A DNA stretch of 64,000 nucleotides from Arenicola marina (lineage: Eukaryota; Annelida; Polychaeta; Arenicolidae). Below, piece by piece: positions 1 through 64,000 of the stretch. Every line of letters starts with the position of its first letter. Position 1 is the first letter of the stretch. Under the pieces are notes generated by a model. The model was not told the origin of the DNA and searched no databases. It saw only the letters and a list, made by a program, of their open reading frames with translations. Position numbers and translations under genes: made by a program. The stretch covers positions 68,268,119 through 68,332,118 of the forward strand of contig OZ025248.1 in assembly GCA_964019135.1 (NCBI GenBank), given 5' to 3'.

Positions 1-502
1 ATGGGCGAGGTATTTTAGCAACATTTACAGTCAAGTCAAACAATAAAACTAGTTGAATCCGCTCTTTGTGCTATATCATGCGAGGCGTTTCTAGAAACCC
101 GAAGAAACCCACTGACACATGACGCCAAAGTTTTCTTTTTATGAAGTTGCCCCTAAAATAGCATCACCGGGAGCGTCTGTTTGACATGCCGTTTTATTTG
201 CGATTGGTTTACACTGAGCATTATGTGTATATGCCAACGGTTTTGCCGGATACAATGTCGCAGTTAAAAGTCTGAGAACCGTCGGGGAATGTCATGTTTA
301 CAGGCACGGCCGCGTGGAGGCGCCACCGACTGTAACGCGATAAGCAAGTGAGCAGTATCGTCGTCAGTTGTGTCTCCCTCTTTAAGAAAAGAAGAAACAT
401 GAAAAAAAAACCAGGGGGGGGGCTCTGAAAAGAGGGGGGGGACACCTATGCATTGGAAAACGGGAATCTTCCCCAAAAAGAAGAAGTTTCCAAAGAAAGG
501 TT
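1..502. other. Unassigned non-coding sequence
   Basis: I see no gene here. The stretch is ordinary mixed sequence that becomes poly-A and poly-G rich near 400-440, just before the first minisatellite. The short open frames on the - strand have no recognisable protein features. Confidence 0.5.
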
Positions 503-1985
503 GAGTTATTATTACAACGCGTACAGGATGTCAGAAGTCCCCAATGGAAGGCTGATTTATTATTACAACGTGTACAGGGTGTCAGAAGTCTCCAATCGAA
601 GGCTGAGTTGATGTTACTACGTGTACAGGGTGTCAGAAGTCTCCAATGGAAGGCTGAGTTATTATTACAACGTGTACATGGTGTCAGAAGTCTCCAATGG
701 AAGGCTGAGTTATTGCTACAACGTGTACATGGTGTTAGCAGTCTCCAATGGAAGGCTGAGCTATTATTACAACGTGTACAGGGTGTTAGAGGTCTCCGAT
801 TGACGATTGAATTATTATTACAACGTGTACAGGGTGTCAGAAGTCTTCAATGAGAGGCTAAGTTATTGATACAACGGATACAGGGTGTCAGAAGTCTCCA
901 ATGGAAGGATGTTATTATTACAACGTGTACAGGGTGTCAGAAGTCTCCAATGCAAGGCTGAGTTATTATTACTACGTGTACAGGGTGTCAGAAGTCTCCA
1001 ATTAAAGGCTGAGTTATTATTACAACGTGTACAGGGTGTCAGAAGTCTCCAATGCAAGGCTGAGTTATTGTTACTACGTGTACAGGGTGTCAGAAGTCTC
1101 CAATGGAAGGCTGAGTTATAATTACAACGTGTACAGGGTGTTAGAAGTCTCCAATTGACGGTTGAGTTATTATTACAACGTGTACAGGGTGTCAGAAGTC
1201 TCCAAAGGAAGGCGGAGTTATTATTACAACGTGTACAGGGTGTCAGAAGTCTCCAATGCAAGGCTGAGTTATTATTACTACGTGTACAGGGTGTCAGAAG
1301 TCTCCAATTAAAGGCTGAGTTATTATTACAACGTGTACAGGGTGTCAGAAGTCTCCAATGCAAGGCTGAGTTATTGTTACTACGTGTACAGGGTGTCAGA
1401 AGTCTCCAATGGAAGGCTGAGTTATAATTACAACGTGTACAGGGTGTTAGAAGTCTCCAATTGACGGTTGAGTTATTATTACAACGTGTACAGGGTGTCA
1501 GAAGTCTCCAAAGGAAGGCGGAGTTATTATTACAACGTGTACAGGGTGTCAGAAGTCTCCAATGGAAGGCTGAGGTATTATTACAACGTATACAGGGTGT
1601 CAGAAGTCTCCAATGGAATGTTGAGTTATTATTACAACGTGTACAGGGTGTCAGAAGTCTCCAATGGAAGGCTGAGTTATTATTACAACGTGTACAGAGT
1701 GTCAGAAGTCTCCAATGGAAGGCTGAGTTATTATTACAACGTGTACAGGGTGTCAGAAGCCTCCAATGGAAGGCTGAGTTATTATTACAACGTGTACAGG
1801 GTGTCAGAAGTCTCCAATGGAAGGCTGAGTTATTATTACAACGTGTACATGGTGTCAGAAGTCTCCAATTGACGGCTGAATTATTGTTACAACGTGTACA
1901 GGGTGTCAGAAGTCTCCAGTGGAAGGCTGAGTTATCTTTACAACGTGTACGGGGTGTCAGTGATTTTCAATGGAAGGCTTAGCTT
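503..1985 (+). repeat. 51-bp minisatellite with a 306-bp higher-order repeat
   Basis: About 29 tandem units of 51 bp, each carrying GTGTACAGGGTGTCAGAAGT, then a CTCCAATGGAAGGC-like segment and GAGTTATTATTACAA. Because 51 is a multiple of three, frames stay open on both strands and give 17-residue repeat 'proteins' that I do not believe are real. Unit variants recur with a period of six units: the variant containing CCAATGCAAGGC followed by a TACTACG unit occurs at about 949 and again at about 1255. The first units (503-600) and last units (1880-1985) are the most diverged, as expected at array edges. Confidence 0.92.
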
Positions 1986-2667
1986 ATTATGCACGTCAAC
2001 GTGACTGTCGAAATCGTAGCCAGTGCTCCCACATCCCAGGATTCTTATGTCTTACTGTTCCACAAACGAGATACAGGCCATCATTCTAAACCCGAATTAG
2101 CTCTGCGGTGGGCAATATCATGTGTCCAGTTTCTAAAAATGAATTTCCGCGATGAATCTCAAACATATTTTGCGTCGTATACCGGTTCTTTTAGATGGGG
2201 AACCCTTGGTGCTGACGCTTCAGACTGATAATAGTACATATCTATTGGGGAATAATATAATTTTGTGTGCAAGGTGTTATCTATTTTTGTTTTCAGAATG
2301 TTATGTATGTGAGTATGTATGCGCAACTAAGCGATGTACTTTTGCTCATATTGCAACATTAGTTGAAACGTCGACATTTTGTGTCAAATAAAGCTTTTAA
2401 TATTATATCCATGCGAAAGACATCACAAGACGGCTGCCGCCCGGTGGTAAAGTAAACAATAGCCGGACTATTCTAAGACGTTTATGCATGTGCCTCAAGA
2501 GCGCAAGGAAGCTTTGGTATTTCTCGGTTTACATAAGGTTCGCACAGTTTGCTCTGACGTGCATAATAGAAGGCCCAATAGATATAGGCGGCAGACTGGT
2601 CTCAAAGGCGTTTCCACAAAGCCTCGTAAATAGATGTGTCGAAACGGCGACCTGGCTCTCTACTACA
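1986..2667. other. Unassigned sequence between two arrays
   Basis: Single-copy-looking sequence. An AATAAA hexamer lies near 2386, but no exon or upstream coding sequence supports a gene ending there. The two overlapping open frames of 79 codons show no family resemblance. I see nothing else. Confidence 0.45.
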
Positions 2668-5600
2668 CCCCACCCTCTCGCCACTCCAACCCCCTCCTCT
2701 CCTCTCTGGCCATCCCCACCCCACCCTCTCCTTTCTGGCCACCCCCACCCCACCCTCTCCTCTCTGGCCACCCCACCCCACCCTCTCCTCTCTGGCCATC
2801 CTCAGCCCACCCTCTCCTCTCTGGCCACCCCACCCCACCCTCTCCTCTCTCACCAACCCCACCCCACCCTCTCCTCTCTGGCCACCCCACCCCACCCTCT
2901 CCTCTCTCACCACCCCCACCCCACCCTCTCCTCTCTCACCAACCCCACCCCACCCTCTCCTCTCTGACCATCCCCACCCCACCCTCTCCTCTCTCACCAA
3001 CCCCACCCCACCCTCTCCTCTCTGGCCACCCCACCCCACCCTCTCCTCTCTGGCCACCCCACCCCACCCTCTCCTCTCTGGCCATCCTCACCCCACCCTC
3101 TCCTCTCTGGCCACCCCACCCCACCCTCTCCTCTCTGGCCATCCTCACCCCACCCTCTCCTCTCTGGCCACCCCACCCCACCCTCTCCTCTCTCACCACC
3201 CCCACCCCACCCTCTCCTCTCTCACCAACCCCACCCCACCCTCTCCTCTCTGGCCATCCCCACCCCACCCTCTCCTCTCTGACCATCCCCACCCCACCCT
3301 CTCCTCTCTCACCAACCCCACCCCACCCTCTCCTCTCTGGCCACCCCACCCCACCCTCTCCTCTCTGGCCACCCCAACCCACCCTCTCCTCTCTGGCCAC
3401 CCCAACCCACCCTCTCCTCTCTGGCCACCCCAACCCACCCTCTCCTCTCTGGCCACCCCACCCAACCCTCTCCTCTCTGGCCATCCCCACCCCACCCTCT
3501 CCTCTCTGGCCACCCCACCCCACCCTCTCCTCTCTGGCCACCCCAACCCACCCTCTCCTCTCTGGCCACCCCAACCCACTCTCTCCTCTCTGGCCACCCC
3601 AACCCACTCTCTCCTCTCTGGCCACCCCACCCCACCCTCTCCTCTCTGGCCATCCCCACCCCACCCTCTCCTCTCTGGCCATCCCCACCCCACCCTCTCC
3701 TCTCTGGCCATCCCCACCCCACCCTCTCCTCTCTGGCCACCCCACCCCACCCTCTCCTCTCTCACCAACCCCACCCCACCCTCTCCTCTCTGGCCATCCC
3801 CACCCCACTCTCTCCTCTCTGGCCACCCCACCCCACCCTCTCCTCTCTCACCAACCCCACCCCACCCTCTCCTCTTTGGCCATCCCCACCCCACCCTCTC
3901 CTCTCTGGCCACCCCACCCCACCCTCTCCTCTCTCACCAACCCCACCCCACCCTCTCCTCTCTGGCCATCATCACCCCACCCTCTCCTCTCTGGCCACCC
4001 CACCCCACCCTCTCCTCTTTCACCAACCGCACCCCACCCTCTCCTCTCTGGCCACCCCAACCCACCCTCTCCTCTCTCACCAACCCCACCCCACCCTCTC
4101 CTCTCTGGCCATCCCCACCCCACCCTCTCCTCTCTCACCAACCCCACCCCTCCCTCTCCTCTCTGGCCATCCCCACCCCACCCTCTCCTCTCTCACCAAC
4201 CCCACCCCACTCTCTCCTCTCTGGCCACCCCAAACAACCCTTTCCTCTCTGGCCACCCCACCCCACCCTCTCCTCTCTCACCAACCCCACCCCACCCTCT
4301 CCTCTCTGGCCACCCCACCCCACCCTCTCCTCTCTCACCAACCCCAACCCACCCTCTCCTCTCTGGCCACCCCACCCCACCCTCTCCTCTCTCACCAACC
4401 CCACCCCACCCTCTCTTCTCTGGCCACCCCAACCCACCCTCTCCTCTCTGGACATCCCCACCCCACCCTCTCCTCTCTCACCAACCCCACCCCACCCTCT
4501 CCTCTCTGGCCACCCCACCCCACCCTCTCCTCTCTCACCAACCCCACCCCACCCTCTCCTCTCGCCACTCCAACCCACTCTCTCCTCTCTCGCCACCCCA
4601 CCCCACCCTCTCCTCTCTGGACATCCCCACCCCACCCTCTCCTCTCTGGCCACCCCAACCCACCCTCTCCTCTCTGGCCACCCCAACCCACCCTCTCCTC
4701 TCTGGCCACCCCAACCCACCATCTCTTCTCTGGCCACCCCACCCCACCCTCTCCTCTCTGGCCACCCCAACCCACCCTCTCCTCTCTGGCCACCCCACCC
4801 CACCATCTCCTCTCTGGCCACCCCAACCCACCCTCTCCTCTCTGGCCACCCCACCCCACCATCTCCTCTCTGGCCATCCCCACCCCACCATCTCCTCTCT
4901 GGCCACCCCTACCCCACCATCTCCTCTCTGGCCACCCCAACCCACCCTCTCCTCTCTGGCCATCCCCACCCCACCCTCTCCTCTCTAGGCACCCCAACCC
5001 ACCCTCTCCTCTCCGGCCACCCCCCACCCCACCCTCTCCTCTCTGGCCATCCCCACCCCACCATCTCCTCTCTGGCCACCCCCACCCCACCATCTCCTCT
5101 CTGGCCACCCCAACCCACCCTCTCCTCTCTGGCCACCCCACCCCACCCTCTCCTCTCTAGCCACCCCAACCCACCCTCTCCTCTCTGGCCACCCCAACCC
5201 ACTCTCTCCTCTCTGGCCACCCCCACCCCACCATCTCCTCTTTTGCCACCCCACCTACCCTCTACTCTCTAGCCACCCCCACCCACCCTCTCCTCTCTTT
5301 ACCCCATCCTACCCTCTCTTTTCTCGCTACCCCCTCCAACCATCTCCTCTCTGGCCATCCCCACCCCACCCTCTCCTCTCTGGCCACCCCAACCCACCCT
5401 CTCCTCTCTGGCCACCCCAACCCACCCTCTCCTCTCTGGCCACCCCACCCCACCCTCTCCTCTCTGGCCACCCCAACCCACCCTCTCCTCTCTGGCCACC
5501 CCAACCCACCCTCTCCTCTCTGGGCACCCCCCACCCATCCTCTCCTCTCCGGCCACCCCCCACCCACCCTCTCCTCTCTCTACGCCACCCCACCCCACCC

Positions 5601-6345
5601 TCTCCTCTCTCGCTACCCCAACCCACTCTCTCCTCTCTGGCCACCCCAACCCACCCTCTCCTCTCTGGCCACCCCAACCCACCCTCTCCTCTCTGGTCAC
5701 CCCAACCCACCCTCTCCTCTCTGGCCACCCCAACCCACCCTCTCCTCTCTGGCCACCCCACCCCACCCTCTCCTCTCTGGCCACCCCAACCCACCCTCTC
5801 CTCTCTGGCCACCCCAACCCACCCTCTCCTCTCTGGCCACCCCAACCCACCCTCTCCTCTCTGGCCACCCCAACCCACCCTCTCCTCTCTGGCCACCCCA
5901 CCCCACCCTCTCCTCTCTGGCCACCCCAACCCACCCTCTCCTCTCTGGCCACCCCAACCCACCCTCTCCTCTCTGGGCACCCCCCACCCATCCTCTCCTC
6001 TCCGGCCACCCCCCACCCACCCTCTCCTCTCTCTACGCCACCCCACCCCACCCTCTCCTCTCTCGCTACCCCAACCCACTCTCTCCTCTCTGGTCACCCC
6101 AACCCACCCTCTCCTCTCTGGCCACCCCCACCCATCCTCTCCTCTCCGGCCACCCCCCACCCACCCTCTCCTCTCTCTACGCCACCCCCCACCCACCCTC
6201 TCCTCTCTCTACGCCACCCCACCCCACTCTCTCCACTCTCGCTTCCCCCCCCCCTCCAAACCATCTCCTTTCTGGCCACCTCCTCCTCACCCTCTCCTTT
6301 CTCGCCAACCCCACCGCACCCTCTTCTCTATCGCCCACCCCCACC
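2668..6345 (+). repeat. C-rich 28-bp minisatellite, about 3.7 kb
   Basis: About 130 tandem copies of a unit made of CCACCCCACCCCACCCTCTC followed by CTCTCTGG. Two main variants differ in the segment before CCACC: TCTGGCCA or TCTCACCA. Lengths of 27, 28 and 29 occur. The + strand carries almost no G, so the - strand has closely spaced GGG/GGGG runs. Stop codons are nearly absent in every frame, which explains open frames of up to 878 codons made only of H, P, L, S, T, W and G. The 3' edge (6170-6345) is degenerate. Confidence 0.95.
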
Positions 6346-6419
6346 ACGCCCCCACCCACCCTCTCATCTCTCGCCACCCCACCACGCCCTTCCCCACCCA
6401 CTCCCGTTGACGTCATTCC

Positions 6420-6617
6420 CCCGAGAAGGGCTTGACTGGTGTTGAAGAATGGCGAGTCAGGAAAACCAATATCACGCCCGACACTCTGGTTCTTAGTTTC
6501 TAACGTAATATCACTGAGGGATGGTTGGTTGAAATCTTTATCCTGCAACCCCACAGACGTGACCACAGCGGGGCTCTAACCGCCGATCCACGTGCCGTTA
6601 GGCTCTCAGGTGACGTT
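6420..6617 (-). mobile_element. Truncated tRNA-derived SINE copy
   Basis: On the - strand this shares the 3' half of the tRNA-like head with the intact SINE at 28.57 kb: CCTGAGAGCCTAACGGCACG, then a GTGGATCG block, GCCCCGCTGTGG and a GCAGGATAAA block. The box A part is missing and the body downstream of the head differs from the other copy. It is either a 5'-truncated copy or a different subfamily with the same head. The downstream edge is uncertain and borders the C-rich array. Confidence 0.65.
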
Positions 6618-7195
6618 GAGGGTTGGTTTGTAGATCTAAAGTATGTCACATTAACATAAATGATTTTTTTCTGATATTCAAATAGAGGATGGTGTATTTT
6701 TTTCATTTGTTGTCATCTGTCAATTGACTCGACGGGCGTGGTTCGCGGACGTACAAGTGGTCCCCGCATCAATCAACTTGATGACAGGCGAGGGGCCGTG
6801 GCCCTGGGGCCAAAGCAGCGGTTGCCGTCTCCGGTAGGTCGTATGTATATGGTGTGAGACATGTTGACAATTAAGGAATTAAAAACATCCAATTGTGGCG
6901 ATTTAATCTAATTATTATACTCTTTAGCTATTAATTTTTGTTGCATGGCCATAGCCTAAAAAAATAACTAAAGATTATTATGTAATTGTCTAATATACAC
7001 AAAGGAAGTTTTATTTCCTCTCTCTGTTCTTGCTGTTGAGAATTATATTGCAGTTCTCAGTTGAAATAGTTGGCCTTAATTATTTACATTTTTTGTATCT
7101 GGCGAATGCGACGAATATCTTAATGTAGTCATACAATCCATGCGTCTTTTTTTATATATGTGAGACTCGCAAACTCGCGAAGCGAGAACGCGCGA
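6618..7195. other. Unassigned AT-rich sequence
   Basis: No gene, RNA gene or repeat recognised. AT-rich stretches around 6880-7010 look like ordinary non-coding DNA. Confidence 0.4.
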
Positions 7196-7199
7196 ATAA

Positions 7200-7418
7200 T
7201 CTCGCCCGCACATTCTCGCCCGCGCATTCTCGCCCGCACATTCTCGCCCGCACATTCTCGCCCGCACATTCTCGCCCGCACATTCTCGCCCGCACATTCT
7301 CGCCCGCACATTCTCGCCCGCACATTCTCGCCCGCACATTCTCGCCCGCACATTCTCGCCCGCACATTCTCGCCGGCACATTCTCGCCCGCACATTCTCG
7401 CCGGCGCATTCTCGCAAT
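7200..7418 (+). repeat. 14-bp minisatellite
   Basis: About 15-16 near-perfect copies of CACATTCTCGCCCG. Occasional CGCATT or GCCGG variants sit at the two ends. Frames are open on both strands because the unit has no stop codon; there is no reason to call a protein. Confidence 0.95.
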
Positions 7419-8480
7419 CAATCATGCTTTTTCGCCTCTCACATTTGTTCTCCTCGTCTTGAGGTTGGTAACATCCATCGGCACTGTTTCGTTATGTGTG
7501 ACTCTTGAATTATGATTGAAGATGGATGGGTTTATTTTGTAATCCGGGGAATTATCACACAGTGCTTAATAGAGCATTTCTAAATTACGACTTTAACACC
7601 TAAATTATAAACACAGAGAGCCCCGGGCGCCAGTCACCCCCCTACGCTCCCCCCCCTGGTATATCTAAGTTGAGGCTATGTGTAATATGTCACAGGTTTG
7701 TGCGTTCAATGTTCATATTGGCGTATTGCACAGTTTAGAGAACCAGAGAACGAATTCTAGTGACAGAAATGGCACCATGCACTCACTATTCATGCCACTG
7801 TTCATTTTAAGATATTAGATAGATTTTAACAAAAACAAGCTGATTGAAAAGCTTGAACATCAGTCGCGCGGTTTAAATCTGCCGACCCCGAATTTCATTT
7901 ATTACCCGGCCCAGGATTAGAAGCTTTGGATCCTGTAGGTGTCGTCAGTACCCAACAAACGCTGATCATACAGCAATGACAACGTTCTGCATGTAGCTGT
8001 TGCCAGTAACGAATGTTAACTTTGTAACATGTTAAGTTTTTTAACGTACAGTGCGCAAACAGAGGGTTGAACTACAAACAAATCGCGAAAGCCACTTATG
8101 CGTTCAACAGACCTGAACTGAAAATTTGCTGCAGTCCAAGACGGTTGCAGGTGGGTTCTCCCGTCTGATTGTGTCTCCACGACAGAAACCACGCTATGAT
8201 GCTTATGTTTATCGCCACCTTTATAAGTGATACTTCGCAATATAATAAACATAGATAACTAGGGATAGCGGCAATGTGTGTATAGTGGACCCCCTAAGAG
8301 TTTTTACCTGTAGTGATTGGTATAATATATTTAAGGCCTAATACTTTTGCAGTAACACAGTATAGCATTCATCAAAATAACTATAATAGCAGCATTGCGT
8401 TCTAAACTATTTAAAAAATAAATGACCCACTTCAAAGAGCGGAAAAAACAGGACATGGTCCAATCTACCAGCTCTGGAGG
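7419..8480. other. Non-coding sequence with one half of a dispersed repeat
   Basis: A segment near 7537-7600 (TAATCCGGGGAATT, then ACAGTGCTTAA and AGAGCAT) is repeated at about 8660-8730, so a short dispersed repeat is present twice. No convincing exon is visible in the rest. Confidence 0.45.
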
Positions 8481-8610
8481 GTAGGTTTTGTTGTCAAGAT
8501 GTAGGTTTTGTTGTCAAGATGTAGGTTTTGTTGTCAAGATGTAGGTTTTGTTGTCAAGATGTAGGTTTTGTTGTCAAGATGTAGGTTTTGTTGTCAAGAT
8601 GTAGGTTTTT
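8481..8610 (+). repeat. 20-bp tandem repeat
   Basis: Six perfect copies and one partial copy of GTAGGTTTTGTTGTCAAGAT. The lack of variation between units suggests recent expansion. Confidence 0.97.
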
Positions 8611-8999
8611 CGACTTCTCTGTCGTCTGAATACTAGTTTTAATAATAAGACGGTGTCTTTTAATCCGGGGAATTGTACATGAATACCGACCGTAAACAGT
8701 GCTTAACAGAGCATGTCTAATTTTTTTTTTCTCCAGGAATTCTTGAAAGGGGGGGGAGCACAATAAATTGTTCCACAAAAACCTGAAAACAAAACATGCA
8801 AAATTGCGTGTATATGCCTGAGACGCAGTGGTGCACGTTAGTCCTATTGGCACACTCTATAATCGTTGGTAAAATAAAGAATGAACACATAAACTACAAA
8901 GCTTGATGGATTGTAATATATAAGGGGAAGCAAACAGCATTTGAAAGGGTAAGCACAGCTATACCACATGTCTTAGGTCACGTACTCCCCTCGGGACAC

Positions 9000-9560
9000 G
9001 TCCATGCTAAGAACATCATCCAACCGGGAATATGACGGCTTTTCTGCTACCGTACGCACAGCGTAGTGAAAGTCATCGCATTCGCCGGTCGGCATTTATA
9101 TCAGCTGTTTTCTCTGCTTATAGGCCTCCATCTTTTTCTTTAAATGGTATGTTTGATTGTCAAGATATTTATCGATACAAAGTGGGTTCTTGTTTTCAGA
9201 AAACACCTATGATCAACTGTTGAAAATTATGCAGCTAAATATAAGTTCATACTCGCCTTTTGCGTAAGCCGTATGCGACTATAGGGGTACGGAAGATGGG
9301 GTCCAGCACCCAGTGTCAATTTTTCAAAATTCTCGATGTCCAATATCGATTTTTGGGTAAGTTTAGTGTCGTTTTTTTTCAAAAAATCGGTGTCGATGTC
9401 GGTTTTTCCGATCCTCAACGTCGGAATTTGAGGGTCAAATGTCGATTTTTCAAATATGCTTGTGTCGCGTGTCGCCATTAACTCCTTCCAGACTATACAG
9501 CGCAGAGCGAGCTAGAGTTCCCCGAAACACGCGCATTCCAGAATTTCTCCTGGATCGTTC
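9000..9560 (+). mobile_element. Dispersed repeat, copy 1, with a nested short element
   Basis: Parts of this segment match 60,240-60,530: TATACTCGCC-type TACTCGCCTTTTGCGT, then AGCGCAGAGCGAGCTAGAGT and CCGAAACACGCGCAT, as well as the CAGCT...TATAGGCCTCCATCT block. The copy here is split by the insertion at about 9282-9473. The family is not known to me. It is non-coding and the limits are approximate. Confidence 0.6.
9282..9473 (+). mobile_element. Short non-autonomous element, copy 1, nested
   Basis: It begins AGGGGTACGG, continues GGGGTCCAGCACCCAGTGTC with repeated TGTCGATTTTT-like blocks, and ends near TCGCCATTAACTCCTTCCAG. The same element occurs inverted at about 13,440-13,590, where both ends show AGGGGTCT inverted repeats. 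ACTAT sits on both sides here (..GCGACTAT / ACTATACAG..), consistent with a 5-bp target duplication. The uninterrupted counterpart at 60.47 kb supports insertion. Confidence 0.6.
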
Positions 9561-9624
9561 TATTTACCCGCTGGTCCAACTTACCCTATTTCCCCAAATA
9601 CAGAATGGAACGTCTACTATCTGA

Positions 9625-10715
9625 ACCTAGTCAACAAATTGGTTCAAAGCGTCATAATGGAACCATGCAAACGGATGACAATTTGAACAAATTCACAAAA
9701 TAACGAGAACGTCAAGCGTAGCTTGAGAAGGGAGACGAAAATCTGGGAATACGTGCAACTGGAATATATATAGCGAGTACCGCCTATGTGCATGCATTAC
9801 TGACAGAGTATAGGCCGCCCCCCCTTAGCAAGTTTTTTCAGAGAGCACCTCCCCCCGGTCGCAAGTTTTCAGAGAGCAACCCCCCCCCCCCTTGGCAAAT
9901 TCCTAGATGCGCCCCTGCTTTGTTGTGTCATGCATTAATAAAATAAGGTCGCTTACACAGTGCACGTTTAGGCCTGAATTATCATGAAATTCATATATCA
10001 TGAAATTCATATGATGCTACAGCAACATGTAATCCGTGTTAACCTAAAGACCAAGCGAAAAAAGAAATCAAATGTTTAATTAATATTAACATAGCGATTT
10101 GGAAAATAAAAAAATAAAATGTTGGTGTTTTAGGCTGTTTTTTGTGCACATTAAGGTCACGTTGTGCCAGGAAACCTCCCGGGACAAGAAAAGTAATTTA
10201 CGAAGAAAAATCGTATGGCATTTTATATCATGTACGTATACAATGCCTTTATTGCCGTTTGGGTAAAGATCACGCGCCCGTTACATGGGGTATATGTCCT
10301 CTTAGTCAATGCGTAATGCATTGCGGATTAAGTCACTGCACCTTCTGTAATTATAAATAATACTCTCACTCTTCTTGAAATATATAAACACTTAAACATA
10401 GATGCAAAAAAAGAAGAAGTGCTCAAACATGAAGCGGACCAGGGACACTCGTGACATGATGGTGGCCGGGGTGGGGGAGCAGGGGGAGTGGGGGGGGGGT
10501 GGCTGATGACGGTTCTCAGGGTCAGAGACTCCGAGGGTCACCCACCGGTATACGGTGTTAGGATCTCTCTTCATAGGGACCATGGAAACACGGCCATAAG
10601 CCACCACCCCCCCAGCCCTTCTTGGCAGGGGCCTCTGAGGTGATGTAACTCAAATCGTATTGCTTCACCTCGACCCTTCGACATCTGTACCTACATTAGC
10701 CTATATTGCTTCAAT
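9625..10715. other. Unassigned sequence with C-rich tracts
   Basis: Two neighbouring copies of a GCAAGTTTTCAGAGAGCA-like segment with poly-C lie at 9820-9900. A direct repeat CATGAAATTCATAT lies near 9984-10,012. A poly-G/CA-rich stretch is at 10,440-10,510. No gene is supported. Confidence 0.4.
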
Positions 10716-11133
10716 ATGAAAAACAATATTGTTTTGCTCACTACCCAATCCTATTTATACTCATATGTAATGCTAGCTGGGATAAACCTCAAAATCTTCT
10801 ATTTTATATCTTTTATTTACTTCTCTACTATTATAGATCACATATTCATTAACCAGGTAAGCAGTGTACTTTATGACAAGGCGCAAGGATTTGTTGGCGC
10901 TCTGATCTGTGCATGTCGCATTGGTGATTTGCTTACAACAGACAGACACCCTGTCGATCTCTCTGCAGGAATACGCCGCTTTAATAACTGCCATGAAGCA
11001 CATTGCCCCACTATAGCTAAGGGATTGGGACTCCAGTGTTCAGTGTTCATTTTTCAACATCGTTATAATTGTTTGGAACAATGGTGTCGCTGTCAGATTT
11101 TCGTGAAACACTTGTAATTTAATTTATTTTGAA

Positions 11134-11307
11134 TTACAAGTTAATTAACGTCTTTAGCGCACCCTCCATTTCATCAAGGATATATCCGTTCGGTCCTTCC
11201 TCACCCTTGTAGACGACCTGGCCATCGAGTGCCACGTAGAGTCTCTCGGGGATGGCATCGAACGTGCAGGCCGCCACGTCGGCCATGGTGTCCACCAGGA
11301 CGGGGCA
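11134..11307 (-). pseudogene. Iodothyronine deiodinase C-terminal fragment (- strand)
   Basis: Fifty-seven codons ending in TAA read CPVLVDTMADVA, then AIPERLYVALDGQVVYKG, then GPNGYILDEMEGALKTLINL. This matches the C-terminal end of iodothyronine deiodinases (family pattern CPVVVDTM...ALPERLYI...G.ILYKG..GPW.Y). These are thioredoxin-fold selenoenzymes that remove iodine from thyroid hormones. The catalytic selenocysteine region and everything N-terminal to CPV are absent. The frame stays open upstream on the same strand, but only because it runs antisense through the second copy. It could be a terminal exon or a 5'-truncated duplicate. The head-to-head junction with the + strand copy favours a broken duplicate. 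Confidence 0.72.
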
Positions 11308-11454
11308 GCCTGCACGTTCGAGGCCATTCCTGAGAGACTCTATGCGGTACTCGATGGTACTATCGTGTACCAGGGAGATACTGGACCCTCGGGCTATCAC
11401 GTGAACGAAGTAGAGACCTACTTACAGGAGTTCACGTCCAAACTTCACATTTAA
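11305..11454 (+). pseudogene. Iodothyronine deiodinase C-terminal fragment (+ strand)
   Basis: About 49 codons ending in TAA read AACTFEAIPERLYAVLDG, then TIVYQGDTGPSGYHVNEVET, then YLQEFTSKLHI. This aligns with the other fragment from the ACTF position onward (FDAIPERLYVALDG versus FEAIPERLYAVLDG) and has diverged in both DNA and protein. It lies head-to-head with the - strand fragment, sharing the codon-sized junction at 11,305-11,307. It lacks even the CPVLVDTM part. Both copies keep an open frame to a natural stop, so they have not decayed far. No acceptor or upstream exon was found nearby. Confidence 0.7.
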
Positions 11455-11572
11455 GAAATATATATTACAACCTGGAATGTCATACGTTCCAGATTGCGCT
11501 GCGCGTCCATTCGCCTTGACAGCATAATGTGAAGTTCGGTGAACGCCTGGACAGGCCAACAAGGCGGAAAGT

Positions 11573-12348
11573 CCATCAGTGATCAAGGGTAGAAGTAGGC
11601 CTAATCCCAGTCCATCAGTGATCAAGGGCAGAAGTGGGCCTAATCCCAGCCCATCAGTGATCAAGGGCAGAATTAGGCTTAATCACAGCCCATCAGTGAT
11701 CAAGGGCAGAATTAGGCCTAAATCCAGCCCGTCAGTGATCAGATGCAGAATTAGGCCTTATCCCACTCCATCAGTGATCAAGGGTGGAAGTAGGCCTAAT
11801 CCCACCCCATCAGTGATCAAGGGCAGAATTAGGCCTAATCCCACCCCATCAGTGATCAAGGGTAGAAGTGGGCCTAATCCCAACCCAGTGATCAAGGGCA
11901 GACGTAGGCCTAATCCCAGCCCATCAGTGATCAAGAGCAGACGTAGGCCTAATCCCAGCCCATCAGTGATCAAGGGCAGACGTAGGCCTAATCCCAGCCC
12001 ATCAGTGATCAAGGGCAGATGTAGGCCTAATCCCAGCCCATCAGTGATCAAGGGCAGAAGTGGGCCTAATCCCAGCCCATCAGTGATCAAAGGCAGAAGT
12101 GGGCCTAATCCCAGCCCATCAGTGATCAAGGGCAGAAGTGGGTGTAATCCCAGTCCATCAGTGATCAAGGGCAGACGTAGGCCTAATCCCAGCCCATCAG
12201 TGATCAAGGGCAGATGTAGGCCTAATCCGAGCCCATCAGTGATCAAGGGCAGAAGTGGGCCTAATCCCAGCCCATCAGTGATCAAGGGCAGAAGTGGGCC
12301 TAATCCCAGCCCATCAGTGATCAAGGGCAGACGTAGGCCTAATCTCAG
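11573..12348 (+). repeat. 39-bp minisatellite
   Basis: About 20 units built from CCATCAGTGATCAAGGGCAG, then A(A/C)GT(G/A)GGCCTAATCCCAGC. The unit is a multiple of three, so long frames are open on both strands (13-residue repeats), which I do not accept as coding. A unit shortened by three bases occurs near 11,880. Confidence 0.95.
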
Positions 12349-13438
12349 TGTGTGTGCAACATATATGTAGCGTATATATATATATATATGTATAATCTAC
12401 ATTATTCAAAGTGATCGAACCCAGCATTGGTCCACCCTCTCCACTCTCTGGCCGTAGAGGCCTCTAGTTTTAGTCAATATTGCATTCCATTTAAGCATGG
12501 ATCTCTCTTTCCTTTTTGAGGACCATCTATTTTGTTGTGATAATGACAACTTGCTTACCTATACATGGACATGGCGTAGTTTCACTCTGCGCGTGAACAA
12601 TGAAATCAGTTGTGTATGACATCAGTCAAGCACTGTGCTACCACTGGAGTCACTATGAAGAGCGAACCCCAAGCAATGCTAGCAGGTGACCCTCAGATGA
12701 CCTTGACTTAAGCGGCCAGACCCGTGCACACCTGATGTCATTCTCAAGTTGAAACAAAAGTCTATCAAACGCTATCTTTGAATTGCTAATACTGGAATAA
12801 ATGTTGCAGGCTGGATATCATGATTATTTGATTTTCCAATATATATATATATGTATATCTTAATTCCAACTCAAAGTCTAAATATGTACACACAAACAGA
12901 CACAACAAAAATTAACGAGACAAACTTAAAGCGTAAATGCAAACTAAAACTAAATTAAACGTCAACGTTTGATTAGACACTGCGCGTTATAAATGCATGT
13001 TCAATATCATTTATATAATTAGGTTTGAATTCGGTTAGTGGCAATCTCATATTGCAAGAAGTATATCGCGCCAGCGCGCGAGTCTTTGTTAGAGGCAGCT
13101 ATAGTGCGTTTGATCATGCTTAAATTCAGAAATATGCAGCGTATTAATGCTATATATTTACTAATTTGGTATTCAACACTTTTGTAGTTTATACTTCTAT
13201 TGATATAATATATTAGACCAACTTCCGTTGAAAGCTAATATGGCACAGGTGCTTAATTGTACACAAGTCTTCATTGGTAACAATACTACTAACAAACGGC
13301 ATGAACCTTAACGGTTGTAGTTCAACAGAGTGATCTTTGTATTATACAAAAGCCTGAAATATCATAGATGCGGTAGGTCGATGCGGTACTCGGACTGGCA
13401 GTATAGAAACAGCAAGTCCAGGTTTGATAAATCCCATA
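12349..13438. other. Unassigned non-coding sequence with TA microsatellites
   Basis: Short (TA)n runs lie at about 12,372-12,390 and 12,840-12,857. No exon, RNA gene or transposon was recognised. Confidence 0.4.
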
Positions 13439-13439
13439 G

Positions 13440-13590
13440 TTAGGGGTCTAAAACGGGGTAAATGGCGACATTCGACATTTACCCGCAAAATCTAACACTG
13501 CATGAGGATCTAAAAAAGCGACACCGACACTGAGAATGTTGAAAAATCGACACTGGACACTGGACCCCCACTACCAGACCCCTATATCTG
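13440..13590 (-). mobile_element. Short non-autonomous element, copy 2
   Basis: About 150 bp with inverted ends AGGGGTCT...AGACCCCT. The interior, read on the - strand, has GGGGTCCAGTGTCCAGTGTC, TCGATTTTTCAACATTCTC and TGTCGCCATTTACCCCGTTT. It matches 9282-9473 in the opposite orientation. It has no coding capacity. This copy defines the ends better than copy 1 does. Confidence 0.65.
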
Positions 13591-14255
13591 ACTGCCGGAG
13601 ACAGACACACAACATGACTTTCACAAGTCGTATATTGAACATCCGGGGGCCGGTGTTTAAATTGAGCGTGAAGCATTAACCTTTCTGTGATATACATTTA
13701 AACATACAGTGACCGACAATAGCTTCATGTAGCCTTAACTTTGTAAAATGTTATCTATTTGAAAGAAATGCATGGACCAGCTTTGAATAATTTGACATGG
13801 AAATTATGCACCACAATTAAGCAGTTTCTTCGTCGGGTTTCCCTCCTTTGCCAAGTTCCGGTTGTTATCCATAGTGATCCCCCTCCCCCCTCGCCGTTTT
13901 AGCGTTTTTGCACCATTTATCGCTGGGGGGAAAACAGTGGCGGATCCAGGTGTTTATAAGGGGCGTGGAGAGGGGGGGGGCCGGGGTCATTGAAACTTGC
14001 GACCGGGCGAGAGATCTGAACAAAATTGTTGGTGCACACCATTTTACTAGTTGGTGTGCACCGTGGATTTGTTTTTATTGTGTGGTTATGCACAATTAGG
14101 TATTCTATGTTTATAGCTTACTTGTTGCTATTGTTTGAACTGTCACTTGTTTACGTGCATCATTGTTGTGCCTATAGGTAGTTTTCGTGACTTGTAATGT
14201 CTCGGGGGAAGTGTTATAGAGGTTTCACATTTATTTCGTTCTATTATCGCTCAGA
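13591..14255. other. Unassigned sequence with a transposon-end-like motif
   Basis: CAGTGGCGGATCCAGG at about 13,935-13,950 resembles a motif seen, in the form ATCCGCCACT, near 55,140. Such motifs often mark the ends of non-autonomous DNA elements, but no second end was found nearby. Otherwise I see nothing. Confidence 0.35.
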
Positions 14256-14257
14256 CC

Positions 14258-15897
14258 TAGCCCTGGTACATGCTAGCCATGCATGAATCCATTGCTATGG
14301 TTGAAGAATCATAGCCATGTAGCATTCTATAGTGAAAAATCAACTTCACATGACAAATTGAATTATTTAAGTATAGCTTTCAAAATTAGATTAAACAATG
14401 TAAAAGTACTTTTCTATATATAATTACTGATGTATGAACTCTTCCAAAGTTGTTAAAGTCTTCAAAAGGAGCTATAATTGCCTACTAGCATAAAAATGGA
14501 CAACAACATGCCACCATTTTTTTGACAGGAAGTTGTTCACTGCACATGTGCAAGGTCATCACATGATATTATATGCCATGCTAATTGGTTCATTGTTCAG
14601 GGACCCAGTCATTGGGTCAGTGAAAACACATGTTTTCATGTGAATTTCTGGTGACAGACTGGACTATTTTTGCCTTTCAACAAAAGGTTACTTATGTGAT
14701 TAATAATTACTTGTCAGGAAGTAAAAAGAAAAGGATTAGGGTTTGTTTCTGTTATAAAACTTTTCCCACAGCAAAGGAGAATCAGAGCTACACTTGGTCA
14801 AAGTCAAACAACCCTGAAATGGGGTTGTTCCAGACCAGAATTTTACTATGGAATGCGACTAGGCTGTGTTTCAGCCCACACAGCCTAGGGTTCTGGGCTA
14901 GGTACATGCGGTCTATAGACAGAACGGCCGTACTACCAAAACGGCCGTATGGTCTCCCCACCCTTTAGTATGGGTGGGGGAGGAGGTGGTGGGGGCTGAG
15001 AGCTTTAAATTGGAATCCTCAGATATCAGAAAGGCATGACTAGTGAATGTATATAAAATATTGCTTCGAAAAATCCTCGGATCATCTTTTTTGGCTTGAG
15101 TTGTTTTCAAAGAATGCCAATTAGTCCATTTTGACACCTAACCCCAGTGTGAGCCTCCCCTGCCTCCCCCCCCCCCCCCCACTGCACACTATGCATTAAT
15201 ATGGCCCGCCAATCAACTCGACTGCTAGCTTCACACACCACCCTTCCTCACACCCCCATAGACCACTACCCCACCCACACTAACTCAAACGGCCATTCTG
15301 GTAGTACGGCCGTTCTGTCCATACACCGTACATGCCTCTCTTACCACGCCCGTAAACGGACCAAGGGTAAGAGCCATGCCGCTGACACGGCCGAAAAAAC
15401 AAGAAATCGCGGACCGGTGGCTCAAGTTGAAGTTCATAACAGAATAAATATGCAGTGCCTACCCGTCAAGTTGCTCCATTAGATTCCTGAAGCTTTCATG
15501 ACTTTCATCGTACAGTCATTTCTTTGGTCGGTAGTGTATTTTCTTGTAATCCGGGAAGTAAACAAACTTAGCTTGAGCACTCGCTGCCAGGGGGTGTTTG
15601 TTGACATCCGGCGAGCGGCGGAGCATTCAAAACGAAGCGAGAGGTGCCAAAAATCGCCCGGATTACAAGAAAATATACTACCGACCAAAGAAATGACTGT
15701 ACAACGAAAGTCATGAAAGCTTCAGGAATCTAATGGAGCAACTTGACGGGTAGGCACTGCATATTTATTCTGTTATGAACTTCAACTTGAGCCACCGGTC
15801 CGCGATTTCTTGTTTTTTCGGCCGTGTCAGCGGCATGGCTCTTACCCTTGCTCAGTTTACGGGTGTGGTAAGAGAGGCATGTACCAGGGCTAGCTCA
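14258..15897. mobile_element. Foldback-type element with nested inverted repeats
   Basis: The outer ends share TAGCCCTGGTACATGC (14,262 region) and its inverse GCATGTACCAGGGCTA (about 15,876-15,893). Inside, a 230-bp pair of arms (15,328-15,559 and 15,653-15,883) is about 95% identical in inverted orientation around a 93-bp loop. A third inverted pair, GGTAGTACGGCCGTTCTGTC at 15,299 and its inverse at 14,917-14,940, ties the left part to the same structure. There is no credible ORF. The whole may be one foldback transposon or a composite; the arm pair itself is certain. Confidence 0.6.
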
Positions 15898-16655
15898 GAC
15901 CCTGTCCAGTGTTTGCGGAAAGGCCGAACTGCAGTCAGAACGGCTTACCCAATGGCAATGCAGGAGGTTGGAGTCACAGTGGATGTGGGTTAGGGCATTA
16001 GTTGTTATATATAGGGTGTGAGTGGCCTTTGAACTATCTGTGGCACTGATTGTATGTCTGCGCCTGGAAGGTTGGGCATCAGTGGTACATTTGTCTATAC
16101 TATCTGACTATAGTCAGCAATATATTCTGTATTGTTTTGTATTATCAACCTCTTCCCCATGTCAAATAAGTATATAGTATGTCTTGAATTTAAATCCTGA
16201 AAGCCTGTCGGCTATCCGGAGAGAAGTAATTGGATCACCGGAGCAGAAGTTGGTGGCCGGCTTTATATCGCTGCGCGCCTGTTTGATTTACAGTGTTTTG
16301 TATATAATGTCGACTGCGGCTCACTATCAGATATAACTGTGATATAAATAAACTGTGCAGTTTTATATTGAAACTGTTATTTTACTGACTCTTAGAGATA
16401 TGAAACATATATGCATCATAATTTTAAGATATTTTTAGTCTTGGTTCTAAAATGTAAAAAATTTAAAATGGCGCATGTAAGTACATTGCTTTAATAGGCA
16501 CAGGGTAATTCACCTATGTAGTTCCGATTCTGCTGATCTAGTTCCGATCTATGGCTTATGGTAAATAATAATGTTACATTATATTGCCTTGAAAACAGTA
16601 TCATTGATCAAAAATACACTAATGAATTACAATTGCCTGCTTGCATACATAACCT
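15898..16655. other. Unassigned sequence upstream of HSPBAP1
   Basis: No gene recognised. A first non-coding or short coding exon of HSPBAP1 could lie here or further upstream, but I could not identify one. Confidence 0.35.
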
Positions 16656-16659
16656 TAAT

Positions 16660-17372
16660 TATAGTCACCACAGAAACTCTCCAGATATTAAAATTTCTGA
16701 TTTAGGAGAAAATATTCACTAATATCTTATGAAAAAACTCTTTCTGTATAAAATTTAAGTCCGGGCGAAATAAGTGTATGCCAATGTTGTTTTGTTACAC
16801 TTCAATGCAGCTGATCCGCTTGATGGCACCATTCCTTATTTACTGTGATGTCGCTGGGCGATACTAGGTCATAGGTTTGAATTCCTTTGTAATATTTTAT
16901 CAATAACTTTGCTTTTAATCATTGACACAAACCTAAAGTTACTAAGAGTGAACTGGAAATCAGTTTAGTAGCAATTGTGGCTAAATTTGGATTCATTGCA
17001 CGAAAGCAAAGGTGAGTACAGCAGATCAACCACCACCCCCTGACCATTGCATTCAACCTCTGTACCCTCGTCAAATGATGCAATGGGTTTTTCCAACCTG
17101 ACCTAGATTTTAAACCAATCAGGTGGCAGTTGAATGACCTTTGTCTTTGCACAAGTGACAAAAGAACTGTAAAAACAACATAATCTGCTCTATAAAATAG
17201 CATGGCAGGTCATGTATTGTGAGGATAGGAATCAAACTACAGATTGTATAATCAATTGTTCACTTGCCTAGATTCATTGGTAAGGAATATGCATAGATTT
17301 CATCCTCAACTCGTACAGTAAATTTTTTTTCTCGAAAATTTCATTGTCTGGAGAGTTTCTGTGGCGACTATA
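16660..17372. mobile_element. MITE-like element just upstream of HSPBAP1 exon A
   Basis: About 713 bp bounded by inverted repeats: CACCACAGAAACTCTCCAGA at 16,667-16,686 and its near inverse TCTGGAGAGTTTCTGTGGCG at 17,347-17,366. Both are preceded on the outside by TATAGTC-type sequence, so the repeats are about 27 bp with one or two mismatches. TA-rich ends allow a TA target duplication. No transposase is visible. Its 3' edge is about 200 bp from the first recognised HSPBAP1 exon. Confidence 0.65.
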
Positions 17373-17571
17373 GTCCTGTATGAGACAGTTGGTGCCCCAC
17401 ACAAAAGTTGGTGTGTGAAATCAACACTGTCTAATGGGGCTACACCTTTATGTACCCAAATTGCTTGATATGTTTTTTTCACATAAAGAGATCTTAACTT
17501 TTTATCTAGCTATTAATATTGGGAAGGCCTTCCACCTTCCACCATTCTATGTCATTGTGTCTCTGTTTCAG

Positions 17572-17747
17572 TGGTATGGAGCTTGACAATCTGAAGGATG
17601 ATCTTTTAGGAGGCAGATTCAAGGAGCCTTTAGTTTTTTGTAACACAATAAATGGTTGGCCAGCCTCCAAGTGGTCTTTACAGTCACTGGCTGCAGATCT
17701 GGGTAGCAAGAAATTAAGCTTCCGGGTTGGAAAGCTTGGCATACATG
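17572..17747 (+). CDS. HSPBAP1: HSPBAP1 exon A (first recognised coding exon)
   Basis: The acceptor is CTCTGTTTCAG and the donor is ATG|GTTAGT, ending in phase 1. It encodes MELDNLKDD, then FKEPLVFCNTINGWPASKW and KLSFRVGKLGIH, matching the segment before the JmjC core. The Met at 17,576 could be the start if upstream exons are untranslated. Human HSPBAP1 has about 20-30 more residues before the matching point, so a short upstream coding exon is equally possible. Confidence 0.88.
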
Positions 17748-20700
17748 GTTAGTCAATGTTTTTCATTGTTATACACTAGTGTCGGACTTTCGTAAAATTT
17801 ATATATGAAAAGTATTATTTAATATTTAGGAGGCAGCCTCAAGGTAATTTCCACAAACAGAGACTTTTTGTGACCAGGGATGAACACATGAGGTTAGCAG
17901 AATAAACCATAATGATAGCCCTGTGTATGGAGACACTCATTTACACATACCTGTACTTGTAATAGAATCTATATCTATACTTATATTCTTTTTACGCCTT
18001 ATTATGATGCACATGAAAGTATATTTCGTTGACTGATTGAATCGATGTGAAGACAATTATTGCAGAAATATGCAGATAATGACACCAGGTTAGTCAACAG
18101 TGGTATAGCTTTTATATCAATTATTGTCTGGGTGGAATATTTTGCGATCAATGTAAGTTAATTACCGGGTACTACTACGTAGACATGTTATCACATATTA
18201 TTACTGGTAATATAAAAATTGCTTTTTTTTAACTGTGTGAGAATGGTGACATTTGTTGCAGATGTTCAGTGGGAGACGGACTGCCAATATGTAGAAGCCA
18301 CTTTAGGTGAATTTGCTCAGTGGGAAGAAGAAACATGTGGCTGGGAAAATCCCTTGTCTCAGTACAGCAGAGATGCTCACTGGCTGTATGCGGACTACAA
18401 ATACATGAAAGATGTCTTTCACGATCACCCACAGCAACAGAAGGTAGGATAACAGTGGTAATTAAGTGCCGACCGTTCAATGTATTTTAGTGTACGGGAG
18501 AGGCGATGTGGTGCAGTCCAGCTCGCGACCCCCTAACATAGAGTCAGTCACGCCACATAGTCAGCAGAAGGGAGATCCCTCTAGGCCGCTAAGTATGGTT
18601 TGACCCACAGTTACGGAATGAATTAATGCACCATTTAAGCACTAATCTTCGACTTCGTGCAGCAATTACCAGAAATATAGTTCTGGCGAATTTTGTTATG
18701 ATATAGTTAATTATGCATATCTTTACCTTTTTTATGTTGCCTTATATGTTTCATGTACACTGTTGTTTTTCGCAGAGTGTGCAGTGGTCGGCCTTCGGGT
18801 TTGTGGGGCGCGATGGCGCTGACAGCACGATGTGGCTGGGCAGCCCGGGGGCCTACACCGTGGGACATTATGACACGTACGGGTGCAACCTCGTGGCGCA
18901 AATCTACGGCAGGTACGGTGTCGTTATGACTGTAATGGGTTACGGCCGGTACGGTGTCGTTATGACTGTAATGGGTTACGGCCGGTACGGTGTCGTTATG
19001 ATTGTAATGGGTTACGGCAGGTACGGTGTCGTTATGATTGTAATGGGTTACGGCAGGTACGGTGTCGTTATGATTGTAATGGGTTACGGCAGGTACGGTG
19101 TCGTTATGACTGTAATGGGTTACGGCCGGTACGGTGTCGTTATGACTGTAATGGGTTACGGCCGGTACGGTGTCGTTATGATTGTAATGGGTTACGGCAG
19201 GTACGGTGTCGTTATGACTGTAATGGGTTACGGCCGGTTCGGTGTCGTTATGATTGTAATGGGTTACGGCCGGTACGGTATCGTTAAGATTGTAATGGGT
19301 TACGGCCGGTACGGTGTCGTTATGATTGTCATGGATTACGGCCGGTACGGTGTCGTTATGATTGTAATGGGTTACGGCCGGTACGGTGTCGTTATGATTG
19401 TAATGGGTTACGGCCGGTACGGTGTCGTTATGACTAATGGGTTACGGCCGTTACGGTGTCGTTATGATTGTAATGGGTTACGGCCGGTACGGTGTCGTTA
19501 TGATTGTAATGGGTTACGGCAGGTACGGTGTCGTTATGATTGTAGGGGGTTTGGGCAAGGTCTGCGGCTTTTCCGCAATGCTATAATGTAGATAAATGAT
19601 AATCTTAATGAGTGACTAAATGCCATAAGACGTCGTAGGCATAGATTTATTCTTACTTACAATGTCATCGGCCCATAGCTCAAAGGAAACGGTGTGAGTG
19701 ACCGATACGTTCTGCCGAACTCAAACAAGGAATGGATTGCATGATATAGAAAAATTGCCGCGTTGATTTTAATGCGGTTGCTGGTGTAGCTCATTCATAG
19801 TTGAACGAAGTAAGCTACAGAAGATTTACCTGGTACATCAAGTGATGTTCTTAGATTAATCGGTGGAAAAACCAAAGCAAATCTGATTCGTTTTTGAGTA
19901 ATTCTGTACCATTCGTCCCACAACAATTAGGCAATTGTTGCGTCCTACGTATCTTTCTTCTACCAACTTTCTAAATCAAGTTTATTAGTTAGAACAGGGA
20001 AATTCCATAATGCTACTTTATGTATCTCGCTACGAATTCATAACGATAAGCTGGCTCGCCCGCAGCTTGTTCCACGGCAATAAAACAGAACACAATGTAT
20101 GGAATAGGAAAGGGCAAATTTATTGCCGAGTGAGAAAGGCACTACATGGCATACACATTGTCAAATTAATTAAATAAAAGTGGCAGAAGACTTCTCCAGT
20201 AAGTGGCGTGACAATTCGCCAGTAATCACCAATAAACATGAACAGACCTCGTGACCCTATTAAGGGTTCGCGTAACCAATTGCCATGTACATAGGTGAAA
20301 TATATCACCCTGTACGTGGGCGGAACACATCGCCAATCTCACATTGAGTGAACCAACAATACAGGGAATATCTTTCTTTATATACTGACATCATCATTTC
20401 GAGTGAGGCATAGTATGAAAGGCCATAGAAACGTCAACATCAAGGCCGAGTCCGGCGCATTGACACGTTAGACCATTATTATTTCCCAGTATTTCTAGTC
20501 TTGGTCATATATATATATATATATACGTGCTTATGGCGCGGGCCAGGCCGGTGAGCCTCTCTGCTATTTTAGTAGAGGTCACTAAGTGCTCTGTCCACGT
20601 GTCGCCATGGCGCCGCATTTATCCCTGGTTTCCGGTACTTACTTTCAGGAAGCGGTGGGTGCTCTTCCCGCCATCTCAAGGTGACCTTTTGTACCCGACC

Positions 20701-23700
20701 CGCGTCCCCTACGAGGAGTCGTCTGTCTTCAGCAAAGTACACGTCATGACCCCTGACCTTGAGCGCTGGCCCAAGGTGAAGGTCAGCAGCCAATGTGTCC
20801 TCGTAGACTGTCCCAGATCTGTAGCTACGGGTATTAGTGACGACTTCAGTCTTGGGTGACTATCTGGTGTATATATCATCTACGTGTATTAGTGACGGCT
20901 TCAGTCTTGGGTGGCAATCTGGTGTATATATCATCTACGTGTATTAGTGACAGCTTCAGTCGTGGGTGGCTATCTGGTGTATATATCATCTACGTGTATT
21001 AGTGACAGATTCAGTCTTGGGTGGCTATCTGGTGTATATAGGATCTACGTGTATTAGTGAGGACTTCAGTCTTGGGTGGCTATCTGGTGTATATATCATC
21101 TGCGTTTATTAGTGACGGCTTCAGTCTTGGGTGGCTATCTGGTGTATATATCATCTACGTGTATTAGTGACGGCTTCAACCTGGGGTGGCTATCTGGTGT
21201 ATATATCATCTACGTGTATTAGTGACGGCTTCAGTCTTGGGTGGCTATCTGGTGTATATATCATCTACGTGTATTAGTGATTCCTTCAATCTTGGGTGAC
21301 TATCTGGTGTATATATCATCTACGTGTATTAGTAACAGCTTCAGTTACAGTCCTATCGACTCTTGTGTTTGTAACTGTCGATGTCGACTGTTGCAGAGGT
21401 CGACACCGTACGTTGTGACCCTTGACCCGGGAGAAGTCTTGTTCGTCCCCCGCCACTGGTGGCACTTTGTGGAAAACCTGGAGACATCATGCAGCGTGAA
21501 CACCTGGCTGGAGCTGGTCAGTACCCCCCCCCCCCCCACACACCACCATGTCACCCCAACCCCTGGCTGGAGCTGGTCAGTACCCCCCCCCCACACCACC
21601 ATGTCACCCCAACACCTGGCTGGAGCTGGTCAGTACCCCCCCCCCCCACACACCACCATGTCACCCCAACACCTGGCTGGAGCTGGTCAGTACCCCCCCC
21701 CCCCCACACACCACCATGTCACCCCAACACCTGGCTGGAGCTGGTCAGTACCCTCCCCCACACACCACCATGTCACCCCAACACCTGGCTGGAGCTGGTC
21801 AGTACCCCCCCCCCCACACCACCATGTCACCCCAACCTGGCTGGAGCTGGTCAGTACCTCCCCCCCCCACACCACCATGTCACCCCAACACCTGGCTGGA
21901 GCTGGTCAGTCCCCCCCCACACCACCATGTCACCCCAACCCCTGGCTGGAGCTGGTCAGTACCCCCCCCCACCATGTCACCCCAACCCCTGGCTGGAGCT
22001 GGTCAGTACCCCCTCCCCCCCACCATGTCCCCCTAACCCCTGGCTGGAGCTGGTCAGTACCCCCCCCCCCACCACCATGTCACCCCAACACCTGGCTGGA
22101 GCTGGTCAGTACCTCCCCCCCCACCCCACCATGTCGCCCCAACCCCTGGCTGGAGCTGGTCAGTACCCCCCCCCACACCACCATGTCACCCCAACACCTG
22201 GCTGGAGCTGGTCAGTCCCCCCCCCACACCACCATGTCACCCCAACCCCTGACTGGAGCTGGTCAGTACCCCCCCCCCCCCCCACACCACCATGTCACCC
22301 CAACCTGGCTGGAGCTGGTCAGTACCCCCCCCCCCCACACACCACCATGTCACCCCAACACCTGGCTGGAGCTGGTCAGTCCCCCCCCCACACCACCATG
22401 TCACCCCAACCCCTGGCTGGAGCTGGTCAGTACCCCCCCCCCCCACCATGTCACCCCAACACCTGGCTGGAGCTGGTCAGTACCTCCCCCCCCCACCCCA
22501 CCATGTCGCCCCAACCCCTGGCTGGAGCTGGTCAGAACCCCCCCCCCCGCCCCCCCCACACCACCATGTCACCCCAACACCTGGCTGGAGCTGGTCAGTC
22601 CCCCCCCCCACACCACCATGTCACCCCAACCCCTGGCTGGAGCTGGTCAGTACCCCCCCCCCACACCACCATGTCACCCCAACCTGGCTGGAGCTGGTCA
22701 GTACCCCCCCCCCCCACACACCACCATGTCACCCCAACACCTGGCTGGAGCTGGTCAGTACCCCCCCCCCCCCCCCCCACACCACCATGTCACCCCAACC
22801 TGGCTGGAGCTGGTCAGTACCCCCCCTCCCCCCACACCACCATGTCACCCCAACCTGGCTGGAGCTGGTCAGTCCCCCCCCCCACACCACCATGTTACCC
22901 CAACCCCTGGCTGGAGCTGGTCAGTACCCCCCCCCACCCCACCATGTCACCCCAACACCTGGCTGGAGCTGGTCAGTCCCCCCCCCCACACCACCATGTC
23001 ACCCCAACCCCTGGCTGGAGCTGGTCAGTACCCCCCCTCCCCCCACACCACCATGTCACCCCAACCTGGCTGGAGCTGGTCAGTCCCCCCCCCCACACCA
23101 CCATGTTACCCCAACCCCTGGCTGGAGCTGGTCAGTACCCCCCCCCCACCCCACCATGTCACCTCAACACCTGGCTGGAGCTGGTCAGTACCCCCCCCCA
23201 CCCACACACCACCATGTCACCCCAACACCTGGCTGGAGCTGGTCAGTACCCCCCCCCCCCACCCCACCATGTCACCTCAACACCTGGCTGGAGCTGGTCA
23301 GTACCCCCCCCCCCCACACACCACCATGTCACCCCAACACCTGGCTGGAGCTGGTCAGTACCCCCCCCCCCACCCCACCATGTCACCTCAACACCTGGCT
23401 GGAGCTGGTCAGTACCCCCCCCCCCCCCCACACACCACCATGTCACCCCAACACCTGGCTGGAGCTGGTCAGTACCCCCCCCCCCACCCCACCATGTCAC
23501 CCCAACCTCTGGCTGGAGCTGGTCAGTACCCCCACACCACACCACCATGTCACCCCAAACCGTGGCTGGAGCTGGTCAGTACCCCACCGCCCTCCCCACC
23601 CCCACACCACCATGTCGCCCCAACCCCTGGCTGGAGCTGGTCAGTACCCCCCCCTCCCACACCACCATGTCACCCCAACCCCTGGCTGGAGCTGGTCAGT

Positions 23701-26700
23701 ACTTTCCCAACCGCTCCCCACCCCTTCTCCACACCGTCATGCCACCGCCACCCCTGACTAGTGCTGGTCAGTACCCCCCCCCCCCCCCCACACACCACCA
23801 TGTCACCCCCACACCTGGCTAGAGCTGGTCAGTACCCCCCTCCCACACCACCATGCCACCCCCACCTGGCTAGTGCTGGTCAGTACCCCCCCCCCCCCCA
23901 CACCACCATGTCACCCCAACACCTGGCTAGAGCTGGTCAGTACCCCCCTCCCACACCACCATGCCACTCCCACCTGGCTAGTGCTGGTTAGTATTCCCCC
24001 TCCCCACACCACGGTGCAACCGCCACCTGGCTGGATCTAGTCAGTACCCCCCCCCCCCCCTCTCTCCCCATGCCACCCGCACCTGGCTGGGGCTGGTCAG
24101 TCCCCCCCCTCCCCACCTGGCTGGAGCTGGTCAGTATCCCCCCCTCCCCACACCACCATGCCACCCCCACCTGGCTGGAGCTAGTCAGTATCCCCCCTCC
24201 CCACACCACCATTCCTTCCCCTATCCCTGTCTAGAGGACATGGAGACGGTTCACTGTATGTTGTCTGGTGTATCTGCAGGACATAGAGACGGCTAACTGT
24301 ATGTTGTCTGATGTATCTGCAGGACATAGAAACGGTTCCCTGTATGTTGTCTGGTGTATCTGCAGGACATAGAGACGGCTAACTGTATGTTGTCTGGTGT
24401 ATCTGCAGGCCGCCGACGAAGGGGAGCGGGTGCGGGAGGCAGTGGCCCGTCTCCTGGCCTTCTCAGTTATGGCGCCTGCCGAGGGGACCAGATGGCTTAA
24501 CCCCACTGAGGTCAGTACGCCATCTGTAATGCTATCACCGGAAAGGCGCTCAAATGTATCCTAATGCTTCGGCCAGTGAGGCAAGTTAATGGAAAAATAT
24601 AGGACAAAACAGAAAGTGGTTATTTGATTTCTTGCAAATATGTTATTTTTAACAGTTAGAAGAGGTATAAATTTGGCCCCAAGCGATATCAAGTGGGTCG
24701 TGAGAACGGAAAGACCTTGCCCGGAACGTACAATACCTTTGTGGATTTTTTTGTTAATTAAAGTTTAAGTCTAGTCTGTCTACATTATACCTGTATATCG
24801 GCGCGAGTTTAAGAGATGTTTAGCCCTCCCAAGCCGCTAAGGGCCAACCTGTAGATACTTGCACCATTTGATCTTAACACTTTCGACCCGCCACTTTAAG
24901 GTTTAGAATATGTGTTCATATTTACAAAGGTTTAGGTAGTTCACTCCNNNNNNNNNNNNNNNNNNNNNNNNNNNNNNNNNNNNNNNNNNNNNNNNNNNNN
25001 NNNNNNNNNNNNNNNNNNNNNNNNNNNNNNNNNNNNNNNNNNNNNNNNNNNNNNNNNNNNNNNNNNNNNNNNNNNNNNNNNNNNNNNNNNNNNNNNNNNN
25101 NNNNNNNNNNNNNNNNNNNNNNNNNNNNNNNNNNNNNNNNNNNNNNNCTAACCCCTGGCTGGAGCTGGTCAGTACCCCCCCGCCCCCCCCCCCACCATGT
25201 CACCCCAACACCTGGCTGAAGCTGGTCAGTACCTCCCCCCCCCACCCCACCATGTCGCCCCAACCCCTGGCTGGAGCTGGTCAGTACCCCCCCCCACCCC
25301 ACCATATCACCTCAACACCTGGCTGGAGCTGGTCAGTACCACCACACCACACCACCATGTCACCCCAACCTCTGGCTGGAGCTGGTCAGTACCCCCACAC
25401 CACACCACCATGTCACCCCAACCGTGGCTGGAGCTGGTCAGTACCCCACCGCCCTCCCCACCCCCACACCACCATGTCGCCCCAACCCCTGGCTGGAGCT
25501 GGTCAGTACCCCCCCCCCCCCACACAACCATGTCACCCCAACCCTGGCTGGAGCTGGTCAGTACTTTCCCAACCGCTCCCCACCCTTCTCCACACCGTCA
25601 TGCCACCGCCACCCCTGACTAGTGCTGGTCAGTACCCCCCCCCACACACCACCATGTCACCCCAACACCTGGCTAGAGCTGGTCAGTCCCCCCCCCCCCA
25701 CACCACCATGTCACCCCAACACCTGGCTAGAGCTGGTCAGTACCCCCCTCCCACACCACCATGCCACCCCCACCTGGCTAGTGCTGGTCAGTATTCCCCC
25801 TCCCCACACCACGGTGCAACCGCCACCTGGCTGGATCTAGTCAGTACCCCCCCCCTCTCTCCCCATGCCACCCGCACCTGGCTGGGGCTGGTCAGTCCCC
25901 CCCTCCCCACCTGGCTGGAGCTGGTCAGTATCCCCCCCTCCCCACACCACCATGCCACCCCCACCTGGCTGGAGCTAGTCAGTATCCCCCCTCCCCACAC
26001 CACCATTCCTTCCCCTATCCCTGTCTAGAGGACATGGAGACGGTTCACTGTATGTTGTCTGGTGTATCTACAGGACATAGAGACGGTTCACTGTATGTTG
26101 TCTGGTGTATCTGCAGGACATAGAGACGGCTAACTGTATGTTGTCTGGTGTATCTGCAGGACATAGAGACGGTTCACTGTATGTTGTCTGGTGTATCTGC
26201 AGGACATAGAGACGGCTAACTGTATGTTGTCTGGTGTATCTGCAGGCCGCCGACGAAGGGGAGCGGGTGCGGGAGGCAGTGGCCCGTCTCCTGGCCTTCT
26301 CAGTTATGGCGCCCGCCGAGGGGACCAGATGGCTTAACCCCACTGAGGTCAGTACGCCATCTGTAATGCTATCACCGGAAAGGCGCTCAAATTTATCCTA
26401 ATGCTTCGGCCAGTGAGGCAAGTTAATGGAAAAATATAGGACAAAACAGAAAGTGGTTATTTGATTTCTTGCAAATATGTTATTTTTAACAGTTAGAAGA
26501 GGTATAAATTTGGCCCCAAGCGATATCAAGTGGGTCGTGAGAACGGAAAGACCTTGCCCGGAACGTACAATACCTTTGTGGATTTTTTTGTTAATTAAAG
26601 TTTAAGTCTAGTCTGTCTACATTATACCTGTATATCGGCGCGAGTTTAAGAGATGTTGAGCCCTCCCAAGCCACTAAGGGCCAACCTGTAGATACTTGCA

Positions 26701-27684
26701 CCATTTGATCTTAACACTTTCAACCCGCCATTTTAAGGTTTAGAATATGTGTTCATATTTACAAAGGTTTAGGTAGTTCACTCCTCTCCAGATATATATG
26801 GGCACATTTTGTAGTTTCAGAAAAGCTGAAGAGATAACATTTCACGCCGGTCTTCATTCTCGGGCAAATGAACGACGTTGTAACACGTTATGTCCTGCAT
26901 CCGTTGTAACGAGTTTTAGCGTTATGTTTTACCCATGTCTGACCGCCGTGGTTTCCGGCCGTAGGTGCCCAGCTCGGCGGAGACGAGCCTCACGTATCTG
27001 TCGAGAGCCTTGGCGGCCTTAAAGACTGGTACCGCGCCGCCTATAGCGAGACAGAAAGAAGAGCCTCCACCGGAAGTGACCTCTGCCCCGCAGTCACGTG
27101 ACAGTCATAAGGGGGATCACCTCCCTGTCGGAACCGAGGTCAAGGTTCAAGAAACAAATTGTACCAGGAGTGCCTTCGGCGAATCCCCGGTTGGATTCGA
27201 AGAAAGCTTCGTCGCGCATAGAGCGCCACCTACGTTGCCGGCGACGGAGAGTGAAACTGACATGGTGGCTGGTTCCCCGGTCAAGCGAGGGCGGCACGAG
27301 TCATCCGCCCGGGTACATTTTATCGACCTCCGCGGTGGTGGAACAGCTTACCGCCTTCAGCCCATGGAGTTTAACTTTTTTCTCTCCAATATGTCCTCGA
27401 GTCAGAGTTCGTGTCCTGTTACTCGCCGAAGTCACGTGACTTCTCCCGATCCCACAACGATAAATCAGCATTCGGAAACTGCGACCTCTGCGCAGACAGC
27501 TGGTGTGGATGGTAAGGTCGAGGGAGGACGAGAACAGGTGTCTGATGGTGAGTCCCGGTCACCAGATCCAGATGGCTCGCCCCCGATGGGGGTGTCGAGG
27601 GAGAGTCTGCTGGACTGCGTCCTGCATCCCGACGTCATTCGTCTCATCGCTGACAAAGTCATCGACAAATATCGACTGGAATAA
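17572..27684 (+). CDS. HSPBAP1: HSPB1-associated protein 1 (JmjC-domain protein), seven recognised exons
   Basis: Spliced coding parts: A 17,572-17,747; B 18,262-18,443; C 18,776-18,912; D 20,649-20,775; E 21,397-21,516; F 24,409-24,510 (repeated at 26,246-26,347); G 26,965-27,684. Phases fit at every junction. From the ATG at 17,576 the product is 519 residues, close to the 488 of human HSPBAP1. Exon order and sequence follow the family: VFCNTINGWPA, CQYVEATL, GFVGRDGADST, KRWVLFPP, YPTRVPYEESSVFSK, LFVPRHWWHFVEN, WLNPTE. The JmjC fold of 2-oxoglutarate oxygenases is present with H149 and D151 (GHYDTYGCN) and H229 (WWH), so the iron triad is complete. Residues about 280-490 are low complexity. 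The tail SRESLLDCVLHPDVIRLIAD matches the conserved C-terminal motif of the family. The substrate is unsettled in the family; the human protein binds HSPB1. An AG acceptor directly precedes exon A, so an upstream exon probably exists and the true N-terminus is uncertain. Confidence 0.93.
18262..18443 (+). CDS. HSPBAP1: HSPBAP1 exon B
   Basis: The acceptor is ATTTGTTGCAG and the donor AAG|GTAGGA (phase 0). With the last base of exon A it reads DVQWETDCQYVEATLGEF, then HWLYADYKYMKDVF. This matches the human TCNYVEATLEEF and WAYADYKYF segments. Confidence 0.92.
18776..18912 (+). CDS. HSPBAP1: HSPBAP1 exon C, carries the H-x-D iron site
   Basis: The acceptor is TTTTTCGCAG. The coding sequence SVQWSAFGFVGRDGADST then GAYTVGHYDTYGCNLVAQIY includes the HYD iron ligands of the JmjC domain. 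The natural donor by homology is GGCAG|GTACGG at 18,912/18,913, phase 2. The donor and last exon bases are the start of a 36-bp array that repeats the same junction about 17 more times. Confidence 0.92.
18905..19545 (+). repeat. 36-bp minisatellite overlapping the exon C splice donor
   Basis: About 17 units of GGTACGGTGTCGTTATGA, then TTGTAATGGGTTACGGC(A/C). The first unit starts at the real exon-intron border (TACGGCAG|GTACGG). Every later unit repeats a TACGG(C)(A/C)G|GTACGG junction, so each is a copy or near copy of the authentic 5' splice site with the last codons of the exon. Units with CAG|GTACGG keep the exact donor; CCG|GTACGG units are weaker. The frame also stays open for about 290 codons. 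Confidence 0.95.
19546..20520 (+). other. HSPBAP1 intron between C and D, unique part
   Basis: Ordinary intronic sequence. A (AT)n run lies at about 20,508-20,525. No other exon or element was recognised. Confidence 0.5.
20649..20775 (+). CDS. HSPBAP1: HSPBAP1 exon D
   Basis: The acceptor is TACTTTCAG and the donor AAG|GTGAAG. It completes R164 and reads KRWVLFPPSQGDLLYPTRVP, then YEESSVFSKVHVMTPDLERW and PK, a close match to the human KRWHLFPP and YPTRIPYEESSVFSK segments of the JmjC core. Confidence 0.94.
20830..21345 (+). repeat. 55-bp minisatellite in the intron after exon D
   Basis: About nine to ten units with GTGTATTAGTGACGGCTTCA, then GTCTTGGGTGGCTATCTGGT and GTATATATCATCTAC. The array begins about 55 bp after the exon D donor. 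Unlike the arrays at exons C and E, it does not contain the splice site. Confidence 0.93.
21397..21516 (+). CDS. HSPBAP1: HSPBAP1 exon E, carries the second iron-binding His
   Basis: The acceptor is CGACTGTTGCAG. It reads RSTPYVVTLDPGEVLFVPRH, then WWHFVENLETSCSVNTWLEL. The WWH His is the distal iron ligand of the JmjC triad. The donor by homology is GAGCTG|GTCAGT (21,516/21,517), phase 0, joining in frame to AADEGERVREAV of exon F. The same donor with the upstream TGGCTGGAGCTG is repeated about 50 times downstream. Confidence 0.93.
21497..24215 (+). repeat. About 2.7-kb minisatellite overlapping the exon E splice donor
   Basis: About 50 units of 45-60 bp. Each carries AACACCTGGCTGGAGCTG, the last six codons of exon E (NTWLEL), then GTCAGTA, a poly-C tract of 5-16, and CACACCACCATGTCACCCC. 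The first copy is the real exon end. So each unit repeats the real 5' splice junction exactly or with small changes. Poly-C length is the main variable. Units from about 23,750 onward are more diverged (TGGCTAGAG, CTAGTGCTG, GGATCTAG). Long proline-rich open frames here are artefacts of the repeat. Confidence 0.96.
24237..24408 (+). repeat. 43-bp tandem repeat overlapping the exon F splice acceptor (copy 1)
   Basis: Four units beginning GACATAGAGACGG, through AACTGTATGTTGTCTGG, and ending TGTATCTGCAG. The last TATCTGCAG is the acceptor of exon F, and each earlier unit also ends in CTGCAG|G with the same preceding sequence. This array therefore multiplies a 3' splice site. It has four units here and five in the second copy after the gap. 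Confidence 0.95.
24409..24510 (+). CDS. HSPBAP1: HSPBAP1 exon F, copy 1
   Basis: It encodes 34 residues, AADEGERVREAVARLLAFSV then MAPAEGTRWLNPTE, matching the human RVEEAITRML...AWLNPTE segment. The acceptor is ATCTGCAG and the donor ACTGAG|GTCAGT, both phase 0. An almost identical second copy lies at 26,246-26,347. Including both would keep the frame but would give a product with a repeated segment not seen in the family, so one copy is probably an assembly duplicate. Confidence 0.88.
24511..24947 (+). other. HSPBAP1 intron after exon F, copy 1, ending at the gap
   Basis: This unique-looking intron sequence is repeated at 26,348-26,784 with only scattered differences. It stops at TAGTTCACTCC directly against the N run. 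The second copy continues past that point into new sequence. Confidence 0.85.
24948..25147. other. Assembly gap of 200 N
   Basis: Exactly 200 N, a round number typical of a scaffold gap of unknown size. It separates two near-identical copies of the exon E/F interval. Confidence 0.99.
25148..26030 (+). repeat. Second copy of the exon-E-donor minisatellite
   Basis: About 16 units of the same TGGCTGGAGCTGGTCAGTAC type begin immediately after the gap. The order of rare variants (GTCACCCCAACCGTGG, CCACCGCCCTCCCCAC, ACTTTCCCAACCGCTCCCCA, then GGTGCAACCGCCACC) is the same as at 23,300-24,200, with fewer units. It is the other end of a duplicated or haplotypic contig. Confidence 0.93.
26031..26245 (+). 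repeat. 43-bp tandem repeat overlapping the exon F splice acceptor (copy 2)
   Basis: Five 43-bp units, against four in copy 1, ending in TATCTGCAG at the exon F border. The first unit ends ATCTACAG and the rest ATCTGCAG. Confidence 0.95.
26246..26347 (+). CDS. HSPBAP1: HSPBAP1 exon F, copy 2
   Basis: It encodes the same 34 residues as 24,409-24,510 with only a silent change seen (GCGCCCGCC for GCGCCTGCC). It runs on through matching intron sequence into exon G without a gap, so if only one copy exists this is the one joined to the 3' end of the gene. Confidence 0.88.
26965..27684 (+). CDS. HSPBAP1: HSPBAP1 exon G, terminal coding exon
   Basis: The acceptor is TTTCCGGCCGTAG. It reads VPSSAETSLTYLSRALAALK, then about 190 low-complexity polar residues. 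Near the middle is a hydrophobic patch, GTAYRLQPMEFNFFLSNMSS. It ends SRESLLDCVLHPDVIRLIAD, KVIDKYRLE and stop. The last block matches the human DDLLDCLVNPQVTRIVAQLL tail, confirming this as the true 3' end. Confidence 0.92.
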   Translation: MPSSAETSLTYLSRALAALKTGTAPPIARQKEEPPPEVTSAPQSRDSHKGDHLPVGTEVKVQETNCTRSAFGESPVGFEESFVAHRAPPTLPATESETDMVAGSPVKRGRHESSARVHFIDLRGGGTAYRLQPMEFNFFLSNMSSSQSSCPVTRRSHVTSPDPTTINQHSETATSAQTAGVDGKVEGGREQVSDGESRSPDPDGSPPMGVSRESLLDCVLHPDVIRLIADKVIDKYRLE

Positions 27685-27685
27685 A
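27680..27685 (+). promoter_or_regulatory. AATAAA hexamer overlapping the HSPBAP1 stop codon
   Basis: The stop codon TAA is embedded in AATAAA. A cleavage site 10-30 bases later would leave almost no 3' UTR. A further signal downstream may be the one used; none is obvious in the next 200 bases. Confidence 0.45.
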
Positions 27686-27689
27686 ACGT

Positions 27690-28555
27690 TCAAAATGGCA
27701 CATAACGCTGCGTGTTGAGGTTTAACCTGATAACTTGATAAGGCTTGTAATTGTGGGTATACGGAAATGCGGGAGGTGGGTTGGGGTGGGGCTTGTACAA
27801 TAGTCATGAAATCAATATTTGCTTAGGCTGTCTTGGCTCCGACCTCGACAGAACGAGAGGGAGGACGGGGGGGGGGGAGGTGTTTGTGTTGCTAACACCG
27901 TTTAAGCCGGTCCGATAATCTTGCTACCGGGGGGTGGGGGGGGGAGGTTAACAAAACATTAGGGTAGTACAGCGCATAATAGTATGCATAAAAAAAGTGG
28001 CATCCTCGCCAAAAAAACCACGTGGGGAGGTGGATTGTCCACTGGCTCCAATGGGTTGTTTTCGTTAGCGGGGTGAGGGGGTGACGTTATGTTGGAGGAA
28101 CGATGGGCTAGAAGGTTGCGGGAGGAGTTTTAGTAACTTAACAAGAGGGGGAGTGTACCTGAAATTTCCTGGAATGAACTAGGCGAATGCGTCAAATATA
28201 GAGGGCAAAGTGTGTGGGGAGGGGTAAAGGTGGTGTTTAGCACCCGCTAACTGTAGAATGTTCTGTCGAGTGGGTGGAATGACCCCGGAATACAGTTCGT
28301 GGGAACTTACACGCCTGGTATTCCTCTTTGACCGATATTTTGAATCAAAAGGCATCACCTGTACTCTGTGTGGTATGCTCTCCGCTACTAAGTAAAAGGA
28401 GAAACTGGTCTTCCGCGAAAGGTGCCCGTTTTTTTTAATTACCGGACGCCCGAAACGCGCTCGCATATGGCAGATATCTTACTACTGAGATGTATTTCTT
28501 GGCCATATCCTGGTGATTATTGGCAGGTGCTGGCGGGCAACTGTTCTGCTGATTT
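27690..28555. other. Intergenic sequence after HSPBAP1
   Basis: G-rich runs at about 27,868-27,880 and 27,930-27,945. No gene recognised. Confidence 0.45.
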
Positions 28556-28567
28556 CTAGGCGTTTCT

Positions 28568-28827
28568 AGGGCGGCCCGGTAGCTCAGTGGGCTAGAGCGC
28601 TCGCATTGAGTGCTCTGGCCACCTGAGAGCCTAACGGCACGTGGATCGATGGTTCGCGCCCCGCTGTGGCCATGTCTGTGCGGCCGCAGGATAAAAATCC
28701 CATGTCCTTCTTCGCAAAGAGTAGGGGGTTACCCCCGGGGACATGGCTCCACTTTCCCTTCCTTCTCCCATTGGCGCGATATGACCAACAGTGGTTAAAG
28801 CGTCCTGAATATAGAACCAACAACCAC
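28568..28827 (+). mobile_element. Intact tRNA-derived SINE with 12-bp target duplication
   Basis: About 260 bp. The head has a box A (TAGCTCAGTGG, 28,580-28,590) and a box B-like GGTTCGCGCCC (28,651), spaced as in a tRNA-derived RNA polymerase III promoter. The body continues with AGTAGGGGGTTACCCCCGGG and ends in ATAGAACCAACAACCAC. The direct repeat CTAGGCGTTTCT flanks it on both sides (28,556-28,567 and 28,828-28,839) without mismatch, showing a complete and fairly recent insertion. A truncated relative lies at 6.4-6.6 kb. Confidence 0.88.
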
Positions 28828-28839
28828 CTAGGCGTTTCT

Positions 28840-29600
28840 CTGGCCCAATACAGACTGGCGGTACATACAGGTAGCAGCGAGTGCTGGCGTATACCACCCC
28901 AGCAGGCGTGAGGCTGCCTTTCGAAGCGGGTTAGGCCTATATAATAACGAGTGAGTAGGTAATATTTGGACAGCGAATGCCACTGCTTGCGTGGTGGCTA
29001 AGAAGATTAAAAAGCATGATATGTAAAACGTTGCGGGTCTTTATTTGTTGAATCGCTATTGGGAAGGTATGTGTGTGTTGGGGGGGGGGGGGTGGACGGG
29101 GGGGGGGTGTAGAGCGACAGGTTATTGGACGGGGACCGCTTTCAAACAGTCTGCTTATCCATTAAAAGAGATTGAAAGGGCTCTATTGAAGCGGAACATG
29201 GGGCTGTGAATGGTTAAGGAGTGTCCGTGGCTGAGGGGTCGGTATTATAGGACTCTCGGCGATAAACTTACCGATTGTGTCACCGGAGAGTATTGCGCGA
29301 CTCTTGCTTTTTCACAGTCCCTTGGGTACATGGCAGTATGCTTGCTTCACCGCCTTCAATCGCCTGAAATGTGCGTTGGGTTTGGTGATTTATCTCTGAC
29401 TTGTGACAATAAGTATTAATATCAAATCCTGACCAGTCGGAGAAGAGGATATTGACTTAGGAAATATACACCCACCGACACCTCTCTATCTTCCTCCACG
29501 TTAGTTTGGTTGCTAGGCGTGGTTGACAACATGACTGTTGGTATTACTGCTTTCCGCATTCCTTGACAACCATCATTGAACCTGCGCGAGCGCCCTCTGT
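28840..29600. other. Intergenic sequence, possible promoter region of the next ORF
   Basis: A poly-G tract with TGT lies at about 29,078-29,108. No TATA box or known element recognised. The sequence becomes CpG-rich from about 29,560. Confidence 0.4.
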
Positions 29601-29604
29601 CGGG

Positions 29605-31113
29605 ATGGGTAGCGCCGCCAGTAGTGACGTCACGCGTCGCGACCGTCATGTGACGTTTGCTGACGACACTTCCGGTCGTGACGTCACGGAGGGCGAGCGG
29701 CCAGGGCGTCTCCACTCTTATCCGGAAGACACGGAGGACTCGTATACTGATCGCCGAGACTCTCGTCAGGATACGAGAGTCTCGCTCGGCTACCGTATCC
29801 AGATGGAAGCCAAGAGGCACCACCCGGAATACTTCATGAGAAAGGTCGGTGAAGAGAGTGCAGACCGAGGTCAAGGTCGCGTCACTGATGGCAGGGTGGT
29901 GAGGGAGGTGCGTGACAGTGCGCTACGACCCGGGGAGGGGGTGGAAGGGGTTGGGGGGCGGGCGAGACGCCCCAAGGTGCCCCGTCCCGCCATGTCGGCG
30001 GAACTCTGGGAGGGGGAGGAGGGGGAGGGGTGGGGTACGCCGGGTGGCTCGCGTGACGCTCGGACGCTGAGTGAGCTGAACAGCAGCGCTAATACCCTAA
30101 GTACCCGGATTGAAAGCACGAGTGACGTCAGCTCTACCATTGTCCGTGCGCCGGGATACGCCGCTTACAAAAAACGGGCTCTTCCATCTGGCGGACGCAC
30201 CACCCTGCCCAATACCCGGCGTCGGCAGGCAGCGCCGGCACGTGGCACCCCGGTGACCTCTGGGGGTCTGAGACCGAGGGCGCGGACTCCAAGGCGACAG
30301 GGGGTGCCGGGGGCACGCACGCCAGGGCGACGGTGGGTGTTGGGGGTGGGGGCGAACTATGACAAGCTGGTGGAGGACCGTCCCTCTAATACCCGGCAGC
30401 AGGCGGCAGTCATTAGTTACCGTGGATCTCAGTGTAGTCCGGATCCGAACGATGCCATGGTGCCCGGATTCCCCGGTGGATCCGGGGACTCTGCGCGGGC
30501 TCGGCATATCCTGCCCATTCCGGATCAGCCTGGTGGCGCCCAGGAACCTCAGCTCCCGTCCTACACTGAGTGGATGCCGGTCCCGGAAGTGAACGATCCC
30601 AGAGCCGAGTTGACCCCGAAGAGCCGACAATCCGGAAGAGATACAGCTCCGGACATATCTGGAAGGGACGTCCGGGGAACTCTGGAGACGACTGGCGACC
30701 CGGATGGTGGTAGCTCTGGTGACGAGGGGAGCCATGGGCCGGGGACCGGGGATAATGAGATGGACAACAGCCGCTGGGTCGACACTCCCGAGCCGAGCAT
30801 GGATGCAGTCCCAGTGCTGACGCCTAGTGGTGAAGACTTATCTGCCCAGCGTGAGGGATCCGGGAGTGTCGGCCCAGACAGCGGCGGGGCTGGCAGACAT
30901 ATGCCGACCCACGCCGAGAGTCCTCCCCCTAGGGCGTCGGGAAACCCCATCCAAGCGCGGAGCAGCCCCCTGACTGCGCATGCGCCTTCATTGTCCGGCC
31001 AAATCGACGGGACTTCGGACGCCGGGGAAAGCCCTGCATTGCTGATGATGACGTCACGGCGTCTTCGGGCCGTGGACCTCCCCAGTGGCACCATTGTGGA
31101 CAACCCGGTGTGA
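29605..31113 (+). CDS. Hypothetical 502-residue disordered protein with myristoylation and PP1-docking motifs
   Basis: I do not recognise the family. The frame is open from 29,527. The first ATG (29,605) has G at -3 and +4, a good initiation context. The N-terminus MGSAAS fits the N-myristoylation pattern MGxxxS, suggesting membrane attachment. Residues 14-21, DRHVTFAD, fit the RVxF docking motif for protein phosphatase 1. A charged patch, GYRIQMEAKRHHPEYFMRKV (about residues 72-91), looks helical. The rest is rich in R, G, P, S, D and T with an internal imperfect repeat (RARTPRRQGVPG / ARTPGRRWVLG) and is probably disordered. The frame ends TGA near a run of TGACGTCA-like sites, with ATTAAA at about 31,254. 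The region is GC- and CpG-rich compared with its flanks, and no array underlies the frame. It could be a single-exon gene or the large last exon of a gene starting upstream. Confidence 0.6.
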   Translation: MGSAASSDVTRRDRHVTFADDTSGRDVTEGERPGRLHSYPEDTEDSYTDRRDSRQDTRVSLGYRIQMEAKRHHPEYFMRKVGEESADRGQGRVTDGRVVREVRDSALRPGEGVEGVGGRARRPKVPRPAMSAELWEGEEGEGWGTPGGSRDARTLSELNSSANTLSTRIESTSDVSSTIVRAPGYAAYKKRALPSGGRTTLPNTRRRQAAPARGTPVTSGGLRPRARTPRRQGVPGARTPGRRWVLGVGANYDKLVEDRPSNTRQQAAVISYRGSQCSPDPNDAMVPGFPGGSGDSARARHILPIPDQPGGAQEPQLPSYTEWMPVPEVNDPRAELTPKSRQSGRDTAPDISGRDVRGTLETTGDPDGGSSGDEGSHGPGTGDNEMDNSRWVDTPEPSMDAVPVLTPSGEDLSAQREGSGSVGPDSGGAGRHMPTHAESPPPRASGNPIQARSSPLTAHAPSLSGQIDGTSDAGESPALLMMTSRRLRAVDLPSGTIVDNPV

Positions 31114-31119
31114 CGTCGT

Positions 31120-32130
31120 TGGTGATGGTTATGACGTCATCATCATTTATACTATGATTGAGGTTCCTTTAGCGGTGGGTCTCACTCGTGACGTCACAGA
31201 GAGATTTAACCATCGCCGCCATAGTGAAAAAAACAAAATGTCTTATTAATTAACTATTAAATTATGCCTCATAGTTTATACATTGAATTTAAGTGTTTGT
31301 TACATGTCATGGAATTTAACAGATGTCAAAATAAGAACGTCTTTATAGGATTTGCACTTGACAGATTTTTGAATGTTCAAAATTGCTCTCTCGACAATTA
31401 AACTGGCGTCAACGGGAATAATGTCAGTAATTTGGTCATTTTTTGTAATTTTGTCATTTTTTGTCATTTTTTGTCATTTTTGGTCATTTGGTCATTGCAA
31501 AAGAAGCGACAGGCGACCTAATGTTGGCTCTGTGTATTGCATAAGTAGAGTCGGTTTCTTTGGAGCGTCAGTGTTATTGTGCCCCCCCCCGCTCCAATCA
31601 GTGTTATTGTGCCCCCCCCCCCTCTCCAATCAGCCATTGATGTAATAGACAACTTTATTGACAACCAGCAAGTGTTAAATTTGCTGTTTCACTAGTCCAT
31701 AGCTAAATGACAGCCTTGCCCATGGGGTAGGGGAGAGTGGGGGGGGGGGGGGGGGGGGACTTCCCTTGGTCGATAGCATCTGGTATGTGCCGCGGAAAAG
31801 ACGTCCAGGATTTCTGACTGAAATCCGTAATTTCTCTCTTTAAAAACATGACCATTTTGTGCCGTTTGCTGAACCATAACACGATCCGTAGAAGTGATTT
31901 TAGCCATTACAAAGCACCCACTCCCCTTCTGTGAAAACAATTCTTTTGAGTTACAAAACGTTTTTGTGAAAATCTCACCGACTTGTTGTCACGGCTTGTT
32001 CTCTCCTGGCCAGTGCACACTTTACTGCCCCTTTACAGACACCAAGCCGCCCCCCCCCCACCTCACCCCCTCTCGGCCGGGCAGTCAGGTGAGCTTTCCG
32101 CATCTTAAAATATAAATTTTTATTACACGG
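31120..32130. other. Intergenic sequence with short tandem repeats
   Basis: GTCATTTTTT repeats lie at 31,430-31,495. A two-copy CAGTGTTATTGTGCCCC repeat is at 31,578-31,630 and a long poly-G run at 31,738-31,758. No gene recognised. Confidence 0.5.
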
Positions 32131-32134
32131 AGCT

Positions 32135-32278
32135 TGATTCAAGTTTCACTATTTCATGGATAAGTGACTAGGATAACCTTTGCATGGTGAAGATGCACGA
32201 CTTCTCCACTCAGGTAACACGCGCAGAGATATCAGTCTCAGTCCTCACTCTCCTACTCCGCCGCTTGGTGGCGCTCCG
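32135..32278 (+). repeat. Segment duplicated at 35,170-35,303
   Basis: About 140 bp, beginning ATTCAAGTTTCACTATTTCA and running to CTCCTACTCCGCCGCTTGGT, is present again at 35,170-35,303 with two or three substitutions. After the shared part, this copy continues into the GGCGCTCCGATC-type sequence that makes up the 100-bp array at 34.1-34.8 kb. Confidence 0.9.
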
Positions 32279-32339
32279 ATCGAAATGTCCGCCTACACTC
32301 TCACGCTCCGCCGCATGGTGACGCTCTGATGTTGCAAGG

Positions 32340-33031
32340 GGCGAGTTGATGTCAGAACCACGCGTTTAGTACAGATATTACGATACTGGATAACAGTGTC
32401 ACAGATTGACGAGTCAAGGCATGTCAGAATGATATATCTCTTATTACGTGAAGAGGCTGAAAACAGTAAAACCAATTGGGTTTCCAAGGTCCGTGACACA
32501 CTATATTCGCTTGGTTTGAGGGACGCATGGCTGTGGCACAGTGTAGCTGATCCCACTTACTTTATTTCAATTGCCAAGCAACGTATATATGACTGTTTCT
32601 TTCAAAATAAGTTAGCCGGACTATCATTGTTATCTCGCGGGTCTAAATGTATTGAATATAGCAGTTTATCGTGCCAGGCAGGCTATCTTGATAAGGTGCA
32701 GACAAACCGTTTTATGTATGCACTAACGAAACTGCACACTTTTAGTCATCGACTAAAAATAGAAGCGGGAAGGTGGCATAAGCCCAGGGCAATCCCTGTC
32801 GAAGAGAGAACGTGTCCCAGGTGTAATGTCCTCGAGAACGAGCATCATTTTTTGTTAGAGTGTCCGCTGTATGGCGAATTAAGAGGCATAATCTTACCAA
32901 AATATTATTGGCAAAGACCTGACCATACGAAATGTATATCCCTTAGGACGACGCCAAATTCAACAGTAATAAATAAACTAGCAGAATTAGCATACAGGGC
33001 GTTTGAACTACTAAGAGATATAACTGAATAA
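32340..33031 (+). mobile_element. LINE C-terminal coding fragment
   Basis: An uninterrupted frame of more than 210 codons reads RYWITVSQIDESRHVRMIYL, with SKVRDTLYSLGLRDAWLW, KLHTFSHRLKIEAGRWHKPR, ERTCPRCNVLENEHHFLLEC and YYWQRPDH. This is the region after the reverse transcriptase in a group of animal LINEs, with the zinc-knuckle-like CPRCN...EHHFLLEC pattern. The reverse transcriptase and endonuclease are missing, so it is a 5'-truncated copy, which is usual for LINEs. Its unbroken frame suggests it is not very old. It abuts the inverted-repeat element at 33,084. I exclude a host gene because the pattern is typical of multicopy elements. Confidence 0.7.
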
Positions 33032-33083
33032 GATTGTACTGTGTGCCATGTATGTTTACTGTCAACACGAGGGCCTCGGGCCT

Positions 33084-34036
33084 ATAGGGCTATTCAGTTC
33101 TCGCGATCGGGCCGCGAGACTTCAATTTTGGGGACAAACAAACACACGTGCTCCATGTTGAACTATAGGCAGCTATAAGTCAATTTCTTTCCAGGTTTAT
33201 TCTAAAGACTATTTCACTAAACATGGCTATGGGAGATAGACGTTAAAATATTTGGAGGCGATGGAGCGCAGAACTTTCGGAATATACAAGGTAAAATCCG
33301 TCTTCACAACACTCGAAAGCTAAAAATAGCGTTCTAAATTTAGCCCTGCACCCGGGCTTTCGCGAGTTCTCCAAACTGCGAGTGACGTCACAGAGTTTCA
33401 CGTGTCTCCGCGGTAACAAAAATGGCGAGAGCAAGTGATCGATTCAACCATTCCGCTGTCAAAATGTGCAGTACATGGAGTAACGACACACGGACGCGTC
33501 ATTAAACCACATGGTAAAGATACAATAAGACCAGTAGTATGTTTTCGTATCACTTTTGGATCACGAGAAGACAAAGTTCTTCATTCTTTGTAAGTTTTCT
33601 GTTTGAAGCGTTGCGCCAACGTTGTCACTCGGGGAGAATCCATGTGACGTCATAATGTCTCGTATTCATAGGAAATGCAAAAACACGTTAGTTTCTCAGC
33701 CGTGTTGTCCCGTCGTAACAGATATTAGTCATTGTGGTGGCGCAAATGAATGAAATATATGTCGTCTATCCGTTTTGGGCAGCTATATTTCTTAAATATT
33801 CTTAATTATAGCGCTAGGCCTTCCGCAATGGACCACCCCTCGGCGCCTGGCTCTTGCGCAGATAGTCTGGTTCCCAGTCTCACTCTTTGCGTAACATACA
33901 CGTCACGCTTACGTCACAGATAGTCAGGATACCAATGTGCGCAGAGATTCTAAACTCGTTCCGAACAGGTGCTTGGTTTGTTTGTCCCCAAAATGAGTAA
34001 ACCGGAAGTCTAGGCGAACGAGACTTTATAGCCCTA
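33084..34036 (+). mobile_element. Inverted-repeat DNA element family X, copy 1
   Basis: About 950 bp with ends ATAGGGCTAT...ATAGCCCTAT. Subterminal TTTTGGGGACAAACAAAC is matched by GTTTGTTTGTCCCCAAAA near the other end. Two other copies lie in the window: 56,701-58,147 (same orientation, interrupted) and 43,506-44,955 (opposite orientation, interrupted and truncated). No transposase is evident. A short frame around 33,470-33,590 is weakly conserved between copies but has stops, so the family is probably non-autonomous. Confidence 0.82.
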
Positions 34037-34079
34037 TTATTGAACTGAAATAAACCATTCCATCTGATCACAATCTTCG

Positions 34080-34800
34080 CCTACACTGTAACACTCCGCC
34101 GCATGGTGGAGCTCCGATCACATCTCCGCCCACACAGTCCCACTCCGCCGCATGGTGGCGCCCCGTTCGCAATCCCCGCCCACACTATAACACTCCGCCG
34201 CATGGTGGAGCTCCGATCGCAATCCCCGCCCACACAGTCCCACTCCGCCGCATGGTGGCGCCCCGTTTGCAATCCCCGCCCACACTATAACACTCCGCCG
34301 CATGGTGGAGCTCCGATCGCAATCCCCGCCCACACAGTCCCACTCCGCCGCATGGTGGCGCCCCGTTCGCAATCCCCGCCCACACTATAACACTCCGCCG
34401 CATGGTGGAGCTCCGATTGCAATCCCCGCCCACACAGTCCCACTCCGCCGCATGGTGGCGCCCCGTTCGCAATCCCCGCCTACACTATAACACTCCGCCG
34501 CATGGTGGAGCTCCGATCGCAATCCCCGCCCACACAGTCCCACTCCGCCGCATGGTGGCGCCCCGTTCGCAATCCCCGCCCACACTATAACACTCCGCCG
34601 CATGGTGGAGCTCCGATCGCAATCCCCGCCCACACAGTCCCACTCCGCCGCATGGTGGCGCCCCGTTCGCAATCCCCGCCCACACTATAACACTCCGCCG
34701 CATGGTGGAGCTCCGATCGCAATCCCCGCCCACACAGTCCCACTCCGCCGCATGGTGGCGCTCCGTTCGCAATCCCCGCCCACACTATAACATGCCGCTG
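34080..34800 (+). repeat. 100-bp minisatellite of two alternating 50-bp half units
   Basis: About seven units. Half unit 1 has ACTCCGCCGCATGGTGGAGC, then TCCGATCGCAATCCCCGCCC. Half unit 2 has GGTGGCGCCCCGTT in the matching place. CACACAGTCC and CACACTATAA alternate between them. The strict alternation and very low divergence mean the 100-bp dimer, not the 50-bp monomer, was the unit of the last expansion. Confidence 0.96.
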
Positions 34801-35169
34801 CGTAGTGGCGCTGCGCAAAGGGAACTATAGAAAGCCAGCTTCTGACGATGGTTATTGTCGCCACGTCGTCTTGCTGTTGATATTCAATTTGTGTTGAAAA
34901 ATCCTCCCTTGGCTATCGATTCGTTACACGGCGTAAATTTGAAGCTTCAGATTTTGTTGTTAACGGTATAATTATATTGTCACATCGCCCACGTAATACG
35001 CAAACATCGTTTATACTGCTTGCGATGTAACTCAATAACGCTCTGTTCGTAGATTTTTGGCACGTCACGACTGACATATGACACTTTGGGCGCATTTCTT
35101 TGGGCCAGGTTCGGTATCCCGCCAGGGACCCGCAACACGTGACCTATGTTCCTAAAGTCTCACATGCCA
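34801..35169. other. Unassigned sequence
   Basis: No gene or element recognised between the 100-bp array and the duplicated 35.2-kb segment. Confidence 0.4.
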
Positions 35170-35389
35170 ATTCAAGTTTCACTATTTCATGGATAAGTGA
35201 GTAGGATAACCTTTGCATGGGGAAGATGCACGACTTCTCCACTCAGGTAACACGCGCAGAGATATCAGTCTCAGTCCTCACTCTCCTACTCCGCCGCTTG
35301 GTACTGACTGGCGAGACTTCAGATTTTTGTCGAGTCAGGTTTGTCGGTCATGGCATGTATCCTGCCGCCCAATCCCTTGCAGACACAGG

Positions 35390-36095
35390 GTCTCAGCTAG
35401 CCTCGGCAGACTCATTCTGTTCCGCCGTTCCAGTCTGGGTTTTGTACGGGGACTTTTAAACAGAATAGACGCGTTTGGAAATTCTGAATTATCTGGAGGC
35501 ACACTGGGACTGAGTATCATATTTTTGTATAGATTAATCTTTTAGCTATCAAATTCTTCCAAACAATCAAAAAGATTGTATCTGTATCTGTATCTGTGTC
35601 TGCAAGATGATTTACGAAGCACCAACGTCCGAACCGGGCGCCATACTTGTTTTTGGCGCGTGCTGGTGCCTGTGAATGCAGCCTGGTTCCCAAACTTTGA
35701 ATTATCTGTGAGAGAGGGCGCTGCTATTGTCCTTAACTGCAAAGTGCCCGTCTGACAGCGCCATCTAGGGAAGAGTCGTAGGCTGGGAACCAAGTTGCAT
35801 TCACCAGGTACCAGCATGTGCCAAAACAAATATGGCGCCCTGTTCGGATGTTGGTGGTCCGTAAAACGTCTTGCAAACACACATACAGGTGATCAATCTT
35901 TTTGATTGTTCGGAAGAATTTGATAGGTAAAAGATTGATCTATACAAAAATGTGATATTTAACCCCAGTGTGCCTCCAGATGATTCAGAATTTCCAAATG
36001 CGCCTATTGTGTCTAAGAGTCCCCGTGCGAAACCCAGGCTGGAACCGAGACCCAACTGCGGAACAGAGTGGGTCTCCCGAGGCTGGGTCTTAGCC
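35390..36095. mobile_element. Foldback element Y, copy 1
   Basis: Almost the whole 700 bp is one inverted repeat. The left arm (about 35,390-35,725) carries GCCTCGGCAGACTCATTCTG, TTTGGAAATTCTGAATTATC and GCGCCATACTTGTTTTTGGC. The right arm (about 35,757-36,095) carries the same blocks inverted. A central region of about 30 bp holds AGAGAGGGCGCTG. No coding capacity. A second copy follows at 36.68 kb as part of a larger duplication. Confidence 0.85.
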
Positions 36096-36214
36096 TACCA
36101 CGTGCCTATATTATTATGTTTTGCTCGTTTTTCTATTGAATACTCTGTTTACGTCTGCTTATTCCACCGACCATACCGTGTGGGTAGAGAAGGCGATCAG
36201 TATGAAGAGGTGGC

Positions 36215-36672
36215 GGGTCGGTGTGGGTAGCCGGGTGTGGGTGGCGCCGAGGGTCGGTGCGGAGAGCGGGGTGTGGGTGGGGGTGTGGGTCAGTGCGGGA
36301 GGCGGGGTGTGGGTGGCGCCGCGGGTCAGTGCGAAGAGCCAGGTGTGGGTGGCGCCGCGGGTCAGTGCGGGGAGCCGGGTGTGGGTGGGGCCGCGGGTCA
36401 GTGCGGGGAGCGGGGTGTGGGTGGCGCCGCGGGCCGGTGCGGGGAGCGGTGTGTGGGTGGCGCCGCGGGTCAGTGCGGGGAGCCAGGTGTGGGTGGCGCC
36501 GCGGGTCAGTGCGGGGAGCCGGGTGTGGGTGGCGCCGCGGGTCGGTACGGGGAGCCGGGTGTGGGTGGCGCCGCGGGTCAGTGCGGGAAGCGGGGTGTGG
36601 GTGGCGCCGCGGGTCGGTGCGGGAAGCGGTGTGTGGGTGGCGCCGCGGGTCAGTGCGGGAAGCGGTGTGTGG
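36215..36672 (+). repeat. GC-rich 36-bp minisatellite, block 1
   Basis: About 12 units of GGTGTGGGTGGCGCCGCGGG then TCAGTGCGGGGAGCG(G). It follows the GTGTGGGTAGAGAAGGCGAT segment that also precedes block 2, so both blocks began from the same sequence. Confidence 0.95.
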
Positions 36673-36675
36673 GTT

Positions 36676-37335
36676 TTGCAGTCTGGGTTTTGCACGGGGA
36701 CTTTTAAACAGAATAGGCGCATTTGGAAATTCTGAATTATCTGGAGGCACACTGGGACTAAATATCATATTTTTGTATAGATTAATCTTTTAGCTATCAA
36801 ATTCTTCCAAACAATCAAAAAGATTGATCATCTGTATCTGTGTCTGCAAGATGATTTACGAAGCACCAACGTCCGAACGGGGCGCCATACTTGTTTTTGG
36901 CGCGTGCTGGTGCCTGTGAATGCAGCCTGGTTCCCAAACTTTGAATTCTCTGTGAGAGAGGGCGCTGCTATTGTCCTTAACTGCAAAGTGCCCGTCTGAC
37001 AGCGCCATCTAGGGAAGAGTCGTAGGCTGGGAACCAAGTTGCATTCACCCGGTACCAGCATGTGCCAAAACAAATATGGCGCCCTGTTCGGATGTTGGTG
37101 GTCCGTAAAACGTCTTGCAAACACACATACAGGTGATCAATCTTTTTGATTGTTCGGAAGAATTTGATAGGTAAAAGATTGATCTATACAAAAATGTGAT
37201 ATTTAACCCCAGTGTGCCTCCAGATGATTCAGAATTTCCAAATGCGCCTATTGTGTCTAAGAGTCCCCGTGCGAAACCCAGGCTGGAACCGAGACCCAAC
37301 TGCGGAACAGAGTGGGTCTCCCGAGGCTAGGTCAG
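36676..37335. mobile_element. Foldback element Y, copy 2
   Basis: The sequence is nearly the same as at 35,440-36,095, starting abruptly at CAGTCTGGGTTTTGCACGG next to the end of the 36-bp array. The left end is therefore lost. The following approx. 120 bp up to the next array also match copy 1, so this copy came from a tandem duplication of [foldback + flank + array], not from a separate insertion. Confidence 0.85.
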
Positions 37336-37449
37336 CCTACCACGTGCCTAGATTATGATGTTTTGCTCGTTTTTCTATTAAATACTCTGTTTACGTCTGC
37401 TTATTCCACCGACCATACCGTGTGGGTAGAGAAGGCGATCAGTATGAAG

Positions 37450-40400
37450 AGGCGACGGGTCGGTGTGGGGAGCCGGGTGTGGGTGGCGCCGCGGGTCAGT
37501 GCGGGGAGCGGGGTGTGGGTGGCGCCGAGGGTCGGTGCGGAGAGCGGGGTGTGGGTGGGGGTGTGGGTCAGTGCGGGGAGCGGGGTGTGGGTGGCGCCGC
37601 GGGTCGGTGCGGGGAGCCGGGTGTGGGTGGGGCCGCGGGTCAGTGCGGGGAGCGGGGTGTGGGTGGCGCCGCGGGTCAGTGCGGGGAGCCGGGTGTGGGT
37701 GGCGCCGCGGGTCGGTACGGGGAGCCGGGTGTGGGTGGCGTCGCGGGTCAGTGCGGGGAGCGGTGTGTGGGTGGCGCTGCGGGTCAGTGCGGGGAGCGGT
37801 GTGTGTGTGGCGCCGCGGGTCAGTGCGGGGAGCCGGTTGTGGGTGGCGCCGCGGGTCAGTGCGGGGAGCGGGGTGTGGGTGGCGCCGCGGGTCGGTGCGG
37901 GGAGCCGGGTGTGGGTGGCGCCGCGGGTCAGTGCGGGGAGCCGGGTGTGGGTGGCGCCGCGTGTCGGTGCGGGGAGCGGGGTGTGGGTGGCGCCGCGTGT
38001 CAGTGCGGGGAGCGGGGTGTGGGTGGGGGTGTGGGTGGGGCCGCGGGTCAGTGCGGGGAGCGGGGTGTGGGTGGGGGTGTGGGTGGTGCCGCGGGTCAGT
38101 GCGGGGAGCGGGGTGTGGGTGGGGGTGTGGGTAGTGCCGCGGGTCAGTGCGGGGCGCGGGGTGTGGGTGGGGGTCTGGGTGGCGCCGCGGGTCAGTGCGT
38201 GTAACGGGGTGTGGGTGGGGGTGTGGGTGGGGCCGCGGGTCAGTGCGGAGAGCGGGGTGTGGGTGGGGGTGTGAGTGGGGCCGCGGGTCAGTGCGGGGAG
38301 CGGGGTGTGGGTGGGAGTGTGGGTGGCGCCGCGGGTCAGTGCGGAGAGCGGGGTCTGGGTGGCGCCGCGGGCCAGTGCGGAGAGCGGGGTGTGGGTGGGG
38401 CCGCAGGTCAGTGCGGGGAGCGGGGGGTGGGTGGGGGTGTGGGCGGCGCCGCGGGTCAGTGCGTGTAGCGGGGTGTGGGTGGGGCTGTGGGTGGGGCCGC
38501 GGGTCAGTGCGGAGAGCGTGGTGGGGGTGTGGGTGGGGCCGCGGGTCAGTGCGGGGAGCGGGATGTGGGTGGGGGTGTGGGTGGCGCCGCGGGTCAGTGC
38601 GGAGAGCGGGGTGTGGTTGGGGGTGTGGCTGGGGCCGCGGGTCTGTGCGGGGAGCCGGGTGTGGTTGGCGCCGCGGGTCGGTGCGGGGAGCGGGGTGTGG
38701 GTGGTGCCGCGGGTCGGTGCGGGGAGCGGGGTGTGGGTGGCGCCGCGGGTCAGTGCGAGAAGCGGGGTGTGGGTGGCGCCGCGGGTCAGTGCGGGGAGCG
38801 GGATGTGGGTGGCGCCGCGGATCAGTGCGAGGAGCGGGGTGTGGGTGGCGCCGCGGGTCAGTGCGGGGAGCGGGGTGTGGGTGGCGCCGCGGGTCGGTGC
38901 GGGGAGCCGGGTGTGGGTGGCGCCGCGGGTCAGTGCGGGGAGCGGGGTGTGGGTGGCGCCGCGGGTCAGTGCGGGGAGCCGGGTGTGGGTGGCGCCGCGT
39001 GTCGGTGCGCGGAGCGGGGGGTGGGTGGCGCCGCGGGGCAGTGCCGGGAGCGGGGATTTGGTGGGGGTGGGGCCGCGGGTCAGTGCGGGGAGCGGGGTGT
39101 GGGTGGCGCCGCGAGTCGGTGCGGGGAGCCGGGTGTGGGTGGCGCCGCGTGTCGGTGCGGGGAGCGGGGTGTGGGTGGGGGTGTGGGTGGGGCCGCGGGT
39201 CAGTGCGGAGAGCGGGGTGTGGGTGGGGGTGTGGGTGGGGCCGCGGGTCAGTGCGGGGAGCGGGGTGTGGGTGGGAGTGTGGGTGGCGCCGCGGGTCAGT
39301 GCGGAGAGCAGGGTGTGGGTGGCGCCGCGGGTCAGTGCGGAGAGCGGGGTGTGGGTGGGGCCGCAGGTCAGTGCGGGGAGCGGGGTGTGGGTGGGGGTGT
39401 GGGCGGCGCCGCGGGTCAGTGCGTGTAGCGGGGTGTGGGTGGGGGGGTGGGTGGGGCCGCGGGTCAGTGCGGAGAGCGGGGTGGGGGTGTGGGTGGGGCC
39501 GCGGGTCAGTGCGGAGAGCGGGGTGGGGGTGTGGGTGGGGCCGCGGGTCAGTGCGGGGAGCGGGGTGTGGGTGGGGGTGTGGGTGGCGCCGCGGGTCAGT
39601 GCGGAGAGCGGGGTGTGGGTGGGGGTGTGGCTGGGGGTGTGGGTGGCGTCGCGGGTCAGTGCGGAGAGCGGGGTGTGGGTGGGGGTGTGGCTGGAGCCGC
39701 GGGTCAGTGCGGGGAGCCGGGTGTGGGTGGCGCCGCGGGTCGGTGCGGGGAGCGGGGTGTGGGTGGTGCCGGGGGTCGGTGCGGGGAGCGGGGTGTGGGT
39801 GGCGCCGCGGGTCAGTGCGGGGAGCGGGGTGTGGGTGGCGCCGCGGGTCAGTGCGGGGACCCGGGTGTGGGTGGCGCCGCGTGTCGGTGCGGGGAGCGGG
39901 GTGTGGGTGGCGCCGCGGGTCAGTGCCGAGAGCGGGGATTTGGTGGGGGTGGGGCCGTGGGTCAGTGCGGGGAGCGGGGTGTGGGTGGCGCCGCGGGTCG
40001 GTGCGGGGAGCCGGGTGTGGGTGGCGCCGCGTGTCGGTGCGGGGAGCGGGGTGTGGGTGGCGCCGCGGGTCAGTGCGGGGAGCGGGTTGTGGGTGGCGCC
40101 GCGGGTCGGTGCGGGGAGCGGGGTGTGGGTGGTGCCGGGGGTCGGTGCGGGGAGCGGGGTGTGGGTGGCGCCGCGGGTCAGTGCGAGAAGCGGGGTGTGG
40201 GTGGCGCCGCGGGTCAGTGCGGGGAGCGGGATGTGGGTGGCGCCGCGGGTCAGTGCGAGGAGCGGGGTGTGGGTGGCGCCGCGGGTCAGTGCGGGGAGCC
40301 GGGTGTGGGTCGCGCCGCGGGTCAGTGCGGGGAGCGGGGTGTGGGTGGCGCCGCGGGTCGGTGCGGGGAGCCGGGTGTGGGTCGCGCCGCGGGTCAGTGC

Positions 40401-41150
40401 GGGGAGCGGGGTGTGGGTGGCGCCGCGGGTCAGTGCGGGGAGCCGGGTGTGGGTGGCGCCGCGGGTCAGTGCGGGGAGCGAGTTGTGGGTGGCGCCGCGT
40501 GTCGGTGCGGGGAGCGTGGTGTGGGTGGCGCCGCGGTCAGTGCGGAGAGCGGGGTGTGGGTGGCGCCGCGGGTCAGTGCGGAGAGCGGGGTGTGGGTGGC
40601 GCCGCGGGTCAGTGCGGGGAGCGGGTTGTTGGTGGCGCCGCGGGTCAGTGCGGGGAGCGGGGTGTGGGTGGGGGTGTGGGTCAGTGCGGGGAGCCGGGTG
40701 TGGGTGGCGCCGCGGGTCAGTGCGGAGAGCGGGGTGTGGGTGGCGCCGCGGGTCAGTGCGGGGAGCGGGTTGTGGGTGGCGCCGCGGGTCAGTGCGGGGA
40801 GCGGGGTGTGGGTGGGGGTGTGGGTCAGTGCGGGGAGCGGGGTGTGGGTGGCGCCGCGGGTCAGTGCGGAGAGCAGGGTGTGGGTGGCGCCGCGGGTCAG
40901 TGCGGAGAGCGGGGTGTGGGTGGCGCCGCGGGTCAGTGCGGAGAGCGGGTTGTGGGTGGCGCCGCGGGTCAGTGCGGGGAGCGGGGTGTGGGTGGGGGTG
41001 TGGGTCAGTGCGGAGAGCGGGGTGTGGGTGGCGCCGCGGGTCAGTGCGGAGAGCGGGGTGTGGGTGGCGCCGCGGGTCAGTGCGGGGAGCGGGGTGTGGG
41101 TGGCGCGGCGGGTCAGTCCTGGCAGCGGGGTGTGGGTGGGGGTGTGGGTG
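37450..41150 (+). repeat. GC-rich 36-bp minisatellite, block 2, about 3.7 kb
   Basis: About 100 units of the GGTGTGGGTGGCGCCGCGGG / TCAGTGCGGGGAGCG type. Some units carry an insert of GTGGGGGTGTGGGTGG. A rare variant with GGGATTTGGTGGGGGTGGGG occurs near 39,055 and 39,930, and other variant groups recur about 870-900 bp apart, indicating higher-order duplication. All three forward frames are open for 600-1000 codons because 36 is a multiple of three and the unit has no stop; I do not call a protein. The + strand is very G-rich. Confidence 0.95.
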
Positions 41151-41488
41151 GGGCCACGTGTTCTGCTGGTCACGTGTTGTCGATGTCGTGACACGTGTCG
41201 CCCTACATCCGAGTACCAGCCGAGCAGGTCAGTTGGGGTCATCGGGAAAAAGGGAAGCGCCACGCAGCAGAGATGACAGTCAGTAACAGTGTACACCGCA
41301 GGAGTATCGTGTGACATGCTAAAAAAGACTATCATCGTGGAAGGTTTGATTTCCACTTCTGTATTGGACCAGGTAACGATTGAGTCCTGTGCCTGTTAGT
41401 GTTCTGTGTATCTGTGTCTTTTACTTCGTGATGACATGGCACGCTCAAGCGCATGCGCACTGGGCTTGGCGAAGTGCTGAATTGGAGC
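41151..41488. other. Unique spacer between two GC-rich arrays
   Basis: About 330 bp of non-repetitive sequence including ACACGTGTCGCCCTACATCC. No gene recognised. The arrays on either side share vocabulary, so this may be an insertion within one array or the original flank. Confidence 0.4.
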
Positions 41489-43497
41489 GGGGTGTCGAGG
41501 GGTGGGGTGGGGCCGCGGGTCAGTGCGGGAGCGGGGTGTCGGGGTGTGGGTGGGGCCGTGGGTCAGTGCGTGTAGCGGGGTGTCAGGGTGTGGGTGGGGC
41601 CGCGGGTCAGTGTGGGGAGTGGGGTGTCGGGGTGTCGGGGTGTCGGGGTGTGGGTGGGGCCGCGGGTCAGTGCGGGGAGCGGGGATTTGGTGGGGGTGGG
41701 GCCGCGGGTCAGTGCGGGGAGCGGAGTGTGGGTGAGGGTGTGGGTCAGTGCGGAGAGCGGGGTGTGGGTGGCGCCGCGGGTCAGTGCGGAGAGCGGGGTG
41801 TGGGTGGCGCCGCGGGTTCGGGGTTTGGGTGGGGCCGTGGGTCAGTGCGGGGAGCGGGATGTTGGGGTGTGGGTGGGGCCGTGGGTCAGTGCGGGGATCG
41901 GGGTGTCGGGGTTTGGGTGGGGCCGTGGGTCAGTGCGGGGAGCGGGGTGTTGGCGTGTGGGTAGGGCCGTGGGTCAGTGCGGGGATCGGGGTGTCGGGGT
42001 TTGGGTGGGGCCGTGGGTCAGTGCGGGGAGCGGGGTGTTGGGGTGTGGGTGGGGCCGTGGGTCAGTGCGGGGATCGGGGTGTCGGGGTTTGGGTGGGGCC
42101 GTGGGTCAGTGCGGGGAGCGGGGTGTCGGGGTTTGGGTGGGGCCGTGGGTCAGGGCGGGGATCGGGGTGTCGGGGTTTGGGTGGGGCCGTGGGTCAGTGG
42201 GTCAGTGCGGGGAGCGGGGATCGGTGGGGGTGGGGCCACGGGTCAGTGCGGGGAGCGGGGATTTGGTGGGGGTGGGGCCGCGGGTCAGGGCGGGGAGCGT
42301 GGATTTGGTGGGGGTGGGGCCGCGGGTCAGTGCGGGAGCGGGGTGTCGGGGTGGGGTGGGGCCGCGGGTCAGTGCGTGTAGCGGGTGTCAGGGTGTGGGT
42401 GGCGCCGCGGGCCAGTGCGGGGTGTCGGGTTGTCGGGGTGGGGTGGGGCCGCGGGTCAGTGCGGGGAGCGGGGTGTCGGGGTGTGGGTGGGGCCGTGGGT
42501 CAGTGCGGGGATCGGGGTGTCGGGGTTTGGGTGATGCCGTGGGTCAGTGCGGGGAGCGGGGTGTTGGGGTGTGGGTGGGGCCCTGGGTCAGTGCGGGGAT
42601 CGGGGTGTCGGGGTTTGGGTGGGGCCGTGGGTCAGTGCGGGGATCGGGGTGTCGGGGTTTGGGTGGGGCCGTGGGTCAGTGCGGGGAGCGGGGTGTTGGG
42701 GTGTGGGTGGGGCCGTGGGTCAGTGCGGGGATCGGGGTGTCGGGGTTTGGGTGGGGCCGTGGGTCAGTGCGGGGTGTCGGGGTTTGGGTCGGGCCGTGGG
42801 TCAGTGCGGGGTGTCGGGGTTTGGGTCGGGCCGTGGGTCAGTGCGGGGAGCGGGGTGTTGGGGTGTGGGTAGGGCCGCGGGTCAGTGCGGGGAGCGGGGT
42901 GTCGGGGTGTGGGTGGGGCCGTGGGTCAGTGCGGGGATCGGGGTGTCGGGGTTTGGGTGGGGCCGTGGGTCAGTGCGGGGAGCGGGGTGTCGGGGTTTGG
43001 GTGGGGCCGTGGGTCAGTGCGGGGAGCGGGGTGTTGGGGTGTGGGTGGGGCCGTGGGTCAGTGCGGGGATCGAGGTGTCGGGGTTTGGGTGGGGCCGTGG
43101 GTCAGTGCGGGGAGCGGGGTGTCGGGGTTTGGGTGGGGCCGTGGGTCAGTGCGGGGAGCGGGGTGTTGGGGTGTGGGTAGGGCCGCGGGTCAGTGCGGGG
43201 AGCGGGGTGTCGGGGTTTGGGTGGGGCCGTGGGTCAGTTCGGGGATCGGGGTGTCGGGGTTTGGGTGGGGCCGTGGGTCAGTGCGGGGATCGGGGTGTCG
43301 GGGTGTGGGTAGGGCCGTGGGTCAGTGCGGGGAGCGGGGTGTCGGGGTGTGAGTGGGGCCGCGGGTCAGTGTGGGGAGTGGGGTGTCGGGGTGTCGGGTT
43401 GTGGGTGGGGCCGCGGATCAGTGCGGGGAGCGGGGTGTCGGGGTGTGGGTGGGGCCGTGGGTCAGTGCGGGGAGCAGGGTGTCGAGGTGGGGACGGG
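41489..43497 (+). repeat. GC-rich minisatellite, block 3
   Basis: About 48 units of 40-43 bp related to the 36-bp unit: GGGTGGGGCCGTGGGTCAGT, then GCGGGGA(G/T)CGGGGTGT, then (T/C)GGGGT(G/T)T. The extra GGGGT(G/T)T block distinguishes it. A few units near 41,740-41,815 are of the 36-bp type, and the GGGATTTGGTGGGGGTGGGG variant of block 2 also appears at 41,682 and 42,300, so the blocks have a common origin. Confidence 0.94.
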
Positions 43498-43505
43498 ACA
43501 ACACT

Positions 43506-44955
43506 GCTGAGAAACTAACGTTTTTTGCATTTTCTACGAAAACAAGGCATTATGACGTCACACGGATTATTCCCGGTGACAATGTTGGCGCAACGCTTCA
43601 AACAGAAATTTACGAAGAATGAAGAAACTATGTCTTTTGTGAGCCAAAAGTGATACAAAAACATCCAACTGGTCTTATTTTACTTTTAACATATGGTTTA
43701 ATGACGCATCAGTGTATTGTTACTCCAAGCACTGCACATTTTGACAGCGGAATGGTTGAATCGATCACTTGCTCTCGCCATTTTTGTTACCGAGGAGGCA
43801 CATGAGACTCTGTGACGTTTGGGGGACTCGCGAAAGCGCGGGTGCAGGGCTAAAGTTAAACTGCTATTTTTAGCTTTCGGGAGTTTTAAAAACGGATTTT
43901 TCCTTGTGTATTCCGAAAGGTCTGCACTTCATTGCATCCAAATATTTTAACGTATACCTCCCGTAGCCGTGTTTAGTGACATGGAACTCACAGTCTTCAG
44001 AATAAACCCTTTAAAGAAATTGACTTATAGCGAGCGCAAGCGAGCTCTTAAGGTAACGTGCATGTATATTCAAAGTCTATTTCAAGCATAGGCTTAGGAC
44101 TTTCATTTCGCGTAACAGCCCCCATGAGACGTTTTTGGATTCGGAGTAAATCTCAGCTGTACATAAATATATTAAAGCAAAGAGAGGTCGAAGCCTATTA
44201 TGTTATGTCTTTAATAGTTAAATCAGCTGCCCGACAAAATTAACGAATAAATTATTCAATGTTAACACTGGATGTATACTTCAAATTAAAGTTAATTTAT
44301 AAGCGGCGGGCTAAATGTCTGTTTCCAAGCAGAGCGCTCTGCCCAGCGCCGCAACGCCCTCTATATTCCGCAAGATATATGCAGCGCGAAAACTCGATTT
44401 GCGTCAGTGTGCAAGATGTCGGCGTGCGGTTCGCGCTGAGTTCTCTCAGATATTTGTTTGGTCTCGTGTGGCGCGAAGCGGTATGTTTGAGTGGAATCTA
44501 CAGTTTATCATCGATCTCTGGCCAGACAAATGTTTACATTGCCCTATTTTCGCCCATTGTAGGTGGCGCTGCGGCGGTTGATTCCCCCCCTTGATTCCCC
44601 CCCTGGTGACTGCCCATCGGCTGCTGTCATAGTGAGTAGTTGTGACGTCAAAATGTTACAAATATGACGTCACAATGGGAGTTACTAAGCAACCGAATGA
44701 TATGCCACAAGCACGTGCATGGTATACGTCATCCCCCCAAAGATATTCCTTATGACAAACCGAAGTGATATTAATTTTAAATATTAATCTAGATGTATCC
44801 CCACGGAATATCTGAATTAATAAATATACGCTCGCATTTTTAGAGAGCTCCTATCCATATTAGCTGCCTATACTTCAACATGGAGGACGTGTGTTTGTTT
44901 GTCCCCAAAACTGAAGTTTCGTGGCCCGATCGCGAGAACTGTATATCCCTATATA
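43506..44955 (-). mobile_element. Inverted-repeat DNA element family X, copy 2 (inverted, interrupted)
   Basis: The - strand reads like 33,084-33,700: CCCCAAAACTGAAGTTTCGT (inverse of the end region) at 44,905, then the segment around the ACTTGCTCTCGCCATTTTTG block at 43,769. The part distal to CTGAGAAACTAACG is cut off where block 3 of the GC array ends. The copy is also split by a foreign segment at 44,031-44,860. Confidence 0.8.
44031..44860. mobile_element. Insertion of about 830 bp inside family X copy 2
   Basis: Comparison with copy 1 shows uninterrupted GACTTATAGCTGCCTAT-like sequence there. Here the join is split after TTATAG and resumes at TAGCTGCC, leaving TAG on both sides. The inserted sequence starts CGAGCGCAAGCGAGCTC and ends CTCCTATCCATAT. 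It has no clear terminal inverted repeat and no convincing ORF. The family is unknown. Confidence 0.6.
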
Positions 44956-45108
44956 CTTATATAGTCTAAAGAAGGCGACTGGCTCACAGGATCTGAGAAG
45001 GCTTGTAAGCGCTAAACATTTAACTTCGAACGTTGTATGCGAATTAAACCAAAGAAGCAAGGAGACATGTTAACGCGCTGCACATATGCGAGGTAAACTA
45101 GAACTTAA

Positions 45109-45701
45109 GGTCGAGAGCGGGTGGGGGGTGAAAAAAAATTCGTCGACAGATTTTTTTGGTTTTTTCTCTAGATAAGTATCATGTATGGATCTATCTGAAA
45201 ATGTAATAAAAATATATGTCACTTCACTAAAAAAAAGTTTGGGGCATTTTTGTCAAATTGGCTTTAACATGGCGGTCAATGGGAAAATCCTATAAATGTG
45301 TTTTTTTCTCAATGTTTTGAAATCCCCTATAAAAACTGGTCAACAGACTTCCCCAAAAAACTGCCTGCTGAAGCCTAGCGTCATGGTGAATACAAAAATA
45401 ACAAAAAAACGATATGTTTCTGAGCTAACTTTTGTTCTATCATCTCTTTTGTAACAAAATAGGCTATAAAATAGGCCCAAAAGGACAAATTGTCACAATT
45501 GTGCCTTTCGGCGCATATATGCAATCACTAAATATCTTGGTATTTGCTTGTAATACATCAAATACATGCAAATTTGGTGGAGGAAATATTATTTGATGTG
45601 ACATAGATTGATATTGGTTGCCATTTAATCCTAAAAATAAAAAAAATAAAAAAATAAATTTAGTTCTGAAAAAAACCGCCAGGCGCCACCCGCTCTCGCC
45701 C
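45109..45701. mobile_element. TTAA-flanked MITE
   Basis: It is 593 bp, with ends GGTCGAGAGCGGGTGG (left) and, inverted, GGGCGAGAGCGGGTGG (right), differing at one position. TTAA lies immediately outside both ends (45,105-45,108 and 45,702-45,705), consistent with a TTAA target duplication as made by piggyBac-type transposases. The interior is AT-rich and non-coding. The superfamily assignment is inference from the target site alone. Confidence 0.8.
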
Positions 45702-45705
45702 TTAA

Positions 45706-46355
45706 ATTAGACTCGTAATAATAGTAATAACGAGTTATTCAAATTTTCTCGCTTTCAAATGACATTTGTTATCCCAGACTTCCTTTCGATTCGGACAGAA
45801 GGCAACTCTTATATCTTTCCAATTTCTTTGTGGTTGTGACTTGTGTCTGTGCACAAAGGTGGACTAAAATACCAATCCGTCCAATATCGACATGAGCCAA
45901 CGCGTTCTTGGAAATCTTTCAATAGTCTTTGACATTGGCGCAATCCACACTGGGTAGGTGAGTCACCTGAGGCGACAGGTAAAGGTAACAATAATTCAAA
46001 GCATACTTGCGACTCATCGGTAACACAACCTCACCATCAGTCGTTTTCAAAACGAAAATAAACTATTATCACTGCTTAATGCGGAATTAGTAAATGAGGC
46101 AATTTGTTTGCCTTTTGTACTGTTTTGTACAAAAAATTAGACTTCTTAATCATACATAAATTGCCTTGCGTCAATTGAAACCAAAAATATATTGAGAAAA
46201 CTTCCAAATCGATCGACTCACCGAATGGGAATTAGTTGTCATGTGTAATATGCGCGAAGCCTACAGCATTGTTCAGCCCCCGGAGACGGTGGGTGTCGGT
46301 ACATATTAAAGGGGGGGGGGGGGGCGGATGTCGCTCCCCACCCCCTTTTGACTCG
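45706..46355. other. Unassigned sequence
   Basis: No gene recognised. A poly-G run lies at about 46,310-46,323. Confidence 0.4.
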
Positions 46356-46359
46356 CAAG

Positions 46360-46870
46360 AGAGACACACTGTTAAAGTCGAGATCCGTGAGAAAGACACA
46401 CTGTTAAGTCGAGATCCATAGGAAAGATACACTGTAAAAGTCGGGATCCATTGTAAAGGTACACGGCTAAAGTCGAGATCCGATGGAAAGATACACTGTT
46501 AAAGTAGAGATCCGTGAGAAAGACACACTGTTAAAGTCGAGATCCGTAGGAAAGATACACTGTTAAAGTCGAGATCCGTAGGAAAGAAAATCACACTGTT
46601 AAAGTCGAGATCCATAGGAAAGATACACTGTAAAAGTCGGGATCCATTGTAAAGGTACACGGCTAAAGTCGAGATCCGATGGAAAGATACACTGTTAAAG
46701 TAGAGATCCGTAAGAAAGAAAGACATACTGTTAAAGTCGAGATCCATAGGAAAGATATACTGTAAAAATCGAGATCCGTGAGAAAGATACACTGTTAAAG
46801 TCGGGATCCGTCGGAAAGGTACACGGCTAAAGTCGAGATCCGATGGAAAGATACACGTCTGTTAACGTAG
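46360..46870 (+). repeat. Degenerate minisatellite of about 32 bp
   Basis: About 16 units containing TAAAGTCGAGATCCGTAGG, then AAAGATACACTG. Units vary in length (27-36) and sequence. A multi-unit block around 46,400-46,500 is repeated around 46,610-46,710, so there is some higher-order structure. Confidence 0.9.
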
Positions 46871-47404
46871 AAATCCGTCCGGATGATACACTGGCATTCA
46901 TAGGAATCATGCAATGTTGAACTCGAAATTGTCGAACCCCCTTAGAAGTTGCCCGGAACACCCAGTACACTGATTGTGGTATTGTCCATGCGATATATAT
47001 CCCACCAATGATTCAAAGGTTGATTCCGTAACAACGCGGAACGATGCGGTAAAATGAGTGTTCACTTGAAAATGCTTTCAAACTAACTGTCGGTATACAA
47101 AGCTCACCTTTTTGACAGTAGTGTATCTGGTTTGTTGGTGTCTGTGACCACTGCGCAGTTCTATGCAGAGATCGCAGTACCAGTTGATATGCTGATCCTC
47201 GTGTGGTGCGGTATTGGCGCTGGTGCAGAACAATTGCTTGTGTTTTGAGTTGTAGTTGTGTTTATAAAGCAGGTCTCTGTAATCAATGCTTATTGACACC
47301 AAGACATTCAAACTCCAAGGGACGCGGCATCTCATCCGTAAACCCGTGCTAGATTCACTCTCGACCGCCAGGGGTAACAACCTTAGCAACGCATGTCACA
47401 AGTT
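46871..47404. other. Unassigned sequence
   Basis: No gene recognised. Open frames of about 100 codons on the - strand show no family features. Confidence 0.4.
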
Positions 47405-49620
47405 AAAACAGTTAAGATAAGATAAGATAAGATAACATAAAGTTTTATTTAACGTCGGTATGTAAAAGTCAACAATAAACATTAGCACACGTGCTATTGA
47501 CCGACAATGATAAAATGACATGAGCGGATGAGATATATATACATATGACAATGAAAATATAACAACCTTTGCATCTCATAAAACCTTACCCATTAGCTAT
47601 GTTACATAATGTGCACGAATTACAGTGACACAAGAACACATCCGAGGTTGACAGCGTTGTTTTAAATTCCTTGGCAGATTTGGCTAACTTCGTTTCCTTG
47701 TTGAGCATGTTCCATAGCTTGCTACCTTGATACTTCAATGAATTATGGCCATAAGCTGTTGTCTTAACGCGTGGCATACATATATTTGGCCCATTTTTTA
47801 AAATGTAATTGTTTTCCTTCACGTTATACATGTCATGAAGATAACTAGGCCCAATCTTGTTGATACTCTTGTAAACTTCTAATGATATGCAGCGCAATCG
47901 TTCAACATATAGCAATAAGTCTACCCGCTCTCTTCCTCAACTCTGCGTATTCTGATCTAAATCATTAAACACATACCCCAATGCCCGCTTCTGTATCTTT
48001 TCAATCTTACGCATATTTTTCATATCACAAAAATGCCATACAACGGGACAATAATTAAAATGTGAAAGAATAAAAGCATGAAATAACGTAAGTTTGCTGT
48101 CAACATCCATTAATTTAGAAACTCTAGCTAAAACATTTAGACTTTTTCCAGCCTTCTTGCCTAAACTTGATATATGGTTGCCGAAAGTTAACCTAGCGTC
48201 CAGTTGAATACCTAGTAATGTTACTTCCTGTTGTGCTGCCAGTTCTGTTCCAGAAATCGAAAACGATCTGTGCTGACTTAATTCGTTTCTCTTTTCAAAC
48301 ACGATTGCCTGGTACTTACTTGGGTTCGCTTTCATGTAATTGTCGACGAACCACGTTGTTATCTCCGATAACGCCTTCTCTAGAGTTACTTTAACCTTGT
48401 TAAACTCCTTACCTTGAGCCGCTACAGTATTATCATCAGCATAATTATATTTATCGGTTCCCCGTGCGGTGGATACAAGCAGGTCATTCGTAAATACATT
48501 ATACAGATGTGGACCAAAAACAGATCCCTGTGGTGCTCCTTTCTTTAGGGTAAGCCACTCGCTCCGATTATGTCCTAGTTTTACCCTCTGTTCGCGGTTC
48601 GTAAGATAGCTTGCAACTAGCGTACATGATTGTTTACTTATGCCATAAGCGTTCATCTTGGTAATCAATAATTTGTGTGGAAGACAATCGAATGCTTTTG
48701 AGAGATCCATTAGTATAGCTCCCATAACTTGATTATTATCTAATGCATTTTTGGAGTCTTCAACTAAGCGCATCAGTAGGCTTTGACAACTGTGTCCCTT
48801 TCTAAACCCAGATAGTCTGGGTGATAACCTGGGTTCCATATAGGACATAAGCTGGTCACACAATATTTTTTCATATATCTTGGAGATACAGGGGAGAACA
48901 CTTACTGGCCTGTAGTTTTCCTTATTTAAGTTGTCCTTCTTCTTGAAAATTGGTGTGACTTCAGCGTATTTTAGTTCTTTTGGAAACGTATTACAAGTAA
49001 TCGTCATATTTAACACATACCTTAATGGCTCACACAGGATGGCAGCTCCCCGCTTGATAAGTTTCGGAGGTATCTTGTCGTAGCCACTAGCCTTCGACAC
49101 GTCAATGCCTTTAAGTGCATTGTATATTTCGTGGCTTCTTACTGCCCGAAAGTTGAAGTTTCCGTTATACCTTGGTTACCTTCCTTTATAGCCATAACGG
49201 ATTTATGGTCTTTGTGATAAAGAAGGGTTTCGTCTATTGGTTGATCATCTGGTATGTCATCTTGTTGGCCTATGTCTTTGGCAACGTCTATGAAATATTG
49301 ATTAAATATGTCACTTACCTTTGATGGATCTGATATTATTTCGTCTCGCTCTTTCAGTAACACGTTTCCGCTGCTTGCGTTTTTTCTTGATATCAGTGGT
49401 TTTACAACTTTCCAGAATTCCTTCCCGTTAGTCGTAGCTTCGCTACATTTCCCCTTTATGTACTTTTGCATGCTTACTTTCCGAAGACGTCCTATGAGAT
49501 TCCTTTGCTTTCTGTATTTTTCCCAATTCTCTTGGCTACTCAATTTCTCGTACTTCCGTCTCAGCAGTTCCGAAATTAATTTTGCAAAACGGGCTAGAAA
49601 TGCACGCAGGCGATAGTTTA
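47405..49620 (-). mobile_element. Broken LINE with reverse transcriptase (CR1/jockey-like), - strand
   Basis: The - strand holds most of the second ORF of a non-LTR retrotransposon in three frame-shifted parts. Part 1 (49,543-49,139) has the segment before the reverse transcriptase (NGKEFWKVVKPL, SDIFNQYFIDVA). Part 2 (about 49,150-47,937) has the reverse transcriptase core: ASGYDKIPPKLIK, NYRPVSVLPCISKIYEKIL, FRKGHSCQSL, ILMDLSKAFDCLPHKLL, LKKGAPQGSVFGP, NYADDNTVA. Part 3 (47,915-47,586) has the C-terminal segment (SKLWNMLNKE). There are at least two frameshifts, near 49,140 and 47,930. The catalytic YADD is intact. The endonuclease and first ORF are missing, so it is 5'-truncated. The 3' end is a TTATC repeat tail (47,411-47,433 on the + strand as AAGATAAGATAAGATAAG), as in CR1-group elements that end in a microsatellite instead of poly-A. 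Confidence 0.9.
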
Positions 49621-52120
49621 TAATGCTGAATACCCATTGAAAACCTGATAAAACGGTTATTGCACTAGTTACGCTTATATCATTTGAAATTAATGATTAA
49701 TTTTGTAAGTCATTGATTAAGAGTAGATGATAAAAAATATTATATTAACGAAAGAACCCTGTTCTTACCCCCGATTTATATATTCATGTGTATTTATTTA
49801 GCTGTCAAAAGACCGGATATATACTCTGCAAATGCACATACTGGTAAAAGACAGCCGGTCCTTACTTTTTGAAGTATTTATATAATTGCTACAAGTTATC
49901 AGTTTATCTCTCGTGATATATATATATAAAGATTGCCGTCGTCGATAGACGTGGAAAATATATTCCCTTCATATATTGAGTGTCAAGAGTCACGTTTCAT
50001 TGGCGTGACGTTCGATACAGACGTTGGGTTATTTGATCATTTAGGCCTACTTTATATCTTCGCGTCCAGTGTTTCGACTGAGTCGGTGAAAATGGTCAAG
50101 CCCTAAGTGAATATCTATTTGATGCTTTTCAATATTTTTTTATCTATGTTTAACCAAGAGCTTTCCTTAGACTACGCTGGCATCCCCTCCCGACCCATCC
50201 CCGAGGCTCACACGATTTGCGCTCCTGTGGCGAAGTGCTAATGGGGCAGGTGATGGATTGTTCAACATAGCGTAACCTAACCCAAAGACACAAAAATGAT
50301 CCCACTCGAGAACTCGATAGATTGGATCAAGTACTCGGCACTGATTACAAACAATAGTTAATGTCTATGAGTGCGGTGCGGGGGCAGAAGAATGTTGTTG
50401 AGATGATGGAGTGTAAGGAGATAGGAGACAGTGACGTTCTAGAGTGATGGCGCGGGGAGGGGGGTGAGGCGAGGCGTGTGCGTGTGGGGGGGGGAGGGGT
50501 TTTGTAGAGAGGATGATGGGGAGTGGGGCGAGGCGGTGGTAAGGTAGAGACGGGGTGGAGAGGGGGGTGAGGAGGGGGGTGCGTGGGAAGGAGGAGTCAG
50601 GAAGCGAAGCGGGAAGTCGGGAGAGGGAGAGGAATGGGGAATGGAGGGCAAGGGGGGGAGTGGGGCAAGGGGGGGGTCGAGAGGCGAAGGGGATTGTAGT
50701 CGGGAAAGAAGAGTGGGGGGGGGGGCGGGGGGTGAAACAGGCAGGCAAGCCTTGGCCTTTACAATGCCCAGCCTAGCCCGCCATTCATGCTGCCGTGTCC
50801 GACACGTGGTTGGCCCCTGATGGGCTTTGACTTCCGATGTGTGAGACCTCCCCTCCCCCCACCCCCCTCGCCCCCTCCTGTTAATCTTCACTTCTTGAGA
50901 AAGGCACCCGCCAGCACGGCACAAACAAAGTGTCGCCCTCCAGTCAGCCGTTTTGTCGTTAGCTGATGAATGCTGTATTTCCATCTAGAGTGAGGTAACC
51001 TGGCCAGCTTTCGCCCCGGTCCACATGACGGCCATAGGCCCCGTAAGAAAATATCTTATAGAATTTCTATAAAACAAATTCTAAAGGTTTCTATCGATTT
51101 TTCTATGGAAACTCTAAACGTTTTCCCAGATTTTTCCCCCTTGTTTGATCGTTATAAATCTTGGAAGAGATAAATACCTTCATGTATCCTTTCACATAAA
51201 GAGTTCATCTACAAACCTGCAAACATACCTGATTGTAACCGGCTACGAGAGGAAAAAATGGCCTTGTCGAAATATTACCTCTATGCTTTCTGTCAGATCG
51301 ATGCATGTTATAAACTTCCACTATTAATTTTCTAGGAATTAATGTTCCGATAAAGTTGCGTCACGTGATTCACTCAATTCGTATAAACTGCGAGGTTTGT
51401 TCTGGTGCCATACGACAGATCTTGCATTACGTCAAACTTGGAGCGCACACTATATAAGAAAGAAAGCAGAGCAGGGATAAATGGCACGGTTTCTTTAAGC
51501 AGCGCTCGGTGTATGGTACTTGTACTTTGCAGGTCAGACCCTGTTATAGGGAAGGAGGAAGGGGGTGAGGGGGGAGGGGAAATATCGTCGACCCCCGAGT
51601 CCCAGAGCCATTGTAATCTCTGTAAAAAGGACTCCGGAATTAGCAAACCACCCATCCCCAATGCGTTTGGCTAACTGGGGAAGGGATCTTAGGACCGTGA
51701 ACCGACAAAGGATTCACGCTGTGTTCGCTCGCATCAGACCATTGCTTAATTAGTTTCGCTGTTCGCTCGAGTTCGCTGGAGTAATCTGGGTTATGCCTTC
51801 GCCATTGTTATATAGGGTTTGGATTAGAACTGGGTGAATTTCCAATAAAGGAAGAAGTAGGAAATGCGGGACAAAGTCCCCCTCTTGGACCAAATGACAT
51901 CCGAACCAAAGAGAACCCCCCCCACCGCACCCTCCTCGCCACCTGACCCCATCCGACCCGCCAGCACATAACAAACCCCAAAATAGTCTTGACCTTTTTA
52001 TGATGCGATGTCGGGTAGATCCAGTGTGTTGCCGAAAGCAGTCACCTGTCTTGTCATATCTTGTCATGCCATATGATGCCATATCACAAACCACTTCACG
52101 ACCGCAGCCCTTCTCCATAC
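49621..52120. other. Long stretch without recognised genes
   Basis: AT-rich to 50.3 kb, with TA runs near 49,917. From 50,380 to 50,900 the sequence is strongly G-rich on the + strand (GGGGGGG runs with GAG/GCG) and low in complexity, giving spurious proline-rich frames on the - strand. 51.0-52.1 kb is mixed. I find no exon that I can support. Confidence 0.45.
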
Positions 52121-52125
52121 GCACA

Positions 52126-52181
52126 TACCTTCATGGAGACAGGTGACGTTATGCCTCCCGACACCTCCCCCCCCCCCCCCC
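52126..52181 (+). repeat. Isolated unit of the 40-bp minisatellite, left of the inserted element
   Basis: TTCATGGAGACAGGTGACGT, then TATGCCTCCCGACACC and a long poly-C, is a diverged copy of the unit that makes up 53,558-54,885. It ends in poly-C exactly where the long-TIR element starts. Confidence 0.8.
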
Positions 52182-53552
52182 CAGTTGGACGACTTCCACT
52201 TGGACGACACCCCATTTTGGTACTTCCAGTTGGACGACTTCCAGTTAGACGACAATATATATAAATACGTTAGCTATCGCAAAATAAGCAATTCATATAG
52301 ATGCATCATGATTAGTATGACTATTTGATGTTCAAGATGGAATATTGGCGGCCGTCCCGCTTTCACACCTCTTGAATTAAACACTTGAGACCTCCAGCTT
52401 GTAAGTTAATAACGTTTGATGTGGCTTGTGATTTACATAACGGAATACAATTGAGTTCTTATTGCACTTTTTATTGGCCACTTTTTAAGACCACTGATAA
52501 ACATATATTTCAATTGTGAAAACGTATGTGGCACAAACAGATCTATCTAATTCACACCTCCAGCTTTGAAGTGTATTTTCCTAATTGCACTCAATTGTCA
52601 ACATCATTTACGAATGTCCATGTCATTGCTTTATTAAGCTCTGTGTTTGCAATTGTCAACAGTTGACCTGGCTTGTGATATGCCTGTGGCGATCAATTCA
52701 TCTTACTGAATACATAATCTTGAGCACATCATCTTGAGCACATCGTCATTCTAAAAGAGTATATTAGATCATTCTGTCACCATATGTTTACTATGTAGGA
52801 CGCAACTGCAACCATTGTGAAGAAGCATCGCGGGGTGAATTTGCTGTCCAAAAATTATCGCCATAGGAAAGATCGTGTTCGTGGAAACAAGCAGCATTTG
52901 CGGGGTGTTCTTCGTGGATGCCCTGGTCAAGTGCTAACTACTGGTGAAGGCAGTAGTGTGAATGTCCTTTCCGCAAAGGATAGCCATATTCCAGATGAAG
53001 AAATATTGTCGTCCACAACCGCAAAGTCATACCTCTGTCAGCTAGCAGCGGAAGATTTGGTTACACCGCTCAACAAGCTATATACTACATTTATAGCCGA
53101 GCAAACAGAAGACGATGTGCTGCTGCCAAGTTTCAAGTTATGTTAAGCTACATCAAACATTATTAACTTACAAGCTGGAGGTCTCAAGTGTATAATTCAA
53201 GAGGTGTGAAAGCAGGACGGCCGCCAATATTTCATCTTGAACATCAAAGGGTGCAGGCGTCGTTCACACATCTTTGTAAGAATAACACGACGCCAACGCA
53301 ATGGCGGTCGGCAACAACAGTGACGCTAACTCTTAGACGACACGCCGAAAAAATCCTTGTGCTATTCTTCAAACTGACCTAATTTTATTTGCAAACCTCT
53401 CAAATAGTCTTACTAATCATTATGCATCTATATGAATTGCTTATTTCGCGATACCTAAGGTAGTTATATATAATGTCGTCTAACTGGAAGTCGTCCAACT
53501 GGAAGTACCAAAATAGGGTGTCGTCCTAGTGGAAGTCGTCCAACTGGAAGTA
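52182..53552. mobile_element. Long-TIR DNA element lying in a minisatellite unit
   Basis: The left end is CAGTTGGACGACTTCCACTT with several GGACGAC/CTTCCA repeats. Right-end blocks are inverted: GACGACTTCCAGTTGGACGA type at 53,500-53,550. The inverted repeat extends about 240 bp inward on the left (to about 52,420, CTCCAGCTTGTAAGTTAATA) and is matched at 53,160-53,245 and 53,420-53,550. The right arm is split by about 175 bp (53,247-53,420) absent from the left arm. The element has poly-C and parts of the same 40-bp unit on either side. Confidence 0.75.
52800..53146 (+). other. Open frame inside the long-TIR element, unrecognised
   Basis: From an AG at 52,800 (TTACTATGTAG|GACGCAACTG, acceptor-like) a frame runs 115 codons to a stop: MKKHRGVNLLSKNYRHRKDR, then LRGCPGQVLTTGEGSSVNVL and EEILSSTTAKSYLC. 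It is basic at the start and acidic at the end. It matches no transposase I know. It could be a captured exon, a piece of an element-encoded protein, or chance. It lies wholly between the inverted arms. Confidence 0.3.
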
Positions 53553-53557
53553 ATCCC

Positions 53558-54885
53558 CCCATTCATGCAGACAGGTGCAGATATGCCTCCCGACCCCCTC
53601 TTTCATGCAGACAGGTGCAGATATGCCTCCCGACCCCCCCATTCATGCAGACAGGTGCAGATATGCCTCCCGACCCCTTCATTCATGCAGACAGGTGCAG
53701 ATATGCCTCCCGACCCCCCCCCCATTCATGCAGACAGGTGCAGATATGCCTCCCGACCCCCTCATTCATGCAGACAGGTGCAGATATGCCTCCCGACCCC
53801 CCCATTCATGCAGACAGGTGCAGATATGCCTCCCGACCCCCCCATTCATGCAGACAGGTGCAGATATGCCTCCCGACCCCCTCATTCATGCAGACAGGTG
53901 CAGATATGCCTCCCGACCCCCTCATTCATGCAGACAGGTGCAGATATGCCTCCCGACCCCCCCATTCATGCAGACAGGTGCAGATATGCCTCCCGACCCC
54001 CCCCCCCATTCATGCAGACAGGTGCAGATATGCCTCCCGACCCCCCCATTCATGCAGACAGGTGCAGATATGCCTCCCGACCCCCCCATTCATGCGGACA
54101 GGTGCAGATATGCCTCCCGACCCCCCCATTCATGCAGACAGGTGCAGATATGCCTCCCGACCCCCTCATTCATGCAGGCAGGTGCAGATATGCCTCCCGA
54201 CCCCCCTTCATTCATGCAGACAGGTGCAGATATGCCTCCCGACCCCCCCATTCATGCGGACAGGTGCAGATATGCCTCCCGACCCCCCCATTCATGCAGA
54301 CAGGTGCAGATATGCCTCCCGACCCCCTCATTCATGCAGACAGGTGCAGATATGCCTCCCGACCCCCCCATTCATGCGGACAGGTGCAGATATGCCTCCC
54401 GACCCCCCCATTCATGCAGACAGGTGCAGATATGCCTCCCGACCCCTTCATTCATGCAGACAGGTGCAGATATGCCTCCCGACCCCCCCATTCATGCGGA
54501 CAGGTGCAGATATGCCTCCCGACCCCCCCATTCATGCAGACAGGTGCAGATATGCCTCCCGACCCCCTCATTCATGCAGACAGGTGCAGATATGCCTCCC
54601 GACCCCCCTTCATTCATGCAGACAGGTGCAGATATGCCTCCCGACCCCCCCATTCATGCAAACAAGTGCAGTTATGCCTACCGACCCCCCCCCCCCCATT
54701 CATGCAGACAGGTGCAGATATGCCTCCCGACCCCCCTTCATTCATGCAGACAGGTGCAGATATGCCTCCCGACCCCCTCATTCATGCGAACAAGTGCAGA
54801 TATGCCTACCGACTCCCCCCCCATTCATGCAGACAGGTGCAGATATGCCTCTCCCCCCCACCCTCATTCATGCAGACAGGTGAAG
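53558..54885 (+). repeat. 40-bp minisatellite
   Basis: About 33 units of CATTCATGCAGACAGGTGCA, then GATATGCCTCCCGACCCCCC. The poly-C length varies between 4 and 12, and changes such as GCAGAC to GCGGAC recur in a regular order between 54,080 and 54,540 (a three-unit higher-order pattern of about 120 bp). The last units (54,650-54,885) are the most diverged. All three frames are open; no protein is called. Confidence 0.96.
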
Positions 54886-55152
54886 CTTGGAGCGGATCCC
54901 GGATTCTGGAAAAGATTGGATGCGACTGTTTTCTCGTATGCATGGGCGCTCTAATGAGGAAATAATTAGAGGAGAGGGAAGGGATATGCACAATGCCAAG
55001 AAGTCGCAGCTCGGTAGTGTAGTGAGGTGGTTTAGGGGGTCGAGGGGGGGGGGGGTAGGGGTTGGGGGTGGGAGGAGGAGGAGCGGGGGGAGGGGGGAGA
55101 GTGTAGGTTTTGGGAAGGAGGAGGGGGCTCCTCCCCCTGAATCCGCCACTAA
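54886..55152. mobile_element. Possible short MITE
   Basis: The left end CTTGGAGCGGATCCCGGATT and the right end, inverted, CTTAGTGGCGGATTCAGGGG share a CTT(A/G)G..GCGGAT(C/T)C start. The interior is G-rich. The GTGGCGGAT(C/T)CAGG motif also occurs at 13,936. Weak support: only the ends suggest an element. Confidence 0.35.
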
Positions 55153-56690
55153 GACACGTTCATGTCCCATCAAGTTGCTGTCCCAACCCACCAAAACCGT
55201 GTCATCAACTTTGGCAACATCTGACACAAAAATTATTTATGTAACAATCATGGAAATAGGTTCTTAGTTTGTTGACCTATTTCATCGCCCGGGCACCCAC
55301 CCCCCCACCCACATCTGACTCCCCTGCTCGCTGGAGATGATTCCCACCCCCCCCCCCATCTGACCCCGCCCCGTCCCCCGGCCCTACAGCCGTTGAAGTT
55401 TCTTTCCGTCATTCCATACGGTATGGGCCCCGGCCGGGTGTATAGTAGCCGGCGGGGGACTCTACGTCCCCTCTCGCCTTACTGTGAGTCAGCGTGGCTG
55501 AGTGTGGGTCTTCCCCTTGGGAGCCACCTCCCCCTCCCTATCTAGGACCCCCTTCCTCTCCCCCTCCCCCCGCCACTCGCCCCAGCCAGCCTAGAGGCCA
55601 GGCGGAAACACCTGAGGCGCTTCGGCAAATCACCCGGAAATGGTGGTGAGCTTCACTCCATTGATGGCCGCCGCGCCTTGTGGTCAGACTGATTACCGAA
55701 AACATCCTCCCCGCGCAGCTATCAGCTATCAATGTTTTCTTCATTTCTTATCTTTTTCATCTCTGCCGTCGTTTGATCTCTTTGTGTAATGTCTTGGCGC
55801 TCTTAAATCGCGACCCGCCCTATTCATGTCTTCGTCTTTTTTTCCCATTTATGTCTATGTGGTGTTTTCTCGGGGGCGGGTGAGCGGTGCGCGGTGAGCG
55901 ATGGCTATTTTTATGTGTCGCATCTCATGCTTCGTTGCGCTGCTTGTTACGTCGCCAGATGAGATTCATGGGTCTTATTCTTCTCGCGTCGGGACAGATA
56001 TGATACCAAGATAGATAGGTAAGCTGCCAGACGATTAGGATGACGGGCATTAAGCCATGGACATTGTCTGGTGTGCTCCCCCGCCCTAAGCTGGCCTTAT
56101 CAGTCTCCGCTAGGCGTCGCCTCAAGTCTCTACCCACGGGGAGACACCTGGCGTTAGAAAACGGCAAAGCTGATGGTTTGTGATATTGAGATTACTTCAG
56201 GGGGTGAACGTTTCTGAACAATTCTGGAGCGATCGATAAGGCTGTTGAGCTAATTCTTCTTCAGACGAAATATATGGCTATTTGCATTAGGTCATCAACC
56301 CCACAATCTGCAAGCAAACCATTTGTGATTTATTTAGAAAATAATTTGTAAATCTACATCTTGAAAACTGCCGATAGGGGACCAGCCATATTCCGCAACT
56401 GCTGCTGTTGTGTTCACTGAACAGCTTTATCATACCCTGCACAGGTAATAGGTTAGGTGAAGGATGGGCGCCGCTTTTGGGGTACGCCAGAACACATTCA
56501 AAACAATATATTGAAACGCCAACACGGGCGCCCCCTACCGCATAGTCGGGTGACGAACCCCAAAGACACTAATGCAATCAGGTAACACCATCTCTGCGAG
56601 ACTCTGCCTCCAACTAATGTATCTCCATTCATCTAGCATGTATATCCCTGATAAATCCATGATGATAAAACACAAATAAAAGCCTATTGA
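55153..56690. other. Unassigned sequence
   Basis: Poly-C tracts at 55,295-55,360. No gene, RNA gene or transposon recognised. Confidence 0.4.
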
Positions 56691-56700
56691 TTGCCACGCT

Positions 56701-58147
56701 ATAGGGCTATACAGTTCTTACGATCGGGCCGCGAGACTTCAGTTTTAGGGACAAACAAAGACACGTGTGTTAGAACCCAAAACGTCATAGTGACCAAAAC
56801 GTCATACCTTGGTAGAATAAAATATACAGTGTCAAGTTTAATTTTAACCATCCCGGTTATCGCTCACACAACCCGGCGTAGCGTTTTTGAAGGCGACAGG
56901 TCGGGGCCACTCGGGGCTAAAGGATTGATTGGTTGACAATTAGATACGTCTTGAAGGCCGAAATTTGCGAATTAAGGCGCCGGAAAATATAGAAATCTAA
57001 GGTTTCTTGGAATAGAAGGTTCCAAGGGATGGACCCGGAGGGAGGGGGGGGGGGGCAATACCCAGATTCCATCGTTTATGAAAGCCCTTAAATATATCTG
57101 AAACTGAAGAGTTACTCCTCATATATTCATAGCCCCCGTCAACAGACACTGCGATCGAGGCACAGTGTGAAACTGTACATTTGTTCCTAGATGGCTCAGA
57201 CCATGTGATCTGACGTTTTCGTCACTATGACGTTTTGGGCCCTAACACACGTGCTCCATGTTGAAGTATGGGCAGTCAATTTCTTTCCAAGTATATTCTA
57301 AAGACTATGAGTACCATTTCACTAAACATGGCTATGGGAGATATACGTTAGAATATTTGGAGGCGATGAAGCGCACACCATTGGGAGTATACAAGGAAAA
57401 ATCCGTCTTCAAAACACTCGAAAGCTAAAAATAACGTTCTAAATTTAGCCCTGCACCCGGGCTTTCGCAAGTTCACCAAACAGCGAGTGACGTCACAGAG
57501 TTTTGCGTGCCTCCGCGGAAACAAAAATGGCGAGAGCAAGTAATCGACTTAACCATTCAGCTGTCAAAATGTGCAGTGCATGGAGTAACAACACACGGGT
57601 GCGTCATTAAACCACACGGTAAAGATAAAATAAGACCAGATGGATGTTTTCGTATCACTTTTGGATCACGAAAAGACCAAGTTTCTTCATTTTTGTAAGT
57701 TTTCTGTTTGAAGCGTTGCGCCAACGTTGTCACCGGGGAGAATCCGTGTGACGTCATAATGCCTCGTTTTCGTGGGAAATTCAAAAAAACGTTAGTTTCT
57801 CAGTCGTATTGTCCTGTCGTAACAAGTATTCGTCATTGTGATGGCGCAAACGAATAAAAAATATGTCATCTATCCGTTTTGTGAAGCTATATTTCTTAAA
57901 TATTCTTAATTATGTCGCTAGGCCTTCCGCAATGGACTCACCCCTCGGCGCCTGGCTTTTGCGCAGGTGGCCGAGTCTGGTTCCCAGTCTCTCTCTTTGC
58001 GTAACATACACGTCACGCCTACGTCACAGATAGTCAGGATACCAGTGTGCGCAGAGATTCTAAACTCGTTCCGAACACGTGCTTCGTTTGTTTGTCCCCA
58101 AAATAAGTAAACCGGAAGTCTAAGCGAACGAGACTTTATAGCCCTAT
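56701..58147 (+). mobile_element. Inverted-repeat DNA element family X, copy 3 (interrupted)
   Basis: It runs from ATAGGGCTATACAGTTCTTA to CTTTATAGCCCTAT and is closely similar to 33,084-34,036 throughout, including GGGCTTTCGC(A/G)AGTTC and GTCATAATG(C/T)CTCGT(T/A)TTC blocks. It contains a 480-bp nested element near its left end. Without that insertion it is about 965 bp, nearly the length of copy 1. Confidence 0.85.
56768..57247. mobile_element. Nested 480-bp inverted-repeat element
   Basis: The left end is TGTTAGAACCCAAAACGTCA then TAGTGAC. The right end, inverted, is TGTTAGGGCCCAAAACGTCA then TAGTGAC: 25 of 27 positions match. CACGTG lies on both sides (56,762-56,767 and 57,248-57,253) and once in the uninterrupted copy at 33.15 kb, so a 6-bp target duplication is likely, though CACGTG is itself palindromic. 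A further internal CAAAACGTCAT lies near the left end. No coding capacity. Confidence 0.82.
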
Positions 58148-58845
58148 ACATCAAAGTTATTGTTTTAACGTGTCCCATTGTAGCGGAGCATTGCAGCATT
58201 TATAAATACATCTCCATTACCAGGAAACCTGCGTGGAATAGCTGCGCCGTTCAACTGTCCAACCATCGCTGGTTCTCGTATCTTCTTAAGTGTATTATGT
58301 ACATAATGAAACAGCACATTCAGAGCAACACTCCCGTTTATGTCAGGAGAGTGTATAACAGATAAACAACTCCAGGTCCCTGTTCACCGACACAGCGTCA
58401 GAACACTGGGCCTGAGGCGTGACTTCTCTCTGTTCTTCTCTCTCTGTCTTCCAGTTTTGCTGTATTAAACCAATGTGTAGGCGACCAACGGACAGGGAGG
58501 GGCAATTACAGTCATATAGAGATCCGAATGAGATTTTGTTCCGCAACCGTGTTGTGTTGTCTGCAGCTAAGCACGTTACCTGTCGAGCGCGGAATCACCA
58601 TTTTACGCTCTTGCCAGACTCTGGCCAATATTCATAACAGGTTTCGCGGTGGTAAAGTTTAATTTGGCTTCCGTGTAGTTTAAGGCGTGACAAATGTTAT
58701 ATTTTCGTTGGGTGAAAGGTTGATCCTAGTTTAAAACGGTCAAACAGTATACTTTACAGTTAGGGATTGATTTAGTGTTGATATACACTGTTGGGTTTGA
58801 TATGTTTGAGCTTGAATTGTTTCTATACACATATCGTATGACCCT
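58148..58845. other. Unassigned sequence
   Basis: An acceptor-like CTCTGTCTTCCAG at about 58,442-58,454 is followed by an open frame of about 60 codons, but without family resemblance or a donor. I do not call an exon. Confidence 0.4.
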
Positions 58846-58847
58846 GC

Positions 58848-60235
58848 CAAAACTGGCCGACTAGCGACAACGAAACTGGCCGACTAGCAACGAGACTGGC
58901 CGACTAGCGACAACGAATCTGGCCGACTAGCGACAACGAGACTGGCCGACTAGCGACAACGAATCTGGCCGACTAGCGACAACGAGACTGGCCGACTAGC
59001 AACACCGAGACTGGCCGACTAGCAACGAGACTGGCCGACTAGCGACAACGAGTCTGGCCGACTAGTGACAACGAGACTGGCCGACTAGCGACGAGACTGG
59101 CCAACTAGCAACGAGACTGGCCGACTAGCAACAGCGAGACTGGCCGACTAGCAACAACGAGACTGGCTGATTAGCAACGAAACTGGCCGACTAGCGACGA
59201 GACTGGCCGACTAGCGACAACGAGACTGGCCGACTAGCGACAATGAGACTGGCCAACTAGCCACAACGAGACTGGCCGACTAGCGACAACAAGACTGGCC
59301 GACTAGCAACAATGAGACTGGCCGACTAGCGACAGCGAGACTGGCCGACTAGCAACGAGACTGGCCGAATAGCGACAACGAGACTGGCCGACTAGCAACG
59401 AGACTGGCCGACTAGCAACGAGACTGGCCGACTAGCGACAACGAGACTGGCCGACTAGAAACAGCGAGACTGGCCGACTAGCAACAACGAGACTGGCCGA
59501 CTAGCAACAGCGGACTGGCTTACTAGCAACGAGACTGGCCGACCAGCAACGAGACTGGCCGACTAGCGACAACGAGACTGGCCAACTAGCGACAACGAGA
59601 CTGGCCGACTAGCAATAACAAGACTGGCCGACTAGCAACAACGAGACTGGCCGACTAGCAACAGCGAGACTGGCCGACTAGCAACGAGACTGGCCGACTA
59701 GCGACAACGAGACTGGCCGACTAGCAACGAGACTGGCCGACTAGCAACGAGACTGGCCGACTAGCGACAACGAGACTGGCCGATTAGCAACAGCGAGACT
59801 GGCCGACTAGCAACAGCGAGACTGGCCGACTAGCAACAGCGGACTGGCTTACTAGCAACGAGACTGGCCGACCAGCAACGAGACTGGCCGACTGGCGACA
59901 ACGAGACTGGCCAACTAGCGACAACGAGACTGGCCGACTAGCAATAACAAGACTGGCCGACTAGCAACAATGAGACTGGCCGACTAGCAACAGCGAGACT
60001 GGCCGACTAGCAACGAGACTGGCCGACTAGCAACGAGACTGGCCGACTAGCGACAACGAGACTGGCCGACTAGCGACAACGACACTGGCCGACTAGCAAC
60101 ACCGAGACTGGCCGACTAGCGACAACGAGACTGGCCGATTAGCAACAGCGAGACTAGCCGACTAGCGGCAACGAGACTGGCCGAGTCGCAAAACGAGACT
60201 GGCCGACTAGCGACAACGAGACTGGCCAACGAGCA
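58848..60235 (+). repeat. Variable 14-23-bp minisatellite
   Basis: About 65 units with the constant core ACTGGCCGACTAGC followed by AACGAG, GACAACGAG, AACAGCGAG or similar. Variant strings around 59,330-59,640 are repeated around 59,670-59,990, so a block of about 350 bp was duplicated. Stops (TAG) occur in one frame in almost every unit, and the array is not coding. Confidence 0.95.
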
Positions 60236-60239
60236 CAAC

Positions 60240-60530
60240 GCAGGGAAACTCATTACATTTCCCGTTAGCATTTCTATCAGCTTTCTTCTCGTTTTATATG
60301 CCTCCATCTCATTCATAACTTGATATCCGTTGATAGTCAAGATATGGATATGCCCGAAGCGTGTCTTTTCTTCTTATAGAATTTCTTATAGAAATATGCA
60401 TGTTAGCCTAGATGATACACTACAACGCAGCTATACATCCGTACTCGCCTTTTGCGTGTCTCCGTGCACAACTATGCAGCGCAGAGCGAGCTAGAGTTAA
60501 CCGAAACACGCGCATGCCGTAGTCTCCCTG
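60240..60530 (+). mobile_element. Dispersed repeat, copy 2 (uninterrupted)
   Basis: Matches 9100-9560 without the nested element: TACTCGCCTTTTGCGT, AGCGCAGAGCGAGCTAGAGT, CCGAAACACGCGCAT and the CCTCCATCT block appear in the same order and orientation. It begins next to the end of the minisatellite. Confidence 0.6.
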
Positions 60531-60647
60531 CTTAATGCCCTTGTGCCTCGGTGTTCTTTCTACCTTAGGGGGCTCTGTTGGCATTGAGCCGCAGCTTACA
60601 GTTGGTAAGGCCTCACAGGCTTCAAACAGATGCTTCTTCTCTTCTAT

Positions 60648-60902
60648 CTTTATATACTACTCACAATTTGCTAAGGATCACCTCTATGCAGAGATATCTG
60701 AGTGTATAACAGGTGACTGTGTAATTCTACTATAATACAAAAACGTTTGCCTACCATGCATGGTGGCAAACGAGTAACAGATTGGACACAGATTGGGGAA
60801 GGTTTATCTGTATTATAGTAGAATTACACAGTCACCTGTTATACACACAAATATTTCTGCATAGAGGTGCTCGTCAGCCAATTGTGAGTAGTATACATAC
60901 AT
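60648..60902. mobile_element. Short foldback element
   Basis: The arms (60,648-60,738 and 60,812-60,902) are inverted copies of about 90 bp: ACAGGTGACTGTGTAATTCT, then ACTATAATAC on the left and the inverse on the right, with CACCTCTATGCAGA in both. The loop of about 73 bp contains CCATGCATGG. No coding capacity. A hairpin from such arms would be very stable. Confidence 0.88.
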
Positions 60903-61515
60903 ACGCAAACATACGATTATCGTTTGAAATGCCTTGTCATCCGAAACACAGTGAATGACACCATGGAGGTACTTTGGTGTTCCGAACTGGTGATCCGTCG
61001 GCTTATTAGTTTAAATTCGATCATGGACGTCCTTTTTGTCTTTCATTGACGGCCCACGGTCGACTTGCTAGCGTAACAATATTTACCCCTTTCTGCCGTG
61101 ACCTCACGATTTAGCTTGTGATTGGTTGATAGGAGGTCACGTGGAATGAACATGTCAGCACCCATCAACAGTCCGATATTTTGTGGTAATATGTGTTTCT
61201 AAACTGATATTGTCATATTTACACTTGAACAGTTGTCAGAATGTTTTATTTGTACGGTGTTAGGAGGCGTGTCCTTGGACTTCCTTCTCGTATATCTCAG
61301 GTCCGTGATGAAGTCTGTTTAATCCCTTTTTTCTAGCTGCCATGAGGAGGGGGAGGAGTTGGCTACATGATATGTGTCCGTCCCGTTGCCTGCAAGGCGA
61401 TGTGACGGGGTCCAATGGACGACCTTGACCGTGTTGGTATGTCAACGTCTTCCGGTGACAGTCTTCCGGTGTGCCTTACGTCTGGGGGATAAATAGCCAC
61501 CGACGTCTGGTCTAC
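60903..61515. other. Unassigned sequence
   Basis: No gene recognised between the foldback element and the 21-bp array. Confidence 0.4.
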
Positions 61516-61519
61516 GGTA

Positions 61520-62740
61520 GTTAGCCCTACAGATCAGTAGACCAGCCCTGCCAATCAGTGAGCCAGCCCTGCCAATCAGTGAGCCAGCCCTGCCAATCAG
61601 TGAGCCAGCCCTGCCAATCAGTGAGCAAGCCCTGACAATCAGTGAGCCAGCCTTACCAATCAGTAGACCAGCACTTCTAATCAGTGAACTAGCCCTGCCA
61701 ATCAGTTAGCCAGCCCTGCCAATCAGTGAGCCAGCCCTGCCAATCAATGAGCCAGCCCTGCCAATCAGTGAGCCAGCTCTGCCAATCAGTGAGCCAGCTC
61801 TGCCAATCAGCGAGCAAGCCCTGCCAATCAGTGAGCCAGCCCTGCCAATCAGTGAGCCAGCCCTGCCAATCAGTGAGCCAGCCTTACCAATCAGTAGACC
61901 AGCACTTCCAATCAGTGAACTAGCCCTGCCAATCAGTGAGCCAGCCCTGCCAATCAGTGAGCCAGCCCTGCCAATTAGTGAGCTAGCCCTACCAATCAGT
62001 AGACCAGCCCTTGCAATCAGCCAGCCAATCAGTAGGCTAGCCCTGCCAATCAGTGAGCTAGCCCTGCCAATCAGTGACCCAGCCCTGCCAATCGGTGAGC
62101 CAGCCCCGCCAATTAGTGAGCTATCTTGGCAATCAGTGAGCTCGTTGAGGTTCAGCCTCCAATCAGCTACCAATCAGTGAGTCAGCCCTGTCAATCATTG
62201 AGCTAGCCCTGCCAATCAGTGGGTCAGCCCTGTCAATCAGTGAGCCGGCTCTGCGAAACAGTGAGCTAGCCCTGCCAATCAGTGACCTAACCCTGCCAAT
62301 CAGTGGGTCAGTCCTGCCAATCAGTGAGCTAGCTTGCCCATCAGTGAGTCAGTCCTGCCAATCAGTGACCTAGCTTGCCCATCAGTGAGTCAGTCCTGCC
62401 AATCAGTGACCTAGCCCTGCCAATCAGTAAACTAGCCCCCTCTATCGGTGAGCTAGCCCTACCAATCAGTGGGTCAGCCCTGCCAGTCAGTGACCTAGCC
62501 CTGCCAATCAGTCAACTAACCCTGCCAATCAGTGAGCTAGCCCTACCAATCAGTGAGCCAGCTTGCCAGTCAGTGACCTAGCTCTGCCAATCAGTGAACT
62601 AGCCCCGTCAATCAGTGAACTAGCCCTGCCAATCAGTAGGCCAGCCCTGCCAATTAGTGAGCTGGCCCCGCCAATCAGTGAACTAGCCCCGTCAATCAGT
62701 GAGCTAGCCCTGCCAATCAGTGACTCGCCCTCCCACCAAT
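61520..62740 (+). repeat. 21-bp minisatellite
   Basis: About 57 units of CAGTGAGCCAGCCCTGCCAA(T). Variants include AGTAGACCAGC, GTGACCTAGC and TGGGTCAGC. A run of nine to ten units at 61,560-61,720 is repeated at 61,740-61,920, marked by the rare CAGTAGACCAGCACTTC variant. The seven-residue open frames on both strands come from the unit length. Confidence 0.95.
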
Positions 62741-63255
62741 GGACCGCCAATGCTAATCGCAAGCCCGGCACCATCCTGGTATGTCGTGGAAGTACATGTT
62801 TGTGCTTGGAGAATATAGAATCGGCTATTCCGTCGTGTTTTGCTAGACATATATACCAATGGTCTATGCCGTGGCACTGTGATGTGAAAACTGAGCAGAC
62901 CGATGCTGTAAATACCTTTTTGCGTGGGGGAGGGGGGGGGGGGGGCGGTGTCCTACAAATTAATTAACTGTGTGGTGCATGCCCACTTTAAAGGCGAACA
63001 GTTGCACTGTCATTCATCGACTATGATATGCCGTTTTCAGAATTTGAAAAGAAAATTTATTTTGTGAATTCAAGTTGTTATGCATGGAGCTTATGACTAA
63101 ATAAAAGCGTGTTAGATGACAAGAACGTATCGTAAGTAATGCTGCTCTATAAATCGGTCCATGGGTTATCGTGTATCCCGATTAGACGATTAAAAACAGA
63201 TGGTCGTGCCAAGATTTGCGAGGCTGAAATTCTAAATTATTGTATTATCAGAATA
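62741..63255. other. Unassigned sequence
   Basis: A poly-G run lies at about 62,930-62,945. No gene recognised. Confidence 0.4.
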
Positions 63256-63257
63256 AT

Positions 63258-64000
63258 CGCCCACTTCTCATCAGTAGAAGTCACCCACCCCTCATCAGTA
63301 GCAGCCACCCACCCCTCATCAGTAGAAGTCACCCACCCCTCATCAGTAGAAGTTACCCACTCCTCATCAGTAGAAGTCACCCACCCCTCATCAATAGAAA
63401 CCACCCACCCCTCATCAGTAGAAGTCACCCACCCCTCATCAATAGAAACCACCCACCCCTCATCAGTAGAAGTCACCCACCCCTCATCAATAGAAGTCAC
63501 CCAACCATCATCAGTAGAAGTCACCCACTCCTCATCAGTAGAAGTCACCCAACCCTCATCAGTAGAAGTCACCCGCCCCTCATCAGTAGAAGTCATCTAC
63601 CCCTCATCAGTAGAAGTCACCCACCCCTCATCAGTAGAAGTCATCCAACCCTCATCAGTAGAAGTCACCCACCCCTCATCAGTCGAAGTCACCCACCCCT
63701 CATCAGTAGAAGTCACCCACCCCTCATCAGTAGAAGTTACCTACCCCGCACCAGTAAAAGGCACCTACCCCTCATCAATAGAAGTCACCCACCCCTCATC
63801 AGTAGAAGTCACCCACCCCTCATCAGTAGAAGTCACCCGCCCCTCATCAGTAGAAGTCACCCACCCCTCATCAGTAGAAGTTACCCACCCCGCACCAGTA
63901 AAAGGCACCTACCCCTCATCAGTAGAAGTCACCCGCCCCTCATCAGTAGAAGTCACCCACCCCTCATCAGTAGAAGTTACCCACCCCGCACCAGTAAAAG
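63258..64000 (+). repeat. 24-bp minisatellite running off the window
   Basis: More than 30 units of CACCCACCCCTCATCAGTAG + AAGT. Variants TCAATAGAA and CCGCACCAGTAAAAGGCACC recur in blocks about 140-160 bp apart near the right edge, so the end shows higher-order repetition. The array continues past the end of the window. Confidence 0.95.

Follow-up and report, generated by a model that had tools for sequence, protein, structure and literature searches.

A large mirage-type minisatellite at the exon E donor of an HSPBAP1-like gene in Arenicola marina, with splice-site copies that are probably for the most part ignored

Minisatellites are known to overlap with the splice sites of some genes. 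In amphioxus, repeats of this kind are called mirages, and Canestro et al. (2002) reportedly described one in Adh3. Similarly, in humans, a minisatellite with a unit of 12 bp is present in IFI6 (6-16/G1P3), which is said to have been described by Turri et al. in 1995. Amphioxus mirages have been described in Adh, TnC, the globins and PGBD5 (PMC3087553, PMC3902484). Those of the globins BflGb6 and BflGb9 and of Adh3 are reported to show no interference with regular splicing (PMC3087553), and the same is reported for those of Adh and TnC (PMC3902484). In IFI6, two copies of the repeat further downstream are reported to be used as donors (PMC4526556). Another related proposal is the Rogers model, in which introns are gained via the tandem duplication of splice signals (PMC3087553).

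In the window, which is the whole stretch of 64,000 nt analysed here, an HSPBAP1-like gene carries repeats of the same kind. As in amphioxus, they are tandem repeats over exon-intron borders, placed at donors or acceptors, with the signals present in many units; the Adh3 unit range of 10-72 bp takes in the 36, 43 and 54 bp found in this gene (PMC3087553). The unit counts differ, with 50 here as against six and three in the BflGb6 haplotypes, one duplicate in BflGb9 and 3 x 108 bp in PGBD5. Unlike the amphioxus mirages, as far as the available accounts of them go, both ends of one intron are covered and three splice borders are arrayed. Copy number varies between haplotypes in amphioxus; here, two assembled copies differ, which are probably allelic. 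IFI6 resembles the exon E array in that a minisatellite supplies several splice donors, and no homology is claimed; its downstream units are reported to be used, whereas those of exon E are potential donors. What the Rogers model has in common with this array is the repetition, within a gene, of exon ends that bear usable splice signals, but the repeats here lengthen an intron, and no new exon or intron is seen within this gene. Mirage repeats are already known, and the HSPBAP1-like intron is a large, clean and new case of them.

The gene and its arrays

The spliced product is a JmjC/Cupin_8 protein according to Pfam (PF13621, E 2.3e-35; PF02373, E 3.5e-07), and the top solved chains matched by it are FIH and JMJD5. 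The name HSPBAP1 is presumptive. All the features given here, except the assembly gap, are on the + strand. Exon C (18776-18912) ends in a donor that is copied by a 36-bp array. Exon E (21397-21516; 120 nt, phase 0 at both ends) terminates with ...NTWLEL, and its terminus coincides with the end of the JmjC/Cupin_8 domain. Further downstream lie intron E (21517-24408; 2,892 nt), the first copy of exon F (24409-24510; 102 nt, phase 0; donor GAG/GTCAGT) and the last exon G, stop codon included (26965-27684). The alignment with FIH has zero gap at the C-D junction. Alignments to the solved structures of relatives stop at, or within three residues of, the E-F junction and, therefore, this junction falls outside the homology check; its continuity with human HSPBAP1 is presumed.

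The donor mirage at the 5' splice site of exon E extends from 21499 to about 24215 and consists of 50 units with a mean spacing of 54 nt, covering the 3' end of the exon and the donor. TRF reported 40.5 copies of 52 bp at 21499-23702 (score 3079), with further rows up to 24212. Units 1-37 are near-uniform, and units 38-50 are diverged. The preliminary description had put the array at about 50 copies, which the count bears out, and had let it begin precisely at the exon border; the start is in fact 18 nt inside exon E. It had also ascribed the codons for NTWLEL and the hexamer GTCAGT to every unit. By translation, NTWLEL is found in only 20 of the 50, along with NPWLEL in 13, PTWLEL in eight and others in nine (two with a stop). 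The GT is indeed present in 50/50, but GTCAGT in 48, the remainder having GTCAGA and GTTAGT. The exact 18-nt end of exon E, AACACCTGGCTGGAGCTG, occurs in 19/50 units, and its final 12 nt, TGGCTGGAGCTG, are exact in 41/50. In units 38-50, there are 0.013 changes per site in the donor, 0.083 in the exon part and 0.122 in the tail. It is suggestive that the donor is better kept than its flanks in these old units, although the units have changes in common through their descent, and the order is reversed in units 2-37 (donor 0.0046, exon part 0.0023).

Derivation of the unit's tail from further exon E sequence (7/17 matches, P 0.08) was not upheld. A sequence motif common to 16 array units of the window was likewise rejected, as the top 4-, 5- and 6-mers were equalled in 27%, 40% and 50% of shuffles. 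The exact 24-base unit pattern had no match in viral contigs and none in prokaryote contigs, and Rfam at gathering scores had none across the window.

Two further splice-border arrays had been announced for this gene, and both are present. The minisatellite over the exon C donor (18905-19551) has 18 units at a spacing of 36 nt (34 once), with GT in 17 of them (16 GTACGG, one GTTCGG; the other unit reads TTACGG). The exon F acceptor array (24235-24409) has four 43-bp units, each ending with CTGCAG; the last one is the real acceptor, and CTAAC is found in units 2 and 4 and absent from 1 and 3. The exon bases inside the arrays number 18 at the E donor, eight at the C donor (TRF) and about one at the F acceptor. 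Thus, the unit spans the exon-intron border at the E and C donors and the splice signal lies in the units, and the earlier reading as a mirage-type exon-border minisatellite, with many equal donors competing for common acceptors, stands. Another array, of about 9.5 copies of 55 bp (20825-21345), lies in intron D off the splice borders, the D donor being 43 nt and the E acceptor 51 nt away. Three of the four arrays in the gene are on splice borders, while the share of the array-free intron sequence that lies no more than 20 nt from one is 6.4% (binomial P 0.001, a post hoc value, as the gene was chosen for its arrays). With 24215 as the end of the donor array, and not 24212, where the last TRF row ends, the arrays of its own splice sites leave only 19 nt (24216-24234) of the 2,892 in intron E uncovered.

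The choice of donor and acceptor

The nine donor bases from -3 to +6, CTGGTCAGT, are identical in 46/50 units, unit 1 among them. These bases, therefore, cannot select unit 1; its position or upstream context must do so. The exon E donor is not especially strong. With an approximate human matrix, it has 6.39 bits, where the gene's six donors range over 6.23-8.28; by the same approximate matrix, 83 of the gene's 685 GT sites equal or exceed its score, and at least 47 of these are inside the array. RNA folding was of no help here, as donor 1 does not stand out by its predicted accessibility (sixth of the 50, with values of 0 to 0.13).

For acceptors, the context inside most of the array looks poor, as judged by the AG-free stretch. 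Of the 57 CAG/TAG sites in the array, 50 follow a further AG at a distance of less than 15 nt and the remaining seven lie in diverged units (23762-24101), whereas the gene's six real acceptors are preceded by 20-69 bases free of AG. The pyrimidine fraction was discarded as a sign of missing acceptors; it has a mean of 0.54 and a maximum of 0.72 in the array and overlaps with the 0.50-0.78 of the real acceptors, and the two groups are separated only by T count and by the AG-free stretch.

We propose, with a probability of about 0.75, that the outermost donor and acceptor are used via cross-exon proximity and that the remaining 49 donors are for the most part bystanders. Tandem copies of the exon E/intron border would have grown into intron E, and a smaller array would have copied its opposite end. 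Recognition of exon E would take place across the exon, between its one acceptor and the closest donor, and the donor of unit 1 would pair with whichever exon F acceptor lies closest to the donor of exon F. The remaining 49 donors, together with the acceptors further upstream, would then leave with the intron, with leakage to units 2-4 of perhaps a few percent. Such leakage would spare the JmjC domain and alter what follows, because exon E ends where the domain ends, and this may be the reason why the array is tolerated. The anatomy, the equality of the donors, the poor acceptor context in most of the array and the frame consequences are observed, and the sites used, the extent of leakage and the tolerance are inferred.

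In a study of exon-defined minigenes that carried a pair of identical strong 5' splice sites, every construct used the upstream site exclusively (PMC9225289). A preference for the sites nearest across the exon is described for long flanking introns. The gapless FIH alignment at C-D agrees with first-donor use in the companion array of exon C. Against the choice across the exon, weakened twin donors in larger minigene exons caused exon skipping in that study (PMC9225289), and donors 49 and 50, whose distances to the exon F acceptor are 279 and 225 nt, would be favoured by cross-intron proximity. Earlier, donor choice had been left open; it is now less so, as cross-exon proximity predicts the first donor and the twin-site minigenes behaved in that manner. 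The earlier expectation that most alternative donors would add a long insert was correct, exon E being 120, 179, 232 and 289 nt long with donors 1-4.

Alternative readings and the assembly

With the last acceptor, 16 of the 50 donors (the first included) keep the full frame, nine lead to a stop inside the array, and 25 lead to a stop in exon F or G, which, F-G being the last junction, escapes the 50-nt rule. NMD as a general means of clearing frameshifted products was, therefore, set aside, with 25 escaping and nine that would be targets. Several donors might instead be used in a ladder, as in human IFI6 (PMC4526556), giving proline-rich inserts or changed tails tuned by the array length. The full ORF is kept by 15/18 C donors as well as the 16 E donors, E inserts would come after the JmjC domain, and the three + frames of 21517-23700 hold 0, 2 and 0 stops, while 500 random sequences matched in first-order composition had at least 13, none with an open frame. 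Such usage is nevertheless unlikely. The donors adjoining the first would shift the frame, and the nearest alternative that keeps it is unit 7 (+333 nt); C inserts would hit a conserved part of the domain; and other mirages are reported to be regularly spliced (PMC3087553, PMC3902484). Moreover, when 5000 random 53-nt units of that composition were drawn, 2411 had no closed frame among the three. For a repeated unit, such openness can be put down to chance, and selection for an open frame was not supported, though whole random sequences are not open. A bolder version, in which the intron is a combinatorial, length-variable device with use spread over many of its 50 near-equal donors and five acceptors, is highly improbable. 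If it were true, individuals and cells would make a spectrum of HSPBAP1 tails with the JmjC domain intact, shifting as the array mutates.

An assembly gap of 200 N (24948-25147) and a near-duplicate of the 3' part adjoin the array. In this second copy (25148-26784), there are 16 units of the donor array and five of the acceptor array, followed by exon F', which starts at 26246, and a portion of intron F. The far donor array, acceptor array and exon F thus recur at 98.5% identity (11/718 bases differ, no indels), and the assembled copies differ in one unit within 38-50, in several C-run lengths and in four versus five acceptor units. Most likely, the post-gap segment is an unmerged allele or an overlapping contig end: the first copy breaks off at the gap at a point that is matched within the second, and the second opens inside the array, as in two overlapping unmerged contigs. 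A true tandem duplication, leaving the gene with two exons F that are each preceded by a donor and an acceptor array of their own, is conceivable but doubtful, and it would be compatible with use of the outermost sites. The copies do follow each other head to tail within the window, and with its 102 nt and phase 0, exon F could be included twice. The divergence of 11/718 is below the 6-7% polymorphism (SNP plus indel) given for the amphioxus genome (PMC2632668), and it is also possible for alleles. It was also considered whether the unit count is inflated or mis-joined and the true array far shorter; in favour of this are the gap and the near-duplicate beside the array, and the globin authors write that the draft-genome version of one mirage "appears to be aberrantly assembled" (PMC3087553). 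This is very unlikely here, as 32 unit types occur among 49 units compared, and the order of units 38-50 is common to the second copy except for one unit. In units 1-37, no higher-order block above chance was found by shuffling; the longest repeated block is of two units (C-runs collapsed), matched in 83% of shuffles.

On the reading that the outermost sites are used, almost every copy is probably passed over by the cell. Splice-site competition is often tested with two sites in a built minigene, and this array is a natural test of cross-exon proximity, with 46 donors alike over nine bases at graded distances from one acceptor; the poor acceptor context between them is part of its value. Intron E shows how little unique sequence introns may contain, with about 19 of 2,892 bases outside arrays, and the coding end of exon E shows an exon drawn into minisatellite turnover.

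The repeated donor of exon E and its gene

The 5' splice site of exon E stands at the head of 50 tandem units (21499-24215), spaced 34-72 nt apart (mean 54.4), each comprising an exon end, a donor, usually a C-run of variable length, and a tail. The GT is intact in 50/50 units, which bears out the roughly 50 donor copies of the preliminary description. The claim that every unit holds the last six exon codons (NTWLEL) and GTCAGT is true of the donor in 48/50, whereas only 19/50 units preserve all 18 nt of the exon end unchanged, and 41/50 preserve its last 12 nt. Positions -3 to +6 are identical in 46 of the 50 donors, unit 1 among them.

The host gene has seven exons on the + strand (17576-27684) in a manual model built on splice signals and reading frame. 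Its product carries a Cupin_8/JmjC domain (PF13621, E 2.3e-35 in Pfam); among solved chains it is similar to FIH and JMJD5. The name HSPBAP1 is kept provisionally from the preliminary description. As the Cupin_8 match ends at residue 245 and exon E at residue 248, the domain is whole whichever donor is chosen. Of the gene's six donors, three, those of exons D (20782, GTCAGC), E (21517, GTCAGT) and F (24511, GTCAGT), have C at position +3, which is rare among human donors.

The two further splice-site arrays claimed for the gene, at the exon C donor and the exon F acceptor, were also recovered. The former has 18 units, of which donors 1-15 are all in frame and open; a 55-bp array of intron D lies clear of any splice border. 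Three of the gene's four arrays thus reach a border; of the intron sequence free of arrays, 6.4% is no more than 20 nt away from one (post hoc binomial P 0.001).

Proposed choice among donors and acceptors

Intron E (21517-24408, + strand, hand model) is almost entirely repetitive: with the donor array ended at 24215, only 19 of its 2,892 bases fall outside the donor and acceptor arrays. The acceptor array, tandem repeats of 43-bp units on the + strand, runs from 24235 and ends on exon F. CTAAC, presumably a good branch-point match, occurs in units 2 and 4 and is missing from 1 and 3; in a second copy beyond an assembly gap, which has five units, it occurs in the third and the fifth. Both copies have it in their last unit, the real acceptor.

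The donor array holds 57 CAG or TAG. Pyrimidine fraction does not separate these (mean 0.54) from the gene's six acceptors (0.50-0.78). Nevertheless, a further AG precedes 50 of the 57 by less than 15 nt, the remaining seven being in diverged units, while the six real acceptors are preceded by 20-69 AG-free bases. We therefore infer that 50 donors choose among five acceptors (four CAGs and the TAG ending at 24234), and that the intron is not taken out in steps.

Exon definition favours the 5' splice site closest to the exon's own acceptor; minigenes with two identical strong donors used the upstream one exclusively, and, with weakened donors, small constructs still preferred it while larger ones mostly skipped the exon (PMC9225289). 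Donor 1, nearest to the exon E acceptor, would then be preferred, giving an exon of 120 nt against 179, 232 and 289 nt for donors 2-4. Proximity across the intron would instead favour donors 49 and 50, which precede the last acceptor by 279 and 225 nt. Other mirages are reported to leave splicing regular (PMC3087553, PMC3902484). By contrast, two downstream repeat units reportedly serve in splicing of human IFI6 (PMC4526556); by analogy with IFI6, some leakage from donor 1 is likely. With the last acceptor, 16/50 donors would retain the full frame, 9/50 would stop within the array, and 25/50 would run into a premature stop in exon F or G, beyond the reach of the 50-nt rule. With the upstream acceptors, none of 200 donor-acceptor combinations retains the full frame.

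Kinship with mirages and other features of the window

Anatomically, the exon E array agrees with the mirages of amphioxus, minisatellites across exon-intron borders, and its kind is already known. It differs from known mirages in its size, in an intron arrayed at both ends and in three arrayed borders within one gene. In a collection short of most subscription journals, literature searches for mirages and other minisatellites of amphioxus turned up no paper on this locus, and none named HSPBAP1 and Branchiostoma together.

Elsewhere, two G-rich arrays (36213-36674 and 37456-41139) have a common 36-bp unit, with a donor-like GGGTCAGTGC in many units; neither was matched to an exon. The stretches immediately upstream of them (~35900-36240 and ~37130-37450) look repeated by eye, and the unit of a following 44-bp array (41484-43489) resembles theirs. 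A reverse transcriptase open frame on the - strand (47937-49175; PF00078, E 4.8e-34) is perhaps a non-LTR retroelement. There are also an inverted repeat (15328-15884) with 228-bp arms, 97% alike and about 100 bp apart, and a 528-codon open frame (29527-31113, + strand) without a Pfam match.

History of the array and the copy beyond the gap

Units 2-37 are near uniform (0.0023 changes per site in the exon part, 0.0116 in the tail), and units 38-50 have diverged (0.083 and 0.122, the latter taken over units 1 and 38-49). Turnover thus homogenises the exon-proximal block, including the coding end, while the far end decays.

Near-identical sequence flanks a 200-N gap (24948-25147), beyond which the far end of the array, five acceptor units, exon F and intron F appear again. 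The copies match over 718 bases at 98.5% without gaps. Units 38-50 of the first correspond in order to units 5-16 of the second, save for one extra unit, 43; likeness falls below 0.92 in two of the 12 pairs (40 with 7, 0.76; 44 with 10, 0.91). Exon F and intron F differ at 6/539 bases, the single exon F difference being synonymous by eye. Because the first copy ends at a point that recurs within the second, which itself begins in mid-array, the post-gap copy can be read, with a probability of roughly four in five, as an allele left unmerged or as overlapping contigs, rather than as a further exon F. In the assembly, exon F is likely duplicated in error. The genome-wide polymorphism of amphioxus, given as 6-7% (PMC2632668), exceeds the divergence of the two copies. 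If these are alleles, length instability of the minisatellite type is seen here.
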